NCBI RefSeq assembly: GCF_010894455.1 | Contig: NZ_JAAIXY010000005.1 | Coordinates: 248,001 to 312,000, forward strand | Direction of reading: 5' to 3' | DNA length: 64,000 nt | Source: Myxococcus eversor | GTDB lineage: Bacteria; Myxococcota; Myxococcia; Myxococcales; Myxococcaceae | In this document: piece after piece, positions 1-64,000 of the stretch | How the letters are laid out: each line of letters begins with the position of its first letter | How positions within the stretch are numbered: the stretch's first letter is position 1 | Position numbers and translations under genes: made by a program | Notes under the pieces: generated by a model | What the model was told of the DNA's origin: nothing | The model's input: the letters and a program-made list of their open reading frames with translations, nothing else | Databases searched by the model: none

Positions 1-1
1 T

Positions 2-469
2 CAGCGCGGACTTGTTGAACGACACGCAGTGGAGAATCCGCGACCCGTAGATGTCGCTCCACGCGAACTGCTCGATGGCGAACTCGACCTTTGTGTTGGA
101 GGAGTCCAAGGGGCAGCTCGGATGCGCGGCGGTGTCGATCCGCCCCAGCGCGATGCCGATACCGCCATTCGGCGCCGTGGTGGTGAAGGCTCCGCTCGCG
201 TCAAACGGCTGCCCGTTCGCGAAGGCGCTGATGGCGATGTGCTCGCTGCTGCTCTGCAGCAGCGTCGTCGCCGCGATGTCGACTTCGATGTAGTGCGTCT
301 CCAGGAGGGTGCCCGCCGGTTTCGTGGCCGCGACGCCCATCTGCGACGCGCCACACAGACCCGGCGCGCAGGGAGGCGTGAGGGAGAAGTCTTGAGCGGA
401 CGCGGACGCCCCCCAGGCGAACAGGGAGACGACAAGGGGTCGAATCACGGTGGAAGGTTTCCAGGTCAT
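2..469 (-). CDS. Secreted hypothetical protein, 3' end beyond the window
   Basis: An open frame starts with ATG at 469 and reads through the left edge without a stop, giving at least 156 residues. The N-terminus (MTWKPSTVIRPLVVSLFAWG, then ASASAQ) is a clear Sec signal peptide with an AxA-type cleavage site. The mature part begins with a Cys-containing segment (TPPCAPGLCG) and is then Ser/Thr/Ala-rich, with short beta-prone stretches and two further Cys residues, suggesting a disulphide-bonded exported domain. It lies 37 bp downstream of the subtilase remnant on the same strand, so it may once have been co-transcribed with it. I do not recognise the family. Other open frames over this stretch lack a signal peptide and look like shadows. 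Confidence 0.72.
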   Translation of the reverse strand, partial: MTWKPSTVIRPLVVSLFAWGASASAQDFSLTPPCAPGLCGASQMGVAATKPAGTLLETHYIEVDIAATTLLQSSSEHIAISAFANGQPFDASGAFTTTAPNGGIGIALGRIDTAAHPSCPLDSSNTKVEFAIEQFAWSDIYGSRILHCVSFNKSAL

Positions 470-506
470 GGCGCTGCTCCGGTGGGAGGGTCACTCTCGT
501 CACCCA

Positions 507-1775
507 TCAGGGCGCGACGAAGAGGCCCACGCTGACATCCGATTCGCAGCTCGAGAAGAACTTGTAGGAGATATAGGTCACCGGCGGCCCTCCCACCGGC
601 GGTAGATAGAGGTCCATCCAGATGTTGCGGGCCGTTGTCGCGAAGTGTGTCGGCCTGGGCATGGCGGGTATGGCGTAGTCGTACTGGGTAATCACGCAGC
701 CGCTCGCGGGTGCGCCCACCGAGTCGAAGCTCAGGTTGAACCGCCCGTTCGTCGGGAGCTGCAGCGTCGCCCCGACGTGCTCCAGGAAGAACACCCGGGA
801 GGTGATGCGCTCGCGGATGGCGAACTCAGCCCGCCCGAGGGCGCGTCCCTGGCCATTGCCGGGTGGGTTCAGGGTCGGCAGGTAGATGGCTTCGCTGACA
901 TGGTCCTTGGACTGGAGCGGGTACAGCTTGTTCCGGACGGCGAGTTCGATGGCCGAAGGCGTCGCAAGCCCCATCGACTCCGCGAGGTATGCCGCCAGCC
1001 CCGCCACGAAGGGCGCGGCCATGGAGGTCCCCGACATGGGGGCGTAGAGAGTGGACACCGTCGTTCCGGACTGGGGATTGGTGCCGAAGGTCGACGTAAT
1101 CTTATACCCAGGTGCCCAGGCCTCCACGCAGGCCCCGTAGTTCGAGCCCGCCTGGGACTGGGCCACGGTGCTGAGATTGCGGATGCCAGCGATGCAGCCG
1201 ACGGTGGGCCAGGTGTCACAGTGCATGGGCGTCAGGGGTTGGCCCCGGTCATCGAGGGCGCCCGTTACCACGATGCCGTCCGTGATAGTCGCCGGGCCAT
1301 AGGCATACCCACAGGCATTCTGGAAGTTGTTGCCCGCGGACTGCGAGATGAATGCGCCCTTGTACGTGCCGGCGCTCTTGGCGACGACCTTCATGCGCGA
1401 GCCGGCGGTGCCCGTCGCCGCGAAGATGTTGTCCGCCGATGAGGCAGCATTGAAGGAGAGGTTGATGATGCCCACCTGTCCCCGCTGAGTGATGTCCATC
1501 ATCACCCAGTCGAGCGCGGCGATGAAGCCCGCGGCGGTCGAACCGCCATTCGAGCCGCCCCGGTTGCAGCGGTTCACCGCATCCAGGTTGCCGGTCCCCA
1601 GGACGGAGACGGACACCAGCGGGGCCCCCGGGGAGATACCGACCGTGCCCTTGGCGTTCTGACGAGCCCCGATGATGCCCGCGGCGTGGGTCGCGTGCGC
1701 ATGGAACCCCGATGAATCGAGTAGCGACGAAGGCCGTGCCCTTCTTGACGGGACACGGCGAAGTCTTGCATCCAT
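507..1775 (-). pseudogene. Subtilisin-like serine protease (S8), N-terminally truncated
   Basis: The frame carries the His and Ser boxes of the subtilase family: HATHAAGIIGA for the canonical HGTHVAG region and SGTSMAAPFVAGLAA with the nucleophilic Ser. The oxyanion-hole Asn region is also present (SQSAGNN). The segment holding the catalytic Asp (DTG box), the signal peptide and the pro-region are missing: recognisable protease homology begins only a few residues before the His box (about 1710), and the ATG at 1775 lies in sequence that does not look like protease. The C-terminal 120 residues resemble a beta-sandwich domain of secreted proteases. The likely explanation is a deletion that joined this gene to the RCC1 remnant upstream. 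A functional product is unlikely without the Asp. Confidence 0.7.
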
Positions 1776-2200
1776 TCACCGGAGGCAGAGGAATTCGAGC
1801 CCCACGCCCAAAGAATTCCGGCCGCGCTTCGCGCCAGGAAATGCGAAGCGCTAGACGAAATCTCCGCGATGCCCGAGAGATTCGCGACCTGGACTGGCAA
1901 TGCGGTTCCCGATCCCCATCGAGTGGATGCTTGTCGGCGCGGGACTGACCTTGTCCACCAGGGAGCCATCTTCTAGCTGTCCATAGGCGTTGGAGCCCCA
2001 CGCCCAGACGGTCCCGTCCGCGCGCGTGGCCATGGACGAACTCAATCCCGCGCCAATGGACGCCAGCGTCAGAGAGACCTTCAATGGCCCCGACCGCATC
2101 GTCTTGGGGGAGAACGGCAACATCGCCGTGGAGCTCCCGGAGATGAACCTGGACGGCGAAGCCCTCGACCTCGGTGCCACGCTCGCGATTGCGCCCACCG
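1720..2200 (-). pseudogene. RCC1-repeat protein remnant, frame-shifted
   Basis: Two reading frames hold pieces of one RCC1 beta-propeller. Frame A (about 2198 down to 1905) contains MATRADGTVWAWGSNAYGQL. Frame B (about 1925 down to 1760) continues with ALPVQVANLSGIAEISSS and then ILWAWGSNSSA. WAWGSN is the hallmark of these repeats, so a frameshift near 1905 breaks the gene. No signal peptide, lipobox or complete propeller (seven repeats) remains. The 3' end runs directly into the truncated subtilase. Large RCC1-repeat lipoproteins are common in myxobacteria; this looks like a decayed copy. Confidence 0.68.
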
Positions 2201-2538
2201 GGTGTTGAAGTCACCCAGAGATGTGCGTGACATGACGACGTCTCCGAGTGGGCCGTCGGCATCGACCCATGCGCCTTGGTGCCGCACGACCCGGGTCACC
2301 CGAAGGAACCCCACAGGGGCAGGCCGGCACCGGGACGAGGCACGGCGACGCATGACGGGGTTGCACCACCCCGCCGATACACTTCTGTCGACAAGGAATA
2401 CTGTTTAGGCGTATTATGCCTTGATTGCCTGGGAGGCGTGACGCCTGCGGGGCGAGACAGTCTCGCGAGCGGATACACCCACTCCAGTCTCAACACCGTT
2501 CAGGGTCGGGGTCCTTCTGGTCGACCCAAGGAATATCC
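2201..2538. promoter_or_regulatory. Intergenic leader with promoter-like element and two hairpins
   Basis: No convincing gene lies here. A sigma70-like promoter is visible on the plus strand: TCGACA at 2388-2393, an 18-bp spacer and TATTAT at 2412-2417, in a locally AT-rich patch that stands out from the surrounding DNA. It would give an untranslated leader of roughly 115 nt. The leader contains two perfect dyads back to back: AGGCGTGACGCCT (2434-2446) and GCGAGA-cag-TCTCGC (2452-2466). A Shine-Dalgarno AAGGA sits 6-7 nt before the ATG at 2539. The promoter call is by consensus match only. Confidence 0.45.
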
Positions 2539-3852
2539 ATGTTCACGAAAAGTCTTGTCATTGCGGTGGGATGCGGTGTGTTGATGTTCGGATGTGCCGG
2601 ACAATCCGATGAGACGCAGGAGATTGTCGACAACCTGGCCGAGGCCGGGTTTCCGGCCGATGACATCATGGTCGTCGAGGGGAAGGTGTACGTCGGCCGA
2701 GACGCCGAGGTCTCACTGGCCGCGTCGCGCGAGATGCTCGCGCGGGACAACAGCACCGAGGAGCAGTACCGCACGACGAACCTCGTCAGCACGGCGGTGA
2801 CGAAGATCTGCATCAACGGCTCGACGTTCACCGGCAACTTCAGCACGGCACTCGACCTGGCCATCCAGAACTACGACGAGCTGCCGCTGAGCTTCGCCAT
2901 GGCGCGCACGCCGAGCACCAACTGCAGCTTCACCATCAACGCGGTCATCCAACCTGGTGTCGTCGGAGGCTCGGCGGGATTCCCCACGGGCGGGCTGCCG
3001 TATGGCACCATCAACATCGGCGGCGGGCTTTCCTCTTACAGTGTCGACGTCATCGAGCACGTCATCACGCACGAGCTTGGCCACACCATCGGCTTCCGCC
3101 ACACGGACTACTACAACCGCGTCATCAGTTGCGGCAGTGGCGGCAACGAAGGTGACGCGGGCGTCGGCGCCATCCACATCCCGGGCACGCCGACGACGGC
3201 GACCATCGGTGGCTCGCTCATGAACTCCTGCTTCCGCTCGGTCGAGACGGGGGAGTTCACCTCCAGCGACCTCAGCGCGCTGACCTTCCTGTATTCGGCG
3301 CAGGAGGGCTATGCGTCGTTGAACTTCGAGTCCTCGGATGCGCGCCGCACCGCCTCCACCGGCGATTGGGCCTACGGCGACTTCAAGGCCGAATGCGCCA
3401 GCGGTGAGCCGCTGACGGGTGTGTCCCTCGGCCCCGCCTCGCGGTACAGCCGCATCGCGCTCTGCCGCATCGGCGGCGACGCTGGGCGCTACCCGCACGC
3501 CGGCTGCTACTCACGGTTCTTCTCCACCGCCGACAGCCGCGGCACCACGGCCACCGGCGACTGGGACGTCGGCAACTTCAAGGGCGAGTGCGGCGCCAAT
3601 GAGTTCGTCGCCGGTGTGGCCCAGAACACCGCGCATGAAATCACCGCGTTGCTTTGCTGCCCTGGCAATGTCGCCCACAACTCCTGCACCCCTCGCGTCT
3701 TCGACGGCCAGGACGCACGCGAGTCCTCCACCTCGGTTGACTGGGACGTCGGCAATTGGAAGGGCGAGTGCGGTTCCGGCCGGTACATCGGCGGGATCTC
3801 CCGCAACCCCTCCGGTGGCGCGCCCCACGCGCTGCTCTGCTGCAGCCCGTGA
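2539..3852 (+). CDS. M57-like zinc metalloprotease lipoprotein with three C-terminal repeats
   Basis: A 437-residue lipoprotein: the N-terminal hydrophobic helix ends in the lipobox LMFGC with Cys19. The catalytic site is HELGHTIGFRHTD (residues 178-190), an extended HExxHxxxxxH zinc site as in the myxobacterial M57 / dual-action HEIGH peptidases. The last 165 residues are three copies of a 50-residue unit, each with a DW-x-x-G-[ND]-[FW]-K-[GA]-EC core (TGDWAYGDFKAEC, TGDWDVGNFKGEC, SVDWDVGNWKGEC) and ending in a Leu/Cys-rich strand (ALLCC), probably an outer-surface binding module. The ATG at 2539 is chosen over an upstream in-frame start at 2425 because it follows a Shine-Dalgarno sequence and begins the lipoprotein signal. 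A terminator-like hairpin follows the gene. Confidence 0.85.
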   Translation: MFTKSLVIAVGCGVLMFGCAGQSDETQEIVDNLAEAGFPADDIMVVEGKVYVGRDAEVSLAASREMLARDNSTEEQYRTTNLVSTAVTKICINGSTFTGNFSTALDLAIQNYDELPLSFAMARTPSTNCSFTINAVIQPGVVGGSAGFPTGGLPYGTINIGGGLSSYSVDVIEHVITHELGHTIGFRHTDYYNRVISCGSGGNEGDAGVGAIHIPGTPTTATIGGSLMNSCFRSVETGEFTSSDLSALTFLYSAQEGYASLNFESSDARRTASTGDWAYGDFKAECASGEPLTGVSLGPASRYSRIALCRIGGDAGRYPHAGCYSRFFSTADSRGTTATGDWDVGNFKGECGANEFVAGVAQNTAHEITALLCCPGNVAHNSCTPRVFDGQDARESSTSVDWDVGNWKGECGSGRYIGGISRNPSGGAPHALLCCSP

Positions 3853-3888
3853 CGCAGCCTCGGTAGCCCGGAGTCGCTGAACAGACGC

Positions 3889-3933
3889 GGGCCGGCACCG
3901 GTTGAGCTCCGGAGCCGGCCCGTGCTGTCTTTT
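3889..3933 (+). terminator. Intrinsic terminator after the M57-like protease gene
   Basis: GGGCCGGC (3889-3896) pairs perfectly with GCCGGCCC (3914-3921), and an inner CCGG/CCGG pair extends the stem. The sequence continues with a T-rich tail, TGCTGTCTTTT (3923-3933). Position and polarity fit the gene ending at 3852. Confidence 0.72.
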
Positions 3934-4053
3934 CAGGCAGTCTCAGCCTTGCGCCGCGGGGGACTGGCTGGCTGTGGCGGGTTGAGCTGGGTGCTCGCGT
4001 TTCGCTGAGCGTGACCTATCCCTGCTCGTGGGCTGGGGTTGGCGTGACGGTCC

Positions 4054-4659
4054 ATGCGTCTCTCGCGCATCGTGTTCCTGTCGGTCGTGCTGTGGGCGAC
4101 GGGCTGCGCCCATTCGTGGGTGCCGTCGCTCCCCGCGAGTCATGGGCAGCTCTCCCTCGCGATGGCGTACAACGTGGACCCGGAAGGAAATCCGCGCGAG
4201 GCCTCGGAGCCGCCACCCGCGTCGTTGTTCAACCCGGGGGCGCAGGGGGGCGTCACGCCGGAGATGGCGCGTGACGCCTTCGACGAGGCCGTGGCGCTGT
4301 TGAAGGGCGCGCCCACGGAGGGGCAGGTGCGGCAGGCCTCCGCGACGCTGTCGGCCGCTTGCGCCGTCGACCTGTTCGACGCCTGTGAGTTCCTGCTCGC
4401 GAACTTCCAGCCCGTGAAGCGGCTGGAGGGGCTGTCGCCGCCGGACGTCCCGAGGGAGGCGTTCCTTCTCCGGAAGAGGCAGGTGTTCATCCTCCGGGGG
4501 CGAGTGGACACGGACGGGCGCGCGCGGGAGCTCCGGGTCGTGGAGTCGCCCTTCCCGAAATTCGGGGAGGAGCTGATGAAGGTCGCCGCCGCCACCCTGT
4601 ATAAGGGAGCCCTGAGCCGCGCCGCACACGCGCCGACGCGATTCCGACGCCCCGATTGA
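4054..4659 (+). CDS. Lipoprotein with TonB C-terminal-like domain
   Basis: A 201-residue lipoprotein: MRLSRIVFLSVVLWATGC ends in a lipobox with Cys18. Residues 40-130 form an Ala-rich helical region with three Cys residues. From about residue 145 the pattern VFILRGRVDTDGRARELRVVES, then a hydrophobic helix and a terminal Arg/Pro segment, resembles the TonB C-terminal fold (beta-alpha-beta with a V-x-[IL]-x-G-x-V-x-x-D-G core). Such domains are common in myxobacterial lipoproteins that carry no TonB membrane anchor, so a role in energy transduction should not be assumed. It is flanked by two secreted metalloproteases on the same strand, with no sign of an operon beyond proximity. Confidence 0.7.
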   Translation: MRLSRIVFLSVVLWATGCAHSWVPSLPASHGQLSLAMAYNVDPEGNPREASEPPPASLFNPGAQGGVTPEMARDAFDEAVALLKGAPTEGQVRQASATLSAACAVDLFDACEFLLANFQPVKRLEGLSPPDVPREAFLLRKRQVFILRGRVDTDGRARELRVVESPFPKFGEELMKVAAATLYKGALSRAAHAPTRFRRPD

Positions 4660-4726
4660 GCGGGTCCCTCCGTATGGAAAGGAGGAATGCCCAGCTCCAC
4701 CTTCCGGGGCATTTCGGGAGACCCTC

Positions 4727-6454
4727 GTGTCGTGGCGTCAGCGCGCAGGTTGGCTTGCGGTGTCAGGAGCAGTCCTCACGGGCTGCGCTGGAGAGGTCGA
4801 CGTACAGTCCCCGGAGCAGGAGGTCGCGGAAGCATCGGACGCGCTCTACTCCCAGAACGGAGTCACGCTCTGGCCCCTTTCCAATCCAGTGATTCCCATC
4901 TGCTGGGTGACGACCGACTTCGACACGGAGAAGCAGCTCATCCGTGAATCGGTGGCGCGCACCTGGGAGTTCGAGTCCCTGGTCAAGTTCGCCTGGACCA
5001 GCACGTGCCCCACCACCGGCACGGACAAGTTCATCCGCGTCGAGCTGGACGTGGCCACGGATGATTTAGGCGTAGGCGGAGGTTCGGCATTCCCGGGGAT
5101 GGGCGCGCTGCGTCTTCCGGGAGAGGGCCACTCGCTGCATATCGCCGTCCCGAAGACCACCTATCCCCACCGGCTTGGCCGGCTGCAATACCTCGCATCC
5201 CACGAGCTGGGGCATATCCTCGGCTTCAGCCACGAGCAGCACCGGTCTGACGCAGTGGCGCCGTGCAATTCGACCATCTATCTCGGCACGAACTTCACCT
5301 GGTACGACCCGGCGTCGCTCATGCAGTCCCAGGACTACTGCAATATCAACAACAACCTGTCGGAGGCCCTGAGCGCCTTCGACAAGGTGGGCGTGGCCAG
5401 CGTGTATGGCCCCCGGCGCTGGTCGCAGGAGTTCGCGACCATCAACGCCCTCTCTCTCGAGTACGACCTGCGTCACATCGCGGACGTGGACGGGGATGGG
5501 AAGAACGAGATGGTCTTCTTCCGGGACGACGGTGTACGGGTCGCGAAGGTGGACGCCGCCCAGCGACTCTTCCTCGCATCCCAGTCGTGGAGCACGGACT
5601 ACTGGACGGACACGCCGCCAGGCTTCTTGGAGCCTCGAACCGTGGGCGACGTCAACGCGGACGGACGGGCCGACCTCATCTCGTTCTGGGGCTCAGGCGT
5701 CGGACTGTCCTACTCGACGGGCACGGCTTTCGCGTCGGGTGCCATCGCCTTCGTCGGCTTCAACAACCTCAACCCGAGCTGGCCGGATGCGAGCTCCACG
5801 CCTCGGATGGTGGCCGATGTGAATGGCGACGGCAGGGCCGACATCATCGGCTTCAATGACACCGGAACGGTGGTCTCGCTGTCCCAATGCACGGGGGCGC
5901 TCTGCACCCCGAGCACCCAGTTCGCGGCCCCGGTGCTGGCCCTGGCGGCCTTTGGAAACGCGCCGTTGCTGGGCGGCTGGGCTGGGGCGCGCCACCCGCG
6001 CCGGGTCGCGGACGTGAATGGCGATGGCAAGGCGGACCTCGTGGGGTTCTCCGAGTGGGGCGTCATCGTGGCGCTGTCGACGTCCACGGCGACGACGGTG
6101 TCCTTCGCCGCGCCCTCGCTGTGGATCGCCGACTACGGCGCGGACGTGAGCGTGGGCGGGTGGAGCTCGTCGACGACCTATCCTCGCCACCTGGGCGACC
6201 TCAACGGAGACGGCCGGGCGGACATCATCGGATTCGGCCATGACTATGTCTGGGTTTCGTTCTCGACGGGCACGGGCTTCCTCCCCGCCCAGGCGGTGTT
6301 GAAGAACTTCGCCGTCGCCAGCGGCACCTGGTTCCCGGGGGCCCCCCGCTACCTGGGTGACGTCGACAACGACGGCAAGGTGGATCTGCTCGGCTCCAAC
6401 CTCATGGGCACGCAGGTGTTCCTGGGCAAGACGTACACGAACGGCGCGCTCTAG
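4727..6454 (+). CDS. Metalloprotease lipoprotein with FG-GAP/VCBS repeats
   Basis: A 575-residue lipoprotein with a GTG start; the signal ends in the lipobox VLTGC (Cys20). The catalytic motif HELGHILGFSHEQHR (159-173) is the astacin-type HExxHxxGxxHExxR zinc site. A Met-containing segment (ASLMQSQDYC, then YGPRR) about 45 residues later fits the Met-turn of metzincins. From residue 245 there are five to six FG-GAP/VCBS repeats with the calcium-binding core D-V-[ND]-x-D-G-[RK]-x-[DE] (for example DVNADGRADLISF and DVNGDGRADIIGF), which should fold as a beta-propeller. A GGGAG lies 6 nt before the GTG. A stronger AAGGAGG near 4680 serves no frame matching this protein. Predicted role: surface-anchored protease with a propeller for substrate binding. 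Confidence 0.85.
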   Translation: MSWRQRAGWLAVSGAVLTGCAGEVDVQSPEQEVAEASDALYSQNGVTLWPLSNPVIPICWVTTDFDTEKQLIRESVARTWEFESLVKFAWTSTCPTTGTDKFIRVELDVATDDLGVGGGSAFPGMGALRLPGEGHSLHIAVPKTTYPHRLGRLQYLASHELGHILGFSHEQHRSDAVAPCNSTIYLGTNFTWYDPASLMQSQDYCNINNNLSEALSAFDKVGVASVYGPRRWSQEFATINALSLEYDLRHIADVDGDGKNEMVFFRDDGVRVAKVDAAQRLFLASQSWSTDYWTDTPPGFLEPRTVGDVNADGRADLISFWGSGVGLSYSTGTAFASGAIAFVGFNNLNPSWPDASSTPRMVADVNGDGRADIIGFNDTGTVVSLSQCTGALCTPSTQFAAPVLALAAFGNAPLLGGWAGARHPRRVADVNGDGKADLVGFSEWGVIVALSTSTATTVSFAAPSLWIADYGADVSVGGWSSSTTYPRHLGDLNGDGRADIIGFGHDYVWVSFSTGTGFLPAQAVLKNFAVASGTWFPGAPRYLGDVDNDGKVDLLGSNLMGTQVFLGKTYTNGAL

Positions 6455-6779
6455 CCGTCTCCCCCCGGGGCACGACACCGCAAGATGCCGGTGTGGCCAA
6501 CGGCCATGGCCCGTTGAGCACTCCCCGCATCACCACCCTCGCCTCATCCGGGATGCGACACGCGAGTCATGCCTCCCTTGGGACACGGCCTCCCTGGCGC
6601 GCTGTCGCGAAATTCTGAGTCCCCGCGTCGCGCTGCCCTCGCGGTCCATCCTGGTGTCACCGGGAGAACATGGAAGGCACCGAGCTTGCACTGGCGCCAC
6701 GTCGGGCCAGGCGAGGAAGGCCGACCCCGCCCTGGGCCCGGCGGTGATTCACATCGCATCACCGCGAGAGGAAGACATC
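6455..6779. other. Intergenic region without a recognised gene
   Basis: About 325 bp with no supported coding sequence. Just after the stop of the upstream protease there are two modest dyads that could act as a terminator: ACACCG/CGGTGT around 6475-6494, and CAACGG (6498-6503) paired with CCGTTG (6511-6516). Neither has a T tract. The 3' end supplies the ribosome binding site GAGAGGAAG for the beta-barrel gene starting at 6780. Confidence 0.4.
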
Positions 6780-7412
6780 ATGCACAGCTCAGTCGTCACG
6801 TTCGGGGCCCTCATCACGCTCATCCTCGCAGGGGCACCGGTCGCCCATGCTGAATCCGAGGACCTGAAGCTCTCCTTCGGCCTTCGCGCCGGCTACGGGC
6901 TTCCGCTCGGCACCGCGAGGGGCGGGGAAGGCCACTACAACATGGACCTGGACGAAGTCGTGAAGGGCATCGTCCCCGCGCAGCTCGACGTGGGGACGTT
7001 CCTGGGCTCCCGTGTCTACGTGGGCGCCTCGTTCCAGTACGCGGTGGGGCTCGCTGTCAGCTCCTGCCAGGGGGACTGCGGTGTGAGCGCCATGCGAATT
7101 GGCCTCAACCTGAGCTACCACCATCCCTGGTCGGAAAAGCTCAGCCCCTGGGTGGGCCTGGGCGTTGGCTACGACTTCCTTGATGCCGACCAGTTGCCCT
7201 CCATCACGACCGGACAACTCGAGCCGACCTCGTCGTATGGCCGCCTGGAAGGCTTCGAGGTGGGCAACGTGCAAGGGGGCATCGATCTCAACGTCGCGGG
7301 GCCCGTGTGGTTCGGCCCCTACGTGACGGGGACCCTCTCCAGGTACGACGGACCGGATGCCCGCTTCCATTCCTGGTTCATGGGCGGCCTGCGACTCCTC
7401 GTCCGACGTTGA
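6780..7412 (+). CDS. Outer-membrane beta-barrel protein
   Basis: A 210-residue protein with a cleavable signal (MHSSVVTFGALITLILAG, then APVAHA). The mature chain alternates short hydrophobic/aromatic strands with Gly-rich turns (FGLRAGYGLPLG, VYVGASFQYAVGL, PWVGLGVGYDFL, WFGPYVTGTLSRY) and ends in FMGGLRLLVRR. This is the pattern of small eight-stranded outer-membrane barrels of the OmpA-N/OmpW size class. A pair of Cys residues (SSCQGDCG) in one loop could form a disulphide. The ATG at 6780 directly follows a good GAGAGGAAG ribosome binding site; an upstream in-frame extension to 6357 has no signal and overlaps the previous gene. Ligand and function are unknown. Confidence 0.78.
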   Translation: MHSSVVTFGALITLILAGAPVAHAESEDLKLSFGLRAGYGLPLGTARGGEGHYNMDLDEVVKGIVPAQLDVGTFLGSRVYVGASFQYAVGLAVSSCQGDCGVSAMRIGLNLSYHHPWSEKLSPWVGLGVGYDFLDADQLPSITTGQLEPTSSYGRLEGFEVGNVQGGIDLNVAGPVWFGPYVTGTLSRYDGPDARFHSWFMGGLRLLVRR

Positions 7413-7577
7413 GCCGTCCAGAGGCGGAAGCCTCCCCGTCACTCACCGAACACGCGCGCATCGACGTCGACGCATGAGCCCCTCGCCCCCGAATTCCGAC
7501 CTCTCGTCGGAACCCGCACGCCCGGCGTGTGCCCCTGAACTAGGACGGGAAGGCACCCACGAACGGGAGTCCCCACC

Positions 7578-8168
7578 ATGCACGCCCGCAGCCTCCTCGC
7601 CGCCCTCGCGCTCGCACTGGCCAGCCCTGTCCTCGCCGCGGAGCCCACCCCTCCCGCCGGGCCGCGGCAGCCACCCTCTCCCGCGGAAGCGGCCGCGCGG
7701 CACCGCGAGAAGCTCTCGCCGCTCCAGGTCCTGGTGGGCAACTGGCGGGGAGAAGGATGGGTCGACATGGGCCCGCACACGGGCGGCCGCAAGACGTTCC
7801 AGCTGAAGGAGACCGTGCAGCCGCACCTCGACGGAACAGTGCTCGTGGTGGAGGGACTGGGCACCAGCCGAGCGAGCCCCACGGCCCCCGAGGTCCCTAC
7901 GCACCAGGCATTCGGAGTACTCTCCTGGGATGAGGCCGCTGGCCGCGTGCGCTTCAGTGCATACCGCTTTGGCGGAGGTGTCGTGGACACCGAAATGAAG
8001 CTGCTGGGCGAAGGGGTGTTCCAGTGGGGCTTTGACATGCCTCAAGGCCGCGTCCGCTTCACGCTGAATGTGCGTGACGGGGTGTGGGTGGAAAAGGGAG
8101 AACTCTCGCTCGATGGGGGCAAGACATTCGGTCAGTTCCTCGAGATGACGGTGCGGCGCGCGAAATGA
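7578..8168 (+). CDS. Secreted DUF1579-like (lipocalin-type) protein
   Basis: A 196-residue protein with a signal peptide (MHARSLLAALALALASPVLA). The mature part contains LQVLVGNWRGEGWVD, a repeated strand pattern and a closing G-x-F-x-x-x-x-E-M-T-V, resembling the heme/lipid-binding-like beta barrels grouped as DUF1579. It overlaps the following histidine kinase gene by an ATGA, so it is almost certainly the first gene of a three-gene unit with the LytS/LytTR pair, and it could be the periplasmic component of that signalling system. The assignment rests on fold-like pattern and length only. Confidence 0.65.
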   Translation: MHARSLLAALALALASPVLAAEPTPPAGPRQPPSPAEAAARHREKLSPLQVLVGNWRGEGWVDMGPHTGGRKTFQLKETVQPHLDGTVLVVEGLGTSRASPTAPEVPTHQAFGVLSWDEAAGRVRFSAYRFGGGVVDTEMKLLGEGVFQWGFDMPQGRVRFTLNVRDGVWVEKGELSLDGGKTFGQFLEMTVRRAK

Positions 8169-9244
8169 AGCCCGGGGTGCGCTGGGCGCTGTTCGGGGGC
8201 GGCACGCTGCTGCTCGCGGCGCTCGTCACGGCGTTCGTGATACTCCCCGCGCCCGCCTCGCCCGCCCCGCCCGCGAAGGTCGCGCGCATCTTCGCGCTCA
8301 GCGCCTTCTACGGCATCTGCATCGGCTTCCCGTCGATGAGGTTGATGCCCGCGGTGGGCCGGCGCGCCATGCACGGCCCGCCCGTGCCCGCCCTGCTCAA
8401 GTGCATGGCCGCGTGTGGGGTCATCACGGCCGTGATGATGACGGTGGCGACGGTGACGCTGGCGGGCCTGGGCGCCTTTCCCGCCTCGGAGCTTCAGCGG
8501 CACCTGTTCGTCGAGGGTGGCATCGGCCTGGTGCTGAGCCTGCCCGCGGGAGTGTGCACGTTCGTGTATTCCCGAATGGCGGGCCGCATCCGCGGGCGGG
8601 ACGCGCGCGTGCGCGAGGCGGAGGCGCTGCGCGAGCGTGCCGAGTGGCTGGAGGCCGAGGCGCGCTTCGACTCGCTGTCCGCGCGCCTGCAGCCCCATTT
8701 CCTCTTCAACACCCTCAACTCCATCGCCACGCTGGTGCGCGAGGACCCGCGCGCGGCGGAGGCCATGGTGGAGCGGCTGGCGTCCGTGCTGCGCTCCTCG
8801 CTGGATGCGGGGGCGGGGCGCCATGTACCGCTGCGGCGCGAGTTGGACCTGGTGTCCGACTACCTGGAGCTCGAGCGTGTGCGGCTGGGGGCGCGGCTGC
8901 GCTGCTCGCTCGACGTGCAGCCGGGCCTCGAGCGGTTCGCGGTGCCTCCCTTCGCGGTGCAGACGCTGGTGGAGAACGCCGTGAAGTACGCCGTGTCCCT
9001 GAGGCGCGAGGGCGGCGAGGTCCGGGTGTCGGTGCGCGCGGACGCCGGGCGCGTCTACCTGGAGGTGCGGGACGACGGGCCTGGTATCACGGGGCCGCCG
9101 CCGCCAGGGCACGGACTCGACATGCTGACGAGGCGGCTGGTGTCCTCCTACGGGGCGGAGGAGGCGGGCCTGTCCATTTCGCGTGGCGAGGGCGGTGTCG
9201 GCGCGTGCGTGCGGGTGTGGCTTCCGCGCACGGAGGCCGCATGA
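8165..9244 (+). CDS. LytS/YehU-type sensor histidine kinase
   Basis: A 359-residue membrane kinase. Four hydrophobic helices occupy about residues 8-28, 42-62, 80-103 and 115-137, followed by a short coiled linker. The phosphoacceptor box LQPHFLFNTLNS (His178) is diagnostic of the His_kinase (LytS) family. The ATPase domain has the N box VENAVKYAV and the G1 box DDGPG. It lacks the 5TM-LytS or GAF sensor domains, so the stimulus is probably membrane-related. The start at 8165 overlaps the previous stop (ATGA), and the stop overlaps the LytTR regulator in the same way, so the three genes are translationally coupled. The partner is the adjacent regulator. Confidence 0.9.
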   Translation: MKPGVRWALFGGGTLLLAALVTAFVILPAPASPAPPAKVARIFALSAFYGICIGFPSMRLMPAVGRRAMHGPPVPALLKCMAACGVITAVMMTVATVTLAGLGAFPASELQRHLFVEGGIGLVLSLPAGVCTFVYSRMAGRIRGRDARVREAEALRERAEWLEAEARFDSLSARLQPHFLFNTLNSIATLVREDPRAAEAMVERLASVLRSSLDAGAGRHVPLRRELDLVSDYLELERVRLGARLRCSLDVQPGLERFAVPPFAVQTLVENAVKYAVSLRREGGEVRVSVRADAGRVYLEVRDDGPGITGPPPPGHGLDMLTRRLVSSYGAEEAGLSISRGEGGVGACVRVWLPRTEAA

Positions 9245-10032
9245 GTGCACCCGGGCTCCTTCGCGCCGTGCTCGTGGATGACGAGCCGCTCGCGCTGCGG
9301 CGCCTCGCTCGCATGCTCGAGGAAACCGGGCGTGTGACGGTGGTGGCCACGTACACCGATCCGGTGGAGGCCGCGGAGGCACTGCGCGCCGCGCCCCCGG
9401 ACGCCCTGTTCGTGGATGTGTCGATGCCGGGCATGAGCGGCTTCGAGCTGGTGCGGGCACTCCCCATGCCGCCGCCCGTGGTGTTCACCACCGCCTTCGA
9501 TACGTACGCGCTGCAGGCCTTCGAGGTGAGCTCCGTGGACTACCTGCTCAAGCCGGTGGACGCGCGAGGCCTTGCGCGTGCGCTGGACAAGCTTGTGCGC
9601 ATGCACCCCCTGCTCGCGCAGGAGCGGCTGCGTGCGCTGGAAGCGGCGCTCCAGCCACCCGCGCCTCTGTCGCGGCTCACCTCGAGGACGGGCACACGCG
9701 TGCGGGTGGTGGAGCTCGCGGACGCGACGCACCTGTACGCCGAGGACCGGCTCGTCTACGTGGCGCGTGCCGGGCGCGCCGATGTGGTGGACATGTCGCT
9801 CGCGGAGCTCGAACGCCGACTCGACCCGACGCGCTGGCTGCGCATCCACCGCGCCACGCTCGTCCAGCTCGATGCGATTGTGGAGGTCCTGGGGGGCTAC
9901 GGCGACGCGCGCGTGCACCTGAAGGACGGGACGGTGCTCTCCGTGGCGCGCGACCGGCTGCGTGAACTCCGCGAGCGGTTGGGTGGCGCTGCCGGGGGGC
10001 GGAGTTCCTCAGGCCGTCGCTCATGGCCATGA
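9241..10032 (+). CDS. LytTR-type response regulator
   Basis: A 263-residue regulator. The receiver domain (residues 6-120) has the acidic pair DDE at 13-15, the phosphorylation Asp59 in FVDVSMPGMSG, the Thr in VVFTTAF and the conserved Lys in LLKPV. A LytTR DNA-binding domain follows (about 150-250; RWLRIHRATLVQLDAI and the usual Leu/Arg-rich end). LytTR domains bind paired direct repeats in promoters. The ATG at 9241 overlaps the kinase stop. The last 15 residues are a low-complexity Gly/Ser/Arg tail. Confidence 0.93.
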   Translation: MSAPGLLRAVLVDDEPLALRRLARMLEETGRVTVVATYTDPVEAAEALRAAPPDALFVDVSMPGMSGFELVRALPMPPPVVFTTAFDTYALQAFEVSSVDYLLKPVDARGLARALDKLVRMHPLLAQERLRALEAALQPPAPLSRLTSRTGTRVRVVELADATHLYAEDRLVYVARAGRADVVDMSLAELERRLDPTRWLRIHRATLVQLDAIVEVLGGYGDARVHLKDGTVLSVARDRLRELRERLGGAAGGRSSSGRRSWP

Positions 10033-10173
10033 GGCAGCGGGCCTGGGCGGGGCACTCGAGTGCGCGAGATCGGCCCTGGGGCATCCCGAGCATGGGAAGG
10101 ACAGGAGCGCGAATGGGGGAGAAGGGGGGAGCAGAGGGGAGGTATGGGCGCCAAACCCGCCCAACGCCCTCAA

Positions 10174-10683
10174 TCAGTTCATCCACTCCGACGAAACCTT
10201 CACCTCCGCGCGACGGTTCTTCTCCAACTCCGTCGTCGACAGGGGCCGCTCCTCGCCATACGACAGCGTGGACAGCCGCGCAGGCTCCACACCCAGCCGC
10301 CGCAGGTAATCCCGCACCACGGAAGCACGGCGCTGGCCCAGGGCCAGGTTGTACTCCGTCGTCCCCAGTTCACACGTGTGCCCGGTGATATTGACGCGGG
10401 CCTGCGGCCTCTTGCGCAGCGCGTCCGCAAGCTGCGTCAACGTGTCCCGGAACTCGGGGCGCAGCGTCGTCGAGTCGAGCTCGAAGTAGACAGGCTCCAA
10501 CGCCAGGGGGAGCAGGTCCTTGTCTGGGTTCTCGGTCATGGAGGAGGGGCGCTCCGGCTCCGGCCTCACTGCCACCGGAGCATGGGGTGTTTGCGTATCC
10601 GTGGACGCGGTGGGGGTGGGCTGCCGCGCGGCACAACCCGCGAGTCCAACGACGACGAAAAGCGTGAAGAGGAGAGGGCGCAT
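10174..10683 (-). CDS. Pal/OmpA-family peptidoglycan-binding lipoprotein
   Basis: A 169-residue lipoprotein: MRPLLFTLFVVVGLAGC ends in a lipobox (Cys17). A Pro/Thr-rich linker leads to an OmpA-C/Pal domain from residue 63, with VYFELDSTTLRP, the NITGHTCELGTTEYNLALGQRRA motif region and the Arg of the diaminopimelate site (QRRASVVRDYL). The fold anchors the outer membrane to peptidoglycan. Glu replaces the Asp usual in HxDxRG-type sites, within GHTCELGT. The ATG at 10683 starts the signal peptide; the 31-residue upstream extension has none. It could be a paralogue of the Tol-Pal Pal, since no tol genes are nearby. Confidence 0.87.
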   Translation of the reverse strand: MRPLLFTLFVVVGLAGCAARQPTPTASTDTQTPHAPVAVRPEPERPSSMTENPDKDLLPLALEPVYFELDSTTLRPEFRDTLTQLADALRKRPQARVNITGHTCELGTTEYNLALGQRRASVVRDYLRRLGVEPARLSTLSYGEERPLSTTELEKNRRAEVKVSSEWMN

Positions 10684-10782
10684 GCGCTCGTCACAGAGCA
10701 CGCGCCGTGCCGGGAGCCCTTTCCGTCGAGAGCCCCGCGAGTCCTCCCCGCGCGGCCTTGCAGAACGCCCAGGCACCCCTGG

Positions 10783-12144
10783 CTATTTGCCTTCCGAACG
10801 CTCCCGACGGTGGATGGTGGAGACGTCAATCCCGAGCAGCTCCGCCGCTCGCGTCTTGTTTCCGCCGCACCGCGCGACGGCCCAGGAGATGTACTCGCTT
10901 TCCAGCCGGCGCAGGGGAATCACTTCCCGCTGGGCCTCCAGCAACGGGTGTTGCTCCGCGCCGCCCTCGATGACGTGTGGGCGGAGCTGCTCCAAGTCCA
11001 CCGTGTCCCGGGTCCCCAGCACCACCAACCGCTCCACCAGGTTCTCCAGCTCGCGCACATTCCCCGGCCACCGCTGCGCACACAGCGCGGACACCGCCTC
11101 CTGCTCGAAGCGCTGCACCGGAGACCGCGGATTCCGCGCCCGCGCCTGCTTGAGGAAGTGCTCGGCCAGCGCCGGAATGTCCTCGGGCCGCTCCCTCAAC
11201 GGCGGCGCCTGCAACGTCACGACATTCAGCCGGTAGAACAAGTCCGCCCGGAAGCGGCCCTCCTTCACCCGGGCCTCCAAATCCTGGTGCGTCGCGGCCA
11301 CCACCCGCACGTCCACCGTCCGCGAGCCGTCCGCTCCCACCGCCCGCACCTCGCCATCCGCCAGCACCCGCAACAGCCGCGCTTGCAGCTCCGGCGCCAT
11401 GTCCCCGATTTCATCCAGGAACAGCGTCCCCCCATCCGCCTCCACGAAGAGGCCTCGCCTGGCGCTCGTCGCTCCGGAGAAGGCCCCCTTCACATGGCCG
11501 AACAGCTCACTCTCCAGCAACGAGTGGGGCAGGGCGGTGCAATTGACGGCGACGAAGGGCCCCGCGCGACGCGTGCCCTCGAAGTGCAGGGCCCGGGCAA
11601 CCAGCTCCTTGCCGCTGCCGCTCTCTCCCCGCACCAGCACCGGCGCGCTGGACCAGGCCACGCGCTCCACCAGCGCATACAGCGCTCGCATCGCCGCGCT
11701 GCGCCCCACCATCGCCCCCAGCCGGCCCCGGTCCTCCGCCTGCGCTTTCAGCGTGCGGTGCTCGGAGCGCACCCGCCGCTCCTCCAGCGCGCGGCCCACG
11801 TACAGCCGCACCTCGTCCAACCGGAAGGGCTTGGCGAAGTAGTGCCACGCCCCGCGCTTCATCGCCTCCACGGCGTTCTCCACGCCGCCGAAGGCCGTCA
11901 TCATCAACACCGGCAGGTCCGGGTCCAGCTTGCGCGCCGTCTCCAGCACGTCGAAGCCATCCACGTCCTGCATCCGCAAGTCGCAGATGACGGCGTCGTA
12001 CACCCCGCCCCGGAGCTGCGCGATGGCATCCGCGCCTCCCGAGGCCACATCCACCGCGTAGCCCGCATCCGACAAGGGCTCGCGCAGCATCTGTCCCATC
12101 TCGACGTGGTCATCGACGACGAGAACCCGGGCTCTAACCGACAT
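10783..12144 (-). CDS. NtrC-family sigma54-dependent response regulator
   Basis: A 453-residue enhancer-binding protein with the full three-domain architecture. The receiver has DD at 11-12, Asp55 in VICDLRMQD and Lys105 in FAKPF. The AAA+ domain has Walker A GESGSGKE (173-180), the sigma54-contacting GAFSGAT loop (220-226) and Walker B LFLDE (241-245). A Fis-type helix-turn-helix closes the protein (CGGNKTRAAELLGIDVSTIHRR). It should activate sigma54 promoters when phosphorylated by the adjacent kinase, whose 3' end overlaps this start by 11 bp. Confidence 0.95.
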   Translation of the reverse strand: MSVRARVLVVDDHVEMGQMLREPLSDAGYAVDVASGGADAIAQLRGGVYDAVICDLRMQDVDGFDVLETARKLDPDLPVLMMTAFGGVENAVEAMKRGAWHYFAKPFRLDEVRLYVGRALEERRVRSEHRTLKAQAEDRGRLGAMVGRSAAMRALYALVERVAWSSAPVLVRGESGSGKELVARALHFEGTRRAGPFVAVNCTALPHSLLESELFGHVKGAFSGATSARRGLFVEADGGTLFLDEIGDMAPELQARLLRVLADGEVRAVGADGSRTVDVRVVAATHQDLEARVKEGRFRADLFYRLNVVTLQAPPLRERPEDIPALAEHFLKQARARNPRSPVQRFEQEAVSALCAQRWPGNVRELENLVERLVVLGTRDTVDLEQLRPHVIEGGAEQHPLLEAQREVIPLRRLESEYISWAVARCGGNKTRAAELLGIDVSTIHRRERSEGK

Positions 12145-14266
12145 GTTGCTCCTCTCGCGCGGGGGCCGCGGCGGGCCATTGCAGCGTCACACGCGTGCCC
12201 TGTCCGGGCGCGCTGTCCAGCTCGATGCGCCCGCCATGGTTCCGCACGATGTGCGCCACCATGGTCAGCCCCAGGCCCGTGCCCAGTCCGCGCTTCTTGG
12301 TGGTGAAGAATGGGTCGAACACTTGATGCAGATGTCTCGCGGCGATGCCGCACCCGTCGTCCTCGACGGTGATGCGCACCCGACCCCAGGCCCCCGATGC
12401 ATCCGCCTCGCCCGGCGTCGCCGTCAGCCGCACCTGTCCCCCCGGCTCACACGCATCACACGCGTTGAGCAGCAGGTTGACGAGCACCTGCTGAAGCTGG
12501 TCCGCGTCCGCCGCCAACGCCGGCAACGGCTGTGACACATCCAGGTGAAGGTCCACGCGCCGCCGCTCCACCTCGACGCGCAAGAGCTCCTGCACGCTCT
12601 TCACGACGGACGGCAGCGTCACCGCCCGCGACTCGGCGGGCTGCAGCCGCGAGAAGTCCAGCAGCTGGCGGATGGTGCGGCTCACCCGGTCTATCTGCTC
12701 GACGATGGTCCCCAGCCCCGCGGACTGCGGATGCTCGGGGCCCAGCTTGTCCTGCACGTACTCGGCCCGGCCCCGGATGACGCCCAGCGGCGTGCCAATC
12801 TCGTGCGCGATTCCCGCCGCCAGCACGCCCACCGTCGCCAGCTTCTCCGCGCGCAGCAACTGTCCCTCCAGCGCGCGCAGGTTGCTCAGGTCCTCCAGCA
12901 CCAGCAGCGTGCGGACGTCGGGCTGGTGCGGCTCCAGCGGCACCGCGTGGACGTTGTACTGCCCTTCCTCGGCGAAGAGCCGCAGCGGCTCGCCGTGCAG
13001 GCTGCGCACGCGGTTGTCTCCGCCCGCCGCGTTGACCAGCTCCTCCAGCCGCTGGATGACGGGGGCATGGGCCTGCGGAAACGCCGTGGCCAGCGTCGCG
13101 CCCACCACGTCCGGCGGCATCTTCGTGCTCAGCGCGCGATTCGCGGAGGTGATGCGTCCCGACGTCGACAGGGCCAGCACCCCCGTGGGGATGTGGTCGA
13201 GAATCTTCTGCGTCTTGTCGTGCAGGTGGGCCAGGCGGCTCGCATGTCGCAGGCTCTCCTGGAGCGCCACGGCGCGGCTGCGCGCCAGCACCACGTACAC
13301 GCCAAACGCGATGAGGAAGGTCGAGATGAGGAACGCCGCGAACGACAGCCGCAGCACCAGGCTCCGCTCGTGCGAGCGCAGCCCGCGCGTGGAGGACAGC
13401 GTGGCGAGCGGCCACAGCGCGCCGTTCTTGATGCGCACCGGAACGAAGCTCGCCACCACCTCCGCGTCTCCCAGCCCCAGCTTCACCGCCTCCGTCCGCT
13501 CAATCACCAGCGAGCCCGCTTCCCCGTCGAGCATCCGCCGCGACAGCGCCGCGAGGCCCGGAGTGCCGCTCGCATCCGTGCCGAGCCGCTGATAGCGGGC
13601 CGCCAGCGTCGGGGCGCTCAGCGCGGTGGGTGAGCCATGCGCGCCGAGCAGCAGGAGATGGGTGTCGCTCTCCGCGGTGAGCAGCTTCAGCGGCGCGAAC
13701 AGCGGCTCCGCGTCCACCAGTACGACGACGGCCCCGCCGCCATCGGGCGCATCCTCGGGCAGGGCGGTGGCGAAGGCCCGCAGCCACCCCGTCGAATCCC
13801 CGGACAGGGGCGGCGAGGACGCGATGTGTCCCGAGGCTCCCTCCAGCACGCTCCTCGCGGTGCGGGCCAGCTCCTCGCCTGGGTACTGCTTCGCGAGCGA
13901 CGCGCCAGTGCGCTTGTCCAGGAGCCGCAGGCGCTCCTTCCCATCCGGCCCGAAGACGACGATGGCCTTGTACTGCCCCACGGCCTCGAGCAGCGCGCGC
14001 AGCTCGCGCCGGTGCTCCTCGGCCGTGCCCGGCTGGGACAAGAGCTCACCGGTGAAGCGCAGGTCCTCACCCACGTCCTCCAGGGCCTCGGACACACCTC
14101 GGGCGGCCTCCTGGAGCTGGGCCCGCCGCTCGCGGGCGAACTGGTCCACCAGCGCCTGCCTGTCCCGCTGGATGAAATACACGGCGCCACCGATGACGCC
14201 GGTGAGCGCCGTGCACAGCAGCAACACGGGCAGGAGGGAGGAGCGCATGAGGGCAGATACCAACAT
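12134..14266 (-). CDS. Membrane sensor histidine kinase with PAS domain, NtrB-type
   Basis: A 710-residue kinase. A transmembrane helix (about 11-32) and a second at 304-328 enclose a 270-residue periplasmic sensor of the double-Cache type in length. A PAS domain (350-460; ILDHIPTGVLALSTSG) precedes the dimerisation helix with His488 in AAGIAHEIGTPLG and a complete ATPase domain (N box LLLNACDAC, G1 DDGCGI, G2 GLGTGLGL). The frame is open upstream to 15076, but that part overlaps the DUF3014 gene; I start at ATG 14266, with ATG 14248 a close alternative. It overlaps the NtrC-type regulator gene by 11 bp, the typical kinase-regulator arrangement of myxobacteria. Confidence 0.92.
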   Translation of the reverse strand: MLVSALMRSSLLPVLLLCTALTGVIGGAVYFIQRDRQALVDQFARERRAQLQEAARGVSEALEDVGEDLRFTGELLSQPGTAEEHRRELRALLEAVGQYKAIVVFGPDGKERLRLLDKRTGASLAKQYPGEELARTARSVLEGASGHIASSPPLSGDSTGWLRAFATALPEDAPDGGGAVVVLVDAEPLFAPLKLLTAESDTHLLLLGAHGSPTALSAPTLAARYQRLGTDASGTPGLAALSRRMLDGEAGSLVIERTEAVKLGLGDAEVVASFVPVRIKNGALWPLATLSSTRGLRSHERSLVLRLSFAAFLISTFLIAFGVYVVLARSRAVALQESLRHASRLAHLHDKTQKILDHIPTGVLALSTSGRITSANRALSTKMPPDVVGATLATAFPQAHAPVIQRLEELVNAAGGDNRVRSLHGEPLRLFAEEGQYNVHAVPLEPHQPDVRTLLVLEDLSNLRALEGQLLRAEKLATVGVLAAGIAHEIGTPLGVIRGRAEYVQDKLGPEHPQSAGLGTIVEQIDRVSRTIRQLLDFSRLQPAESRAVTLPSVVKSVQELLRVEVERRRVDLHLDVSQPLPALAADADQLQQVLVNLLLNACDACEPGGQVRLTATPGEADASGAWGRVRITVEDDGCGIAARHLHQVFDPFFTTKKRGLGTGLGLTMVAHIVRNHGGRIELDSAPGQGTRVTLQWPAAAPAREEQHVG

Positions 14267-14334
14267 CCCGGCGCGAGGAGGGGAGGGAAGCCCTTCCCGC
14301 GTCTCGGGGGCCCGCCTGGGGGGCTGACGGGGCC

Positions 14335-15132
14335 TCAGGGCCTCGAGGCCTGCTGGTTGAGCTTCAGGGACACCTCGCGGACCTTGCCCTGGATGTGGCG
14401 CAGGTTCGCGGGCCCCATCCGCAAGAGGTGCTTCTGCGCGGGCGTGAGCGCCTCCAGCGCCGGGTCCGCGTAGACGTACAGCGCGCCCTTCGCCACCACC
14501 TCCACGTCCCCGTCGAGCACCGGCACCGCCAGCACCTGCTCGAAGGCCCGCTGCAGCGTCGCCTCGAAGGAGCTGCCCGGCGGGGCGCTCTCCTGATGGA
14601 GCCGCTCGGTCAGCCGGTGCACCTCGCGGTACGTATCCACCAGCAGCGTGGAGTCGAGGCTGCCCACCACCCGGCCCACGGTGTCGTACCGGGTGTACCC
14701 CTTCTTCGCGACGAGCGTGCGGCCCTCGCGGCTGCTCACCTGGAAGTCTCCGGACGGCGCCAGGAAGGCGACCACGGCCCGAGGGCTGTCGCCGTTGGCC
14801 ATGTTGGAGACGACGGCGACGAAGCGGCGCAGGAGGTCCGCCTCCCGCAGCCAGGCGCCGAACTGCGGCAGCGACGAGGCCCCGGCGAGCCGCGAGCGCA
14901 ACAGCGCGTCGACCTCCGCCGCGGGCGGCAAGGGCGCGTCCGGTGCCCGGTCCACCACCGAGGGCGCCACCGGCACCTGGGCGACGGCGGTGGGAGTGTC
15001 GGGCGCTCCATGGAGCAGCCCGTGCCAGACGCCGGCTCCCGCCAGCACCGCCGCCACCAGAATCACCAGCCCCCAACCCCAGAGCGCGCCCCGTTCGAGC
15101 TTCACCATCGCACCGCCGCCGTCGTTGTCCAT
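14335..15132 (-). CDS. DUF3014 membrane-anchored protein
   Basis: A 265-residue protein. A single transmembrane helix (about 18-40, GWGLVILVAAVLAGAGVW) is followed by a Pro/Ala linker and a domain typical of DUF3014: DALLRSRLAGASSLPQFGAW, LLRRFVAVVSNMANG and GYTRYDTVGRVVGSLD. The family has no known function; the topology suggests a periplasmic domain tethered in the inner membrane. It lies 68 bp upstream of the histidine kinase on the same strand and could be co-transcribed with it. The start at 15132 gives MDNDGGGAMVKLERG; ATG 15108 is an alternative. Confidence 0.82.
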   Translation of the reverse strand: MDNDGGGAMVKLERGALWGWGLVILVAAVLAGAGVWHGLLHGAPDTPTAVAQVPVAPSVVDRAPDAPLPPAAEVDALLRSRLAGASSLPQFGAWLREADLLRRFVAVVSNMANGDSPRAVVAFLAPSGDFQVSSREGRTLVAKKGYTRYDTVGRVVGSLDSTLLVDTYREVHRLTERLHQESAPPGSSFEATLQRAFEQVLAVPVLDGDVEVVAKGALYVYADPALEALTPAQKHLLRMGPANLRHIQGKVREVSLKLNQQASRP

Positions 15133-15318
15133 GAGTCCTCCGCGTCCGGACCCAGGGATTGCAGCGGCGATGCCAGCGACAGGGAGCAGGGTGGGCCGCG
15201 AGGCTTCACTCGGGAGCGCGTGCTCCCGGAGCCGTCAGCGTGCCCGCTCGCAAGCTTCGCGAGCATGGCGTTCCGCGCGCCACCCTGGCGGATTGCGCCG
15301 GGGGCGCGCGGGACTCAC

Positions 15319-15939
15319 TCACGCACGCGGACGGGATGCACCCGCGGAGCCGTCCTCGGGGGGCGGCATCGCCGACTCGGCCGTGACTTCCGCCCAGCGG
15401 ATGTGGAACGTCGCCGACGTCCCGTCGAACTCCTCGGGTAGTGCCACCACCCGGAAGCCTCCACACAGCTCCACCGCCCGGGCCAGCAATCCGGCCGAGA
15501 ACGTCGGCACGTCCGCCAGCACGTCGTTCATCTTCAGCTCCAGGAAAGTGGGGCTGCGCTCAACGATTTCGACCACACTGAAGTTGTTGCCGGCACGAAA
15601 GCCCATCCCCGCGCGCAGCAGCATCCGCCGAGGGCCGGCCAGCCGGACGACGCCCAGGAGCGCGCGACCAAAGAAGGTCCCGAAGTAGGCGTCCATGAAC
15701 CGCTCGCCCAGCGAGTAGTACGCGGCTTCGGCGGGAACTCCGCCGTAGACGTGCCCAGCGGCGATGCGGAGGAACTCCTTCCACTGCTCCAGCGAATACG
15801 TCCGCCCAAGCTTCTGGTCGAGGTCCAGGCCCGCTCGGCGCAGGTGCTCCCGACACGCTGGCGTGAGGCGGTTCTCGAGGGCGCGCACGAAGAGCGCTTC
15901 CACGGTTTGCGTGAAAATCAGCTTCTCGGAAGAAGTCAT
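15319..15939 (-). CDS. DUF2378 (TIGR02265) myxobacterial paralogous family protein
   Basis: A 206-residue protein with the features of the Myxococcus-specific TIGR02265/DUF2378 family: an N-terminal helix ending in TVEALFVRALENRLTP, the central LDLDQKLGRTYSLEQW and Y-x-L-G-E-R-F motifs, and a C-terminal alpha/beta half. Members are about 180-220 residues and occur in many copies per myxobacterial genome; their function is unknown. There is no signal peptide or membrane helix, so it is cytosolic. This gene is one of the better taxonomic markers in the window. Confidence 0.88.
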   Translation of the reverse strand: MTSSEKLIFTQTVEALFVRALENRLTPACREHLRRAGLDLDQKLGRTYSLEQWKEFLRIAAGHVYGGVPAEAAYYSLGERFMDAYFGTFFGRALLGVVRLAGPRRMLLRAGMGFRAGNNFSVVEIVERSPTFLELKMNDVLADVPTFSAGLLARAVELCGGFRVVALPEEFDGTSATFHIRWAEVTAESAMPPPEDGSAGASRPRA

Positions 15940-16064
15940 AGGGTCGCACCCTACACCGGTCGGCCCATCGGATGCTCGCCTACAGGTGAATCGACGTTCA
16001 GTGCCTCTGTCGGTGATCGACAGCCGGGCTGTTCCGACAGAAAAACCGTTGGATTCTCCATGGT

Positions 16065-17078
16065 TTAGCGGTCATCACGCGGTGCGGCGGCGGCGCGGGA
16101 GACCATGCCGCGCAGCCATCGGTGGGCGGGTTCGTCGTCGAAACGCTCGTGCCAGACCTGGAGGACGTCGAACGGGCGCAGGGGGATGGGCGGGGGCAGG
16201 AGGCGAAGGGGGGAGAGGTCGACGAAGAGCTCGGCCAGCCTGCGAGGCGCGGTGAGGACGTGGTTGGAGCGGACCACGGAGAGGGCGGCGGTGAGGAAGT
16301 AGGGGAGCCGCAGGCCGATGCGTCGACTGCGGCCCAGTCTTTCAAGCGCCATGTCCACGGCGCCCGCCCCCTCGCCCCGGGGGCTGATGAGGACGTGGGG
16401 CAGGCTCAGGTACGTCTCCAGGTCCAGCCCCTGCTTCACTACAGGGTTGTCGCGCCGGACCACGCAGACGAAGTCCTCGGTGAACAGCTTCACCTGGCGC
16501 AGCGCGGGGCTGGGGTCCGGGAAGGCGGCGATGATGAGGTCCACCTCGCCGCTCTCCAACTGGGCCTCCGCCTGGGGGATGACGAGGGGGCGGATGGTGA
16601 GGTCCACCCGGGGCGCCTCGTTGTCGAACAGCTCCAGCAAGGCGGGCAGCAGCGCGGCGGCGAAGTAGTCACCCGAGGCGATGGTGAAGCGCCGGGCCGA
16701 GGTGCGGGGCTCGAAGACGGACTCGTTGCGCAGCGCGCGTTGGACCTCCAGCAGTCCCCGGTGGAGGGGGGCTGCCAGCTGCTCGGCGCGAGGGGTGCGA
16801 ATCATCCCGCCCCGGCCCCGGATGAGCAGGGCGTCACCGAGCTGCTCCCGGAGCTGCCGCAAGGCATGGCTCATGGCGGACTGGGTGATGCCCACGCGCG
16901 CGGCCGCCCGGGTGACGTTGCCCTCCGTCAGCAGCGCATCCAGGGCCACGACGAGGTTGAGGTTGATGCCGGCCAGGTCCAACCCCGTGCTCGACGGCTG
17001 GCTCGGCGCGGGAGTGGGGCGAGGTTTCCGGGGTGCCGGGGCGCGGCCCTTGCCCTTGGCGACATGTGACTTGCTCAT
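16065..17078 (-). CDS. LysR-family transcriptional regulator
   Basis: A 337-residue regulator from ATG 17078 (a further in-frame ATG lies at 17108). A Pro/Lys-rich N-terminal extension precedes the winged helix-turn-helix (NLNLVVALDALLTEGNVTRA, ITQSAMSHALRQLREQLGD). The periplasmic-binding-protein-like effector domain follows (FTIASGDYFAAALLPALLEL and IRPLVIPQAEAQLESGEVDL). The arrangement resembles NodD/NahR-type LysR proteins. It is divergent from an NmrA-type oxidoreductase gene 80 bp away, the usual layout in which a LysR protein controls itself and its neighbour. The inducer is unknown. Confidence 0.92.
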   Translation of the reverse strand: MSKSHVAKGKGRAPAPRKPRPTPAPSQPSSTGLDLAGINLNLVVALDALLTEGNVTRAAARVGITQSAMSHALRQLREQLGDALLIRGRGGMIRTPRAEQLAAPLHRGLLEVQRALRNESVFEPRTSARRFTIASGDYFAAALLPALLELFDNEAPRVDLTIRPLVIPQAEAQLESGEVDLIIAAFPDPSPALRQVKLFTEDFVCVVRRDNPVVKQGLDLETYLSLPHVLISPRGEGAGAVDMALERLGRSRRIGLRLPYFLTAALSVVRSNHVLTAPRRLAELFVDLSPLRLLPPPIPLRPFDVLQVWHERFDDEPAHRWLRGMVSRAAAAPRDDR

Positions 17079-17111
17079 GAGCGCATGAGTAACATGCAGT
17101 GGCCTCATGTT
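17074..17111. promoter_or_regulatory. Dyads in the LysR/NmrA divergent intergenic region
   Basis: Two perfect inverted repeats lie between the divergent genes: CTCATG-agcg-CATGAG (17074-17089, covering the LysR start) and AACATG-(9 bp)-CATGTT (17091-17111). LysR proteins bind dyads of this kind near divergent promoters, so these are candidate operator half-sites. The call rests on symmetry and position only. Confidence 0.42.
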
Positions 17112-17158
17112 GGGGGGAGGGACACTCTAGGCCCATCTCGAAGTCACTGGAGGCGTCC

Positions 17159-18058
17159 ATGAGCGTCGTCATCAACACCCCGAATGGAAACATTGGCCGG
17201 AACCTCGCCCTGCGGCTGCTGGATGCGGGGCAGTCCATCACCGTCATCAGCCGGACCGCGGAGAAGGTGGCGGACCTGGCGAAGCGGGGCGCGAAGGTGG
17301 TGGAGGGGTCCTCCGACGACGCGGCCGTGTTGGACAAGGCCTTCGCGGGAGCCTCGGCGGTCTTCTGGCTGACGCCGCCGGCCATGCGGCCGGACTTCGC
17401 CGATTGGACCCAGGGCATGGCGCGACTGGCGGCCGAGAAGGCGAAGCAGCACGGCGTGAAGCGGGTGGTGGTGCTGTCCAGCGTCGGCGCGCAGTCGGGC
17501 CCGGGGACGGGGCCCGTGAGTGTGCTGAAGGGCGTGGAGGAGGCCTTCAAGGCCGCCGTCGCCGACGTCACCATCCTCCGTCCGGGCTACTTCATGGAAA
17601 ATCTCCTGCGCGACTTGCCGTCGCTCTTGAACGCGAGCTCCCTCTTCCTGACCACCTCCCCCGAGCGCAGGGCGCCCTTCGTCGCGACGGCGGACATCGC
17701 GCACAAGGCGGCGGACGTGCTGCTGGACGCGGGCTGGAAGGGGCACCGGTATGTCGGCGTCCACGGGCCCCAGGACCTCACGTACGCGGAGGTGGTGGAA
17801 ATCCTCTCGCGAGAGCTGGGGCGTCCCGTGCGCTATGTGCAGGTCTCCTTCGACGACGCGCGCAAGGCGATGCTGGGCATGGGCCTGCCCGGGTTCATGG
17901 TCGACCTCTACGTGCAGATGTACGAGGCCATCCCCAAGGGGCTGATGGACGCGGCCGAGCCCCGGTCGGCGGAGACCACCACGTCCACCACGCTGGCTCA
18001 GTGGGCGCGCGAGGTCCTCAAGCCCGCGCTGGAGCAGGCGCGCACGGCCGCGGCGTAG
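17159..18058 (+). CDS. NmrA-like NAD(P)-binding oxidoreductase
   Basis: A 299-residue atypical SDR. The N-terminal Rossmann motif is modified (NTPNGNIGRNL, residues 6-16, with G10 and G13 in place of the canonical GxxGxxG). ITVISRTAEKVADL follows as the second strand, VVVLSSVGAQSGPG as the active-site strand, and the substrate half contains ILRPGYFMENL and DLTYAEVVEILSRELGR. This matches the NmrA/HSCARG and NAD(P)H azoreductase-like group, which includes both redox sensors and reductases; the lack of a YxxxK pair fits NmrA-like proteins. GGAGG precedes the ATG at 17159. It is probably controlled by the divergent LysR gene. Confidence 0.85.
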   Translation: MSVVINTPNGNIGRNLALRLLDAGQSITVISRTAEKVADLAKRGAKVVEGSSDDAAVLDKAFAGASAVFWLTPPAMRPDFADWTQGMARLAAEKAKQHGVKRVVVLSSVGAQSGPGTGPVSVLKGVEEAFKAAVADVTILRPGYFMENLLRDLPSLLNASSLFLTTSPERRAPFVATADIAHKAADVLLDAGWKGHRYVGVHGPQDLTYAEVVEILSRELGRPVRYVQVSFDDARKAMLGMGLPGFMVDLYVQMYEAIPKGLMDAAEPRSAETTTSTTLAQWAREVLKPALEQARTAAA

Positions 18059-18080
18059 CGCCGTGCGCGTTGCTCCTCGT

Positions 18081-18115
18081 GCATCGCCGCGCCGGGTCAG
18101 TTCGCGCGGCGATGC
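18081..18115. terminator. Possible bidirectional terminator between convergent genes
   Basis: GCATCGCCGCGC (18081-18092) and GCGCGGCGATGC (18104-18115) form a perfect 12-bp stem with an 11-nt loop. It lies between the stops of two convergent genes and overlaps the last codons of the minus-strand gene. There is no T tract on either side, so it may pause transcription or protect RNA ends instead of acting as a classical terminator. Confidence 0.5.
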
Positions 18116-18846
18116 CTCGCCCGGTAGAGGTCGTCAAAGAAGGTCATGATGAGATGGGCGCCCAATGCCAGACCTTGCTCGATGTCCAGGGCCGCCTTCG
18201 GGTCTGACTCATAGGGGGCGTCGAGATACCGGTAGAAGCCTTCGGCATGCTCGTTATCGAGCGTGGCATGGAGCGGGTAGTGGACCACACGGTCCTTCGG
18301 AAGCCAGCCGCGCTTGACGATGCTCTCGCCCGTGACGAACGCGGCCTCCCCGAACAAGTCCTCGATCATTCCGAAGACGGCCATGCCGAAGTGAACGGAC
18401 TCGAAACAGGCCGTGCCTGCCAGTGACGTGTTGTAGGCGAGAATCTCCGGCCAGGGACGACACTTCTCCACCTGCGCGCGCGACGCGCCAAGTCGTTCCA
18501 GGAGCAGGCGGAAGGTGCTGTCGTGGCCATCGCCGAGCTTTCCCCGCCCGTGCTCGTCGAACACGTTCTCGAGGATGGGAAGCCGGTCGGAGAGGTCCGG
18601 GAGCCGGCTCATGAGCAGGGCCATGGGGCGCGAGAAGTTCGCGACGGCGAAGCGCATGTGGACCTGCGTCTCCACGAAGTCCGCCTGCTCGAAGTCACCC
18701 CCCATCAGGGCGTTGAGGTACCTGCTGGACTTGATGTGATTGCCACGCTCCTTGAACGTGGCGATGTAATGACGCAGCTTCGGCGCTGCGCTGGGAGAGG
18801 TCAGAGACACGGGTGACTCCTGGGGTTTTGGTTGTGATTGGGGCAT
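18097..18846 (-). CDS. Iron-containing redox enzyme family (haem-oxygenase-like diiron) protein
   Basis: A 249-residue all-helical protein from ATG 18846. It resembles the TenA/haem-oxygenase-like superfamily, especially the PF14518-type iron-containing redox enzymes. Candidate metal ligands sit in the expected order: DFVETQVHMRF (Glu and His), VFDEHGRGKLGDGHDSTF (Glu, His, His), ACFESVHFGMAVF and VVHYPLHATLDNEHAEGF. Members act on fatty acids or small metabolites with O2, or serve as self-sacrificing oxidases. The upstream neighbour, in divergent orientation, encodes a siderophore-interacting flavoprotein, so an iron-linked role is plausible but unproven. Confidence 0.72.
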   Translation of the reverse strand: MPQSQPKPQESPVSLTSPSAAPKLRHYIATFKERGNHIKSSRYLNALMGGDFEQADFVETQVHMRFAVANFSRPMALLMSRLPDLSDRLPILENVFDEHGRGKLGDGHDSTFRLLLERLGASRAQVEKCRPWPEILAYNTSLAGTACFESVHFGMAVFGMIEDLFGEAAFVTGESIVKRGWLPKDRVVHYPLHATLDNEHAEGFYRYLDAPYESDPKAALDIEQGLALGAHLIMTFFDDLYRARHRRAN

Positions 18847-19107
18847 GGCAATCAGACGGTTCGGGCATGCCCAGGTGTTTGTTCTGCACCGTTCCGATAC
18901 ACGGGTGGGGCCTCGAGTCTGTCCAGGAGACAGCACCTGCCTGCGGGGGAGTCGGGCCACGACGTCGCCATGCGCGGGGACGCGTTGTCGGTGCGCGTCC
19001 GCGCTTCATCAGCTTCACACTTCTTCACGGCCGCGTCATCTCAGTTCATCCCCAAGGGGGAGGGTTGGAGTGAGGATGCGGCTGTCACCACACGTGGAGA
19101 GAGAAGC
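18847..19107. promoter_or_regulatory. Divergent intergenic region between diiron-enzyme and siderophore-reductase genes
   Basis: About 260 bp separate two divergent starts and must contain both promoters. I see no Fur-box-like sequence and no clear minus 10/minus 35 pair. A GGAGAGAGAAG ribosome binding site precedes the plus-strand gene at 19108. Confidence 0.35.
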
Positions 19108-19830
19108 ATGGCGTCGGGGCAGGCAATCATCAGCGGGCTGCTGGGTCGGTTCTTCTTCACGGAAGCGCGCGTGGGACAGGTCCGCGACGTGTCACCGCAC
19201 TTCCGCTGGATGGAGTTGGTGGGCGAGGGCCTGCGGGACATCGAGTGGAGCCCGGGGGACAAGGTGCAGGTCTTCATCCCGGACGTGGGCATGAGGACGT
19301 ACACGCCGTTGGGCTGGGACTCGACGCTGGGGTCCACGCGCTTCCTTGTCTACCTGCACGGGGACGGTCCCGGTGCGCGGTGGGGGCGCGGCGTGAAGGT
19401 GGGTGACCGCTGCCAGTTCTTCGGGCCGCGAGGCTCCATCGCGCTCCCGTCCCTTCCCGGGCCGGTGGTCCTCTTCGGGGACGAGACGTCGTTCGCCGTC
19501 GCTCACGCGCTGAAGAACCTGAAGGCGGGCTCGGCGGACGTCGAGTACGTGTTCGAGGTCTCCTCGCGCGCGGAGTCAGAAGGGGTGTTGGGGGAGCTGG
19601 GCCTCGCGGGTGCTTCCGTGGTGGAGAAGCAGTCGGGGGAGGCGCACCTCGCGGACGTGCAGGCCCGGCTGCGGACGGCACTGGAGCGTCGGCGGGGCGC
19701 GCACCTGGTCCTGACGGGGCGGGCGCACGCCATCCAGGCCGTGAGGAGTCAGCTCCGCGCGAGTGGAGTGGCTCACGCCGGGCAGAAGGTGAAAGCGTAC
19801 TGGGCCGAGGGCAAGAGAGGCCTCGACTGA
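19108..19830 (+). CDS. Siderophore-interacting protein (FAD-dependent ferric reductase family)
   Basis: A 240-residue flavoprotein of the ViuB/SIP type. An N-terminal FAD-binding barrel contains the flavin-binding motif RTYTPLGWD (63-71), W-S-P-G-D-K-V and VYLHGDGPGARWG. A C-terminal NAD(P)H-like domain contains VVLFGDETSFAVAHAL. These enzymes reduce Fe(III)-siderophores in the cytoplasm to free iron. The length is slightly below the usual 250-280. It is divergent from a diiron-type enzyme gene and is followed 90 bp later by the acyl-CoA synthetase fusion gene. Confidence 0.88.
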   Translation: MASGQAIISGLLGRFFFTEARVGQVRDVSPHFRWMELVGEGLRDIEWSPGDKVQVFIPDVGMRTYTPLGWDSTLGSTRFLVYLHGDGPGARWGRGVKVGDRCQFFGPRGSIALPSLPGPVVLFGDETSFAVAHALKNLKAGSADVEYVFEVSSRAESEGVLGELGLAGASVVEKQSGEAHLADVQARLRTALERRRGAHLVLTGRAHAIQAVRSQLRASGVAHAGQKVKAYWAEGKRGLD

Positions 19831-19920
19831 GCAATGGGGCCGGACGGATGACGGCTGCCGCACGGTTGTCGGGCGAAGCGCTTGCGTGTGCGCGCGCGTC
19901 GTTTCAAAGACGATGTCCTC

Positions 19921-22659
19921 ATGGACGAGCGCGCGCCTGGCCCCCGGAAGTCGGACCCTTCCTACAATGTGCTGCACCAGCAGGGCACCCGGCAGCCGCT
20001 GGATGTGCTCTTCAAGCCGCGCAGCGTGGCGGTGGTGGGGGCCAGTGAGCGTCCGGGCAGCGTGGGGCGCACCGTCCTCTGGAACCTCATCAGCAATCCC
20101 TTTGGCGGCACCGTCTACCCCATCAACCCGAAGCGTCCCAATGTGCTGGGCATTCGCGCGTGGCCATCGCTGCGCTCGCTGCCGGAGCCGGTGGACCTGG
20201 CCGTCGTCGTCACGCCCGCGCCGGCTGTCCCGGACGTCATCCGCGAGTGCGCGGAGCTGGGCGTGCGGGGCGCCATCATCATCTCCGCGGGCTTCAAGGA
20301 GACGGGGGAAGCGGGCGCGAAGCTGGAGCGGGAGATTCTCCAGATTGCCCAGGCGGCGCGGATGCGCATCATCGGCCCCAACTGCCTGGGGGTGATGCGT
20401 CCGCCCACGGGTTTCAACGCGACGTTCGCCGGGTCGATGGCGCGGCCGGGCAACGTGGCCTTCATCAGCCAGAGCGGCGCGCTGCTCACCGCCATCCTCG
20501 ACTGGAGCCTGCGCGAGTCGGTGGGCTTCAGCGCCTTCGTCTCCGTGGGCTCCATGTTGGACGTGGGCTGGGGTGACCTCATCGACTACCTGGCTGATGA
20601 CCCGATGACGCGCTCCATCCTCATCTACATGGAGTCCATCGGCGACGCGCGGGCCTTCCTGTCGGCCGCGCGCGAGGTGGCGCTCACCAAGCCCATCATC
20701 GTCATCAAGGCGGGGCGCACGGCGCAGGCCGCGCAGGCCGCCGCGTCGCACACGGGCACGCTGACGGGCAGCGACGAGGTGCTCACCGCCGCGTTCCGCC
20801 GCACCGGCGTGCTGCGCGTGGACTCCATCTCCGACCTCTTCTACATGGCGGAGACGCTGGCGAAGCAGCCGCGCCCCGCGGGCCGTCGCCTCACCGTCGT
20901 CACCAACGCGGGCGGGCCGGGGGTGCTCGCCACGGATGCGCTGGTGTCGGGCGGCGGTGAGCTGGCGGTGCTCGGCGACGAGACGCGCAAGGCGCTGGAT
21001 GGCTTCCTGCCGCCCCAGTGGAGTCACGGCAATCCGGTGGACGTGCTGGGCGACGCGGACCCGGAGCGCTACGCGAAGGCGCTGGAGGTGGCGGGGAAGG
21101 ACCCCAACAGCGACGGGCTCCTGGTCATCCTCACCCCGCAGGACATGACGGAGCCCACGCAGACGGCGGACCGGCTCAAGCCCTACGCGAAGCTGTCCGG
21201 CAAGCCGGTGCTGGCGAGCTGGATGGGCGGCTCGGAAGTCGTGGCGGGAGAGCGCATCCTCAACGACGCGGGCATCCCGACATTCGGCTATCCCGACACG
21301 GCCGCGCGCATCTTCAATTACATGTGGCGCTACTCGTACAACCTCGTGGGCCTGTACGAGACGCCGACGCTGGCGGAGGAGCCCACGGGCGGGCGCGACG
21401 TGGCTCGGCGACTGGTGGACGCGGCGCGCGCGCAAGGGCGCACGCTGCTGACAGAGCACGAGTCCAAGCAGCTCCTGGCCGCCTACGGCATCCCCACCGT
21501 CGAGACGCGGCTGGCGACGACGGAGGAGGGCGCGGTGGCCGAGGCGGAGGCGCTCGGCTATCCCGTGGTCCTCAAGCTCCACTCCTTCACGGTGACGCAC
21601 AAGACGGACGTCGGAGGCGTGCGGCTCGACCTGCCGGACGCGGAGGCGGTGCGCGCGGCGTTCCGAGGCATCCGTGAGCGACTGGTGGAGCTGGGGCAGG
21701 TCGAGGCCTTCGACGGCGTCACCGTCCAGCCGATGGTGAAGCTGGGAGGCTACGAGCTGATTGTAGGCAGCAGCCTGGACCCCCAGTTCGGGCCGGTGCT
21801 GCTCTTCGGCGCGGGTGGGTCGCTGGTGGAGGTGTTCAAGGACCGGGCGCTGGGGCTGCCTCCACTGAACACGACGCTCGCGCGGCGGATGATGGAGCAG
21901 ACCCGCATCCTCCAGGCGCTGCGCGGCGTGCGCGGCGCGAAGCCGGTGGACCTGCCGGAGCTGGAGCGGCTGCTCGTTCGCTTCGGGCAGCTCGTCGTCG
22001 AGCAGCGGCTGGTGAAGGAGGTGGACATCAATCCCCTGCTGGCCTCGCCGGAGCGGCTGCTCGTGCTGGATGCTCGCGTGGTGCTGCATCCTCCGGACGT
22101 GACGGAAGCGGAGCTGCCCCCACTGGCCATCGAGCCCTATCCGCAACAGTACGTGGCGCCGTTCCGGATGAAGAGCGGCGAGGAGCTGATGCTCAGGCCC
22201 ATCCGTCCAGAGGATGAGCCGAAGATGGAGCGCTTCCATCGGACGCTCTCGGAGCAGACGGTGTTCCTGCGCTACGCGGGGCTGATGCAGTTGAGTACGC
22301 GTGTGGCGCACGAGCGGCTGGCGCGCATCTGCTTCAACGACTACGCGCGGGAGATGGCGCTGGTGGCCGAGCGGCGCGGCGGGGAGATTCTGGGAGTGGG
22401 GCGACTGACGCGGCTGCGGGGGACTCGCGACGCGGAGTACGCCATCCTCATCAGCGACGAGGTGCAGCACCAGGGCCTGGGCTCGGAGATGCTGCGGCGA
22501 CTGGTGGAGGTGGGCCGCGCGTGGGGCATGCACCGAATCGTCGCGGACATCCTCGCGGGCAACCGCGCCATGCAGAACGTCAGCAAGCGGCTGGGGTTCT
22601 CCATCCTCGCCCATGAAGAGCTGGCCCCGGACATGGTCAAAGCGGTGAAGGTGCTCTGA
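19921..22659 (+). CDS. ADP-forming acyl-CoA synthetase fused to GNAT acetyltransferase (Pat/YfiQ architecture)
   Basis: A 912-residue protein. Residues 25-480 form the CoA-binding and ligase-CoA domains ([38 protein letters not shown]). Residues 500-715 form an ATP-grasp domain ([41 protein letters not shown]). A GNAT domain closes the chain (about 745-912; [26 protein letters not shown]). This is the layout of protein acetyltransferase Pat, which inactivates acetyl-CoA synthetase by lysine acetylation. Unlike enterobacterial Pat, the phospho-His of the synthetase is kept (His277 in [11 protein letters not shown]), so the ligase half may be active. The ATG at 19921 is preferred; a TTG at 19882 is possible. 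Confidence 0.9.
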
Positions 22660-22688
22660 CTCACGTCCGGGACCGGGCGCCGCGGCGG

Positions 22689-25391
22689 CTAACGGGCTTC
22701 GAGGTTCAGCTCCAGGTCGAACCCCACGTCGCTCGACTCCGCGTTGGCCTGCTTCACCATCACCGCGATGGTGTTCTCCCCCACGACGAAGGCGGAGCCG
22801 TCGAAGCTGGCGGTGCTGATGACGGCGTCCTTCAGCACGCCGCTGGCGAAGGTGCCATGGCCGAGGCCGTTGTCGGTGTACCGGGAGTAGACGAGCTTCC
22901 CGTTCACCCAGATGGCCACGCCGTCGTCATGCAGCACGCGGAGGTTGGCGGTGCGGATGGCCTCGCCGAGCGTGAGCTTCTTGCGGAAGTAGACGCTGGG
23001 CTGCAGGGGCGTCGTCTTGTTGAGCACGGTGTGCTCGTCCCCGTCGCCAAAGCCGAGCTTCGCGGGGCCCGAGCGCCACGCGCTGTCATCGAAGTTGTGT
23101 GCCGTCCACGAGGCGCCCGGGTTCACGTTGCGGTCGTCGAACTTCCAGTACTCACCGAAGGCGATGGCCCGGAACTGCGGCGTCCGGCTGATGGTGAAGG
23201 GCAGGTCGGTGCGGTCCTCGACGTCCTGCCGCGAGGCATCGGAGATGCGCAGCACGCCGTTGGACGTCTCGGTGCCCGGCACCGTCCACTCATAGAAGCC
23301 GATGTTGGGGACGCTCGGGTCGACCATCGTCCAGTGGGCTCCGTTGTCGGGCGAGAACTGGACCTGCACGTTGTCGACACCCGAGCCGTGGGTCATCCAC
23401 TGGAGCATCTGCACGTTGCCCGGGCGCAGCGTCTCGCCACCGTTGGGGCTCTCCATGAAGAGGGCATCGTGCTGCATGCCGTCGGTAGTGACTTTGAGCT
23501 CCAGGTCGAAGGACAAGTCGCTGGAGGTGGCGTTCGCCTGCTTCACCATGACGGCCAGCGTGTTGTCTCCCATCATGAAGCGGGAGCCGGGGATGGTCGT
23601 CGTGCTCAGGGTGTTGTCGGCGCTGGTGCCGGAGGCGTAGGCGCCGTGCGCGGTGGAGCCGACGTACTTGGAGAACACCTGGGTGCCGTTGAGGAACACC
23701 GCCACGCCGTCGTCGTGAACCACCTGGAGCGTGGCCTGCTCCACCATGCCGTGGATGGTGAACTTGCGGCGGAAGTAGACGGAGGGCTGGACAGGCGTCG
23801 TCTTCGCCAACACCGTCCGCTCGTCGGTCTCGCCGTAGCCGAGGTGCGCGAGGCCCTTCTTCCACGCCGCGTCATTGAAGCCAGGCGACGTCCACGCCGC
23901 GCCCGGGTCGACGTTGCGGTCGTCGTACTTCCACTCGGAGCCGAAGGCCACGGCGGTGAAGCCGGTGTTGGGAGGAGGGTCTGTCGGGGGCGGCGTGGTG
24001 CCTCCACCGCCGATGCGGATGATCTTCGCCACTGACGGCACCTTCTTCGAGTTGAGCAGGAACAGCATGTAGTGGCCGGGCGGCGCGACGTTCGGGTTGG
24101 GCGGCGCGACGACGTTGAGCCCGCCGCCGCTGGCGGTGAAGCGCAGCTTCATGAAGCGCTGGTTCTCGTCGAACGCGTGGGTGACGGAGCCCAGGCGAAT
24201 CCACGACGCCATGGTGATGCTGGCCGCGTCGGGGGTGTTGACGCGGAACGTCTCGCCATAGGCGATGGCCTCCGGCGCGGAGGAGATGGTGGGGCGCGGG
24301 CCGTTGAAGAGGTAGGGCGGGGAGAACACCTGCATCGTCTTCACGTTGCGGCTGCCCGCTGAGAGCACGCGGCCGTCCGGCAGCAGCAGGGTGGTGGAGT
24401 GGTAGCCGCGATAGGCGGAAGACGGCGCCAGCAGGGACCACTGCTCGGTGACGGGGTTCCACAGCTCCGTCTCCAGGCGGGGGAACTTGGGGTTGTCCGT
24501 GCCGGGGCCGCTGTGGCCGCCGGTGACGAGCACCGAGCCATCCGGCATCACCGTGCTGTTGTGCTGACGGCGCACGTAGCGCATGGGCGCCACCGAGCGC
24601 CAGGTGGGCTTCGCGGCGTTGAGGTCCAATATCTCCACGTTGTTGGTGGGGGGATTGTCCCCGCCGGTGATGAGGACCTTGCCGTCGTCGTACATCACCG
24701 CGCTGCCCGCGTTGCGGCTGTTCGCGTAGGTGGTTCGCGGGCCGGAGGACCAGGCGCCGGTGCCCTCCGTGTCGAGGTACCGCGCGGGCTTCCAGTAGCC
24801 CGCCATCAGCGTCTTGCCCGTGTTCGTCACGAACATCCACGGGTAGTACATGAGCTCCAGGCTCGCGCCCGTGAGGTTGCGCCAGGAGTTCTTCGACGAC
24901 TGCCAGACCTGGGGAACCAGGTTCTTGGTCCGGTCCTCCTTGGCGCCGCCCACCACCAGCATGTCGCCGTTGGGGAGCGTGGTGACGGTGGGGTACCACC
25001 GGCCGGCGTTCATGTTCGGCAGTCGCGTCCAGGTGAGCTTGAACGGGTCGAAGATGGAGGCGTAGGGCAGGCCGGAGTCATCCGTGATGTGGCCACCGGC
25101 CACGAACAGCCGGCCGTCCGCCATGAAGGCGTGGCCCGCGCAGAAGATGTTGAAGCCCGCCTTGGGCAGCGTGGTGAGGACGTTGGTCGCCGGGTCCCAG
25201 AGGGTGGGGGTGTCGCCGTCTCCGAACTCGGAGAAGAACATCACCTTGCCCGTGGGCAGCAGGTGGGTGTGGACGGCGGAGTACGGCCACTGCTGGACCG
25301 GGGTCCATTGGCCCACGGAGGCGGGTTGGGCCTGGGCGACCGAAATCGAAGCCCAGACAGCGAGGAAGGCAAGACGCCACGGATGGAACAT
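22689..25391 (-). CDS. Galactose oxidase/glyoxal oxidase-like copper radical oxidase, secreted
   Basis: A 900-residue secreted protein (signal MFHPWRLAFLAVWASISVAQ). The Kelch-like propeller carries all five residues expected for a Cys-Tyr radical copper site: Cys84 (NIFCAGHAF) and Tyr133 (GRWYPTV) for the thioether cofactor, axial Tyr330 with His331 (RGYHSTTLL), and His405 (VTHAFDENQR) in the DUF1929 domain. Such enzymes oxidise alcohols or aldehydes to products plus H2O2. The C-terminal 430 residues add two copies of a 165-residue module (AFG-x-x-WK-[YF]-DDRNV to AVMVKQANA) flanking a PNGGE Ig-like domain; these look carbohydrate-binding. The frame is open upstream to 26552, but that part overlaps the helicase gene. 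Confidence 0.88.
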   Translation of the reverse strand: MFHPWRLAFLAVWASISVAQAQPASVGQWTPVQQWPYSAVHTHLLPTGKVMFFSEFGDGDTPTLWDPATNVLTTLPKAGFNIFCAGHAFMADGRLFVAGGHITDDSGLPYASIFDPFKLTWTRLPNMNAGRWYPTVTTLPNGDMLVVGGAKEDRTKNLVPQVWQSSKNSWRNLTGASLELMYYPWMFVTNTGKTLMAGYWKPARYLDTEGTGAWSSGPRTTYANSRNAGSAVMYDDGKVLITGGDNPPTNNVEILDLNAAKPTWRSVAPMRYVRRQHNSTVMPDGSVLVTGGHSGPGTDNPKFPRLETELWNPVTEQWSLLAPSSAYRGYHSTTLLLPDGRVLSAGSRNVKTMQVFSPPYLFNGPRPTISSAPEAIAYGETFRVNTPDAASITMASWIRLGSVTHAFDENQRFMKLRFTASGGGLNVVAPPNPNVAPPGHYMLFLLNSKKVPSVAKIIRIGGGGTTPPPTDPPPNTGFTAVAFGSEWKYDDRNVDPGAAWTSPGFNDAAWKKGLAHLGYGETDERTVLAKTTPVQPSVYFRRKFTIHGMVEQATLQVVHDDGVAVFLNGTQVFSKYVGSTAHGAYASGTSADNTLSTTTIPGSRFMMGDNTLAVMVKQANATSSDLSFDLELKVTTDGMQHDALFMESPNGGETLRPGNVQMLQWMTHGSGVDNVQVQFSPDNGAHWTMVDPSVPNIGFYEWTVPGTETSNGVLRISDASRQDVEDRTDLPFTISRTPQFRAIAFGEYWKFDDRNVNPGASWTAHNFDDSAWRSGPAKLGFGDGDEHTVLNKTTPLQPSVYFRKKLTLGEAIRTANLRVLHDDGVAIWVNGKLVYSRYTDNGLGHGTFASGVLKDAVISTASFDGSAFVVGENTIAVMVKQANAESSDVGFDLELNLEAR

Positions 25392-25592
25392 CACGCTGCC
25401 CCTTTGTTGGTCGAAAGGTCGCGCAACGGTAGGCACGGGCCCTGCGAGCCACATCGTTCCGGCGTGCGTGGACAATGACGCGGGGTGGACCGAGCCCCAG
25501 CGCCCGCGTCCGGGTCGGGACTGTTCGTGGGGCACGGGTGTCTGATTTCGCAGCGGACGCGAATCGGTGGCTGCTCTAGAGTCCGCCGGGTG

Positions 25593-28139
25593 ATGGACAC
25601 CCCTGAGTCCCAAGCGCCGCTCGCCGCCCTGCTTCCCAAGAAAGGCGAGCCTCCGCTCGACGCCGACAGCATCCTGGACCGCTTCGTCGGCTACGTCTCG
25701 ACGAATGGCCTCAGCCTCTACCCGGCCCAGGAGGAAGCCATCCTGGAGCTGCTGGCGGGCAAGCACCTGTTCCTCAAGACCCCCACCGGCTCGGGCAAGT
25801 CCCTGGTGGCCACCGCCCTCCACTTCAAGGCCATGGCCGAGGGCAAGGTCTCCTTCTACACCTGCCCCATCAAGGCGCTGGTGAACGAGAAGTTCTTCGC
25901 GCTCTGTGATGCCTTCGGCGCGGAGAACGTGGGCATGCTCACCGGCGACGCGAGCATCAACCGCGACGCGCCCATCATCTGCTGCACCGCCGAAATCCTC
26001 GCCAACCTGGCGCTGCGCGACGCGGGCGCCCGGGTGGACTACGTGGTGATGGACGAGTTCCACTACTACTCGGACAAGGAGCGCGGCGTGGCGTGGCAGA
26101 TTCCGCTCATCGCCCTGCCCAAGGCGACGTTCCTCCTGATGTCGGCCACGCTGGGCCCCACGCACATCATCGAGGAGAGCCTCCAGAAGCTCACCGGCCG
26201 CGAGGTCGCCACCGTGCGCAGCACCCAGCGCCCGGTGCCGCTGGACTTCGACTACCGCGAGTCCGCGCTGCACGAGACGATTGAAGACCTCATCGCGCGC
26301 AAGAAGTACCCCATCTACCTGGTGAACTTCACGCAGCGCGCCGCCGCCGAGCAGGCGCAGAACCTCATGAGCGTGGACTTCTCCACCAAGGAGGAGAAGG
26401 AGGCCATCCGCCTCGCGCTGATGGACGCGCCCTTCGACACGCCCTACGGCAAGGACTTCCAGCGCTACCTTCGCCACGGCATCGGCATGCACCACGCGGG
26501 CCTGCTGCCCAAGTATCGCCTGCTGGTGGAGAAGCTGGCGCAGGGCGGCCACCTCAAGGTCATCAGCGGCACGGACACCCTGGGCGTGGGCGTCAACATC
26601 CCCATCCGCACGGTGGCCTTCACCCAGCTCTTCAAGTTCAACGGCGAGAAGCTCACCACGCTGAGCGTGCGCGACTTCCTGCAGATTTCAGGTCGCGCGG
26701 GCCGCAAGGGGTTCGACAACGAGGGCAGCGTCGTCGCCCAGGCGCCCGAGTACGTCGTCGAGAACGTCAAGCAGGCCGCGAAGGAAGCCGCGGGCAAGAA
26801 GAAGACGCCCAAGGCGAAGCCGCCGCAGAAGAACTTCGTCCAGTACGACAAGAGCACCTTCGAGCGGCTCCAGACGGGCATGCCCGAGCCGCTGGAGTCC
26901 CGCTTCGCCGTGTCCCACGGCATGATTCTCAACCTGCTCCAGAGCGACCACATCCGGGGCACGGGGGGCTACCACCGGCTGGTGCAGCTCATCCAGCGCT
27001 GCCATGACTCGGACTTCCTGAAGCGCAGGCACTTGAGGGAGGCGGCGCGGGACTTCCGCACGCTGCGCGGCGCGGGAATCGTGGAGGTGACGCGCGGCGA
27101 GGGCGGCTCGGGGGCCACGGTGAAGGTGGCGCAGGAGCTCCAGTACGACTTCAGCCTCAACCACACGCTGTCGCTGTACCTGCTGGAGACGCTGGAGCTG
27201 CTGGACCCCACCACGGAGACGTACGCGCTGGACGTGGTGACGCTGGTGGAGTCCATCCTGGAGAACCCGGACGTGGTGCTCTACGCGCAGCTGCACCAGC
27301 TCAAGGGCGAGAAGATTCAAGAGATGAAGGCGCGCGGCGTCGAGTACGACGACCGGATGGAGGAGCTGGAGAAGCTGGAGTGGCCGAAGCCGAACCGCGA
27401 GTTCATCTACGGCACCTTCAACGCCTTCGCGCGCAAGCACCCGTGGGTGGGCGAGGAGAACATCCGTCCCAAGGCCGTGGTGCGGGACATGTTCGAGCGC
27501 TTCATGTCCTTCCACGACTACGTTCGTGAGTACGGGTTGCAGCGCAGCGAGGGCGTGCTGCTGCGCTACGTCAGCGACGTGTACAAGACGCTGTCGCAGA
27601 CGGTGCCGGAGCGCTTCCGCACGGAGGAGGTGGAGGACATCATCGACCACCTGCGGGCCACGATTCGTCAGGTGGACTCCAGCCTGGTGGACGAGTGGGA
27701 GCGGATGAAAAACCCGGGCGCCGTCGTCGAGGCGAAGCCGGCCGTGGAGCTCAAGCCGAAGGAGCTCACCGAGGACCCGCGCGCGTTCGCGGCCCGCGTG
27801 CGCGAGGAGCTGCACCGGCTGCTGCGCGCGCTGGGGCAGAAGCGTTACTCGGATGCGCTGTCGCTCTTGGACAACGCGCTGGGCGAGTGGACCGCGCCGA
27901 AGCTGGAGCAGGCCATGGTGCCGTACCACGAGGAGCACAAAATCGTGGTGCTCACGCCCCAGGCTCGCAAGCCGGCCAACACGTTCCTCAAGGACACGGG
28001 GCCGAGGCTCTGGGAGGTCCAGCAGCGCATCATGGACCCCGAGGGCCATGGCGACTGGATGATCGACTGCGAGATTGATTTGAGGGACAGGCGGCTGGAC
28101 GAGGGCCCCATTCTCATCCTGCGCCGCATCGGTCCGTGA
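25593..28139 (+). CDS. Ski2-like superfamily 2 DEAD/DEAH-type helicase
   Basis: An 848-residue helicase. Motif I TPTGSGKS (63-70), motif Ia TCPIKALVNEK, motif II DEFH (154-157), motif III MSATLG, and motifs V/VI in the second RecA domain (ISGTDTLGVGVNIP, QISGRAGRKGFD). The DExH box and QxxGRAGRxG pattern place it with Ski2/Mtr4-type RNA helicases. The C-terminal 400 residues are helical, with a Lys-rich insert (KKKTPKAKPPQKN) and no recognised accessory domain. A cytosolic role in RNA metabolism is inferred. It is convergent with the small exported protein gene downstream, with only 3 bp between the stops. Confidence 0.9.
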   Translation: MDTPESQAPLAALLPKKGEPPLDADSILDRFVGYVSTNGLSLYPAQEEAILELLAGKHLFLKTPTGSGKSLVATALHFKAMAEGKVSFYTCPIKALVNEKFFALCDAFGAENVGMLTGDASINRDAPIICCTAEILANLALRDAGARVDYVVMDEFHYYSDKERGVAWQIPLIALPKATFLLMSATLGPTHIIEESLQKLTGREVATVRSTQRPVPLDFDYRESALHETIEDLIARKKYPIYLVNFTQRAAAEQAQNLMSVDFSTKEEKEAIRLALMDAPFDTPYGKDFQRYLRHGIGMHHAGLLPKYRLLVEKLAQGGHLKVISGTDTLGVGVNIPIRTVAFTQLFKFNGEKLTTLSVRDFLQISGRAGRKGFDNEGSVVAQAPEYVVENVKQAAKEAAGKKKTPKAKPPQKNFVQYDKSTFERLQTGMPEPLESRFAVSHGMILNLLQSDHIRGTGGYHRLVQLIQRCHDSDFLKRRHLREAARDFRTLRGAGIVEVTRGEGGSGATVKVAQELQYDFSLNHTLSLYLLETLELLDPTTETYALDVVTLVESILENPDVVLYAQLHQLKGEKIQEMKARGVEYDDRMEELEKLEWPKPNREFIYGTFNAFARKHPWVGEENIRPKAVVRDMFERFMSFHDYVREYGLQRSEGVLLRYVSDVYKTLSQTVPERFRTEEVEDIIDHLRATIRQVDSSLVDEWERMKNPGAVVEAKPAVELKPKELTEDPRAFAARVREELHRLLRALGQKRYSDALSLLDNALGEWTAPKLEQAMVPYHEEHKIVVLTPQARKPANTFLKDTGPRLWEVQQRIMDPEGHGDWMIDCEIDLRDRRLDEGPILILRRIGP

Positions 28140-28142
28140 GGT

Positions 28143-28640
28143 TCAGCTCTCGGAGGCGGGCGTGGACAGCTCGCCTCCGGCCAGCGGGGCTTCCTCGCCC
28201 AGGGTGGACTCCTCGACGTCGAAGTCGCCCTTGCCGTCGGGGATGAGGACCATCCGCCAGTCGTGGGTGGAGAGGATGACGTGCTCGGCGTCGCACTGGA
28301 CGTCGACCTCCACGTCCTCGACGGTCCAGGAGCCGACCCAGACGGTCATCTTGTCGATGCACTCGTTGTCGCCACACTCCTCGGTGGAGGCGACCCACAG
28401 GCGGCCCTCCGGCGCGGCGATGCAGGACACGGGCTCCGCGTGGCGGAGGCGGGGCGGGGCCATCTCGTCGGGTGCGCCGGCGAAGTGGTCATCGAGTTCC
28501 GGCATCCCCGCGTCGAAGAGGGACGAAGTCGTGTCTGCCTCCTCGGAGGGCTGAGCGAGCGTCGTTGGCTTCGCCAGGGCCCCGGGCGCGGCCAGAAAAC
28601 CGCACATCGCCGCCACCTTCCAACACCGTGTCATCCACAT
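28143..28640 (-). CDS. Small exported acidic protein, function unknown
   Basis: A 165-residue protein from ATG 28640 (or 28634). A signal-like segment (TRCWKVAAMCGFLAAPGALA) is followed by an acidic, Asp/Glu-rich chain with a Cys-containing centre (VSCIAAPEG, STEECGDNECID) and beta-prone strands (MTVWVGSWTVEDVEVDVQC). Four or five Cys residues in the mature region suggest disulphides and periplasmic or extracellular location. It is convergent with the helicase gene. I do not recognise the family. Confidence 0.68.
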   Translation of the reverse strand: MWMTRCWKVAAMCGFLAAPGALAKPTTLAQPSEEADTTSSLFDAGMPELDDHFAGAPDEMAPPRLRHAEPVSCIAAPEGRLWVASTEECGDNECIDKMTVWVGSWTVEDVEVDVQCDAEHVILSTHDWRMVLIPDGKGDFDVEESTLGEEAPLAGGELSTPASES

Positions 28641-28955
28641 GACCTTGTGCTCCTCGGCGGCACTGTCGGCCGCGTCTCGTGCACAGGGGTTCTGCAAGGC
28701 GCGGACCGAGGCTGAGTGCGGGCGCGGAGACACAGCGGTGGGTCTGTGTCCGGGGGGCCAATCCGGTCATGTGTTTCCGCGCGAGGCGACTGTCGAAGGC
28801 GGGCACTTCTCCAGGCCGCCCCGGCTGCCGCGGTTCCTCGCGCGGTGACCTGCGCGGGCAGGCAGGAGGAGAACAGCTCCGTGACGAGCAGTGGGGGCCT
28901 CAAGCGTGCAGGACCTCGACCAGGGCGAGCGGTACCCGTGTCCCTCCGACGCGGG
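28641..28955. other. Intergenic region, no gene seen
   Basis: About 315 bp between two minus-strand genes. Open frames here are short shadows with biased composition and no ribosome binding site. It should contain the promoter of the small exported protein gene on the minus strand, but I see no clear consensus. Confidence 0.35.
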
Positions 28956-29864
28956 TCAGGGCGCCATCGCCTCGGGAGGTCTCGCACGCAGGAAGTCGAC
29001 CAGCGCGCGCAGCTTGGGGGGCAGTTGGGTGCGGCTCGGGTAGTAGAGAAACAGACCCGGAAAGGGAGCGCAGAAGCGGGAGAGGACTCGGATGAGGCGA
29101 CCGTCGGCCAGCTCCTTCGCCACCGTGTGCTCCATGACGTTGGCGAGGCCGACCCCGTCGAGCGCCGCGCGAACCTGCAGCGCGTTGTCGTTGGTGACCA
29201 GCCGCCCCTCCACGGCGACGGTGAATTCGCGGCCCTTGTCGGTGAACTCCCAGCGGTACACCGCGCCGCTCCGGAGGTAGCGGAAGTTGATGCAGTCGTG
29301 CGCGTGCAGGTCTCTCGGGTGCTTCGGCCGCCCGCGCTCCGAGAGATATGCGGGCGCGCCGACCACCGCCATTCGCAGGTCACTCGTGAGTCGCAGCGCC
29401 ACGACGTCCTTGTCGAGCGTCTCGCCCAGGCGGATGCCCGCGTCGAAGTCCTGCTCGACGATGTTGGTGAGACCGTCATCCACGACGATGTCGAGCCGGA
29501 GCTCCGGATAGGTGGCGAGGAACGCCGCCAGGAGGGGTTCGAGCACCGGGGTGATGGCCAGGCGTGGCACGTTGATTCGCAACGTCCCCGACGGACGACC
29601 CCGGACCGCGTCGAGCGACTCGAACGCCGCATGGATGCTGGCCATCGCGGGCCTGAGCTGCGCGAGGAACCGCGCACCCGCCTCCGTCAGGCCCACGCTG
29701 CGCGTCGTGCGCTGGAGCAGTCGCACGCCGACCCGCTCCTCGAGCGCGCGGATGCTCTGGCTGAGTGCCGACGGCGTCACGCGCAGCATCGTCGCGGCGG
29801 CCGTGAAGCTGCGCTTGTCCGCCACCGCCGCCAGCGCGGTCAGCCCCGAGTAGTCGTCCCTCAT
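28956..29864 (-). CDS. LysR-family transcriptional regulator
   Basis: A 302-residue LysR protein of standard length. The N-terminal helix-turn-helix (LTALAAVADKRSFTAAATML, TPSALSQSIRALEERVGVRLLQRTTR) is followed by the usual linker helix and a co-inducer domain of the CrgA/DsdC-like subgroup (GTLRINVPRLAITPVLEP, DIVVDDGLTNIVEQDFDAGIRLGE). It is divergent from an SDR oxidoreductase gene with 108 bp between starts, so that gene is the probable target. Confidence 0.93.
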   Translation of the reverse strand: MRDDYSGLTALAAVADKRSFTAAATMLRVTPSALSQSIRALEERVGVRLLQRTTRSVGLTEAGARFLAQLRPAMASIHAAFESLDAVRGRPSGTLRINVPRLAITPVLEPLLAAFLATYPELRLDIVVDDGLTNIVEQDFDAGIRLGETLDKDVVALRLTSDLRMAVVGAPAYLSERGRPKHPRDLHAHDCINFRYLRSGAVYRWEFTDKGREFTVAVEGRLVTNDNALQVRAALDGVGLANVMEHTVAKELADGRLIRVLSRFCAPFPGLFLYYPSRTQLPPKLRALVDFLRARPPEAMAP

Positions 29865-29873
29865 GTCTTCATC

Positions 29874-29892
29874 TTTTAGCGAAACTTAAAAA
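29874..29892. promoter_or_regulatory. AT-rich dyad between LysR and SDR genes, candidate LysR operator
   Basis: TTTTAG (29874-29879) and TTAAAA (29886-29891) form an imperfect inverted repeat in one of the few AT-rich patches of the region, 10-28 bp upstream of the LysR start. It has the T-N11-A character of LysR boxes. Position and symmetry are the only evidence. Confidence 0.4.
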
Positions 29893-29972
29893 CCCATCGC
29901 AATTCCACCGATGGTTGAGCAGGTCCGAGGCCCCTACCTTGTGTCGCGAACTTGAAGTCGAGGGAGTCCGCC

Positions 29973-30839
29973 ATGAGCAGCCAAGGTTCATCTCTGTCGT
30001 CCAAGGTCTGGTTCGTCACGGGAGCGTCGTCGGGGTTGGGACGCGCGCTCGTCGAGGAGGTGCTGCGTCGCGGAGACCGTGTGGTCGCCACCGCGCGACG
30101 GCCCCAGGTCCTCGCGGAGCTCGTGGGGCGTGCCGATGGGCGTCTGAAACTCATCGAACTGGACGTGACGCGTCCCGAGCAGGTGCGTGAGGCTGTCGCG
30201 GCGGCCCTCTCGCACTTCGGGCAGCTCGACGTCCTGGTCAACAACGCGGGCTTCAGCATCCTGGGCGCGGTCGAGGAGACAGACGAAGAGGCCCTGCGCG
30301 CGACGATGGAGGTGATGTTCTTCGCCGCCATCACGACCACGCGCGAGGTCCTGCCCCACATGCGGGCGCGCGGGAGTGGCACCATCGTCCAGGTCTCCAG
30401 TGTCGCGGGGCTCTCCACCGCGCCGGGCTTCGGTGCCTACTGCGCGGCGAAGCATGCCCTGGAGGGGCTGTCGGAGAGCCTCGCGCAGGAGGTGAAGCCC
30501 CTGGGCATCCGGGTGCTGGTGGTGGAGCCAGGGACCTTCCGGACCTCGCTGTTCGGCTCGGCGTTCCGACACCTGCCTGCCATGGACGCGTATGGCGCGA
30601 CGGTGGGACAGATTCGCGACTGGGTGAAGCAGATGGACGGCAAGCAGGCCGGGGACCCCGCGAAGGCCGCTCGCACCATCGCCGACGTCGTCGCGCGGCC
30701 GAGCGAGGCGCTTCCGTTCCGACTGCCTCTCGGTGGCGACGCTGTCGAACAGATTCGCGCGAAGCTCGCGTTCATCGCGACCGACGTCGACCGGACGGAG
30801 GCCATCGCCCGAGCGACAGCGTTCGACGCGAAGCCCTGA
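29973..30839 (+). CDS. Short-chain dehydrogenase/reductase
   Basis: A 288-residue classical SDR. The cofactor motif TGASSGLG is at 17-24, NNAG at 90-93, the catalytic Ser at 142-143 (QVSSVAGL), Tyr156 and Lys160 (YCAAK). ATARRP after the second strand, with Arg residues, suggests NADP(H). The C-terminal part resembles the group of oxidoreductases with a longer substrate loop. GAGGGAG precedes the ATG at 29973. Control by the divergent LysR protein is likely. The substrate cannot be read from the sequence. Confidence 0.92.
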   Translation: MSSQGSSLSSKVWFVTGASSGLGRALVEEVLRRGDRVVATARRPQVLAELVGRADGRLKLIELDVTRPEQVREAVAAALSHFGQLDVLVNNAGFSILGAVEETDEEALRATMEVMFFAAITTTREVLPHMRARGSGTIVQVSSVAGLSTAPGFGAYCAAKHALEGLSESLAQEVKPLGIRVLVVEPGTFRTSLFGSAFRHLPAMDAYGATVGQIRDWVKQMDGKQAGDPAKAARTIADVVARPSEALPFRLPLGGDAVEQIRAKLAFIATDVDRTEAIARATAFDAKP

Positions 30840-30923
30840 CTGTCAGGTCCTCTGCGCAGAAGTGGAGGGAGCCCGGACATTGCCCGGGCGAACCGTGGCG
30901 GAAGCGGTTACGGTCCACGACAT

Positions 30924-33596
30924 ATGGCTCGTATGCGCGCCGTGGATCAGCCGCTTCGTCGTGATGTCCGCCTGCTGGGGCGACTGTTGGGAGAAGTGCT
31001 CGTCGAGCAGGAAGGGCAGGCGCTGTTCGACCTGGAGGAGGAGGTGCGCCGGCTGGCCATCCAGCGGCGGCGCGGCCCGGTGCCGGGGCGACGTGCCTCC
31101 GCGGCCGAGCTGGCGGACATCCTGAAACGCCTGCCCCTGGAGCAGGCCGAGCCCGTGCTCCGCGCCTTCTCGGTCTACTTCCAGCTCGTCAACCTGGCCG
31201 AGCAGCACCACCGCATCCGCCGCGCCCGGGCCCATGCCGGCGCCGAGTCCCCCAGTCCCCAGCGCGGCTCGCTGGAGGCGACGCTGTTGTCGCTCAAGGA
31301 CGCGGGCATCCCCGCGTCACGCGTGCGCGAGGCGCTTCGACAGATGCAGGTGACGCTGACGCTCACCGCGCATCCCACGCAGGCCGTGCGCCGCACGCTG
31401 CTGGAGAAGCTCTACCGGATGGCGGGGCTGCTGGAGGAGAGGGACCGTTGTGAGCTCACCCCTCGGGAGAGCGCCGACAACGTCGAGTCCCTCCGGGAAG
31501 AGATCACCACGCTGTGGCAGACGGACGAGCTGCGCCGCGAGCGGCCCACCGTGGGCGACGAGGTGAAGAACATCCTCTGGTACGTGGAGGAGGTGCTCGC
31601 CGAGCAGCTCTCGGAGCTGCCCGAGGTGCTGGAGTGGGCCTTCGAGCGCGCCTATGGCGAGCCGCTGGGGCACGTGGACACGCCGGTGCGCGTCCACTCG
31701 TGGGTGGGCGGGGACATGGATGGCAACCCGCTCGTCACGCCCGAGGTCTTCGGCGACACGCTGCGCGCGCACCGCGCTCGCGGGCTGCGTCTCCTGATTC
31801 AGGGACTGGAGCGCCTGGGCGGAATGCTCTCTCAGTCGGACCGGCACGCGACGCCGTCGCAGGAGCTGCTCGCCTCGCTGGCGCGTGATGCGGCGCAGCT
31901 CCCCGAGGCCGAGCAGCGCCTGGGGCCTCGCACCGTGGGCGAGCCCTGGCGTCGCAAGCTGCGCTTCATGGAGGAGCGGCTGAACCAGGCCCTGCGCCAC
32001 GTGCTGGCCCAGCGCACCGGTGACCCGGGGGCGATGCCCGAGAGCGCGTACCGGACGCCGGAGGCCCTGCTGGCCGACCTGGACCTGCTGGCGCGCTCGC
32101 TCACGGAGGCGAAGGCCGGCAACGCGGGACTCCGCCAGGTGCGCCGCATGCGCGAGCGGGTGTGCGCGCTGGGCCTGGCGCTGGCCGAGCTGGAGGCGCG
32201 TGTGCCGGCCGAGGACGCGGTGAGCGCGGCGGCCTCGCTGGAGGCGGGTGGGCCCGCGCCGTCGGAAGGTGGAAAGCGCCTGCTAGCGGTGCTGGAGAAG
32301 CTGCGCGAGGCCCAGTCCGAGGCGGGTGAGCCCGCCTGCCGCACCCTCATCCTCAGCATGGCCAGCACCGCCGAGGACGTGCTCGCGGCCTTCCGCTGCA
32401 TCAAGCACGCGGGCCTGTGGGACGCCGCGCGCGGCTGCGCCACCGTGGACGTGGTGCCCCTGTTCGAGCAGCTCGGCGCGCTGGACTCCGGGCCGGACGT
32501 GCTGCGCACGCTCTTCGCGCATCCCGAGTACCGAAAGCACGTCGATGCACGCGGCGCGCAGGAGGTCATGGTCGGCTACAGCGACTCCGGCAAGGAGGTG
32601 GGGTTGCTGGCCGCCAGCGCCGCGCTCTACCGCGCGCAGGTGGCGCTCACCGAGGCGGCGCGCGAGGCGGGCGTCCCGCTGCGGCTGTTCCATGGGCGCG
32701 GTGAGTCGGTGGCTCGCGGAGGAGGCCCGGCGCAGGAGGCCATCCTCGCGCTGCCCCCAGGCGCGGTGGCCGGTGGCTACAAGGCCACGGAGCAGGGCGA
32801 GGCGCTGGACCACAAGTACGCGCGCCCCGAGCTGGCTCGCCGCACGCTGGAGCTCATCGTCGGTGGGGTGCTGCCGCACCTGCTGGATGCGCAGCCGCGC
32901 CCGTCGCCCGAGGACGAGAAGGAGTTCCGCGCCGCGTTCGACACGCTGGCCGAGACGGGCCGCGAGGCGTACCGCGCCCTGGTGTGGGAAGACCCCCGGT
33001 TCCTGGAGCTCTTCACCACCGCGACGCCGGTGGAGGAGATCTCCGCGCTGCCCATCGGCTCGCGCCCCAGCAAGCGCAAGGCGGGAGGCCTGGAGTCGCT
33101 GCGCGCGATTCCGTGGGTGTTCGCCTGGACGCAGAATCGGGCCATCATCCCGGGCTGGTACGGCGTGGGCTCCGCGCTGGAGGCGTTCGCGAAGGAGCCC
33201 GGCGGGCCCTCGCTGCTCAAGCGCATGTATCGCCAGTGGCCCTTCTTCAAGGCCGTCATCGACAACGTCACCATGGTGCTGGCCAAGTCGGACATGGCCA
33301 TCGCGGGTCGCTACGCGGCGCTCGCTCCCGCTTCCACGCGCCCGCTGTGGCGCCTGATTCAACAGGAGCACCGGCGCACGCGTCGGCAGGTGAAGCGGCT
33401 GACGGGGGAGGCCCGGCTGCTGGACCACAACCCCCAGCTCCAGCGCGCCATCTCCCTGCGCAACCCGTACGTGGACCCGATGTCCTTCCTCCAGGTGGAG
33501 CTGATGCGCCGCAAGCGTGAGGGAGCCAGTGACTGCGACAGGCCCCTGTTGCTGTCGCTCAACGGCATCGCTGCCGGAATGCGCAACACGGGGTAG
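30924..33596 (+). CDS. ppc: Phosphoenolpyruvate carboxylase
   Basis: An 890-residue enzyme of normal length that carboxylates PEP to oxaloacetate, replenishing the TCA cycle. Catalytic landmarks are present: LTAHPTQAVRR (catalytic His), VGGDMDGNP, MVGYSDSGKEVGL, FHGRGESVARGGGP (the mobile glycine loop), the C-terminal LRNPYVDPMSFLQVELM and the terminal GIAAGMRNTG. Two departures from the usual consensus are visible: Met for Arg in GGDRDGNP, and Glu for the second Gly of the GRGGS loop. A hypothetical gene follows 26 bp later on the same strand. Confidence 0.95.
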   Translation: MARMRAVDQPLRRDVRLLGRLLGEVLVEQEGQALFDLEEEVRRLAIQRRRGPVPGRRASAAELADILKRLPLEQAEPVLRAFSVYFQLVNLAEQHHRIRRARAHAGAESPSPQRGSLEATLLSLKDAGIPASRVREALRQMQVTLTLTAHPTQAVRRTLLEKLYRMAGLLEERDRCELTPRESADNVESLREEITTLWQTDELRRERPTVGDEVKNILWYVEEVLAEQLSELPEVLEWAFERAYGEPLGHVDTPVRVHSWVGGDMDGNPLVTPEVFGDTLRAHRARGLRLLIQGLERLGGMLSQSDRHATPSQELLASLARDAAQLPEAEQRLGPRTVGEPWRRKLRFMEERLNQALRHVLAQRTGDPGAMPESAYRTPEALLADLDLLARSLTEAKAGNAGLRQVRRMRERVCALGLALAELEARVPAEDAVSAAASLEAGGPAPSEGGKRLLAVLEKLREAQSEAGEPACRTLILSMASTAEDVLAAFRCIKHAGLWDAARGCATVDVVPLFEQLGALDSGPDVLRTLFAHPEYRKHVDARGAQEVMVGYSDSGKEVGLLAASAALYRAQVALTEAAREAGVPLRLFHGRGESVARGGGPAQEAILALPPGAVAGGYKATEQGEALDHKYARPELARRTLELIVGGVLPHLLDAQPRPSPEDEKEFRAAFDTLAETGREAYRALVWEDPRFLELFTTATPVEEISALPIGSRPSKRKAGGLESLRAIPWVFAWTQNRAIIPGWYGVGSALEAFAKEPGGPSLLKRMYRQWPFFKAVIDNVTMVLAKSDMAIAGRYAALAPASTRPLWRLIQQEHRRTRRQVKRLTGEARLLDHNPQLQRAISLRNPYVDPMSFLQVELMRRKREGASDCDRPLLLSLNGIAAGMRNTG

Positions 33597-33622
33597 GGCG
33601 TCTTTCATCGAGGAGGCGACGG

Positions 33623-34330
33623 ATGGCCAGAGACACATTCACGGTGGAGGACGTCAACCCGAAGCACGGCTTCGCCAGGCTGCGTCCGGACTCAGGCGAG
33701 GGGCTCTTCAACGCACCCCTCTATCCAGAGCCGGAGTCCGGCGCGCCGCCATTCCAGCTCCGCGCGGGAGACCGGGTGACGGGCCAGCGGAGGGGACAGT
33801 CCGTGGCGGATGTGGCCTGGGTGTCACGCGCGGAGCCTCCGTATGAGCTGGTGGAGCGCATGGGAGAGCTGCTCGCGAAGCTGGAGCCCTGGGAACTCAA
33901 GGTTCCCGCCACGGCGATGGAGCTGGCGGAGCACCACTGGCGCGACAGCCGCGAGGACCCGCTGCGCCGGGAGCTGTTGTCCCAGCTGCCGACGTTCTTC
34001 GACTGGGAGCTGTCCCATCCCTTCAAGGACGCCGCGCTGCTGGAGCGACTGGAGGCGGCGATGCAGCCCTACCTCCCGGGCTTCGCCGTGAAGCCGCTGC
34101 AGGGGCGCAACGCCTTCGTCCTGGACCCGGGGGGCGTGGAGGTCGAGGTCGGCGAGGGGGACTGGGACGCGCCCGCGACGACATTCTCTCCGTTGCTGCT
34201 GCGCGTGAATGCGCTGCTGGAGTCCGCGGGCGCGCCGGTGCGCTGGGTGCCCGCGGAGAACGACTGGGTGCTGGCTCCGCCGGGGCTGGCGGAGCTGCTC
34301 GTGCTGCACGGCGTGCTCGGTCCTCGCTGA
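33623..34330 (+). CDS. Hypothetical cytosolic protein downstream of ppc
   Basis: A 235-residue protein without signal or membrane segment. The first 65 residues (FTVEDVNPKHGFARLRP, FQLRAGDRVTGQRRG) look like a small beta-barrel nucleic-acid- or ligand-binding fold. The middle is helical (LVERMGELLAKLEPWEL, ELAEHHWRDSREDPLRRELL) and the C-terminal half is alpha/beta, with a closing helix (LAELLVLHGVL). It starts 26 bp after the ppc stop with GAGGAG as ribosome binding site, so the two are probably co-transcribed. I do not recognise the family. Confidence 0.8.
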   Translation: MARDTFTVEDVNPKHGFARLRPDSGEGLFNAPLYPEPESGAPPFQLRAGDRVTGQRRGQSVADVAWVSRAEPPYELVERMGELLAKLEPWELKVPATAMELAEHHWRDSREDPLRRELLSQLPTFFDWELSHPFKDAALLERLEAAMQPYLPGFAVKPLQGRNAFVLDPGGVEVEVGEGDWDAPATTFSPLLLRVNALLESAGAPVRWVPAENDWVLAPPGLAELLVLHGVLGPR

Positions 34331-34360
34331 GCCGCCGCCACACCGATGCGGCGCGCGCGG

Positions 34361-35629
34361 CTACATCTGGCCGCGCTCGCGCAGGGTGCGCACCACCTCG
34401 GCCGCCATCACCTTGTGGCCCTCGGTGCTCGGGTGGATGCCGTCCACGCCCAGCCCTTCCAGGTAGAGGTGCACGTTGCCCGTGCGCCGCATCACCGACT
34501 CCAGGTCGATGACCTCCGCGCCCGTGCCTCCGGCGCGCAGCCACGCGTTGAAGCTGAGCCGCTGCGACTTCACGTACTCATAGGCGCCGTAGTTCGTCTT
34601 CTCCTTCGGCAAGAGCGTGCTCACCCAGACGTGGCAGAACGGCTCCAGCCGCTGCACCAGCAGCAGCATCCGCGTCTCCATCTGCTCCTCCGCGCCCGCG
34701 TCGCCCAAGTCATTGGTGCCCAGGAGGACGAGGCAGTCGGTGATGCCCTTCACCGAGAGCACCTCGTCGTCGAGCATCATCAGCGCGTCGTAGAAGCCCT
34801 GGCCGCTGACGCCCGCGTTGACCACGGGCACGCCGAGCTGCGCCTCCACCAGCGCGGGCCACGCGTTGCGCGAGTCGTTGCGCAGGTCGACGTAGCCCTC
34901 GGTGATGCTGTCGCCCATGGCCAGGAACGCCCGGCCGGTGGGCCCTTCCACTTCCACCGTCGCCACGCCCACGGAGCGCTCGAAGGTGTCGCCCCCGAGC
35001 GCAGTCAGCGCCTGGGAGTGGGTGCCGACCCGAGCGAAGCTGCCAGGGAACGCGTTGATGGCGCTGGCCGCCAGCGCGCCTCGCACCTCGAAGGTGATGG
35101 CCAGGTCGTCCCGGAACGTCACCGGAAAGGCCACCGGGTCCGACGTCACCAGGGTGCGAGCCCCCGCGGTGAAGCCCGGCTTGCCCTCGAAGTTCAAGGG
35201 CACGGGCGTGGACAGGAGCGAGCCGTCCGCGCCCGCACGGGCCACGGTGGCGCGCTGGAGCGTGAGCGCTCCATCACCGGAGCGGAACGTCACCTGTATC
35301 CGGTCGCCGGTGCGCGCCACCGGCACTCGCATCCGGAACGTGGTGACGCTGCTCACGCTATAGGACCAGCGCAGCGCCTGGTGGAAGCCGGGCTGGAAGC
35401 CGATGGCCGGCAGCGGCGACGGTGGAGGCGTCGTCCGCACCTGGCCTTCGTCGTTCAGCACGAGCGCGGGCGCCACGTCGACCGACGCGTCCGGCGCGCT
35501 CGAGGTTTCACTCTGCTCTTCTTGAGAGGGCTCTTCCCATACGGGGTCATCGGCGTTGCTGGGAGCGCATGCCCACTGCGCACTCCCCACACACACCAGG
35601 ACCCCGAGCCACGTTCGCCACATTCGCAT
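34361..35629 (-). CDS. SGNH/GDSL-family hydrolase lipoprotein
   Basis: A 422-residue protein from ATG 35629, with a signal peptide ending in a lipobox-like SAQWAC. After an acidic Ser/Glu linker there is a beta-sandwich domain (about 60-215) and then an SGNH hydrolase domain. Block I is AMGDSITEG (nucleophilic Ser), block II is NAGVSGQG, block III is LLGTNDLGD and block V is DGIHPSTEGH with the catalytic Asp and His. These enzymes remove acyl or acetyl groups from lipids or polysaccharides. The architecture resembles secreted GDSL esterases acting on cell-surface carbohydrates. It is the downstream partner of a Cys-rich lipoprotein gene on the same strand. Confidence 0.87.
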   Translation of the reverse strand: MRMWRTWLGVLVCVGSAQWACAPSNADDPVWEEPSQEEQSETSSAPDASVDVAPALVLNDEGQVRTTPPPSPLPAIGFQPGFHQALRWSYSVSSVTTFRMRVPVARTGDRIQVTFRSGDGALTLQRATVARAGADGSLLSTPVPLNFEGKPGFTAGARTLVTSDPVAFPVTFRDDLAITFEVRGALAASAINAFPGSFARVGTHSQALTALGGDTFERSVGVATVEVEGPTGRAFLAMGDSITEGYVDLRNDSRNAWPALVEAQLGVPVVNAGVSGQGFYDALMMLDDEVLSVKGITDCLVLLGTNDLGDAGAEEQMETRMLLLVQRLEPFCHVWVSTLLPKEKTNYGAYEYVKSQRLSFNAWLRAGGTGAEVIDLESVMRRTGNVHLYLEGLGVDGIHPSTEGHKVMAAEVVRTLRERGQM

Positions 35630-35842
35630 CGTCGCTCCCTCCCGAGGACGCACGATGCTCACCGCGCATTCCCGCGACGACCACCCAACACACGCGCAAG
35701 TCCCGAGTCGCGCGGCGCACGCCCCCCTGGTCTCCGGGCGAGACGGAGCGACGGATTTCCTTCGCGTGCGCGCTCACGGCCCTTGCTCGGCCGCGAGACA
35801 GCCCGGTGGGGCGACGGAGTTACCCAGCGTGGGCACCGCGGT

Positions 35843-36709
35843 TCATGGGATGCAGGCGCCCACCCCCGGATTGTCATTCAGTGGACGACACGTCCCGGCG
35901 GAACATGCGGGCGAGCCCGAGGACCGGCACAGGGGCCGGCAGTTGAGCCCTCGCCCCGTATTCACGCAGGCGCTGCCCGGCGCGCACTGGTTGCTGAAAT
36001 CGCACGCTTCACCCGTGCCGCGCGTGCCGCTGCCCGCGCACACGGGGCCGGACGCGGACGGATAGCAGCTCAGCGGCGCGGTGCAGCCCTGCGCGAAGGG
36101 GTCGCACGCCTGCGAGCGCGGCCCGCAGAGCAGCGGCAGCTCCGACGTGCCCGCAAGCCTCAGCACCGTGTTGCACTCGCCCGCGTCCCCACACTGCGTC
36201 GTCGCGTGGCACAGCCGGCGACAGAAGAAGCTCGTGCCGCCATCGTCCTGCCGCTCGTCCTTGCAGAACAGGCCCGCCGCGCACGTGTCGTATTCGACGC
36301 CGCCGTCCGAGGCCGCCAGCGTGCAGCGCGCGCCCTCCACGCCCGTGCCCGCCTCCACGCACCGCCGCTCCGTCGTCGCTCCCACGCCCGCGTAGGTGCA
36401 GCGCTGCCCCTGCGCGCAGTTCTGCTGCACGACGTCGCACGCCGCCGCGAAGCACCGGCTGCCCGTCCTGCCGCCGCCCAGGTCCGCGAAGTGGCAGCTT
36501 TGGCCTGTTCCGCAGCCTTCCTGCCTTGCGACGTTGCACGCGAAGTCGGGGTTCGTCCCGCCATCTCCCGTCGGTCCACCGCCACCGTCCGGGTCTCCCG
36601 GCACCCCGGAGTCGCCATTGTTCGGACCGGGTTTGTTGTCGTCACTGCACCCGGGCACCCAGAGCGCCAGGAAGAGGGTCCCCGTCAACACCGCGAGCCA
36701 CGCGCGCAT
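35843..36709 (-). CDS. Cysteine-rich lipoprotein
   Basis: A 288-residue lipoprotein: MRAWLAVLTGTLFLALWVPGC has a lipobox (Cys21). A Gly/Pro/Asp-rich spacer leads to a region with over twenty Cys residues arranged in repeated CxxGxxC-type units (GCGTGQSC, NCAQGQRC, TCAAGLFC, QCAPGSAC). Dense disulphides and EGF-like spacing are typical of exported myxobacterial lipoproteins of unknown role. There is no enzyme signature. It may work with the SGNH hydrolase encoded 213 bp downstream on the same strand. Confidence 0.78.
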   Translation of the reverse strand: MRAWLAVLTGTLFLALWVPGCSDDNKPGPNNGDSGVPGDPDGGGGPTGDGGTNPDFACNVARQEGCGTGQSCHFADLGGGRTGSRCFAAACDVVQQNCAQGQRCTYAGVGATTERRCVEAGTGVEGARCTLAASDGGVEYDTCAAGLFCKDERQDDGGTSFFCRRLCHATTQCGDAGECNTVLRLAGTSELPLLCGPRSQACDPFAQGCTAPLSCYPSASGPVCAGSGTRGTGEACDFSNQCAPGSACVNTGRGLNCRPLCRSSGSPACSAGTCRPLNDNPGVGACIP

Positions 36710-36902
36710 CCATGCTCCCCAATCGAAGTCAGCGGGGACTTAGCTGATGGACTTCATTCTGGGGGACCCTCTTGAATCGTGCCTGGAAAGCAGCGGACAC
36801 TTGCCGGATGACCGATGCCCAAGGGGTGGCTCGGCGCGTCAGAATCCCTGAGGTTGGGATGGCAGCGGGTCGCCAGCAGTGGCCAGGGGGTAGCGGGTGC
36901 AC

Positions 36903-37271
36903 ATGACTAGCAAGGTGGCGGAAGCAGAGATGGCACCAGGGGATCCTTCCGCGTACGCGAACCGGCGTGCCGACGAGCGCGTGGCGGCGAAGTTCGCCGT
37001 TCGTTTCGAACACACGGCGGATGCCGCGCGAGCGCTGCGCGTGTTCTCCATCAACGTGTCAGCGGGCGGCCTGTGCCTGCGCACGCGCAAGGCCTACGAC
37101 GTAGGCTCGCAGGTGCGTCTGTCCATGGACATCGCGGGCGAGGAGTTCCACCTCAATGGCATCATCGCGTGGGTGCGCGATGAGGAAGAGGCCATTGGCG
37201 TGCGCTTCACGGACGTGAATGACGAGGACCGCGCGCGGCTCCACCGGGTGGTGGAGAGCTTCAAGCGCTGA
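36903..37271 (+). CDS. PilZ-domain protein (probable c-di-GMP binding)
   Basis: A 122-residue single-domain protein. The two c-di-GMP-binding elements are present: RRADERVAAKFAVRF (RxxxR, 21-35) and NVSAGGLCL (N/DxSxxG, 51-59). The end VGVRFTDVNDEDRARL is typical of TIGR02266-type PilZ proteins of myxobacteria. They bind cyclic di-GMP and relay it to motility or polysaccharide machinery. The start is uncertain: GTG at 36897 has a better spaced AGGGGG, ATG 36903 is used here, and ATG 36930 is possible. Confidence 0.87.
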   Translation: MTSKVAEAEMAPGDPSAYANRRADERVAAKFAVRFEHTADAARALRVFSINVSAGGLCLRTRKAYDVGSQVRLSMDIAGEEFHLNGIIAWVRDEEEAIGVRFTDVNDEDRARLHRVVESFKR

Positions 37272-37300
37272 CGTCCGGTGGAGGCGAGACGGGGCTGGCC

Positions 37301-37795
37301 CTAGCGGCCGCCCTCCGTCTCCGCATGGCGGAACACGCCCGCGTCGATTTCGGAGAAGCCGCACGCCGTATAGAAGTTGCGCGCCTCCGGAGTGATTGTC
37401 ATCGGCGAGACGAGCTGGAGCTGACGGGCGCTGAGCACCTTGCAGCGCTCCAGAATCTGTTTGATGAGCGCGCGGCCCACCCCTCGCCGGCGCCAGGTCT
37501 CCGTCACCACCAGCTCGTCGATGGTGGCCACGCGCCCGCGCAGCCGCAGCTGCGGCCGGTGGGAGAACGACAGCATGCCCACGGGTTTGTCCTGCGGGTC
37601 TCCCGCGACGAAGATTTCAATCTCCGGATGGCTGACCACCCAGTGCACGGTCTGCTGGTCCGTGCCCTGTGGATAACCCAGCTCGCGAAGCAGCAAGGCC
37701 ATGGCCTCGGCGTCGCCCCGACGGGCGCGGCGAATGCGAAAGGCGGGAGCATCTGCACCCGCGGGGGTGGCGGTCCGGACGATTGGCTGTGACAA
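37301..37795 (-). CDS. GNAT-family N-acetyltransferase
   Basis: About 164 residues. The acetyl-CoA-binding region is clear (ATIDELVVTETWRRRGVGRALIKQIL, with R-R-x-G-x-G), as is the C-terminal FYTACGFSEID. The N-terminal strand FRIRRARRGDAEAMALLLREL is needed for the fold, but the first in-frame ATG (37702) lies inside it; the only start that keeps it is TTG at 37795, so I chose that. The substrate is unknown. It lies downstream of the E1 genes on the same strand but beyond their terminator, so it is probably expressed separately. Confidence 0.8.
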   Translation of the reverse strand: MSQPIVRTATPAGADAPAFRIRRARRGDAEAMALLLRELGYPQGTDQQTVHWVVSHPEIEIFVAGDPQDKPVGMLSFSHRPQLRLRGRVATIDELVVTETWRRRGVGRALIKQILERCKVLSARQLQLVSPMTITPEARNFYTACGFSEIDAGVFRHAETEGGR

Positions 37796-37817
37796 GGCAG
37801 TTGGGAGTCTAACGAAA

Positions 37818-37859
37818 GGGCCGCCGCTCCTCCAAAGAGGAACGGCGGCCCGGAACTTT
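37818..37859 (-). terminator. Strong intrinsic terminator of the E1 operon
   Basis: Two 15-nt arms (37818-37832 and 37837-37851) enclose a 4-nt loop. Read as minus-strand RNA, all 15 positions pair, one as a G-U wobble that would be a C-A mismatch on the plus strand, so the structure is adapted to minus-strand transcription. TTTCGTT follows the stem in that direction. It lies 48 bp beyond the stop of the E1 beta gene. Confidence 0.85.
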
Positions 37860-37899
37860 CCGTGGTGCGGGAACGTCAGCGTACTTGTGGGTGCGACGC

Positions 37900-38958
37900 T
37901 TACGGCTGCTCGCCAGCGAGTGAGCGCAGGGCGTCGGTGATGTCGTTCTGCTGGGGCACGGAGGCCATCTCCAGCGTGTCGGCCAGGCCGATGCCGGGGA
38001 TGAACTTGCCGGCCACGAGGCGGGGCGGCGCGAGCAGCGAGTAGAAGAGCTCCTCCACCGTGCGGCGCAGCAGGTGCTCGCCGAAGTTCGTCACCTCGGT
38101 GTCCTCGTTGACGAACAGGACGCGGCCCGTCTTCTGGACGGAGGTCTTGATCATCTCCCAGTCGTAGGGCCACAGCGAGCGCAGGTCGATGACCTCCACG
38201 CTGATGCCCTCGTCGGCGAGCGTCTGCGCGGCGCGCGAGCACAGGGGCAGGGTGCGCCCGTAGCTGACGACGGTGAGCTGCGTGCCCTCGCGCAGGAGCT
38301 TGCCCTTGCCGATGGGGATGGCGAAGGCCTCCAGCTCCGCGGGCCACTGCGGCTTCCACTGCGAGCGGTCACCCAACGGCGCGTCGATCATCTTCGACAG
38401 CGCGCGGTCATCGTCCGGCTCGCCGGGGATGCGCTCGTCGCCCTTCACGCGCAACAGCGCCTTGGGCTCCAGGAACATGACGGGGTTCTGTTCCTTGCAC
38501 GCGGAGATGAGCAGCCCGTACGCGTCCAGCGGCGTGGAGGGCATGACCACCTTCCAGCCGGGGATGTGGGTCATCGTCGCGTCGAACGAGTGCGAGTGGT
38601 AGATGGACCCGCGGATGCCGCTGCCCACCGGCGTGCGCACCACCATGGGCAGGTTCCAGTCGCCGTTGCTCGCCCAGCAGGTGTTGCCCGCCAGCTTGAG
38701 CAGGTCGATGGTGTTGTAGACGTAGTCGCAGAACTGAATCTCCGCGACGGGCCTGCCACCCCCCAGGGCGATTCCCATGGCCGCGCCGATGATGCCGCGC
38801 TCGTCCAGGGGCGAGTTCCACGCCGTCTTCAAGCCCTGCGTGCAGGTGAAGACGCCGCCGAGCGGAGCGCCGACGTCCTCTCCGAAGATGTCCGTCACAC
38901 CGAGGTTCTCCTCGGCGTAGTGGAGGGCCATGCGAATGGCCTGCGCCATGTTGGCCAT
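37900..38958 (-). CDS. Alpha-ketoacid dehydrogenase E1 component, beta subunit
   Basis: A 352-residue transketolase-like subunit. Typical segments: FGEDVGAPLGGVFTCTQGL, SPLDERGIIGAAMGIALGG, EIQFCDYVYNTIDLL, RTPVGSGIRGSIYHSHS and SLWPYDWEMIKTSVQKTGR. With the alpha subunit it forms the thiamine-diphosphate enzyme that decarboxylates pyruvate or branched-chain 2-oxoacids and passes the acyl group to E2. The motifs fit the branched-chain type at least as well as the pyruvate type. It follows the alpha gene by 2 bp, with translational coupling; no E2 or E3 gene lies in the window. Confidence 0.92.
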   Translation of the reverse strand: MANMAQAIRMALHYAEENLGVTDIFGEDVGAPLGGVFTCTQGLKTAWNSPLDERGIIGAAMGIALGGGRPVAEIQFCDYVYNTIDLLKLAGNTCWASNGDWNLPMVVRTPVGSGIRGSIYHSHSFDATMTHIPGWKVVMPSTPLDAYGLLISACKEQNPVMFLEPKALLRVKGDERIPGEPDDDRALSKMIDAPLGDRSQWKPQWPAELEAFAIPIGKGKLLREGTQLTVVSYGRTLPLCSRAAQTLADEGISVEVIDLRSLWPYDWEMIKTSVQKTGRVLFVNEDTEVTNFGEHLLRRTVEELFYSLLAPPRLVAGKFIPGIGLADTLEMASVPQQNDITDALRSLAGEQP

Positions 38959-38960
38959 GG

Positions 38961-39968
38961 TTACTTGTCCTCCGCGAAGATGTGCTTCCAGATGGTCTCG
39001 GGGGCGGGCAGCGGCTCGTCCCGGGCGATGCGGGCGGCGGCGGCCATGTCCTCGGTGTAGCGGTTGCGCAGTTCGTCCATCTGCTGGCGCGTCAGGACTC
39101 CGTCCGCCTCCAGCCGGGTCTCGAACTGCTTGAGGCAGTCGAGCTCCTCGGACACGTAGTTGGCGCCGGACGCGGACGAGTGCCCGTACAGGCGCGACAC
39201 GTTGGCCTCCAGGAGGAACGGCTTGCGCTCGGTGCGCACGTACTCCATCGCCTCCTTCAGCTCCGTGTACGCCTCCACCGGGTCATTGCCGTTGATGGTC
39301 TTCGAGCGGATGTTGAACGCCTTGCCGCGCTCGCTCACGCGCGTCTCGCCGTGCTGGCCCTCCGCCGAGGTGGAGATGCCCCACTTGTTGTTGGTGACGA
39401 TGATGAGCACCGGCAACGGGTTGGCGGGGCGGCTGCTCCAGATGAGGCAGGTGGCGAAATCACCCTCGGCCGTGCCGGCGTCGCCGCCGGTGACGATGGT
39501 GATGCCGTCACCGCCCACGCGCTTCTGCATCATGGCCGTACCCGGTGCGATGGAGTACTGGACCTCGATGGGGGAGCTGACGGGGGCGACGTTGTACTTT
39601 CGCAGCGAGAAGTGGCCCGCGAAGTTGCGGCCGCCGGAGTACGGGTCCGACGCGGTGTTCTTCATCTGCCGCAGCGCGCCGATGGGCTCCTCGCCCAGCG
39701 CGAGCAGCGTGCCGGACTGGCGGTAGTGGGCGTGGAGATAGTCGTACTCGGGGCCCTGGCCCTTCTTCATCAGCAGGCCGAGCGGGACGTTGAACGCCTC
39801 CTCGCCCGGGCCGCCAATCCAGAAGTAGCCGTGGCCCTGCTTGTACATCTGGATGAGGCGCTCCTCGAGGACGCGCGTTTTGACCATGAGGTCGTGGATA
39901 CGGACCAGCAGCTCCCTGTCGAGCGGGAGCGGCGCGGACGATTCTTTGATGAGTCGGGGTCTAGACAC
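38961..39968 (-). CDS. Alpha-ketoacid dehydrogenase E1 component, alpha subunit
   Basis: A 335-residue subunit from a GTG at 39968. The thiamine-diphosphate motif is GGDAGTAEGDF to NNKWGIST (about 161-200). Other landmarks are MYKQGHGYFWIGGPGEEAF, HYRQSGTLLALG, FAGHFSLRKYNV and RLYGHSSASG (the phosphorylation-loop region of eukaryotic homologues). The frame stays open to 40061, but that part has no homology character. The alpha-beta order and the downstream terminator define a two-gene operon. Branched-chain 2-oxoacid oxidation supplies iso-fatty-acid primers in myxobacteria, a plausible context, but substrate specificity cannot be read directly. Confidence 0.9.
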   Translation of the reverse strand: MSRPRLIKESSAPLPLDRELLVRIHDLMVKTRVLEERLIQMYKQGHGYFWIGGPGEEAFNVPLGLLMKKGQGPEYDYLHAHYRQSGTLLALGEEPIGALRQMKNTASDPYSGGRNFAGHFSLRKYNVAPVSSPIEVQYSIAPGTAMMQKRVGGDGITIVTGGDAGTAEGDFATCLIWSSRPANPLPVLIIVTNNKWGISTSAEGQHGETRVSERGKAFNIRSKTINGNDPVEAYTELKEAMEYVRTERKPFLLEANVSRLYGHSSASGANYVSEELDCLKQFETRLEADGVLTRQQMDELRNRYTEDMAAAARIARDEPLPAPETIWKHIFAEDK

Positions 39969-40092
39969 GCGCGGGCATCCTCTGGCTGGAGGGGACGCCC
40001 CTATAACCCGGATGCGCCCCCTTTTCTCAAGCGCGCAGATGACCTCCTGGCGGCCCCCCACTCAAACGGGGCCCGGTGGCGCGGCGCGGCAA

Positions 40093-41238
40093 TCAGCCTT
40101 GCTCATCCAACTTAGGAGCGGCGGCGCGTCGCAGCACCGTGACGCGGCCCGTTAGCGCCTCGTCTCCGCCCGCGCGCGCTTCGATGGCACCCAGCGTCTC
40201 CTCGGACAGGTGCGCGGACCGGGGACTGGTGAGCAGCGCACTCAGGTCCGCCGTACGGCCCGTTTCCAGGAGCGCCAGGACGAGCGTGTGTCCGGCGCGA
40301 GGGGAGGGCGCCCGGGAGAAGGCCTCCTGGAGGGGCTTCACCGCCAGCCCCGCGAGGCCGCTGTCCAGCAGGAGCTGGCCCACCGCGGCCGGGTCGTGAG
40401 GGGCCTCGGGCTCCTCCACCGTGTCCGCGGGCGCGCGTCGGGCGAGGACGGGGGCCACCGCCTCGGTGGTCGCGGTCTCGGTGAGGGGTGCGGCGGGCGG
40501 AGGAGGGCCCCGGCCCAGCAACTCGTCGAGAGTGACGGCGCCCGCCACGGAGGCGCGCCGCGCGGCACTCCTCCGAGGGGGCGCGGCGGGCTTGAAGGGG
40601 ACCTCCCGGGGGAGCTGTCGCAGTTGCTCCAGGTTCATCACCCCGAACGTCAGCGCCATCAGCCCGACCCAGACGGTGCGCCCCCAGATGGCGAGCCCCA
40701 CCAGGGCCACCGCCGTGACGATGCCGATGACGTGCAGGGCTCGCTCATACCGGTAGCCCTTGCGTGCTCGCACGAGCGACGCGAGCAGGTGGCCTCCATC
40801 CAGCGGCTGCACGGGCAGCAGGTTGAACAGCCCCCAGCCGATGTTCACCCAGAGGAGCTGGCGCACCGCCACGCCCACCAGCCCTCCCTGCTCGCCCAGC
40901 GGCGTGAGGGCCGAGGCGCCCCACACCAGCCCGCCCAACAGGAAGCCGACCCCGGGGCCGGCGAAGCTCACCCACGCGGACTGACGGTGCGTGAGCCGGT
41001 CCGTGCCCTGCGCGGTTCCGCCCATCCCGTGCAGGGAGATGCTCGCGGTGGAGCCGAACCGTCGGTACGCCCACGCGTGGCCCAGTTCATGGAGGAGCAC
41101 CGAGGCGAACACCACCATGACCCACAGCGCCAGGCTCCCCAGCTCGGAGGCGGAGGTCCAGCCTGTCGCCAGGGCCGTGAGGAAGAAGAGCGGATGGACG
41201 CGGACGGGAAACCCATCCACGTGGAAGTGGGGCCTCAT
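40093..41238 (-). CDS. Site-2-protease-type (M50) intramembrane metalloprotease with C-terminal extension
   Basis: A 381-residue membrane protein. The zinc motif HELGH (50-54) lies in a transmembrane helix (ALWVMVVFASVLLHELGHAWA). The third ligand is Asp147 in QPLDGGHLL. There are about six hydrophobic helices (residues 15-33, 36-58, 90-110, 120-141, 170-190, 195-208). The last 170 residues are a cytosolic Pro/Ala-rich linker and helical repeats (AVGQLLLDSGLAGLAVKPLQEAF, LVLALLETGRTADLSALL) resembling TPR-like units, not a CBS pair. S2P enzymes cleave membrane-bound regulators such as anti-sigma factors. The ATG at 41238 is chosen because upstream sequence lacks membrane character. Confidence 0.87.
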   Translation of the reverse strand: MRPHFHVDGFPVRVHPLFFLTALATGWTSASELGSLALWVMVVFASVLLHELGHAWAYRRFGSTASISLHGMGGTAQGTDRLTHRQSAWVSFAGPGVGFLLGGLVWGASALTPLGEQGGLVGVAVRQLLWVNIGWGLFNLLPVQPLDGGHLLASLVRARKGYRYERALHVIGIVTAVALVGLAIWGRTVWVGLMALTFGVMNLEQLRQLPREVPFKPAAPPRRSAARRASVAGAVTLDELLGRGPPPPAAPLTETATTEAVAPVLARRAPADTVEEPEAPHDPAAVGQLLLDSGLAGLAVKPLQEAFSRAPSPRAGHTLVLALLETGRTADLSALLTSPRSAHLSEETLGAIEARAGGDEALTGRVTVLRRAAAPKLDEQG

Positions 41239-41471
41239 GGGCTGGGATGCTAACGGACGCCCCGCGTGGACGCGCGGTGAAGGCCCGGGTCCGCGTCTCA
41301 CCGGAGGTGAAGTGTCCGGCGGGCCAACACGCGCCCCACCTCGCGGGAGGTCCGCATGCCGGGACGAGTCGTGACGTGGTGTGGGGGGCAAGGTCTCGCG
41401 AAGCAGGAGAAGTGCGCTAGAGTCGCCCCTCTTTCCCGCTCCCCGCCGCGCGTTGGCGTGGCCTTCCGGGT

Positions 41472-43283
41472 GTGTCCTTGTCCAGCACGAACACGCGTCT
41501 GAACCCCACACCCGAGCCCGGCACCTCCCCGGGCACGTCCCCCGGTGGCACGTCGCCACAGGTCGAGCGGACGGGCTCCCGGGAAATCACAGGCACCCGC
41601 GAGTCCACCGCCACGCGGCTGACCTCCAACGTCGGGTTGCCCCACGTCGAGGCGACGGGCACGCTCATCGCTCCGCTGGAGGCCGGCGAGCTGCCCAACG
41701 TGGCGGCCATCCGCGGCCTCCGGTTGGACCAGATCCTCCTGCTCACGACGACCGCGCTGGTGGTGGTCATCGTGGGCCTGGTCGCGGCGCTGTCCGTCGC
41801 GTCGACGCAGTCCCAGTTCGAGGAGACCGCCCGCCGCTCCACCGAGCGCATCCAGGAGCAGGCCCGCGAATTGGGGCGGACGGTGGGCCAGACGGTGGCG
41901 CTCACCTCCGTCACCAACCTGCGAGACAACAACTACGCCTTCCTGGAAGGCGTGGCCGGCTCCATCGTCTCCACCAACCCCAACATCCTCCGCGTCCAGA
42001 TTCTCGACCCGGAGGGCCTGGTGATGGCGGACAGCGAGCCGAAGGCCGCGGAAGCCCCCACCGAGGCTGATGCGCCCGAGGCCGCCCCCAGCGGACGCGC
42101 CGCCGAGCAGCGGCTGGTGCAGGCGTTCTACCGGAACCAGGCCGTGTACGAGATTCAGGAGCCCATCGACTACGGCTCCACCAGCGGCAAGGGGCTGGTG
42201 GTCATCAGCTACTCGCTGCGCGCCCTCCAGGAGCAGCTCGAGGTCCTCGAGCGCGACAAGCGCGTCACCGTGAGGGCCAACACCGTGCGCATGCTCGCCC
42301 TGGGGCTGGGCTTCGTGGTGCTGGCGGGCGTGGTCGCCGCGTTCCAGAGCCGAAGAATCACCCGGCCATTGGGTATGCTCACCCACAAGGTGATGCAACT
42401 GGCCGCCGGAGATTTGGGCGCGCGCACCCAGGTGGCCAGCGGCGCCGGCCGCGAGGTGAAGACGCTGGGCGTGGTGTTCAACCACATGGCCGAGCGCATC
42501 AAGGTGCTGCTCGACGACGTGCGCGCCAAGGCCCAGCTCGAGCGCGAGGTGTCGCTGGCGCGCACCGTCCAGGAGACGCTCTTGCCCGGCCGTGACGCCG
42601 TGCAGGTGGGGCCGCTGCGCATCGCCGGCCTCGTCGTCACCGCCGACGCGTGTGGTGGCGACTGGTGGTTCCGCGCGGTGCTGGACGAGCAGCGGGTGGT
42701 CATCGGCATCGGCGACGTGACGGGCCACGGCCTGTCCACCTCGCTGGTGGCCACGAGCGCCACCAGCGGCTTCGCCTCCGCGATGACGCTGCGCGAGCCC
42801 ACCGAGGTCAACGCGCAGATGCTCATCACCGCGCTGAACGTGACGCTGGCCAACGTGGGCCGCGGCGAGCACCAGATGTCCAGCGCCCTGGCCGTCATCG
42901 ACGTGTCCAACGGCCTGGTGGACTATGCGGCGGGCGCGCATCCCAGCCCGCTCGTGTTCAACAAGCACAGCGGGCAGGTGGCCTCGCTGCCCGCGCGCGG
43001 GCCCCTGCTCGGCGCGTCCGTGACGTCGCAGTTCACGTCCCGCCAGGCTCAGCTCAGCCCGGGGGACATCATCGTCTGGTACACCGACGGCATCACCGAG
43101 GCACGGGATGGGACGGGGCGCATGTACGGCACCCAGCGTCTGGCCGCGGCGGTGCAGGCCCACGCCAATCTGTCCGCGGAGGCGCTGCGTGACGCGCTGC
43201 TCGCGGACGCCCGCGCGTACAGCGCGGGCCAGCCCCAGCGCGATGACATCACCGTCGTCGTGGCCGAGTACAGCCCCGCCTGA
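41472..43283 (+). CDS. Membrane-bound PP2C-type (RsbU/SpoIIE) serine phosphatase with HAMP domain
   Basis: A 603-residue signalling phosphatase with a GTG start. A Thr/Pro-rich cytosolic tail (1-80) is followed by transmembrane helix 1 (about 86-108), a 160-residue extracytoplasmic sensor, helix 2 (272-292), a HAMP linker (293-345), and a SpoIIE-type PP2C domain from 380. Metal ligands are visible: Asp397 in ACGGDWW, Asp415 in GIGDVTGHG, WYTDGITEARDG and QRDDITVVV. Such enzymes dephosphorylate STAS-domain proteins in partner-switching systems. An RsbW-like ATPase and a STAS-containing kinase are encoded 6-7 kb downstream, candidate partners. The TPR gene starts 17 bp after this stop. Confidence 0.9.
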   Translation: MSLSSTNTRLNPTPEPGTSPGTSPGGTSPQVERTGSREITGTRESTATRLTSNVGLPHVEATGTLIAPLEAGELPNVAAIRGLRLDQILLLTTTALVVVIVGLVAALSVASTQSQFEETARRSTERIQEQARELGRTVGQTVALTSVTNLRDNNYAFLEGVAGSIVSTNPNILRVQILDPEGLVMADSEPKAAEAPTEADAPEAAPSGRAAEQRLVQAFYRNQAVYEIQEPIDYGSTSGKGLVVISYSLRALQEQLEVLERDKRVTVRANTVRMLALGLGFVVLAGVVAAFQSRRITRPLGMLTHKVMQLAAGDLGARTQVASGAGREVKTLGVVFNHMAERIKVLLDDVRAKAQLEREVSLARTVQETLLPGRDAVQVGPLRIAGLVVTADACGGDWWFRAVLDEQRVVIGIGDVTGHGLSTSLVATSATSGFASAMTLREPTEVNAQMLITALNVTLANVGRGEHQMSSALAVIDVSNGLVDYAAGAHPSPLVFNKHSGQVASLPARGPLLGASVTSQFTSRQAQLSPGDIIVWYTDGITEARDGTGRMYGTQRLAAAVQAHANLSAEALRDALLADARAYSAGQPQRDDITVVVAEYSPA

Positions 43284-43300
43284 CCCTGGACGACACCCGC

Positions 43301-45817
43301 ATGCGCCGCACACCCCACACCCCCATGCGACGCCTCGTCCCGGCGCTCGCCCTGCTGGCCTCGCTGGCCAGCCCTCCCGCCCTGGCGCAGTACCGCCCTC
43401 CACCCATGTCCGAGTCGCAGCGGCTGGTGAAGGAGGGCGAGACGGCCCAGGTGTCCGCCAGCGCCGCGAGCGCCTCCGGTGACAAGAAGGAAGCGGAGGA
43501 GAAGTACCGCAAGGCGCTGGCCCTCTTCGAGCAGGCCCTGGCCGCCGAGCCGGGCTCCGTCGCCGCCGCCGCGGGCGTGGGCTCCGCCGCCAACGCGCTC
43601 CAGGACTGGGCGCGCACCGTGGACAAGCTCAAGCCCGTGCAGGCGGCAAACCCGTCCGAGCTGTCGCTCTCGTACCCGCTGGGCGTGGCCCTCTTCAAGC
43701 TGCGCCGCTTCCCGGAGGGCGTGCCGCTGCTGGAGCAGGTGGCTGGCGCGGACCAGGCCGAGCACCTCATCGTCCACTACTACCTGGCCAGCTACTACCT
43801 CTTCGCCCAGCAGGGCGACGCGGCGGTGACGCGGTTGCAGAAGTATCTGGCCATGCGTCCCGCGAAGCTCTCCACCAACGACTTCCAGGTCCACGAACTG
43901 CTGGGCCGCGCCCATGTGCTGCGCCGCGACGCGGTGGCCGCGCGCGCGTCCTTCACCCAGGCGCAGGCGGGCCGGCCGGAGTCGGCCACGGTGCAACTGG
44001 GGCTCGCCAACGTGCTGGAGCTGGAGGGAAAGCCCGGCGAGGCGCGGACGCTGCTCGAGGGCGTCACCACGCGCTTCCCGCAGGCGGCCGAGCCGAAGGA
44101 GAAGCTGGCCCGGCTGTACCTCGCCTCGGCCGAGCTGCCCCGCGCGGAGGCGCAGGCGGTGGCCATGGTGAAGGTGGGCGCGACGCCCGCAGCGTACCTG
44201 CTGCTGGGCGACGTGCGGCTCGCGCAGAAGCAGGCCCCCGCCGCCGAGGAGGCCTACCGCAAGGTGCTGGAGCTTCAGCCCGGCCTGGTGCTGGGGCAGA
44301 TGGCGGTGGGCAAGGCGCTCCAGGCGCAGGGACGTCACGAGGAGGCCATCCAGTTCCTGGAGGCCGCGGTGCGCTCGGGCGCCAGCAGCGTGGAGCTGTG
44401 GGCGTCGCTCGGCTCCGTCAACCGCCGCGCCGGCCGCTACCAGCGCGCGGTGGAGGTGCACCGGCGCGTCGTGGAGATGGTGCCCCGTCAGGCCCTGGGC
44501 TGGATGCTCCTGGGCGCGGACCACTTCGCCACCGGCCAGTGGGACCAGGCCATCGAGGACTACGGCAACGCGCTCCAGGTGGAGCCCGCGCACGCTGGCG
44601 CCAAGCAGTGGCTGGCCCGCGCGCTCGCGCACCGTGCCCGCGACAGGGGCGGGGCGGGGCGGGCGGATGACGCCGTTCGTGACTTGCGCCGGGCCTATGA
44701 CCTGGACCGGAGCGCGCTCATGGCCCGCCGGCTGACGGCGGCGCTGATGGAGACGCGTGTCTACGCGGACGCGCGCAAGGTGATGGAGCAGGGCGCCACG
44801 CTCCCCGGCGCGACGTGGCGGGAGCAGCTGCTCCTGGGCTACGCGCGGCTGGGCGCGGGGGATGCGCAGGCGGCGCTGGAGGCCTTCGGCCTCGCGGGCA
44901 AGCAGACGGAGGAGCCGGACCAGCAGGCCGAGGCCTCCGTGGGCGCCGCGCTCGCCGAGGTGGAGTTGGGCCAGGTGGACGCCGCCGTGCAGCGGCTCAC
45001 CGAGGTCGGCCCGTCGCGCACGGCCGCGAGCGTGGCGCAGGCCAACCTGCCGCGCGTGCTGGTGCGCCGCGCGCTGGCCCGCCTCGAAGCAGGGGACGTC
45101 GAGGGCGCCGACCGCGACCTGGACGCCGTGGACAAGCTGGGCACCGGCAAGCGCGCGGACCTGACGAAGCTGGCCCTCTTCGCTCGCGGACTGTCGCGCG
45201 CGGAGGCCGGTCGCCACGCGGAGGCGAGCGCCGCGCTGAAGAAGGCGCTCACCCCGGCGCAGCCCTGGGCGTGGCCCAACACCCGCGCCCTGGCGGACGC
45301 CTTCGTCCTCTACAAGAAGGGGCAGGTGGCCGCCTCGCGCAAGCAGCTGACGGCCGCGGCCAAGAAGCCCATGCCCGGCCAGCCCAAGTGGCTCGCGTCC
45401 CTGACGGGCGCGCTTCATCGGCGCGAGGCCTCGCTGGCCTACGCCTCCGGAAACATGAAGGGCGCGGAGAAGGCCCTCAAGGCCGCGCTCACCGCCGAGC
45501 CCGACGACGCGCTGCTCCAGCACAACCAGGCCTGCGTCGACTGGCGCAAGGGCAAGGCGTCCGAGGCCCTGGCCACGTGGCGCCGCCTGGAGTCCTCGGT
45601 GTCCGTCGCCGCGCTCAACCTGGGCATCGACGCCCAGGAGCGACGCCACGAGCCCGCCGAGGCCGTGGACGCCTGGCGCCGTTACCTCGCCTCCGGCCCC
45701 GGCCCCCGCCAGGCCCAGGTGCGCGAGTGGAAGGAACGCCTGCAGAGCCTCCATGGCCTCGCCGAGCCCTCGGGCGCGCCGTCGGCCGGAGCCACCGCGG
45801 AGGAGACCACCCCATGA
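43301..45817 (+). CDS. Secreted tetratricopeptide-repeat protein
   Basis: An 838-residue protein with a signal peptide (MRRLVPALALLASLASPPALA from the second Met at 43325, or a few residues longer from ATG 43301). Nearly the whole mature chain is made of helical pairs with the TPR pattern (for example YRKALALFEQALAAEPGSVAAA, YRKVLELQPGLVLGQMAVG, DYGNALQVEPAHAGAK), about 15-20 repeats. It is presumably a periplasmic scaffold. It lies between the phosphatase (17 bp upstream) and a PhnD-like binding protein whose start overlaps its stop (ATGA), so the three form one transcription unit and the TPR protein may connect ligand binding to the phosphatase sensor. Confidence 0.85.
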   Translation: MRRTPHTPMRRLVPALALLASLASPPALAQYRPPPMSESQRLVKEGETAQVSASAASASGDKKEAEEKYRKALALFEQALAAEPGSVAAAAGVGSAANALQDWARTVDKLKPVQAANPSELSLSYPLGVALFKLRRFPEGVPLLEQVAGADQAEHLIVHYYLASYYLFAQQGDAAVTRLQKYLAMRPAKLSTNDFQVHELLGRAHVLRRDAVAARASFTQAQAGRPESATVQLGLANVLELEGKPGEARTLLEGVTTRFPQAAEPKEKLARLYLASAELPRAEAQAVAMVKVGATPAAYLLLGDVRLAQKQAPAAEEAYRKVLELQPGLVLGQMAVGKALQAQGRHEEAIQFLEAAVRSGASSVELWASLGSVNRRAGRYQRAVEVHRRVVEMVPRQALGWMLLGADHFATGQWDQAIEDYGNALQVEPAHAGAKQWLARALAHRARDRGGAGRADDAVRDLRRAYDLDRSALMARRLTAALMETRVYADARKVMEQGATLPGATWREQLLLGYARLGAGDAQAALEAFGLAGKQTEEPDQQAEASVGAALAEVELGQVDAAVQRLTEVGPSRTAASVAQANLPRVLVRRALARLEAGDVEGADRDLDAVDKLGTGKRADLTKLALFARGLSRAEAGRHAEASAALKKALTPAQPWAWPNTRALADAFVLYKKGQVAASRKQLTAAAKKPMPGQPKWLASLTGALHRREASLAYASGNMKGAEKALKAALTAEPDDALLQHNQACVDWRKGKASEALATWRRLESSVSVAALNLGIDAQERRHEPAEAVDAWRRYLASGPGPRQAQVREWKERLQSLHGLAEPSGAPSAGATAEETTP

Positions 45818-46728
45818 AGACGCTCCGCTTGCTGCTGGCCGGCCTCGCGCTGGCCCTCTGTGTCGTCACCCCCGCCGCCGCGGCCCCGAAGAAGGCCACG
45901 CTGGGCGTCTTCCTGGCCACGACGTTGAGCGACGGCCAGGAGCGCTTCCAGTACGCGGAGGCCCTGGCCGCGAAGCTGTCCGAGGCGATGGACCGCCCCA
46001 TCGCCGCCAAGAGCTTCGGCCGCTATGAGGACTTCGCGCGGGCCATCTCCGACGGCGGGGTGGACTTCGCCGTGGTGGAGGGGTGGGCCGCCGTACAGCT
46101 CGGCTCCAAGGCCACTCCGCTGGCCTGGGCGTCCCGTCCCGGGGAGTCCCAACAGCGCTGGGCCATCGTCTCCACTCACAAAGGCGTGGTGAAGGACCTC
46201 GCCGGCAAGCGCCTGGCCCTGGTGAAGGGCGCCGGCCCCGCCGACCCCAAGTTCGTCACCCACGCCGTGCTCGGGGGAGACTTGGACGCGCAGCGCCACT
46301 TCAAGCTCACCCCCGTCCCCAACGTGGAGTCCGCCCTGAAGATGCTGGAGGCCAAGGGCGCCGAGGCGGCCCTGGTGCCCATGTCCCATGTCCCCAAGGA
46401 CAAGGACCTGCGCGTCCTCTTCCGCAGCTCCCGCCTGCCGGGCGCCGTCCTGGTGGACCTGCGCAACCACAAGGAGTCGCTGGACTCCTCGCTGTCCTCC
46501 GTGGGTGCTGTTGCCCCCTTCGAAGCCTTCGTCCGCATCCAGGGCAAGGACTTCGAGGATTTCCGGCGGCTCGTCACCCAGGGCCCCCCGCGCCGCCAGC
46601 CCGTCTTCGCCGAGGCGCCCGAGTTGCGCGTGGACGCCGAGGTCCTGGTCCGAGCCGAGGAGCTGGGACCCTCGCTGCCTTCATTCGGCGGAGACCTCGC
46701 CGTGGCCGCCGAACAGCCCGACGACTGA
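45814..46728 (+). CDS. PhnD-like periplasmic substrate-binding protein
   Basis: A 304-residue protein with a signal peptide (MKTLRLLLAGLALALCVVTP, then AAAA). The mature part matches the PhnD/SsuA2-like periplasmic binding fold: ATLGVFLATTLSDGQERFQY, YEDFARAISDGGVDFAVVEGW, the hinge LAGKRLALVKGAGPADPKF and VESALKMLEAKGAEAALVPM. No ABC permease or ATPase gene is adjacent, so it probably serves as a sensory binding protein. Its ATG overlaps the TPR gene stop, and the phosphatase is the first gene of the unit. The ligand is unknown. Confidence 0.83.
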   Translation: MKTLRLLLAGLALALCVVTPAAAAPKKATLGVFLATTLSDGQERFQYAEALAAKLSEAMDRPIAAKSFGRYEDFARAISDGGVDFAVVEGWAAVQLGSKATPLAWASRPGESQQRWAIVSTHKGVVKDLAGKRLALVKGAGPADPKFVTHAVLGGDLDAQRHFKLTPVPNVESALKMLEAKGAEAALVPMSHVPKDKDLRVLFRSSRLPGAVLVDLRNHKESLDSSLSSVGAVAPFEAFVRIQGKDFEDFRRLVTQGPPRRQPVFAEAPELRVDAEVLVRAEELGPSLPSFGGDLAVAAEQPDD

Positions 46729-46776
46729 TTTCACGCAACCTTCGGCGCGCCGGCGCGAAACACTCTTGAGTTTCCA

Positions 46777-46795
46777 GGGAATGAGAATCATCAAC
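46777..46795 (+). promoter_or_regulatory. Fur-box-like sequence upstream of the TonB-dependent receptor gene
   Basis: GGGAATGAGAATCATCAAC matches the classical 19-bp Fur consensus (GATAATGATAATCATTATC) at 14 of 19 positions, with the central AATGAxAATCA intact. It lies 156 bp upstream of the receptor ATG at 46951, in the only sizeable gap (46729-46950) of this stretch, where its promoter must be. No other gene is in that gap. Binding by Fur is inferred. Confidence 0.6.
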
Positions 46796-46950
46796 TTGGC
46801 CCCGCTGGGCCGCTGGGGTAGCTTGTTTTCTTACGGCGCGAGCGTGCAGGTGAGCGAATTCGTCCAAAAGAACGAGTGCCCTGGCGTCGCACCGGCCAAC
46901 AGGGGCGTACAGGACCGCGGGGGTTCCTCCCATTCGCGGATGTGAGAAAG

Positions 46951-49557
46951 ATGCATTCCAAAGTGTCTGCTGATCCGCTGCGAGGTGCGGTGGGAGCTCA
47001 CGCAGGGCGCCAGGGTATCCGCGCCTACATCGCGATGTCCGTCCTCTTCAGCGCGCTGGCCCTGGCCTACCCCACGGTGGTCCAGGCCCAGGATTCCGGC
47101 GCGGCGGGTGAGGCGCCAGCGAAGGTGAAGCGCAAGAAGCGCGTCGTCCCGCCCGGGACGAAGGTCCCTGGGGCCACGAAGACGCCCGCGACGAAGCCCC
47201 CGCGTACGGCGAAGAAGCCCCCGAAGACGCGCAAGAACGGCAAGCCGGTGGAGCCGGCGCCCGTCGAGCCGGAGATTCCCGTCCTGGGCGCCGGCACCGA
47301 GACGGATGATCCCACCGAGGCCGTGACGGCGGAGCCGCCCGTTCCGGTGGCCCCCGCGCCCACGGTGGAGACCCACCCGGCTGGTCCTCCTTCGCACGCC
47401 CCGGTGGCGAGCCCCTCCCTGGACCCCGCGCTCACCGCGGACCCCTTGAGCACGCCGCCCGCGACGGTGAGCCAGAAGCCCGCGCCCAGCGACAACGTCC
47501 CCATCTCCGCGCCCTTCGCCCAGCCCACCACGGACCGGCCGATGCCGCCTCCGTCCGGCCTGGCGAGCCTGCCCGGTGAGGACCCGCTGGGGGGCGCGGA
47601 CGCCCTGGAGGAGTCGGTCAACCGCGTGCTGAGCGAGGCGGTGGTGACGACGGCCTCCAAGCGCAACCAGCGCATCGCGGACGTGCCCCTGACGGTGTCG
47701 TGGATTCCGGCGGAGGAGTTGGAGGGCACGGGCCAGTTCACGCTGTGCGAGGCCATCCAGTACTTCCCCGGCATGGAGTGCCGCCGTGGGTCCATGCGCA
47801 AGGCGGCGGTGAGCGCGCGTGGCCTGGGCTCCAACTACCTGTCCAACCGCCTGCTGTTGCTCAAGGACGGCCGGCCGCTGACGGACCCGTGGACGGGTCA
47901 GTTCTACGCGGACGAGACGACGCCGCTCGTCAACCTCAAGCAGGTGGAGGTCATCCGGGGCCCGGGCTCGTCGCTGTACGGCTCCAACGCCTTCAGCGGC
48001 GTCATCAACATCATCGAGCGCCAGCCGGCGGACCTCATCGCCGCGGGACGCAACGTGGGCGCCGAGGCGCGCATCCTCGCGGGCCAGGACCAGACGTGGC
48101 GTCTGCACGGCAACGTGGCGGGACGCGGCGGCCCCGTGGAGGCGCTGCTGGGCTACTACGGCTATGGCTCGGACGGGCCGCAGCTCTTCAGTGACCCCGC
48201 CAGGGGCGTGGTGGACGAGAACCAGGACTCGATGGTGCACCAGGTGAACGGCAAGGTGCGCGTGGGGCCGCTGGCGCTGGACGCGGACTTCACGGACGCG
48301 ACGATTGGCCGCCCGGGTGGCTCGCACACGCAGATCTCCACCGTGGGCAACTGCGGCCGCTGCCACTACACGCCGGACGACGAGGAGTCCGTCCAGAACT
48401 TCAACGCCTCCGCGCAGGTGGATCAGCAGGTGACGGACAACCTGCGCCTGTTCGGTCAGGCGTACGGCTTCTTCAAGCGCCGCGACGTGGTGATGGAGAA
48501 CGCCTTCGGTGGCGACCCCACGCGCGTTCTGGGCAAGCGGCGCCGGCTGGGCGGCGAGGTTCGCGCGCTGTACTCGGCGGGCTCGTTGTCGGTGACGTTC
48601 GGCGGCGACTTGAAGCTGGACAACGTCAACGTGCCCAACGTGCTGCCGGGGCTGACGCTGGACGACACGAAGCAGACCATCCTCGGCGGCTTCGTGGACG
48701 CGGAGTACCGCCTGACGGAGCGCCTGGTGCTGAGCGGCGGCGCCCGGTATGACCGCTACCAGATTCCCGAGGCGGTCTGGCGCGAGCGCACCGACCAGCT
48801 CTCCCCGCGCGCCAGCATCGTCTTCCACGCGGTGCCGGAGTTGCTCACGCTGCGCACCAACTACGGCCGCGCCTTCCGCGCGCCCACCCTGGCGGAGCTG
48901 GCCATCAACCAGCAGATGTACGCCTCCACGCTGGTGGGAAACGCCAACCTTCGCGCGGAGACGCTGGACACGTTCGAGGGCTCCGTGGACTTCTGGCCCT
49001 TCGACCGGCGCGTGCGCCTGACGGCGACGGGCTTCTACAACGTGGCCAAGAACTTCATCAATCAGGAGCTCGTCTTCGGCTCGGTGTCCCAGTTCCGCAA
49101 CATGGGCGACGCGCGCATCGCCGGCCTGGAGCTGGAGGCGGCGGCGCAGATTCCGTCCATCAACTCGTCGTTCGACGTGGCCTACCAGCTCCTCGACGCG
49201 AAGAACGTGCCCTTCGACGACAGCCCGGAGTCGCCGCTGGACTACGCGCCCACGCACCGCATCTACGCGCGCGGCCGCACCAACATCGGCAAGGTGGCCT
49301 TCGTGGAGCTGTACGCGCTCTTCGTCGGGCCGCGCTTCGACCCGGGCTTCCAGGTGGACGAGTCGACGGGTCTGCCCACCTCTCGCGTGCAACTGCCCAG
49401 CTACCTGACGGCCAGCGCGCGGGTGGGCTTCAACGTCTACGACGGCATCTCCGTGTCGTTCCTCGGCTCCAACCTCTTCAACGCGGCCTACGAGGAGTCT
49501 CACGGCTTCCCCGCGCCGCCTCAATCCTTCTTCAGTGAAGTCAAGGTACGCTATTAG
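46951..49557 (+). CDS. TonB-dependent outer-membrane receptor with Lys/Pro-rich extension
   Basis: An 868-residue receptor. A signal ends near residue 47 (YPTVVQAQ). Residues 48-215 are a low-complexity Lys-, Pro- and Thr-rich segment (KRKKRVVPPGTK, KTPATKPPRTAKKPPKTR), unusual before a plug. The plug (about 225-365) has VVTTASKRNQRIADVPLTV, ARGLGSNYLSNRLLLLKDGR and EVIRGPGSSLYGSNAFSGVINI. A 22-stranded barrel follows, ending in the aromatic FFSEVKVRY. A CxxCH motif (residues 468-472) and two plug Cys residues are notable. The ATG at 46951 follows a weak GAGAAAG; upstream in-frame sequence lacks signal character. A Fur-like box upstream suggests ferric-siderophore uptake. The next gene starts 9 bp after the stop. 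Confidence 0.9.
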   Translation: MHSKVSADPLRGAVGAHAGRQGIRAYIAMSVLFSALALAYPTVVQAQDSGAAGEAPAKVKRKKRVVPPGTKVPGATKTPATKPPRTAKKPPKTRKNGKPVEPAPVEPEIPVLGAGTETDDPTEAVTAEPPVPVAPAPTVETHPAGPPSHAPVASPSLDPALTADPLSTPPATVSQKPAPSDNVPISAPFAQPTTDRPMPPPSGLASLPGEDPLGGADALEESVNRVLSEAVVTTASKRNQRIADVPLTVSWIPAEELEGTGQFTLCEAIQYFPGMECRRGSMRKAAVSARGLGSNYLSNRLLLLKDGRPLTDPWTGQFYADETTPLVNLKQVEVIRGPGSSLYGSNAFSGVINIIERQPADLIAAGRNVGAEARILAGQDQTWRLHGNVAGRGGPVEALLGYYGYGSDGPQLFSDPARGVVDENQDSMVHQVNGKVRVGPLALDADFTDATIGRPGGSHTQISTVGNCGRCHYTPDDEESVQNFNASAQVDQQVTDNLRLFGQAYGFFKRRDVVMENAFGGDPTRVLGKRRRLGGEVRALYSAGSLSVTFGGDLKLDNVNVPNVLPGLTLDDTKQTILGGFVDAEYRLTERLVLSGGARYDRYQIPEAVWRERTDQLSPRASIVFHAVPELLTLRTNYGRAFRAPTLAELAINQQMYASTLVGNANLRAETLDTFEGSVDFWPFDRRVRLTATGFYNVAKNFINQELVFGSVSQFRNMGDARIAGLELEAAAQIPSINSSFDVAYQLLDAKNVPFDDSPESPLDYAPTHRIYARGRTNIGKVAFVELYALFVGPRFDPGFQVDESTGLPTSRVQLPSYLTASARVGFNVYDGISVSFLGSNLFNAAYEESHGFPAPPQSFFSEVKVRY

Positions 49558-49566
49558 GCACCGCGT

Positions 49567-50406
49567 TTGAGTACCGCTCCTCACCTGGAGGCCGGGGGCC
49601 TCCTGCTGATTGCAGATGCTTCCCTGCCCGCGGCCTCGCTCGAGCAGGCGGTGCCGCTGCTGGCGCAGGGTGAGGTGGGCGGCAAGGGCGCGCTGGTGTT
49701 GTTCGACGGCGTGCTCAAGCCCGAGCACGCGCAGTGGCTGCGGCGAGAGCCGCCAGCCCTGCTCCTGGCCACGCGCGAGCGCGACGGTGGGCCTTCCATG
49801 TGGGAGGTCCGGCTGTTGGGCTCGCTGTGGAAGCAGGGCTCGCTCCTGCCGGACCAGGCGGAGGTGAAGCGCCATCCGCTGCGCCGCGTGGCGGACATCC
49901 ACGCGGCGGCCAAGGCGGCGTCGGTGGCGGTGGACGACGCGGAGGGCAGCCGCGTGGCGGCCGGGCTGGTGGCGGACGTGGTGCATGAAATCGCCGCCAA
50001 CGCGCTCCTGGATGCGCCGGTGGATGCGCGGGGCGAGCCTCGCTACGCGCACCGGCGCACCGAGGTGCGTGAAGTGGAGCCGGAGGACGCCTGCGAGCTG
50101 ACGTTCGCGGTGGAGGACGGCCGGATGTGGCTGGAAGTGGCGGACCGCTTCGGCGGCCTGCGGCCGGGCTCGTTCGCCCGGGCGCTGGAGGGGTGGGGCA
50201 AACGCGTGAAGGTGGATGCGTCTGGCGGAGGGGCGGGTCTTGGATTGCGTCGCATCCTCGAGCACTGCGACACGGTGGCGGTCCGGGTGACCGCTGGCCG
50301 GGAGTCGCGAGTCGTGTGCGTGGTGGACCTGGGAGACGCGCGCCGCCGCGCGACCCAGCCCAAGTCACTGATGTTCTGTCTGCATGAGGTCAGGGCCGGT
50401 GGATAG
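49567..50406 (+). CDS. GHKL ATPase-domain protein, RsbW-like
   Basis: A 279-residue cytosolic protein with a TTG start, 9 bp after the receptor gene. The first 115 residues are an alpha/beta domain of unknown type. The C-terminal half has GHKL ATPase motifs: N box VHEIAANALLDAP (Glu141, Asn145), G1-like VADRFGGL (Asp193) and G2 SGGGAGLGLRRIL (219-231). No dimerisation/phosphoacceptor His box is present, which fits anti-sigma-factor serine kinases (RsbW/SpoIIAB) better than sensor kinases. Its 3' end overlaps the start of a kinase gene whose product begins with a STAS-like domain, the usual substrate of RsbW-type kinases. Co-expression of the two is very likely. Confidence 0.75.
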   Translation: MSTAPHLEAGGLLLIADASLPAASLEQAVPLLAQGEVGGKGALVLFDGVLKPEHAQWLRREPPALLLATRERDGGPSMWEVRLLGSLWKQGSLLPDQAEVKRHPLRRVADIHAAAKAASVAVDDAEGSRVAAGLVADVVHEIAANALLDAPVDARGEPRYAHRRTEVREVEPEDACELTFAVEDGRMWLEVADRFGGLRPGSFARALEGWGKRVKVDASGGGAGLGLRRILEHCDTVAVRVTAGRESRVVCVVDLGDARRRATQPKSLMFCLHEVRAGG

Positions 50407-53400
50407 CCAGGGTTCCAACGCCATCATCAGCCGGCTCCGCGTGGGTACCATCACCCACGTCCGGATTGCCGGCGTCATCGACGAGACCTTCCCGTTGACG
50501 TCGACGAACCCGGAGCTCAGTGGGCTCCTCGTCGTCGACCTCGGCCGGGTGGAGCGCATCAGCTCCTTCGGGGTCCGCCGGTGGATTGAATTCGCCGCGA
50601 AGCTGCCTCCGGGCGCGCTGGGGCTGTACGTCGTCCATGCGCCCCCCGTCGTGGTGGATCAGCTCAACATGGTGGAGGGCTTCGCGGGAGTCGCGCGCGT
50701 GCTCTCCGTGCTGGCGCCGTACACGTGTCGCACCTGCAACGAAGACCGGATGCGGGTGGTGAACCTGGTGGACGAAGCCCAGGTCATCGCCGAGGAGCGC
50801 GCGCCCGAGCACACCTGCCCCGTCTGCTCCAACCCGCTGGAGTTCGCGGACCTGCCGGGCGAGTTCTTCGACTACGCGCGCCGTCAGCAGTTCGGCACCG
50901 TGGACCCGGTGGTGATGCGCTACCTGCGCGCGAGCATGCCGACGGAGCAGTCGGAGCTGCCGCAGCACCTGAAAATCGTCCAGGACGACGTCACGTTCAT
51001 CTCGCTGGCGAGCACGCTCAAGGGCGACCTCAACGTGCGCCGGCTCGCGTCCGGGTTGGAGGGGCGCGTCGCGTTCGACTTCAGCCACGTCAGGACGGTG
51101 GAGCCGGAGGCGCTGCCCAAGCTGGAGCAGGTGCTGGACACCGCGGCGCAGGCCGCGCAGGTGGTGCTGTGCCGCGTGCCGCCGCCGGCGCTGGCCGTGC
51201 TGGCGCGCTCGTCCAAGCTGATGCCGGGGCGGCTGGCCACGCTGTGGCTGCCGTGCGAGTGCCGCAACTGCGGCCAGGTGAGCCACCAGCGCATCCAGGC
51301 CCACGAGTACCTGGCGCAGCTTCGCGCGCACCAGACGAGCATCACCATCGAGTGCCCCATCTGCGGCGGCAGCGCCCAGGTGCCGCACATGCCGCAGCTC
51401 CAGGGGTTCCTGGCGCGCGTGCAGCTCACGGACCGGCCGCTGGACGACATCGAGGGGCTGGAGCCGCGCGCCCTCAGTCAGTACCTGTTCGGGTCCACCA
51501 ACGTGGACCCGCAGGCGAACAAGGGCTCGCCCACCGACATCTCCAACTCGCTGGGCAGCACCAAGCTCAACATCATCCGACGGCTGGGCCAGGGCGGCAT
51601 GGCCGAGGTCTTCCTCGCCAAGCAGGTGGGCGTGAAGGGCTTCGAGAAGTTCGTGGTGATGAAGAAGATTCTCCCGCAGTTCGCGCAGAACCCCGAGTTC
51701 GTGGACATGCTGTTCGCGGAGGCTCGCGCCAACGCGCGCCTCACGCATCCCAACGTCGTGCAGACCTTCGACGTGGGCGTGTCCGACGGGGTCGCGTACA
51801 TCCTGATGGAGTACGTGCGCGGGCCGGACATGAAGCGGCTGGTGAACGAGCTGCGCCGCAAGGGGCTCGCGCTGCCGCTGGAGCACGCGCTGCGCATCGT
51901 CGCGGAGGTGGCCGCGGGTCTGCACTACGCGCACGCGTACGTGGACCCGGCGGGCACGCCGCACCCCGTGGTGCACCGCGACGTCAGCCCGCACAACGTC
52001 CTCATCTCCCTGGACGGCGCCATCAAGCTGAGTGACTTCGGCATCGCCAAGGTGGCGGGCGAGGAGAACACCCAGGCGGGCGTGCTGAAGGGGAAGATTT
52101 CGTACATCTCCCCGGAGGCCGCGTCGGGCCGCACGCTGGACGCGCGCAACGATGTCTTCGCGCTCGGCGTCGTCCTCTTCGAGCTGCTCACCGGACAGCT
52201 TCCGTTCCGCAGGGACCACGACGCGGCCACGCTCAACGCCATCGTCCGCGAGCCCGCTCCCGTCCCCTCGCAGCTTCGTCCGCAGATTCCGCAGGACGTC
52301 TCCGACCTCATCCTCCGCGCCCTCGTGAAGGACCCGGCGCGCCGCACGCCGTCCGCCGCGGCGATGCGCGAGGAGATTGAAGCGGTGATGGCGCACCACC
52401 GCCTCAACTCGTCCCCGGCGGCGGTGGCCCAGTTCTTCAAGGACACGCTGGGAGACCGGCTGGTGGAGTACACGCCTTCGACAGCGTCGGGAACGGGCAG
52501 CCATCCCAAGCCCGTCCCCAGCGGCACGGGCAGTGGCAGCGTCGGCAGCGGGGACATGGTGGCCCCCGTCGATGCCAGGACGCCAAACCGGGGCACGGGC
52601 AGTGGCCCGAAGCCGACCACGGCGGGCAGTGGCAACATCCCGCGTCCGACGACGGGCACGGGCAGCGGCAACGTGGCCGCGCGGCCCGCGACGCCGCCTC
52701 CCGTGGCGACCCGCCCCGCGACGCCTCCGCCCGTGGCGCCCAGGCCCGCGACACCTCCTCCCGTGGCGACCCGCCCCGCGACGCCGCCTCCCGTGGCGAT
52801 CCGGCCTCCGCCTCCTCCGCCCACCATGACTCCGCTGCCGATGCTCCCGGCGCTGGATGCGGGGGACCGGACCGAGGTGGTGCTGTTGCAGGGGAGCGCG
52901 CAGTTGCCTCCTCCCGCGCAGACCCAGCCCGCTCCAGCGCCGCGTCCGTCGCAGCCGGGCCACACCGCGGTGCCCGTGCCTCAGCGTCCGTCCTCCACCG
53001 CGCTGCCCGCCTCGGCGCCCCGTCCCGCTCCCGCGCCCCGGCCGTCCTCGCCAGGGCACCAGAGCCCCGTGCCCGTCGCGCGACCCGTTCCTCCCGCGCC
53101 CGCGCAGGGAGAGCCCACCGCGTCCGAGTCCGGGAAGGGCACGTGGAAGTGGGCGGCCCTGGGTGGCGGTCTCTTGCTGGTGGTGGCTGTCGTGGCGGTG
53201 GTGATGCTGCGCGGTCCCGGCTCCGTGTTCCTCAATTTGGAGGAGGGCGAGCACGTGTACGTCGGTGGCGTGCGGCTGGAGCCCGGCTCGAAGTCGCTGC
53301 CGGCGCCGCCCACCGGGCCGATGCTCATCGCCACGGCGTTGAACGGGAGGCTGCGGCGGTTCGGCACCACGCAGCTTCGCGAGGACATCGACGTGCGGAC

Positions 53401-53644
53401 GCTGGCGGATGCGATGCCCCAGCCCGGGACACGAGGGCTGCTGAGCGTGACGAGCGGCGAGTCCGGGTGCCAGGTCCAGGTGGACGGCGCACCGCTGCCC
53501 AACCGCACGCCGGTGACGAAGGCCTCCATCGAGGCTGGCAGGGAGCTGGAGGTGGTGGTGAGCTGTCCTGGCGCCGCGAGCAAGCAGTGGGTGCTGGCGG
53601 TGCCCGGCCAGGAGATTGTCGTGACGGCTCGGCAACAAGACTGA
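50384..53644 (+). CDS. Ser/Thr protein kinase with tandem STAS-like/zinc-ribbon units, transmembrane helix and PEGA-type C-terminus
   Basis: A 1086-residue protein. STAS-like domain 1 (20-112; VVDLGRVERISSFGVRRW, Ser60/61 at the switch position) is followed by zinc ribbon 1 (C115, C118, C145, C148). STAS-like domain 2 (203-285; FDFSHVRTVEPEAL) is followed by zinc ribbon 2 (C291/293, C296, C324, C327). The Hanks-type kinase domain (395-670) has LGQGGMAEVF, a catalytic Lys in VVMKKI, HRDVSPHN (531-538) and DFG (551-553). A Gly/Ser/Pro linker with decapeptide repeats (768-807), a transmembrane helix (921-943) and PEGA-like domains (1018-1084) complete it. The ATG overlaps the ATPase gene by 23 bp. 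The kinase faces the cytoplasm and the PEGA end the periplasm. Confidence 0.9.
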   Translation: MRSGPVDSQGSNAIISRLRVGTITHVRIAGVIDETFPLTSTNPELSGLLVVDLGRVERISSFGVRRWIEFAAKLPPGALGLYVVHAPPVVVDQLNMVEGFAGVARVLSVLAPYTCRTCNEDRMRVVNLVDEAQVIAEERAPEHTCPVCSNPLEFADLPGEFFDYARRQQFGTVDPVVMRYLRASMPTEQSELPQHLKIVQDDVTFISLASTLKGDLNVRRLASGLEGRVAFDFSHVRTVEPEALPKLEQVLDTAAQAAQVVLCRVPPPALAVLARSSKLMPGRLATLWLPCECRNCGQVSHQRIQAHEYLAQLRAHQTSITIECPICGGSAQVPHMPQLQGFLARVQLTDRPLDDIEGLEPRALSQYLFGSTNVDPQANKGSPTDISNSLGSTKLNIIRRLGQGGMAEVFLAKQVGVKGFEKFVVMKKILPQFAQNPEFVDMLFAEARANARLTHPNVVQTFDVGVSDGVAYILMEYVRGPDMKRLVNELRRKGLALPLEHALRIVAEVAAGLHYAHAYVDPAGTPHPVVHRDVSPHNVLISLDGAIKLSDFGIAKVAGEENTQAGVLKGKISYISPEAASGRTLDARNDVFALGVVLFELLTGQLPFRRDHDAATLNAIVREPAPVPSQLRPQIPQDVSDLILRALVKDPARRTPSAAAMREEIEAVMAHHRLNSSPAAVAQFFKDTLGDRLVEYTPSTASGTGSHPKPVPSGTGSGSVGSGDMVAPVDARTPNRGTGSGPKPTTAGSGNIPRPTTGTGSGNVAARPATPPPVATRPATPPPVAPRPATPPPVATRPATPPPVAIRPPPPPPTMTPLPMLPALDAGDRTEVVLLQGSAQLPPPAQTQPAPAPRPSQPGHTAVPVPQRPSSTALPASAPRPAPAPRPSSPGHQSPVPVARPVPPAPAQGEPTASESGKGTWKWAALGGGLLLVVAVVAVVMLRGPGSVFLNLEEGEHVYVGGVRLEPGSKSLPAPPTGPMLIATALNGRLRRFGTTQLREDIDVRTLADAMPQPGTRGLLSVTSGESGCQVQVDGAPLPNRTPVTKASIEAGRELEVVVSCPGAASKQWVLAVPGQEIVVTARQQD
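52685..52804 (+). repeat. 30-bp in-frame tandem repeat (RPATPPPVA decapeptides)
   Basis: Four near-identical 30-bp units encode RPATPPPVA plus one variable residue (T, P, T, I) in the linker between the kinase domain and the membrane helix. The unit number is likely to vary between strains by slippage. Pro-rich repeats of this kind act as extended spacers. Confidence 0.8.
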
Positions 53645-53700
53645 GTGGCTGGCCTCGGGCCGCCTTCGGGTGGCCCACGAGGTTGAAGGACATGTGACCC

Positions 53701-56034
53701 ATGAAGGGCTGGACGTTCTTCCCTCACCTCGTCGTGCGGACGACAGGTTTCCCATTCGACTGGTTGGAGCGGTTGGGGTGCCCGGAGTCGGCGACGTGGG
53801 CACGTCGGCTCGAGGCGGAGCGACGTGGGCTGGATGCGCTGCGTGCCCAGGGGCCGCGCGTGCGTCGCCCTCCGCGAGAGCTGCTGGCCGCGCTCAAGGC
53901 GGGGCGTCCCGTCAACACCGAGGGGATGGAGTCTCCGGAGCGCTTCGCGGAATGGAATGTCCGCGCCGCGGCGGCCCAGGAGGCGGAGGCCGGTTTCGCC
54001 GAGGCGATGGAGCGTGAGCTGGCGGCGGTGGAGTCCCAGCTCGCGACGCTGTGCCGCGAGCCGCGCTTCCTGGAGGCGGTCGCCAGCTCCAGTCCGCCGG
54101 TGGCCAAGGACCTGCTCGCGGGGCGCGAGGGCTCCCGGTTGCGTCGGCAGCTCGCCAGCTATCTGCAGCGGCTGTGCGCGAAGAACGAGACGATGGGCTT
54201 CTTCGGTCCCATCAACTACGGCCGCGTGGACCCGGACGCGCCCACGGGCGTGACGCTGAACTGGTCCGGCCCCGAGACGCTGGTGGGGCGCAACACCTTC
54301 GCGGCCTCGTGGCTGGTGCAGGGGTTGGTGAGGGCCATCGCGTTCGACCCGGAGATCGCCTCGTGGCTGGTGCCGCGCCGCAAGGCCTTCGCGGAGATGC
54401 CCGCGCGCAAGGCGGGCCCCACGCCGGAGAGCGCGGAGGAGCTGCTGCCCCGGTTGGTGGAGCTGGCGGATGGGACGCGCACGCTGGCGGCCCTGGCGTC
54501 GTCCCTGGGCGTGGCGCCTGGCCTCGCCCGCGAGGCGCTGAGGCTGGGCTGTGACAAGTCGCTGCTCACGCACCAGCTCGAGGTACCCTCCGCGGTGCAC
54601 CACCCCGTGGACGACCTGGCGGAGCGTGTCGCAGCGCTGCCGAGCGCGGGTGCGCGGCGTCATGTCGAGGGCCTGAGCGCGCTGTTGGAGCTGATGGGGC
54701 GCTATGGCGCGGCGGACGCGAGCGGGAAGATGGCGCTCCAGGACGCCTTCGCGCGGCGGGCGAAGGAGCAGTGGGGCGTGGCGCCTTCGACGGAGCGCGG
54801 GCCCGCGTCCGAGTCCCACAACTTCTACCAGGACCGGCTCGCGCTGCGAGAGGAGTGCGGCGGGGACCTGCGGCTCGAGGTGGGCGGCGAGCGGGCGCGG
54901 GAGCTGGGGACCCGCATGGAGCCGGCGCTGGCGTGGATGGCCGAGGCGGCCTGGCGCACGCGAGACGCGGCGCGCGCCGCGGTGGCGCAGAAGGTCGGCT
55001 CACGCACGGTGCCCTTCTGGAAGGTGGCCGCCGCCAGCGCGGACCTGCCGTTGCCGCTGGACACGTCGATGGCGGAGCTGCTCGCGCAGTCCATTCCGGA
55101 CGCGGCGGCGCGCGTTGTCGAGCTGGGTGACGTGGTGCCTCCCGCGTGGGATTCGGCGCGGGCCCTGCCGCTCGTCACGTCGGTGGACCTGCTCGTCGGG
55201 GCGGCGGACGTGGAGGCCTGGGGACGAGGCGACTACACGCTGGTGATGGGGGACATCCACGACACCGCGCTGGTGTGGGGCTGGGCGCTCCAGTTCCATC
55301 CTTCGCGAGGGAAGGTGGAGAGCGCCATGGTGCGTGCGCTCGGCGCCCTGCCGCGCGCGATGCCCCTGGTGACGGTGCTGCCCTCGCGTCGCACGGGGCT
55401 GTTGCCCTCGGAGTTTCCCGGACCCGTGGTGGAGCTGGGCGGTGTCAGCTCCCGCGCCTCCGCGTGGCGGATTCCGCTGGATGACCTGTTCGTCGAAAGC
55501 GACGGCAAGAGCGCGCGGCTGGTGTCGAAGCGGCTCGGCTCCGAGGTGTGCCTCTACAACGGCGAACTGGAGAGCACGGTGCATACGGCGTTCTCGCTTC
55601 CGCGCATCCGCCCGCTGCGGGTGTCGCTGGGGGAGCACACGCCTCGAGTCACGCTCGGCGGGGTGGTGGTGCAGCGCGAGCAGTGGCGGCTGGATGCGGC
55701 GGCGCGAGAGGCGCTGCTGGCTTGCAAGGACGACCGCGCGAGGCTGCGCGTCGCGGTGGGCCTGTGGGAGGCGCGCGGCCTTCCGCCGTGTGTCTTCGCG
55801 AAGTTCAAGGGCGAGCGAAAGCCCGTGCTGGTGGACGTGCGCAGCCCGCCGTTGCTGCGCGTCTTCCTCAACCTGCTGGAGCAGAAGGAGGAGGTCCTCC
55901 TCTCGGAGATGTTGCCCGGGCCGGAGCAGCTCTGGCTCCGTGGACCGGGAGGTCGCCACACGGTGGAGCTGCGCTGCACGCTGTTGTGGGGCGGCCCCCG
56001 GGCCGCCATGCCTCCCGTCGCGGAGGAGGCGTGA
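53701..56034 (+). CDS. Short LanB-like protein (lantibiotic dehydratase N-terminal family), copy 1
   Basis: A 777-residue protein of the LanB glutamylation-domain family (Lant_dehydr_N). Family landmarks: N-terminal VVRTTGFPFDWLERLG (11-26), the core QRLCAKNETMGFFGPINYG (156-174) and the C-terminal IRPLRVSLGEHTPRVTLGG region followed by KPVLVDVRSPPLLRVFLNLL and EMLPGPEQLWL. Full-length LanBs (about 1000 residues) use glutamyl-tRNA to glutamylate Ser/Thr and then eliminate it with a C-terminal domain; that domain is absent here. Short LanBs can act with a separate eliminase or as peptide-aminoacyl-tRNA ligases. It starts 56 bp after the kinase gene and overlaps the next gene by 1 bp. Confidence 0.82.
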   Translation: MKGWTFFPHLVVRTTGFPFDWLERLGCPESATWARRLEAERRGLDALRAQGPRVRRPPRELLAALKAGRPVNTEGMESPERFAEWNVRAAAAQEAEAGFAEAMERELAAVESQLATLCREPRFLEAVASSSPPVAKDLLAGREGSRLRRQLASYLQRLCAKNETMGFFGPINYGRVDPDAPTGVTLNWSGPETLVGRNTFAASWLVQGLVRAIAFDPEIASWLVPRRKAFAEMPARKAGPTPESAEELLPRLVELADGTRTLAALASSLGVAPGLAREALRLGCDKSLLTHQLEVPSAVHHPVDDLAERVAALPSAGARRHVEGLSALLELMGRYGAADASGKMALQDAFARRAKEQWGVAPSTERGPASESHNFYQDRLALREECGGDLRLEVGGERARELGTRMEPALAWMAEAAWRTRDAARAAVAQKVGSRTVPFWKVAAASADLPLPLDTSMAELLAQSIPDAAARVVELGDVVPPAWDSARALPLVTSVDLLVGAADVEAWGRGDYTLVMGDIHDTALVWGWALQFHPSRGKVESAMVRALGALPRAMPLVTVLPSRRTGLLPSEFPGPVVELGGVSSRASAWRIPLDDLFVESDGKSARLVSKRLGSEVCLYNGELESTVHTAFSLPRIRPLRVSLGEHTPRVTLGGVVVQREQWRLDAAAREALLACKDDRARLRVAVGLWEARGLPPCVFAKFKGERKPVLVDVRSPPLLRVFLNLLEQKEEVLLSEMLPGPEQLWLRGPGGRHTVELRCTLLWGGPRAAMPPVAEEA

Positions 56035-57701
56035 TGAAGTGGCTGGTGCTGCCTCCACACCGGGACATCACGCTCGTGCCCGAGGTCCCCGAGGGGTGGC
56101 ACCTGTTGGACCTGGCGAGGGACTTCGGCCGCCGGGTCTTCTCCTCCGAGTCGGTGGAGGCGGAGGCCCTGGCTCGCGAGTCGTCGCCCCCGTCGCCCCA
56201 GACGATGCGGGAGCTGCTCCTGCTGCGAGTCGCGCAGGGGCTTCGTGACAGGGGGCCGATTCCGGAGCTTCGCGCCCTGGGCGCGGTGCTGACGGCGATT
56301 TCTGGCCCGCCCAACGGCGTCCACCTGCGTCTGGATGACGTGGAGCTGGAGTCCGGCACGACGGAGCGGAGTGGGGATGTCCAGCGCGTGGTGGGGCTGC
56401 CCGCGCCGTACTCGGATGACGTGGCGGGTGTCCTCGCGCGCTTCGAGGAGGCGGAGTGCGTCCGCGTGTGGCTGGAGCGTGACCTTCAGCTCCCCGCCGC
56501 CGTGTCACTCGCGCAGGCGTGTCCAGCGCATGTGGCTTTGGAAGTCGCCGGGCCCTTCGCCTGGACGCATCGCGAGGTGCTGGCGCGGATGCCCGCGTTC
56601 CGGCGTGCGGCGTTCCCGGAGCAGGTGCCCCCGCTGCGCTGGCGCGTGGCTCCGCTGCGGGGTGATTCCGGTTCGAGCGACCTCGTGTGGGTCGCTGATG
56701 CGCTGGGACTGGAGGTCGTCGCTCCGTATCCGGGGGGAGATGAGCACGACTGGGTGGAGTTCGATGCTCCTTCCGCCGACGGCCCGGAACCGGGGACGAG
56801 GCGACGGGAAGACTGGCTCGGTGCCTGCTCGTTGGACGAGGTGCGCGCGTACACCGGAGGCGCACGCTGGGCGGGCCACGTGTCGCTCGGGTCGCTCCTG
56901 GCGGCGGACGTGCTCGCGGAGAGCGGCTGTCACACGGTGGTGGTGGGGTTCTGCGGTATCGAGAACGGTCGGGTGGTGGACCCTGAGCGCCGCTTCATCT
57001 CGCTGGAGTCGCTCGTCCAGGGCTATCAACGGCTGAAGGCCGCGGGTGTGCGGGTCGTCGCGGAGTGGTGGGTGGGAGCGCCGGGCGTGGATGAGGCGTC
57101 CCTGGATGTCACGCTGGCCGCGCTGGAGGGCCCGCGCTTCTTCGACCACCTCGCGGGAGTGCGCCCGTTCCACGCGTCGGTGGAGCGCATCGCCCGAGTC
57201 CGCGACATGGCGCGCTGGTGGGGACAGCCTGGAGATCCTCCGGCGGACCGGGACTTGTCCCGCAGTCGCCCCATCGAAAAGCCGGGGACGATTGAGGGGA
57301 CGCGCCTGCCCGCCGTGCTCACCTCGTTGGCGAGCCGCCTGCTGGGTCGCGCGCCGCTCAGTCCGGGCCGTGTCGCCGCGGCGTTCCTATACGGGCCCGT
57401 GGCTCCTGTGCCTTCGATAGCGCCTGCGCCAGACGCCGCCGCGCTCATCCGACTGGATGTGGACTGCGCGGTGGTGCGACTGGCGGCCTCGCTCGATGGC
57501 GCCCCGAAGCCCACGTGGTACGCGGCGAACCTGCGCACCGGGGTCGTGCTCGCGATGGATGCGCGCCTGGCTCCCGTGCTGTCCCGGCTGACAGCGCCTG
57601 CTTCGGCGTCGGCCGCGCTGGGCGCGGTGCCGGAGGCGCAGCGCGCGAAGGTGGTGGAGATGCTGGTGACGAAGTCCATCCTGGAGAGGACGCACGGATG
57701 A
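56034..57701 (+). CDS. Radical-SAM-like barrel protein lacking the iron-sulphur cysteines
   Basis: A 555-residue protein encoded between the two LanB-like genes, overlapping both (TGATG and ATGA). The middle and C-terminal parts follow the strand-helix pattern of radical SAM/B12-type barrels: YPGGDEHDWVEF, SLGSLLAADVLAESGCHTVVVGF, SLESLVQGYQRLKAAGVRVVAEWWVGAPGVDEASLDVTLAAL. The CxxxCxxC motif for the 4Fe-4S cluster is absent, and its few Cys residues are scattered. If the fold is right, it is either a non-catalytic scaffold or uses different chemistry. The first 120 residues are helical and could bind a peptide leader. The fold assignment is tentative; the translational coupling is clear. Confidence 0.6.
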   Translation: MKWLVLPPHRDITLVPEVPEGWHLLDLARDFGRRVFSSESVEAEALARESSPPSPQTMRELLLLRVAQGLRDRGPIPELRALGAVLTAISGPPNGVHLRLDDVELESGTTERSGDVQRVVGLPAPYSDDVAGVLARFEEAECVRVWLERDLQLPAAVSLAQACPAHVALEVAGPFAWTHREVLARMPAFRRAAFPEQVPPLRWRVAPLRGDSGSSDLVWVADALGLEVVAPYPGGDEHDWVEFDAPSADGPEPGTRRREDWLGACSLDEVRAYTGGARWAGHVSLGSLLAADVLAESGCHTVVVGFCGIENGRVVDPERRFISLESLVQGYQRLKAAGVRVVAEWWVGAPGVDEASLDVTLAALEGPRFFDHLAGVRPFHASVERIARVRDMARWWGQPGDPPADRDLSRSRPIEKPGTIEGTRLPAVLTSLASRLLGRAPLSPGRVAAAFLYGPVAPVPSIAPAPDAAALIRLDVDCAVVRLAASLDGAPKPTWYAANLRTGVVLAMDARLAPVLSRLTAPASASAALGAVPEAQRAKVVEMLVTKSILERTHG

Positions 57702-60001
57702 GCGAGCGCTGGACCTTGGGAGAGGTGTTCGTGCTCCGGCACGCCGGCTTCCCCTTCGATTGGTTGGAGTCGCTCGGGTTCTCCGACGAAGTGCTGGGCG
57801 AGGCGAACCTGCTGCTCGATGACGAGCGAGCGTTCCTGGACGCCGTGCGCGCCGAGGGCGATGAAGCAGGGGCCAAGGGCTTCCAGGACTCCTTCGAGCA
57901 GGGGAGGGTGCCCACGCTGAAGGCCCGCCATGGCCCCACGAGCCGCGAAGCCTTGGCGCGCTATCTCGTGCGGCGCGAGGCCCTCCAGGCGCGCCATGCG
58001 AAGGAGCGCGCGGACCTTCGCTCGAAGCTGCGCGAGCGCGCGGCGGACCCCGCCATCCAGGAAGCCGTGTTCCTCTCCAGCCCCGCGATGTTCGACAACG
58101 TCTGGGCCCGCTACCTGCGCGGCGGCGAGCAGAAGGACACGTCCGACGCGCGGCGCGTGGACCGACAGGTCTACACGTACCTCCAGCGCTTCTGCGCGAA
58201 GAACGAGACGACCAGCTTCTTCGGCCCCATCTCCTACGGCGAGCGCACCGACTCGGACGACTTCGACGTGCGCACGGTGGAGAGCGGCGACACCAGCCGC
58301 CGCACGTTCTTCTCGTTCTGGGCCGTGACGGAGCTCGCGCGCGCCGTGGGGCGTGAGCGGACGCTGCGGCCCCACCTGCCACTGCGCCTCAACCCCCTCT
58401 TCACGGTGACCCCAGGGCGCGCCTCATGTCAGGCGCTGCGACTGGAGGTGCCGCTGTCCGAGGGCGCCGAGCAGCTCATGGCCGTGCTGCGCACGCATCC
58501 GACGCCCGCGTCCGCGGCGCAGGTGCTCGGCCTCGCGGTTGAAGAGGTGATGCGCACGGCCCTGCCGCTGGTGAAGGGCGCGCTGCTCCTGTGGGGCCTG
58601 CCGTTCCGACCCAACGACTTCGCCACCTTCGAGAGCGTGCGTGACTCCGTCGCGGCCCTGCCGGAGCTGGAGGCACGCACCCTCTGGTTGGAGCGGTTGG
58701 ACACGCTCGCGCGCCTGAAGGCCGAGTTCCAGACAGCGGACCTGACGCGGCGTCGCGCGTTGCTTCCGGAACTGGAGGCCCGCTTCACGGAGGCCACGGG
58801 CAAGCCCGCGCGACGCGGTGATGGCCAGGTGTACGCGGACCGGCTCATCCTCTACGAGGAGGCCAGCTCTCCCTTCCGTCTGCGCTTCGGCCGTCGCTTC
58901 ACGGAGGAGCTCGAGTCCGCGCTGACCGGTCCCCTGGAGCTGTCGGCCGCCTACGGTGAGCGCGTGCAGCAGGGCTTCCGCGAGCAGGTGCGCGACGCGC
59001 TCGGCACGGACGAGCGTCCCTTGGATCTCCTGGACTACGCCGTGCGCCTGCGTCCGGACGACGTGGCGGGGAGCCGCTTCTCTCCCGTGCCACCGGTGCT
59101 TCTGGATGAAGATGGCGCGCGGGCACGCTCGCTGCCGGTGGACTTCCTGGGCACCTCCACCCCGGGCGGCCGGTACGCGCTGCCGGACGTCTGCCTCGCT
59201 TCGAAGGGAGCCGGCGCGGGCTTCGAGGTGATGCTCGCGCGCGTGCACCACCACCTCATGCTCCGAAGCTGGCTGAGCGCCTTCTTCCCCTCGCGAGAGC
59301 GGTACTCGGCGGTGGCCTCGCGTTGGCTGGAGGCGGACCCCTCGGCGCGCGGACTGGTGGGCCTGTCCATCCGCCGACGCAACAAGGGCTTCTACGTGTT
59401 CCCCGGCCGCCGCCTCGTGTATGCGGTCTCGGACGTGCTGGACGTCGAAGACGGCGCGATGACGCCAGCCGATGTGAAGGTGCTGCCCACGCCGCAAGGG
59501 CCGGTGCTGGTGGACGGGAAGGGCGAGCGGGTGCACCTGTACCTGCCCCTGGATGACTTCTCGTCCTATCCGCCCTTCGCCGCGCTGGCACATCCCCAGG
59601 TGCTCCACGCGCCGCTGCGCACGAAGGGCAGCCACCTGCCTCGCCTGAGCATCGGCGGCGCGGTGTACCAGCGCGAGCGGTGGGAGCTGTCCTCGGAGAA
59701 GCTGGCGCGCCCCACCGGGTTCGACCTCTTCCTCGCCGCGCAGCGCGAGCGGCGCGCACGGAACTGGCCTCGCTTCGTCTTCATGCGCAGCTCGAAGGAG
59801 CGCAAGCCGTACCTCATCGACACCGCGAGCCCCTTCGCCCTGGACCTGCTCTCCCACCTCTCGCGCGAGGCGGAGCGGCTGTCCGTGGAGGAGATGTACC
59901 CGGCCCCCGAGCAGCTCTGGCTCCAGGACGCCCGGGGCCGCTACACCTGCGAGCTGCGGATGCAGTTCACCCGCTGGAGCGAGGGCACCTCGCATCTTTG
60001 A
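57698..60001 (+). CDS. Short LanB-like protein (lantibiotic dehydratase N-terminal family), copy 2
   Basis: A 767-residue paralogue of the first LanB-like protein, diverged in sequence but with the same landmarks: FVLRHAGFPFDWLESLG (11-27), QRFCAKNETTSFFGPISYG (163-181), HLPRLSIGGAVYQRERWEL, KPYLIDTASPFALDLLSHL and EMYPAPEQLWL. The elimination domain of full LanBs is also missing here. Two different short LanBs in one operon suggest successive or heterodimeric action on one peptide. The start overlaps the radical-SAM-like gene (ATGA at 57698). A small-protein gene follows after 62 bp on the same strand. Confidence 0.82.
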   Translation: MSERWTLGEVFVLRHAGFPFDWLESLGFSDEVLGEANLLLDDERAFLDAVRAEGDEAGAKGFQDSFEQGRVPTLKARHGPTSREALARYLVRREALQARHAKERADLRSKLRERAADPAIQEAVFLSSPAMFDNVWARYLRGGEQKDTSDARRVDRQVYTYLQRFCAKNETTSFFGPISYGERTDSDDFDVRTVESGDTSRRTFFSFWAVTELARAVGRERTLRPHLPLRLNPLFTVTPGRASCQALRLEVPLSEGAEQLMAVLRTHPTPASAAQVLGLAVEEVMRTALPLVKGALLLWGLPFRPNDFATFESVRDSVAALPELEARTLWLERLDTLARLKAEFQTADLTRRRALLPELEARFTEATGKPARRGDGQVYADRLILYEEASSPFRLRFGRRFTEELESALTGPLELSAAYGERVQQGFREQVRDALGTDERPLDLLDYAVRLRPDDVAGSRFSPVPPVLLDEDGARARSLPVDFLGTSTPGGRYALPDVCLASKGAGAGFEVMLARVHHHLMLRSWLSAFFPSRERYSAVASRWLEADPSARGLVGLSIRRRNKGFYVFPGRRLVYAVSDVLDVEDGAMTPADVKVLPTPQGPVLVDGKGERVHLYLPLDDFSSYPPFAALAHPQVLHAPLRTKGSHLPRLSIGGAVYQRERWELSSEKLARPTGFDLFLAAQRERRARNWPRFVFMRSSKERKPYLIDTASPFALDLLSHLSREAERLSVEEMYPAPEQLWLQDARGRYTCELRMQFTRWSEGTSHL

Positions 60002-60063
60002 CATCCGAGGCGGGTCCGCGAACAGAATGGGGCAAAGTCACTGCCAGTCCCTCTGGAGAGCCC

Positions 60064-60498
60064 ATGTCTGGTGAGAACACCGTCGTCCCTGAGACTCGGA
60101 AGCTGAAGCGCCCGGTGGAGGAGATTCGCGCGGAGCTGATGGGCAACGCGGACGTGAAGGAGCAGGCGCGCCTCCTCCAGATTTCCGTCGAGGCCTACGT
60201 CGAGAAGATTCTCGACTACGCCCAGCACCCGCAGAAGCAGATGCCGCTGGAAATCACCCTCGACGGGGACCTCAAGGCCAAGGACCCCAGCGCCCCCACC
60301 GTGGCGGAGATCCAAGGCCACCTGGACAAGCTCATCAGCGGCGAGGTCATCATCAGCCGTGCGCAGCAGCGTGACGGCTTCAGCGCGGGGAAGGGTGATG
60401 AGCGCTACAAGGCCGCGCTCGCCTCGGACGAGGTGCTCAAGGGCGCCCCCGAATCCCGCGCCACCACCCCTGACCCCAAGGGCCCTCCGAAGGAGTGA
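60064..60498 (+). CDS. Small hydrophilic protein after the LanB operon, candidate substrate or accessory
   Basis: A 144-residue charged protein without signal peptide, starting 62 bp after the second LanB gene with GGAGAG as ribosome binding site. The N-terminal 90 residues are helical (RPVEEIRAELMGNADVKEQA, LLQISVEAYVEKILDYAQ). The last 25 residues are Pro/Gly-rich and probably disordered (KGAPESRATTPDPKGPPKE), with no Cys at all. It is the nearest small protein to the modification genes, so it is a candidate scaffold or leader-bearing substrate, but no precursor signature (such as a GG cleavage site or Ser/Thr/Cys-rich core) is visible. I do not recognise the family. Confidence 0.72.
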   Translation: MSGENTVVPETRKLKRPVEEIRAELMGNADVKEQARLLQISVEAYVEKILDYAQHPQKQMPLEITLDGDLKAKDPSAPTVAEIQGHLDKLISGEVIISRAQQRDGFSAGKGDERYKAALASDEVLKGAPESRATTPDPKGPPKE

Positions 60499-60513
60499 TC
60501 CTGATTTATCCGC

Positions 60514-60554
60514 GGGTTTTCTCCACCCCAGCCGACAAGGTGGGATGAAAACCC
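60514..60554 (+). terminator. Imperfect hairpin after the LanB operon
   Basis: GGGTTTT (60514-60520) pairs with AAAACCC (60548-60554), and CCACC (60523-60527) with GGTGG (60539-60543). It is the first strong dyad after the stop at 60498 and could end the operon. It lacks a T tract and overlaps the neighbouring palindrome by two bases. Confidence 0.45.
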
Positions 60555-60568
60555 ACGGAATTCCGTGG
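60553..60568. promoter_or_regulatory. Perfect 16-bp palindrome CCACGGAATTCCGTGG
   Basis: A perfect, loop-free inverted repeat lies in the gap between the two small-protein genes, 127 bp before the ATG at 60695. Uninterrupted symmetry of this length is typical of a dimeric repressor site, so it may be an operator for the gene at 60695. As RNA it would form only a poor hairpin. Confidence 0.5.
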
Positions 60569-60694
60569 ACTTGGAGCGCCCGTCATTTTTGTTCCAGGGC
60601 ACACGGAACTTCGGCGGCGTCGGACCGATAACTCCACTGTCAGGCTGGCTCGCGACGGACGCGGAGCGACGCCAGACCTCCGGAGATCAAGACC

Positions 60695-61096
60695 ATGGGC
60701 CTCTTCAAGAACATCGTTGGCAAGGCGCTGGACATCCTCAAGCCGGCTCTCACGGCCATCAACCCCGCGCTGGGCATCGCCGCGGGCTTCATCAGCGGGT
60801 TGGTGAAGGGTGAGAACCCGCTCAAGGCCGGCCTGAGCGCCGCCATGGACCTGTTCCCTGGCGCCAGTGTCGCGAAGAACCTGCTGAACAACTTCCCCGG
60901 CAAGTCCCTCCTGGAGGGCATGGGCGGCAACAGCCTGGTGAGCGGTCTGCTCGACCAGGCCTCCAAGCCGGGCCAGATCACCGACATCGCCCAGGACCTG
61001 CTGAAGGCGAACAAGGAGAAGGGCCTGTCGGAGCAGAGCCTGAAGAACGCGCAGGAGCTGTTCGCCAAGCGCATGGCCGAGACCGCGGTCGCCTGA
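60695..61096 (+). CDS. Small Gly/Ala-rich amphipathic helical protein
   Basis: A 133-residue protein; GGAG precedes the ATG at 60695. It is rich in Gly, Ala, Leu and Lys, with repeated G-x-x-x-G-like helical stretches (LGIAAGFISGLVKG, NPLKAGLSAAMDLFPGA, GGNSLVSGLLDQA) and a charged C-terminal helix (LLKANKEKGLSEQSLKNAQELFAKRMAETAVA). There is no signal peptide and no Cys. The composition resembles pore-forming or membrane-active peptides and some structural proteins of contractile particles. It lies close to the LanB operon but has its own upstream region with a palindrome. Its function is unknown. Confidence 0.72.
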   Translation: MGLFKNIVGKALDILKPALTAINPALGIAAGFISGLVKGENPLKAGLSAAMDLFPGASVAKNLLNNFPGKSLLEGMGGNSLVSGLLDQASKPGQITDIAQDLLKANKEKGLSEQSLKNAQELFAKRMAETAVA

Positions 61097-61204
61097 GACA
61101 CGCCGTCGACTTCGCACTTCCCCGGGCGCCGCACCCTGAAGCAGGGGCGGCGCCCTTCGTGTATTCAGGGGACAGCCCTCGTTTCACCTTGGTGAGTCTC
61201 GCGG

Positions 61205-62284
61205 ATGAGTTCCAGCTCGGATGTCGTCGTCCTTGGCGCAGGCGTGGTGGGGTTGTCCGTGGCGAGGCGGCTGGCGGCCACCGGGGCGCGCGTGACGGTG
61301 CTGGATGCGGTGGACCCGGGCGGCCGAGGCTCTCGCGCGGCGGCGGGTGTGGCGATTCCCTCCGTGCGTCTCTACGACGACCCGGCCATGCTCGCCTTCT
61401 CGCGAGCGGGAAGGGCGACGCTGGCGGAGGACCTGGCCTCGCTGCCAGAGGGCCCCCTGCTGCGCCGAGGGCAAGGCATCCTCCGCATCGCTGCGGACGC
61501 GAAGGGACGTGACGCGCTCGCCGAGCGCGCGGCGCGGCACCCGGACGAACTGGGCACGTGGGTGGACGCGGCCCGACTCGTGGAGCTGGAGCCGGCGCTG
61601 GAGGGAACGCCGCTGCTGGGCGCGTTCGAGACGGCGCACGGCCACATGGTGGACACGGAGGGCTACGTCAACGCGCTGCTGGGCGCGGCGATGCGCGCGG
61701 GTGTGCGGGTGCGGCTCGGTGAGTCCGCGCGCTCCGTGGAGGAGACGGCCGAGGGCGTGGCGCTGCGGACCGATCGCGAGACGTTGCGCGCGGACCAGCT
61801 CATCGTCAGCGCGGGGCCGTGGTCCTCGACCTTCCCAGGGCTGCCACCGCTGCCGCTCAAGCCGGTGCGCGGACAGATGCTGGTGGTGCACCAGCCGGGC
61901 ATGTCCCTCACGCGCGTCGTCTCCGGGCCCACGTACCTGGCGCCCTGGCGCGCGGGAGAAATCGTCGTCGGCGCCACGGAGGAGGAGGTCGGCTTCGTGG
62001 AGAACGTGACGCCCGCGGGCCTGCTGCACCTGAGTGCCACCGTGGCGAAGCTGGCGCCTCGGCTGCGGGAAGCTCGCTTCGTGCGCGCCTGGGCGGGCCT
62101 TCGCGCGGTGACTCCGGATGGTCGTCCGTACATCGGCCGCTACCCGGGCACGCGGCGCACCTTCGTGGCGACGGGCCTGGGAGGGCAGGGCATCCTCACC
62201 GGTGCCCATGCGGCCACGGTGCTCGTGGAGCTCGTCGCGGAGGGCCGCGCGGAGCTCGCCGCGCCCTTCGAGCCTGGGCGCTGA
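61205..62284 (+). CDS. FAD-dependent amine/D-amino-acid oxidase family protein (DAO)
   Basis: A 359-residue flavoprotein. The Rossmann motif VVVLGAGVVGLSVARRLAAT near the N-terminus and the Glu/Asp-ending second strand (VTVLDA) bind FAD. GHMVDTEGYVNALLGAAMRAGV, LIVSAGPWSS and WAGLRAVTPDGRPYIG are typical of the glycine oxidase (ThiO)/DadA group, and GLGGQGILTGAHAA is the C-terminal FAD loop. It would oxidise an amine or amino acid to the imine with H2O2 production or quinone reduction. No thiamine genes are nearby, so a ThiO label is not justified. It is separate from the LanB operon. Confidence 0.88.
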   Translation: MSSSSDVVVLGAGVVGLSVARRLAATGARVTVLDAVDPGGRGSRAAAGVAIPSVRLYDDPAMLAFSRAGRATLAEDLASLPEGPLLRRGQGILRIAADAKGRDALAERAARHPDELGTWVDAARLVELEPALEGTPLLGAFETAHGHMVDTEGYVNALLGAAMRAGVRVRLGESARSVEETAEGVALRTDRETLRADQLIVSAGPWSSTFPGLPPLPLKPVRGQMLVVHQPGMSLTRVVSGPTYLAPWRAGEIVVGATEEEVGFVENVTPAGLLHLSATVAKLAPRLREARFVRAWAGLRAVTPDGRPYIGRYPGTRRTFVATGLGGQGILTGAHAATVLVELVAEGRAELAAPFEPGR

Positions 62285-62336
62285 CATCACCGTTTCACCG
62301 CTGTCCCTGGGCCGGAGCAGTCGAGGGGAATCCGAC

Positions 62337-62888
62337 ATGAGTGACGTGACTGACAACACCGTGAAGCCATCTTCGGTGAAGCACCTCCGCATCCCGTTGC
62401 TGCTGGTGACGGCGGCGCTGTCCATGGGCAGTGGCATGGGCAACCCGGGCTGTGGAAGTTCCTCCGACAACAAGTGTCGCGGCGACTGCGCCATCGACGG
62501 CACCTACGTCATCCGCTTCGAGGACACGACCTCGCTCAGCGCCGACTGCGCCCAGGCGGGCCTGATGTTGCCGGAGGGTGGACAGCTCCTCATCACCCGC
62601 GAGGGTGACACCACGGTCGTCCGCGCCTCCCTGGGGGACGTCCAGCTCACCGGCGACTACTACGGCGGCTCCTACACGGGCATGTCGCTGAGCGGTCGCA
62701 CGACGGTCCAGTTCAACGAGCAGCCCGATTCGGAGCTGAGCTTCTTCCTCAATGGCTACTTCGAGGAAGCCCCCGCGCGCGGCGACACGCGGGCCGTCTT
62801 CTCCGCGACGTACTCCGCCAGCCGGGTGAATGTCCCGGCGGGCGAGCCCGCGTGCGAGGTCTACCGTCGCTTCACCGCGACGCGCTAA
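62337..62888 (+). CDS. Exported hypothetical protein, possible lipoprotein
   Basis: A 183-residue protein with an N-terminal hydrophobic segment (LRIPLLLVTAALSMGSGMGN, then PGC) that could be a lipoprotein signal with an unusual lipobox (GNPGC). The mature region has a Cys cluster (CRGDCAIDGTYVIRFED, DCAQAG) and continues with beta-rich strands (TVVRASLGDVQLTGDYYGG, MSLSGRTTVQFN) that fit a small barrel or lipocalin-like fold. The ATG at 62337 has a GAGGGGAA upstream. No close relationship to a named family is recognisable. Confidence 0.72.
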   Translation: MSDVTDNTVKPSSVKHLRIPLLLVTAALSMGSGMGNPGCGSSSDNKCRGDCAIDGTYVIRFEDTTSLSADCAQAGLMLPEGGQLLITREGDTTVVRASLGDVQLTGDYYGGSYTGMSLSGRTTVQFNEQPDSELSFFLNGYFEEAPARGDTRAVFSATYSASRVNVPAGEPACEVYRRFTATR

Positions 62889-64000
62889 TACAGGCTGACC
62901 GAGTCGAAGGGCCGGTTCAGCTTGGTCCGGGGGCGGGGCAGCAGGGCTTGCACCGCCGCCGCGTCGCCTCGGCCCAGCGCGTCCACCAGGGCCTGCGTCT
63001 CCTTGGGCCAGGTGGAGCTGGCGCGAGCGCAGCGCAGGGCCTCGGACCAGTCGGAGCGCCCGGCGGCCAGTGACAGCCCCGCCAGACTCTCCGCGGCCTT
63101 GAGCGGCTCGCCGATTTCACGGGCGTGCTGCTCCGCGCGCGCGAACCAGTCCACCGCCGAGTCCATCTTCCCGTCGTCCAGGAACATCCGCCCCAGCTCC
63201 GCGGCGATGACCTGCCGGTGGAAGGAGTCTTTCAGGGCCTCCGCGCTGGCATAGGCCTGCGTGAAGTGCTCCACGGCTTCGGCGCGTGCGCCCGAAGCGA
63301 ACTCCAGGCCCGCCAGCCGGTAGCAGTGGTGCTTGGAGAAGTTGACGCCCCACTTCGCGCTGATGCTCTCGAAGCGCCGCCACGTGGCAATCGCGCCCGA
63401 GAACTGCCGCGCCGACTCCTGGAGGTAGCTGGCGTTGGAGATGAGGTTGATTTTCAGGTGCGTGGCGCTCGCGTCGTGCAGGTCTCCCACGCAGCGCATG
63501 GCGAGCTTCTCCTCCACCAACGCCTTGTCGAGCTTGCGCTCCTGGAACCACGTCAACGCGCACACGTTGCGCAGCCAGCCCTCCTGGAGCGCGCGGTCCG
63601 GCGCGGTGCTCTTCGCCAGCGCGGCCACGCCCGCCTCCACCTCCACGCGAGCGTTGGGGAGCTGCCCGAAGCGCTTGGTCAGCGTCAGCGCGCGGAACAT
63701 GTGCAGCCGAGCCACCAGCTCCGGAGGGATGCGGCACTCCAGGCCCCGTCCGAAGGACTCCATCGCCGCGTCATGAGCGCCGGTGAAGACATGCACCACG
63801 CCCATGCTGCGGTGGAGCAGCGCCTTCAGCTCATCCACGTCGCCCAGGCTGCTCTTGTCGATTTCAATGGCGGGCGTGGAGAAGCCCGTGTCCAGCACGT
63901 CCCACGCCTGGGCCACGCGCGAGGCGAGCTGCGAGTCCGGGTCGCCGTCCAGCAGCGCCAGGCCCTGCTCGGCGGCCAGCATGGCGCCTTCGTAGTTCGT
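62885..64000 (-). CDS. TPR-like helical-repeat protein, 5' end beyond the window
   Basis: The reading frame enters from the right edge and stops at 62885, giving at least 371 residues of the C-terminal part. It is made of helical pairs with tetratricopeptide-like spacing (GVVHVFTGAHDAAMESFGRGLE, YLQESARQFSGAIATWRRFES, YRLAGLEFASGARAEAVEHFTQAY, FHRQVIAAELGRMFLDDGKMDSAVDWFARAEQH). Proteins of this kind are often the C-terminal half of a kinase or regulator in myxobacteria, but the N-terminal domain is not visible here. An internal ATG at 63982 is not a likely start, since the frame is open beyond it. It overlaps the previous gene tail to tail by 4 bp. Confidence 0.8.
   Translation of the reverse strand, partial: TNYEGAMLAAEQGLALLDGDPDSQLASRVAQAWDVLDTGFSTPAIEIDKSSLGDVDELKALLHRSMGVVHVFTGAHDAAMESFGRGLECRIPPELVARLHMFRALTLTKRFGQLPNARVEVEAGVAALAKSTAPDRALQEGWLRNVCALTWFQERKLDKALVEEKLAMRCVGDLHDASATHLKINLISNASYLQESARQFSGAIATWRRFESISAKWGVNFSKHHCYRLAGLEFASGARAEAVEHFTQAYASAEALKDSFHRQVIAAELGRMFLDDGKMDSAVDWFARAEQHAREIGEPLKAAESLAGLSLAAGRSDWSEALRCARASSTWPKETQALVDALGRGDAAAVQALLPRPRTKLNRPFDSVSLY

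Follow-up and report, generated by a model that had tools for sequence, protein, structure and literature searches.

A putative partner-switch circuit with its switch domain built into a Hanks kinase in Myxococcus eversor and other myxobacteria

Introduction

Partner switches are best known as regulators of sigma factors. Those of Bacillus, RsbU-RsbW-RsbV and SpoIIE-SpoIIAB-SpoIIAA, each consist of a PPM phosphatase, a GHKL serine kinase and a STAS protein with an S-x-G phosphorylation motif, all encoded together. In the RsbRST stressosome, too, a GHKL kinase and a PPM phosphatase accompany several STAS domains, and RsbT-RsbU pairs are made up of a GHKL kinase and a SpoIIE-type phosphatase. 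Hanks kinases number about a hundred or more in myxobacteria, where matching phosphatases are few. In SypE-SypA of Vibrio fischeri and RbaVW of Rhodobacter, which resemble partner switches, no known sigma factor is the output (PMC8256260). A first-pass annotation of the DNA considered here, made from its letters alone, took STAS domains to be normally separate proteins; this is only partly true, since a 2010 paper noted fusions of COG1366 STAS proteins to eukaryotic-like kinases in Sorangium cellulosum (PMC2887360). The same paper counts a single SpoIIE-like phosphatase in M. xanthus, mxan4562, which combines SpoIIE with HAMP, and finds very little co-organisation of kinases and phosphatases; the parts of it consulted describe neither a ribbon nor a phosphosite analysis, nor a STAS kinase of M. 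xanthus or its ATPase.

Here we describe a locus in a 64,000-nucleotide stretch of the Myxococcus eversor genome (the window) that resembles the Bacillus partner switches in having a PPM phosphatase, a GHKL-type kinase and an S-x-G STAS domain encoded together. Unlike those switches, it has its switch STAS within a Hanks kinase and, apparently as an insert in that STAS, a Cys4 ribbon; a second STAS without a phosphosite is present, the ATPase has an additional N-terminal domain and no sigma factor gene is near. SypE-SypA and RbaVW differ from it in that their STAS proteins stand alone and no Hanks kinase is involved, and the stressosome differs in having neither a Hanks kinase fusion nor a ribbon. 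The literature that we searched, whose coverage leaves out most subscription journals, did not describe the STAS unit with its ribbon, the ATPase or the whole module, and for STAS with a zinc ribbon or with a Hanks kinase only the Sorangium remark was found. As Pfam hardly detects the STAS-ribbon unit and misses the window's ATPase altogether, such a module is easily overlooked in annotations.

Results and Discussion

The gene row and its phosphatase

Six genes in the same direction encode a membrane phosphatase, a TPR protein, a periplasmic binding protein, a TonB receptor, an ATPase and the STAS kinase (Table 1). The TPR gene overlaps that of the binding protein by 4 nt and the TonB and ATPase genes are 9 nt apart; the size of the gap upstream of the TonB gene hinges on the uncertain start of that gene. 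The six genes are probably one operon. The phosphatase, whose gene lies approximately 9 kb upstream of the kinase gene, has hydrophobic segments at residues 82-116 and 269-294, a HAMP domain at 293-343 and a SpoIIE/PPM domain at 405-600 with the metal-binding motifs GDVTGHG and DDIT. It is by far the strongest SpoIIE match of the 11.4 Mb genome (E 3e-40, against 8e-7 for the next). The genome has one ATPase of this family, one STAS-ribbon protein and one strong SpoIIE gene, and all three are in this single cluster. Outer membrane vesicles of M. xanthus contain the TonB receptor MXAN_4559 (PMC3222651, PMC4158809); since this fits the gene order, the counterpart locus in that species is probably MXAN_4557-4562, a numbering that we infer from it.

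Table 1. Positions in the window of the six genes and of the parts of the STAS kinase (residue numbers are those of the kinase protein)
Feature	Position	Strand	Basis
Membrane sensor phosphatase, HAMP-SpoIIE	41472..43283	+	Pfam SpoIIE E 1.3e-39 (above cut-off), HAMP 2.1e-8
TPR-repeat protein	43301..45817	+	Pfam TPR; conserved synteny; starts 17 nt past phosphatase gene
Phosphonate-type periplasmic binding protein (PhnD-like)	45814..46728	+	Phosphonate-bd 5.6e-11; N-terminal hydrophobic segment; synteny
TonB-dependent outer membrane receptor, start uncertain	46876..49557	+	Pfam barrel 4.2e-41, plug 1.2e-17; synteny
SpoIIAB/RsbW-fold ATPase	49567..50406	+	AlphaFold2 pLDDT 93.1; overlaps Hanks kinase gene by 23 nt
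Hanks kinase with two STAS/ribbon units (whole protein)	50384..53644	+	Open reading frame, 1086 aa
Unit 1 STAS core, residues ~11-114	50414..50725	+	STAS structures Z ~10; profile against PDB STAS 4hyl E 4e-5
Ser61, predicted phospho-Ser position of STAS switch (ISSFGV)	50564..50566	+	Conservation; aligns with S-x-G serine of STAS proteins
Unit 1 Cys4 ribbon C115/C118/C145/C148, residues ~113-160	50720..50863	+	Alignments and AlphaFold2 model
C-terminal helix completing STAS unit 1, residues 175-184	50906..50935	+	AlphaFold2 model and structure comparison
Unit 2 STAS core, residues ~195-292	50966..51259	+	STAS_2 E 6e-4; stressosome STAS Z 8.2; hhalign to unit 1
Unit 2 Cys4 ribbon C293/C296/C324/C327, residues ~291-333	51254..51382	+	Alignments and AlphaFold2 model
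Hanks Ser/Thr kinase catalytic domain, residues 397-661	51572..52366	+	Pfam Pkinase E 7.4e-41
Predicted membrane helix, residues 920-952	53141..53239	+	Hydropathy; sole hydrophobic segment of the kinase protein
PEGA-like stretch, residues 1018-1062	53435..53569	+	Pfam 14.7 bits, below cut-off 20.8

Downstream of the kinase gene, positions 53701-60498 are possibly a RiPP cluster: LanB-like proteins (Lant_dehydr_N) are encoded at 53701-56034 and 57575-60001, with a protein of no Pfam match at 56031-57701 and a small open reading frame near 60070-60498. The first LanB gene and the 56031 open reading frame are conserved at that place in Myxococcus, Citreicoccus and Archangium loci.

Two STAS units with apparently inserted ribbons precede the kinase domain

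The STAS kinase consists of two STAS/ribbon units, a Hanks kinase domain in which the glycine loop, HRD and DFG are all found, a low-complexity linker, one membrane helix and a C-terminal domain. Its nearest named match is a Myxococcus qinghaiensis locus, to which the N-terminal region is 98% identical. The first-pass annotation had placed two STAS-like domains ahead of a Hanks kinase with a membrane helix, and this layout held; its PEGA-like periplasmic part stood as a resemblance of the C-terminus but falls below the Pfam cut-off.

The AlphaFold2 model of the N-terminal 374 residues, built on a 73-sequence alignment, has a pLDDT of 93.2 and a pTM of 0.87. The best PDB matches of unit 1 include TM1442 (1vc1, Z 10.6), RsbV of the RsbV/RsbW complex (6m36, 10.1), SpoIIAA of the SpoIIAB complex (1til, 10.0) and a Haliangium anti-sigma antagonist (10.1), and unit 2 matches a stressosome STAS (7b0u, Z 8.2), so the modelled fold is that of RsbV/SpoIIAA and not the one unrelated to STAS that, for residues 20-112 and 203-285, would have refuted the first-pass annotation. 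Run on the full 374-residue model, Foldseek found no match with E under 0.001, as two domains with inserts dilute the match, yet it gave a probability of 1.00 for several STAS chains; for the whole model the STAS assignment is carried by VIA-align and by the Foldseek probability column. Independently of structure, the unit 1 profile matched 4hyl and the prestin STAS (both E 4e-5), and that of unit 2 matched STAS chains weakly (best E 0.03). The STAS_2 match in the protein itself (residues 224-275) scores 20.4 bits, under the Pfam cut-off of 29.2, and individual relatives reach E 3e-6 for unit 1 and 5.9e-7 for unit 2. The two units are homologous to each other (hhalign probability 98.8, E 5e-17) and their profiles cross-match; they are therefore duplicates.

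Both Cys4 clusters are invariant in 16 diverse double units. The first-pass annotation was right that both are there, but it had put each after its STAS domain. Structural alignments of unit 1 run from residue ~10 to ~180 (ending at 179-185) with only ~105 residues paired, and on the strength of these ranges and of the modelled secondary structure the ribbon appears to be inserted inside the STAS fold, between the last strand and the C-terminal helix. The likely role of the ribbons is to bind zinc and make the fold more rigid. Zinc-finger matches that the A3 profile returned from the PDB were put down to C-x2-C composition and set aside.

The structure comparison also bears on a stressosome-like scaffold, in which the double STAS units would assemble, unit 1 would play the part of RsbR/RsbS and the ATPase, in that of RsbT, would be freed on phosphorylation and activate the SpoIIE phosphatase, the Hanks kinase being one client. 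The best matches of unit 2 include a stressosome STAS (7b0u), unit 1 matches RsbS, and the pairing of a GHKL kinase with a SpoIIE-type phosphatase is that of RsbT-RsbU as well. Nevertheless, we think this scaffold very unlikely, as the phosphatase has a membrane/HAMP sensor of its own and no RsbR-type sensory input domain was found in the kinase protein.

Unit 1 keeps the switch serine and unit 2 lacks it

Ser61 and Gly63 of unit 1 (RISSFGV) are invariant in 16 diverse rows of the alignment and in 73 rows, although the latter figure is partly circular in that loci L051-L106 were fetched by a genome scan pattern containing the motif. As a control for circularity we considered relatives found by protein or profile only; in these the serine is kept in nearly all unit 1 copies and stand-alone single units, the exceptions being L152 and L157. 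Judged from these alignments, Ser61 appears nearly invariant across the Myxococcota. An Asp before the STAS switch serine is common but not universal; here the position is occupied by Ser60 and in relatives by Ser, Thr or Asn, a departure from typical STAS proteins that weighs against a partner switch. In 4hyl, too, it is Ser.

The (D)S-x-G pattern is found in unit 1 (Ser61-x-Gly63) and is missing from unit 2, which has Pro241. In both MAFFT and hhalign, VERISSFGV and VRTVEPEAL align without a gap, which sets Glu240 opposite Ser60 and Pro241 opposite Ser61, and in relatives the phosphosite column of unit 2 is mostly Pro or Ala with no conserved acid. The first-pass annotation had read unit 1 as phosphorylatable and unit 2, with Glu at the equivalent place, as a locked phospho-mimic. 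The conserved Ser61-x-Gly63 agrees with the first reading, and so does the contrast between one unit that looks switchable and one that does not. A phospho-mimic is not supported, given the register, with Pro and not Glu at the phospho-Ser position, and the lack of a conserved acid, the neighbouring Glu included. Unit 2 is better read, from its sequence, as a switch that lost its phosphosite.

The ATPase has the fold of SpoIIAB and RsbW

No Pfam family matched the ATPase of the window at E 0.1, and HATPase_c was matched weakly in six of 26 relatives. Its model is closest in the PDB to SpoIIAB (Z 12.7), UsfX (11.3) and RsbW (11.2), the range for these three proteins being 9.4-12.7 as against 6.5 or less for histidine kinases, and Foldseek returned 1til at E 3e-6. 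The ATP-binding boxes are conserved in 80 sequences (N box E141/N145, G1 D193, G2 G222/G224/G226). The adjacent ATPase, to which the first-pass annotation had looked for phosphorylation of the switch, thus has the SpoIIAB/RsbW fold and, by analogy, is the predicted kinase of Ser61.

As the fold is nearest to true anti-sigma factors, the ATPase could still bind a distant sigma factor. In that case it would have an anti-sigma role towards a sigma factor whose gene lies elsewhere, with the STAS kinase as anti-anti-sigma factor; the Hanks domain would be an added input, with the ATPase or the STAS units as its possible substrates, and not the output. The genome offers 51 matches to sigma-70 region 2, but none lies within ~65 kb of the locus on the contig and none was noticed in the STAS-ribbon loci that we read, a reading that was unsystematic. 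Moreover, the ATPase differs from plain RsbW in an extra N-terminal part that is receiver-like in relatives. Overall, we consider a hidden sigma factor unlikely.

A working model

We favor the possibility, which we hold to be moderately probable, that the locus encodes all the parts of a partner switch, with a Hanks kinase carrying the switch domain. Unit 1 would take the role of RsbV/SpoIIAA. By analogy with RsbW/SpoIIAB, the ATPase would bind unit 1 and phosphorylate Ser61, and the membrane phosphatase, in the role of RsbU, would strip the phosphate from it, presumably on sensing a periplasmic signal to which the TonB receptor and the binding protein of the operon may be linked. Binding of the ATPase to the N-terminal arm, or its release, would then determine how active the Hanks kinase is or how it assembles, and this kinase would stand as output in the sigma factor's place. 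Given that no sigma factor gene is near and that the kinase itself contains the switch, it would be the natural output. Unit 2, its phosphosite lost, would most likely be a structural or dimerising STAS.

If this model is correct, two Ser/Thr signalling systems are joined, a sigma-factor switch apparently having been reused for kinase control. The locus would offer a concrete, testable upstream circuit for one myxobacterial Hanks kinase, and a lone SpoIIE-like phosphatase would gain a likely substrate.

Conservation and distribution

The order of TPR protein, binding protein, TonB receptor, ATPase and kinase recurs in Myxococcus, Pyxidicoccus, Citreicoccus, Corallococcus, Archangium and Hyalangium. 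Among the 57 genomes of the order that have both the phosphatase and the STAS kinase, the two are at most 12 kb apart on one contig in 52 and on different contigs in the remaining five. In two congeners (G096 and G111) kinase, ATPase and phosphatase are all absent together. Across all loci, an ATPase lies in the same fetched stretch as the STAS-ribbon gene in 101 of 135. In a distant family member (L075/L032) the genes for phosphatase, ATPase and kinase lie next to one another, the Sorangium row runs ATPase, phosphatase, double-unit protein and then a kinase with C-terminal units, and SpoIIE, ATPase and STAS genes are clustered in other distant families too. In the Sorangium loci, therefore, the kinase precedes the units, whereas in the window the units precede the kinase. 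A direct hint that ATPase and unit interact comes from three genomes in which the ATPase is fused to one STAS-ribbon unit (L043:5855-7702, L080:8636-10081 and L159:2900-4513); these fusions also carry a receiver-like domain.

Profile matches were found in 77 of 195 genomes of the phylum. A scan of ~85,000 species returned records labelled Myxococcota, myxobacteria or 'Deltaproteobacteria' and two others, one a MAG matched to a genome of the same phylum and one labelled 'Comamonas sp.', 83% identical and probably a mislabelled Myxococcus; since the scan used one short motif pattern, absence outside the phylum is not proven by it. On balance, we see about even chances that these loci represent a phylum-wide myxobacterial class in which a SpoIIE phosphatase, a SpoIIAB-type kinase and a ribbon STAS gate a Hanks kinase directly, with paired active and silent STAS domains and no sigma factor.

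STAS kinase paralogs that have no ATPase neighbour (L044, L046, L047 and L069) count against the partner-switch circuit and are relevant to another explanation, in which the STAS/ribbon units are now mere docking or dimerisation modules, the linkage to ATPase and SpoIIE is historical, and Ser61 is kept for the fold or for Hanks autophosphorylation. In its favor, orphan paralogs in Archangium and in one further genome, G073, retain Ser61 with no linked ATPase. Indeed, in G073-G075 a STAS kinase is present, and both an ATPase of the family and a strong SpoIIE gene are missing; as Ser61 is intact in L047, the one locus read from this group, it may have another role or another kinase there. However, the ATPase motifs are intact in the 80 sequences, and the three fusions and the linkage conserved across the phylum also speak against docking alone, to which we assign the smallest probability of the readings considered. 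Many members, for their part, have a double unit and no recognisable kinase, which also counts against the circuit that we favor; the kinase therefore cannot be the output in all of them.

Several individual loci show further variation. The orphan STAS kinase of G073, at L047, has HCD in place of HRD and retains the catalytic Asp. Double STAS-ribbon proteins that lack a kinase domain and apparently contain a membrane segment are encoded at L033:2-2326 and L034:8324-10555, beside kinases that bear the same units at their C-terminal side. Finally, in a single groundwater myxobacterial MAG (G085, L036-L042) the STAS-ribbon matches number eight and the ATPases of the family four; the matches include stand-alone single units, and some of the ATPases are in very long reading frames.

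Follow-up and report, generated by a model that had tools for sequence, protein, structure and literature searches.

The three overlapping genes LB1, MID and LB2 of the window (the whole 64,000-nucleotide stretch of DNA analysed) very probably form the core of an ammosamide/lymphostin-type pathway built on peptide-aminoacyl-tRNA ligases (PEARLs), whose genes are dispersed in myxobacteria. The observations comprise gene content, folds, signature residues, a scaffold family match, co-occurrence and synteny, and orthology to BhaB, BhaC1, BhaG, AmmB and Amm10 was judged by signatures, folds and gene context; from characterised homologous pathways we infer the chemistry of each step, the identity of the amino acids and the role of MID. 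Short LanBs accompanied by a cluster-free Amm10 have already been described in ammosamide and lymphostin clusters (PMC12424672), so the original prediction of an undescribed system, in a pathway that was not recognised, is not supported. The novelty lies in the dispersal of the genes, the reduced number of PEARLs and a natively encoded PLALA end of the scaffold peptide. No earlier report of myxobacterial members was found in the open-access literature, and a prior mention is possible.

Organization of the trio operon and its surroundings

LB1, MID and LB2 share the same orientation, and at both junctions the stop codon overlaps the next start codon: the ATG of MID lies inside the stop codon of LB1, and MID and LB2 are joined by ATGA (Table 1). 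Re-reading the sequence confirmed the coordinates, lengths and overlaps originally given for the trio, together with the LanB landmarks FPFDWLE, CAKNETxxFFGP and PEQLWL. The pathway is wider than the boundary first drawn around these three genes, and the downstream DAO and TPR genes belong with them. A small lipoprotein-like gene is listed after DAO and before the opposite-strand TPR gene.

Two further candidates were discarded. The kinase upstream of LB1 has orthologues of 72-78% identity in three trio-negative genera, and was therefore rejected as a specific pathway part and judged mere genomic context. An anti-phage defence reading was rejected as well, PADLOC having returned zero matches for LB1, MID, LB2 and TPR.

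Table 1. Coordinates of the trio, its parts and its neighbours in the window
Feature	Position	Strand	Basis or remark
Ser/Thr protein kinase with STAS and zinc-ribbon-like N-terminus	50384..53644	+	Pkinase E 7e-41
LB1 (short LanB-like, predicted PEARL)	53701..56034	+	PF04738 only; PEARL residues; 777 aa
MID (Amm10-like)	56034..57701	+	AlphaFold2 fold, no CxxxCxxC; 555 aa
MID RRE-like C-terminal domain (residues 470-555)	57441..57698	+	5v1v match; invariant columns
LB2 (short LanB-like, predicted PEARL)	57698..60001	+	PF04738 only, TbtB-like fold; 767 aa
S1, lineage-specific accessory, 144 aa	60064..60498	+	no family match
S2, lineage-specific accessory, 133 aa	60695..61096	+	no family match
DAO, FAD-dependent glycine-oxidase-like, predicted BhaG/Amm14 counterpart	61205..62284	+	DAO family match
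TPR, C-terminal part of a 600-aa protein	62885..64000, continues past the window	-	predicted BhaC1/AmmC1-type flavin-dependent Trp hydroxylase
TPR hyperconserved C-terminal tail KLNRPFDxVxLY	62888..62923	-	homologue comparison

LB1 and LB2 as predicted PEARLs

In the Pfam profile search LB1 and LB2 match Lant_dehydr_N (PF04738) alone (E 5e-16 and 4e-17, respectively) and the elimination domain is absent from both, in agreement with their earlier description as short LanBs without it. In TglB numbering, PEARLs are marked by Asp542, Glu801 and Arg803 and by a highly conserved His near position 566, with Tyr and Leu replacing the PEARL Asp and Arg in split LanBs (PMC11117183). The corresponding residues are Asp496, His520 and Glu756-x-Arg758 in LB1, and Asp497, His517 and Glu752-x-Arg754 in LB2. 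Across a 24-protein alignment, in which the PEARL columns were set from the published motif and spacing with TglB itself outside the set, Asp, His and E-x-R are present in 23/23 short LanBs, including LB1 and LB2, and the full-length LanB of the same genome, which served as control, shows G, N and E-x-L at these columns. LB2 and its orthologues carry Arg at TglB position 564, where most PEARLs have Glu or Asp; this may reflect a different chemistry, and the position is reported as non-essential in TglB (PMC11117183). An RRE lies inside LB2 at residues 227-302.

The LB2 model (pLDDT 87.5) has the LanB fold that was expected of it, matching TbtB along its length (Z 21.3, 671 residues), and TbtB is the only match of an LB2 profile against PDB sequences (E 6.6e-27); phmmer with the single LB1 or LB2 sequence gave no useful match in the PDB. 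The model also bears a weak likeness to glutathione synthetases, which fits the ATP-grasp origin that has been suggested for PEARLs (PMC11117183). LB1, LB2 and LBx, the last being a further LanB of the actinomycete clusters described below, form three separate groups spanning phyla or genera, each at 100/100, and LB1 with its actinomycete orthologues falls into a single clade (100/100). LB1 and LB2 are predicted PEARLs that would add an amino acid from tRNA to a peptide C-terminus; the tRNA-dependent peptide modification originally proposed is well supported by these residues as well as by a PEARL scaffold peptide and by BhaC1-like and glycine-oxidase-like partners.

The source genome encodes two other LanB-type proteins. 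A third short LanB (contig C53, L053:9293-11557), with Asp, His and E-x-R present, is adjoined by FemAB-like, GST and cupin genes. The control protein mentioned above is a class I LanB of 1089 aa (contig C69, L054:8905-12171) followed by more genes, at what is probably a lanthipeptide locus.

MID, a cluster-free relative of radical-SAM enzymes

No Pfam family was found for MID, whose one NCBIfam match, a weak one, is to PhpK-type B12 radical-SAM methyltransferases. Its AlphaFold2 model (pLDDT 86, pTM 0.86) aligns best to radical-SAM structures, with AprD4 (Z 11.4, 276 residues, 4.2 Å) and TsrM (Z 11.1, 298 residues, 4.7 Å) among the top structural matches, and residues 470-555 resemble the RRE-leader complex of TbiB1 (5v1v; Z 6.6, 78/88 residues, 3.4 Å). 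The model suggests an N-terminal B12-binding-like domain, a radical-SAM-type barrel and a C-terminal RRE-like domain, in which NLRTG is invariant (alignment A3). CxxxCxxC, searched for in a relaxed form as well, is absent from MID and 18 homologues (19 proteins in total), which places MID outside the radical SAM family as defined by this or an equivalent 4Fe-4S motif. Fold and motif search together bear out the idea of a radical-SAM-like barrel protein without CxxxCxxC, here with an AprD4/TsrM-like fold; its description as cysteine-less was wrong, since six cysteines are present.

Amm10 has been described in the same terms: its best partial matches are TsrM and AprD4, its C-terminus is RRE-like and the cysteine motif is lacking. 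It is conserved in ammosamide and lymphostin clusters with no role among the assigned steps (PMC12424672). MID, likened to Amm10 by description, agrees with it on every point as judged from the model. Most likely, MID would hold the scaffold through its RRE-like domain and act as a non-catalytic organiser, its barrel being unable to hold a cluster. It is tempting to speculate, as a tentative idea, that MID and Amm10, as radical-SAM/B12 enzymes whose cluster has been lost, have turned into obligatory PEARL partners, holding a peptide-bound indole quinone or steering the second transfer, and that a Trp-derived myxobacterial aminoquinone then feeds an NRPS product or a redox-active molecule processed by the cytochromes of the scaffold locus.

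MID-like genes also occur on their own. Two of them, with 47-51% identity to MID, are free of neighbouring LanB genes for about 8 kb in both directions (L051:8817-10532 in G003 and L052:9071-10729 in G043), possibly representing a relic or a new use of an Amm10-like protein. Nonomuraea gerenzanensis (L149:14995-21064) has the arrangement LB1-MID-LBy without LB2, and its MID is devoid of the RRE-like C-terminus.

Downstream genes and predicted partners

DAO matches the DAO family with E 1.6e-62, and its best NCBIfam match, the ThiO glycine oxidase (E 1.6e-56), is under the curated cut-off. The gene was present in 3/3 trio-positive and 0/7 trio-negative genomes tested, and a myxobacterial orthologue is 47% identical to the oxidase closing the Kitasatospora cluster. 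DAO is the predicted counterpart of Amm14 and of BhaG, a glycine oxidase that cleaves a Gly adduct.

BhaC1 is a TPR-domain FMN enzyme that trihydroxylates a C-terminal Trp, and AlphaFold models place its Lys391, Asn472 and Lys654 at the substrate (equivalents in AmmC1: Lys350, Asn432 and Lys602). Among TPR homologues, the aligned Lys, Asn and tail Lys stand at 338/418/589 in one (L058; spacings 80/171) and at 339/421/588 in the Actinokineospora protein (L050; spacings 82/167), compared with spacings of 82/170 in AmmC1 and 81/182 in BhaC1. This spacing, the TPR domain and the co-occurrence are suggestive of a BhaC1/AmmC1-type Trp hydroxylase. The C-terminal tail is conserved far above the rest of the protein in both Myxococcota and Actinomycetota, with KLNRPFD identical across all myxobacterial and actinomycete TPR homologues read.

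Only in Myxococcus and Pyxidicoccus are S1 and S2 found immediately after LB2, and neither has a tblastn match in the Archangium, Citreicoccus, MAG or actinomycete loci; both were rejected as conserved pathway parts, being missing from these loci although the trio is present. Short hydrophobic helical segments are abundant in S2. The suggestion that these two small proteins are the substrates is not supported, as they are not conserved with the trio and the likely substrate is encoded at another locus.

The probable scaffold peptide and its separate locus

The likely scaffold of the source genome is a 60-aa acidic peptide (contig C35, L138:9841-10023; MASEASES...EKLDEIEEIDFLLEEIESKIAPLALA) with the C-terminus ...ESKIAPLALA, i.e., ending in PLALA. 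It matches NF033737, "ammosamide/lymphostin RiPP family protein" (Amm_Lyn_leader), at 55 bits and E 6.4e-15 over a cut-off of 30, and so does an actinomycete scaffold peptide. BhaBCTrp requires BhaA-Ala, whose end is PLALA (PMC11962472). The peptides of the actinomycete clusters end ...DEVENKIAPLALAWIGPRR, ...DEVENKIAPLALASNEAIQWRR or ...DEIENKIAPLALA, and a peptide beside TPR in a myxobacterial MAG ends ...EEIENKIAPLALA. Among 396 Actinomycetota genomes, a survey with NF033737 gave one match over the cut-off (Actinokineospora) and one weak match, so that the scaffold family appears rare there, and the survey supplied few clusters for comparison.

No scaffold was found near the trio in the Myxococcus loci read. 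Whole genomes of a 92-genome sample were searched with a DNA pattern for ENKIAPLA, one mismatch being allowed: it matched once in each of the 30/30 trio-positive genomes and twice outside them, in both cases by evident chance (one match within a long permease-like frame, the other running into a stop), and a reversed control pattern gave zero matches in the same sample. An orthologue of the Rieske oxygenase encoded beside the scaffold (identity at least 70%) was found in 29/30 trio-positive genomes, the exception being MAG G050, and in none of the trio-negative genomes of the sample. As the genomes are related, these scaffold and Rieske counts are not independent. Because the scaffold, TldD/TldE and Rieske genes of Myxococcus are on a different contig from the trio, their pathway membership is argued from co-occurrence.

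The neighbours of the scaffold gene encode the Rieske oxygenase, a dihaem cytochrome c, a multihaem lipoprotein, TldD and TldE, with an outer-membrane-like protein and an NRPS on the divergent side; in genome G060 the NRPS has about 5150 aa and five A-domain motifs. PmbA_TldD_3rd is found in both TldD and TldE, as expected of the TldD/TldE heterodimeric protease of such pathways, and HExxxH is kept in TldD and missing from TldE. The Rieske, dihaem cytochrome c and multihaem lipoprotein genes (L138:5792-9829, contig C35 of the source genome) directly adjoin the scaffold, an unusual setting for a PEARL substrate; we know of no characterised PEARL pathway with a Rieske enzyme or multihaem cytochromes beside its scaffold.

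Distribution and synteny

A conservation search of 96 Myxococcaceae genomes found strong matches to MID, TPR, LB1 and LB2 in the same 34/96, in agreement with the expected co-occurrence of the trio across myxobacteria. Within the window's own genus the trio is present in 25/27 genomes, the other two having none of the genes. The remaining weak or orphan MID matches comprise short partials and MID-like genes unaccompanied by PEARLs, namely an additional copy in G003 and one in G043. TPR is never missing from trio-positive genomes: it adjoins the trio in Myxococcus and Pyxidicoccus, is separated from it by some to tens of kilobases in genomes of the Archangium type and is on a separate contig in MAG G050.

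Outside the myxobacteria, compact clusters were found in Actinokineospora (L050), genome G322 (L084) and on a Kitasatospora plasmid (L148/L150). Conserved synteny, proposed as a check of the system, was found in these three actinomycetes as the recurring order scaffold-TPR-LBx-LB1-MID-LB2-...-TldD-TldE-DAO, with extra LanBs in some. The trio is also seen in a Rubrobacter MAG (L048) and in a record labelled Comamonas sp. KCTC 72670 (L044), which is about 80% identical to the LB2 of the window and looks like mislabelled or contaminated myxobacterial sequence.

Proposed pathway and alternative readings

By analogy with the characterised pathways, LB1 or LB2 would extend the C-terminus of the scaffold by one amino acid, drawing on ATP and an aminoacyl-tRNA that is most likely Trp-tRNA. 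The BhaC1-like TPR protein would then hydroxylate the added Trp to a quinone, to whose ring the other PEARL may add a second amino acid, most likely Gly as in amm and bha. The BhaG-like DAO would cleave this adduct, leaving an amine, and the TldD/TldE pair of the scaffold locus would finally release the product.

The closest solved structures to LB2 are TbtB, GodF and MibB, and the two short LanBs might instead be split glutamylation enzymes of the thiopeptide or goadsporin type, dehydrating Ser/Thr together with a separate elimination partner. We regard this as very improbable, for the Asp and E-x-R specific to PEARLs are present in LB1 and LB2, where split LanBs have Tyr and Leu, the neighbours scanned include no elimination-domain family, and the co-occurring peptide belongs by its match to the PEARL scaffold family and ends in PLALA. 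There is hardly any chance that S1 or S2 is the substrate and the distant PLALA peptide unrelated: against their position directly behind LB2 in Myxococcus and Pyxidicoccus stand their lack of detection in Archangium, Citreicoccus, the MAG and the actinomycetes, all of which have the trio, and the scaffold peptide, which tracks the trio in 30/30 sampled genomes and adjoins TPR in four.

Departures within a PEARL pathway deserve more weight. Known PEARLs use several aminoacyl-tRNAs (PMC12424672), LB2 deviates at TglB position 564, and extra chemistry is suggested by the Rieske oxygenase, cytochromes and NRPS encoded next to the scaffold; other amino acids might thus be added, yielding an unrelated modified amino acid and not a tryptophan quinone. 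This is unlikely, however, given that a BhaC1-like TPR protein with the Trp-tunnel Lys-Asn-Lys, a glycine-oxidase-like DAO and a scaffold of the ammosamide/lymphostin type all point to Trp. It is likewise conceivable, if rather doubtful, that MID is itself a catalyst, with TsrM-like domains that accommodate a cofactor or the indole quinone and join in amino-group transfer without an iron-sulphur cluster. The model retains both its barrel and its N-terminal domain with high confidence, its match TsrM has been solved with Trp, SAM and cobalamin, and MID stands between PEARLs in every cluster read; yet the cluster motif is absent, and the ammosamide steps have been published for other enzymes with none given to Amm10 (PMC12424672). 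The preferred reading remains a tryptophan-quinone pathway in which MID would serve as organiser.

Significance

These results assign an ammosamide-type pathway, reduced to two PEARLs, to most of the Myxococcus-group genomes sampled, among them a strain of M. xanthus, a species in which genetics is routine. With MID kept in every version read and a tractable host at hand, the role of Amm10 becomes testable in myxobacteria, M. xanthus included. Moreover, a PEARL scaffold can sit far from its enzymes, a link that cluster-based genome mining would miss.

Comparison with known systems

The ammosamide (amm) pathway of Streptomyces sp. CNR-698, with Amm10, AmmC1, Amm14, Amm12/13 and AmmB1-B4 (PMC12424672, PMC11117183), shares with the myxobacterial genes the NCBIfam family of the scaffold, several short LanBs of PEARL type, a TldD/TldE pair and an RRE-ended radical-SAM-like protein without the cysteine motif; its TPR flavoenzyme and FAD glycine oxidase have predicted counterparts in TPR and DAO. 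The myxobacterial set departs from amm in being spread across two or three loci, in having two PEARLs in the trio operon and not four, and in the Rieske oxygenase, cytochromes and NRPS next to the scaffold. The myxobacterial loci read showed neither a halogenase nor an Amm19-type dipeptidase.

The bha pathway of Bacillus halodurans (BhaA, BhaB1-B7, BhaC1, BhaG) similarly combines a PLALA end with PEARLs, and its TPR Trp trihydroxylase and glycine oxidase are those to which TPR and DAO are the predicted counterparts, but BhaA receives its last Ala from a PEARL, whereas the myxobacterial scaffold encodes it. Split LanBs and thiopeptide enzymes such as TbtB and GodF share the glutamylation-domain fold (Z 18.7-21.3); unlike LB1 and LB2, they are devoid of the PEARL Asp and Arg and need an elimination partner. 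Lymphostin biosynthesis in Salinispora differs in that the myxobacterial genes are dispersed, and is alike in its scaffold family and in the Amm10-like gene conserved in its clusters (PMC12424672). There, the pyrroloquinoline unit is taken up by an assembly line (PMC9303977), to which the NRPS beside the myxobacterial scaffold, linked here by adjacency only, is comparable.
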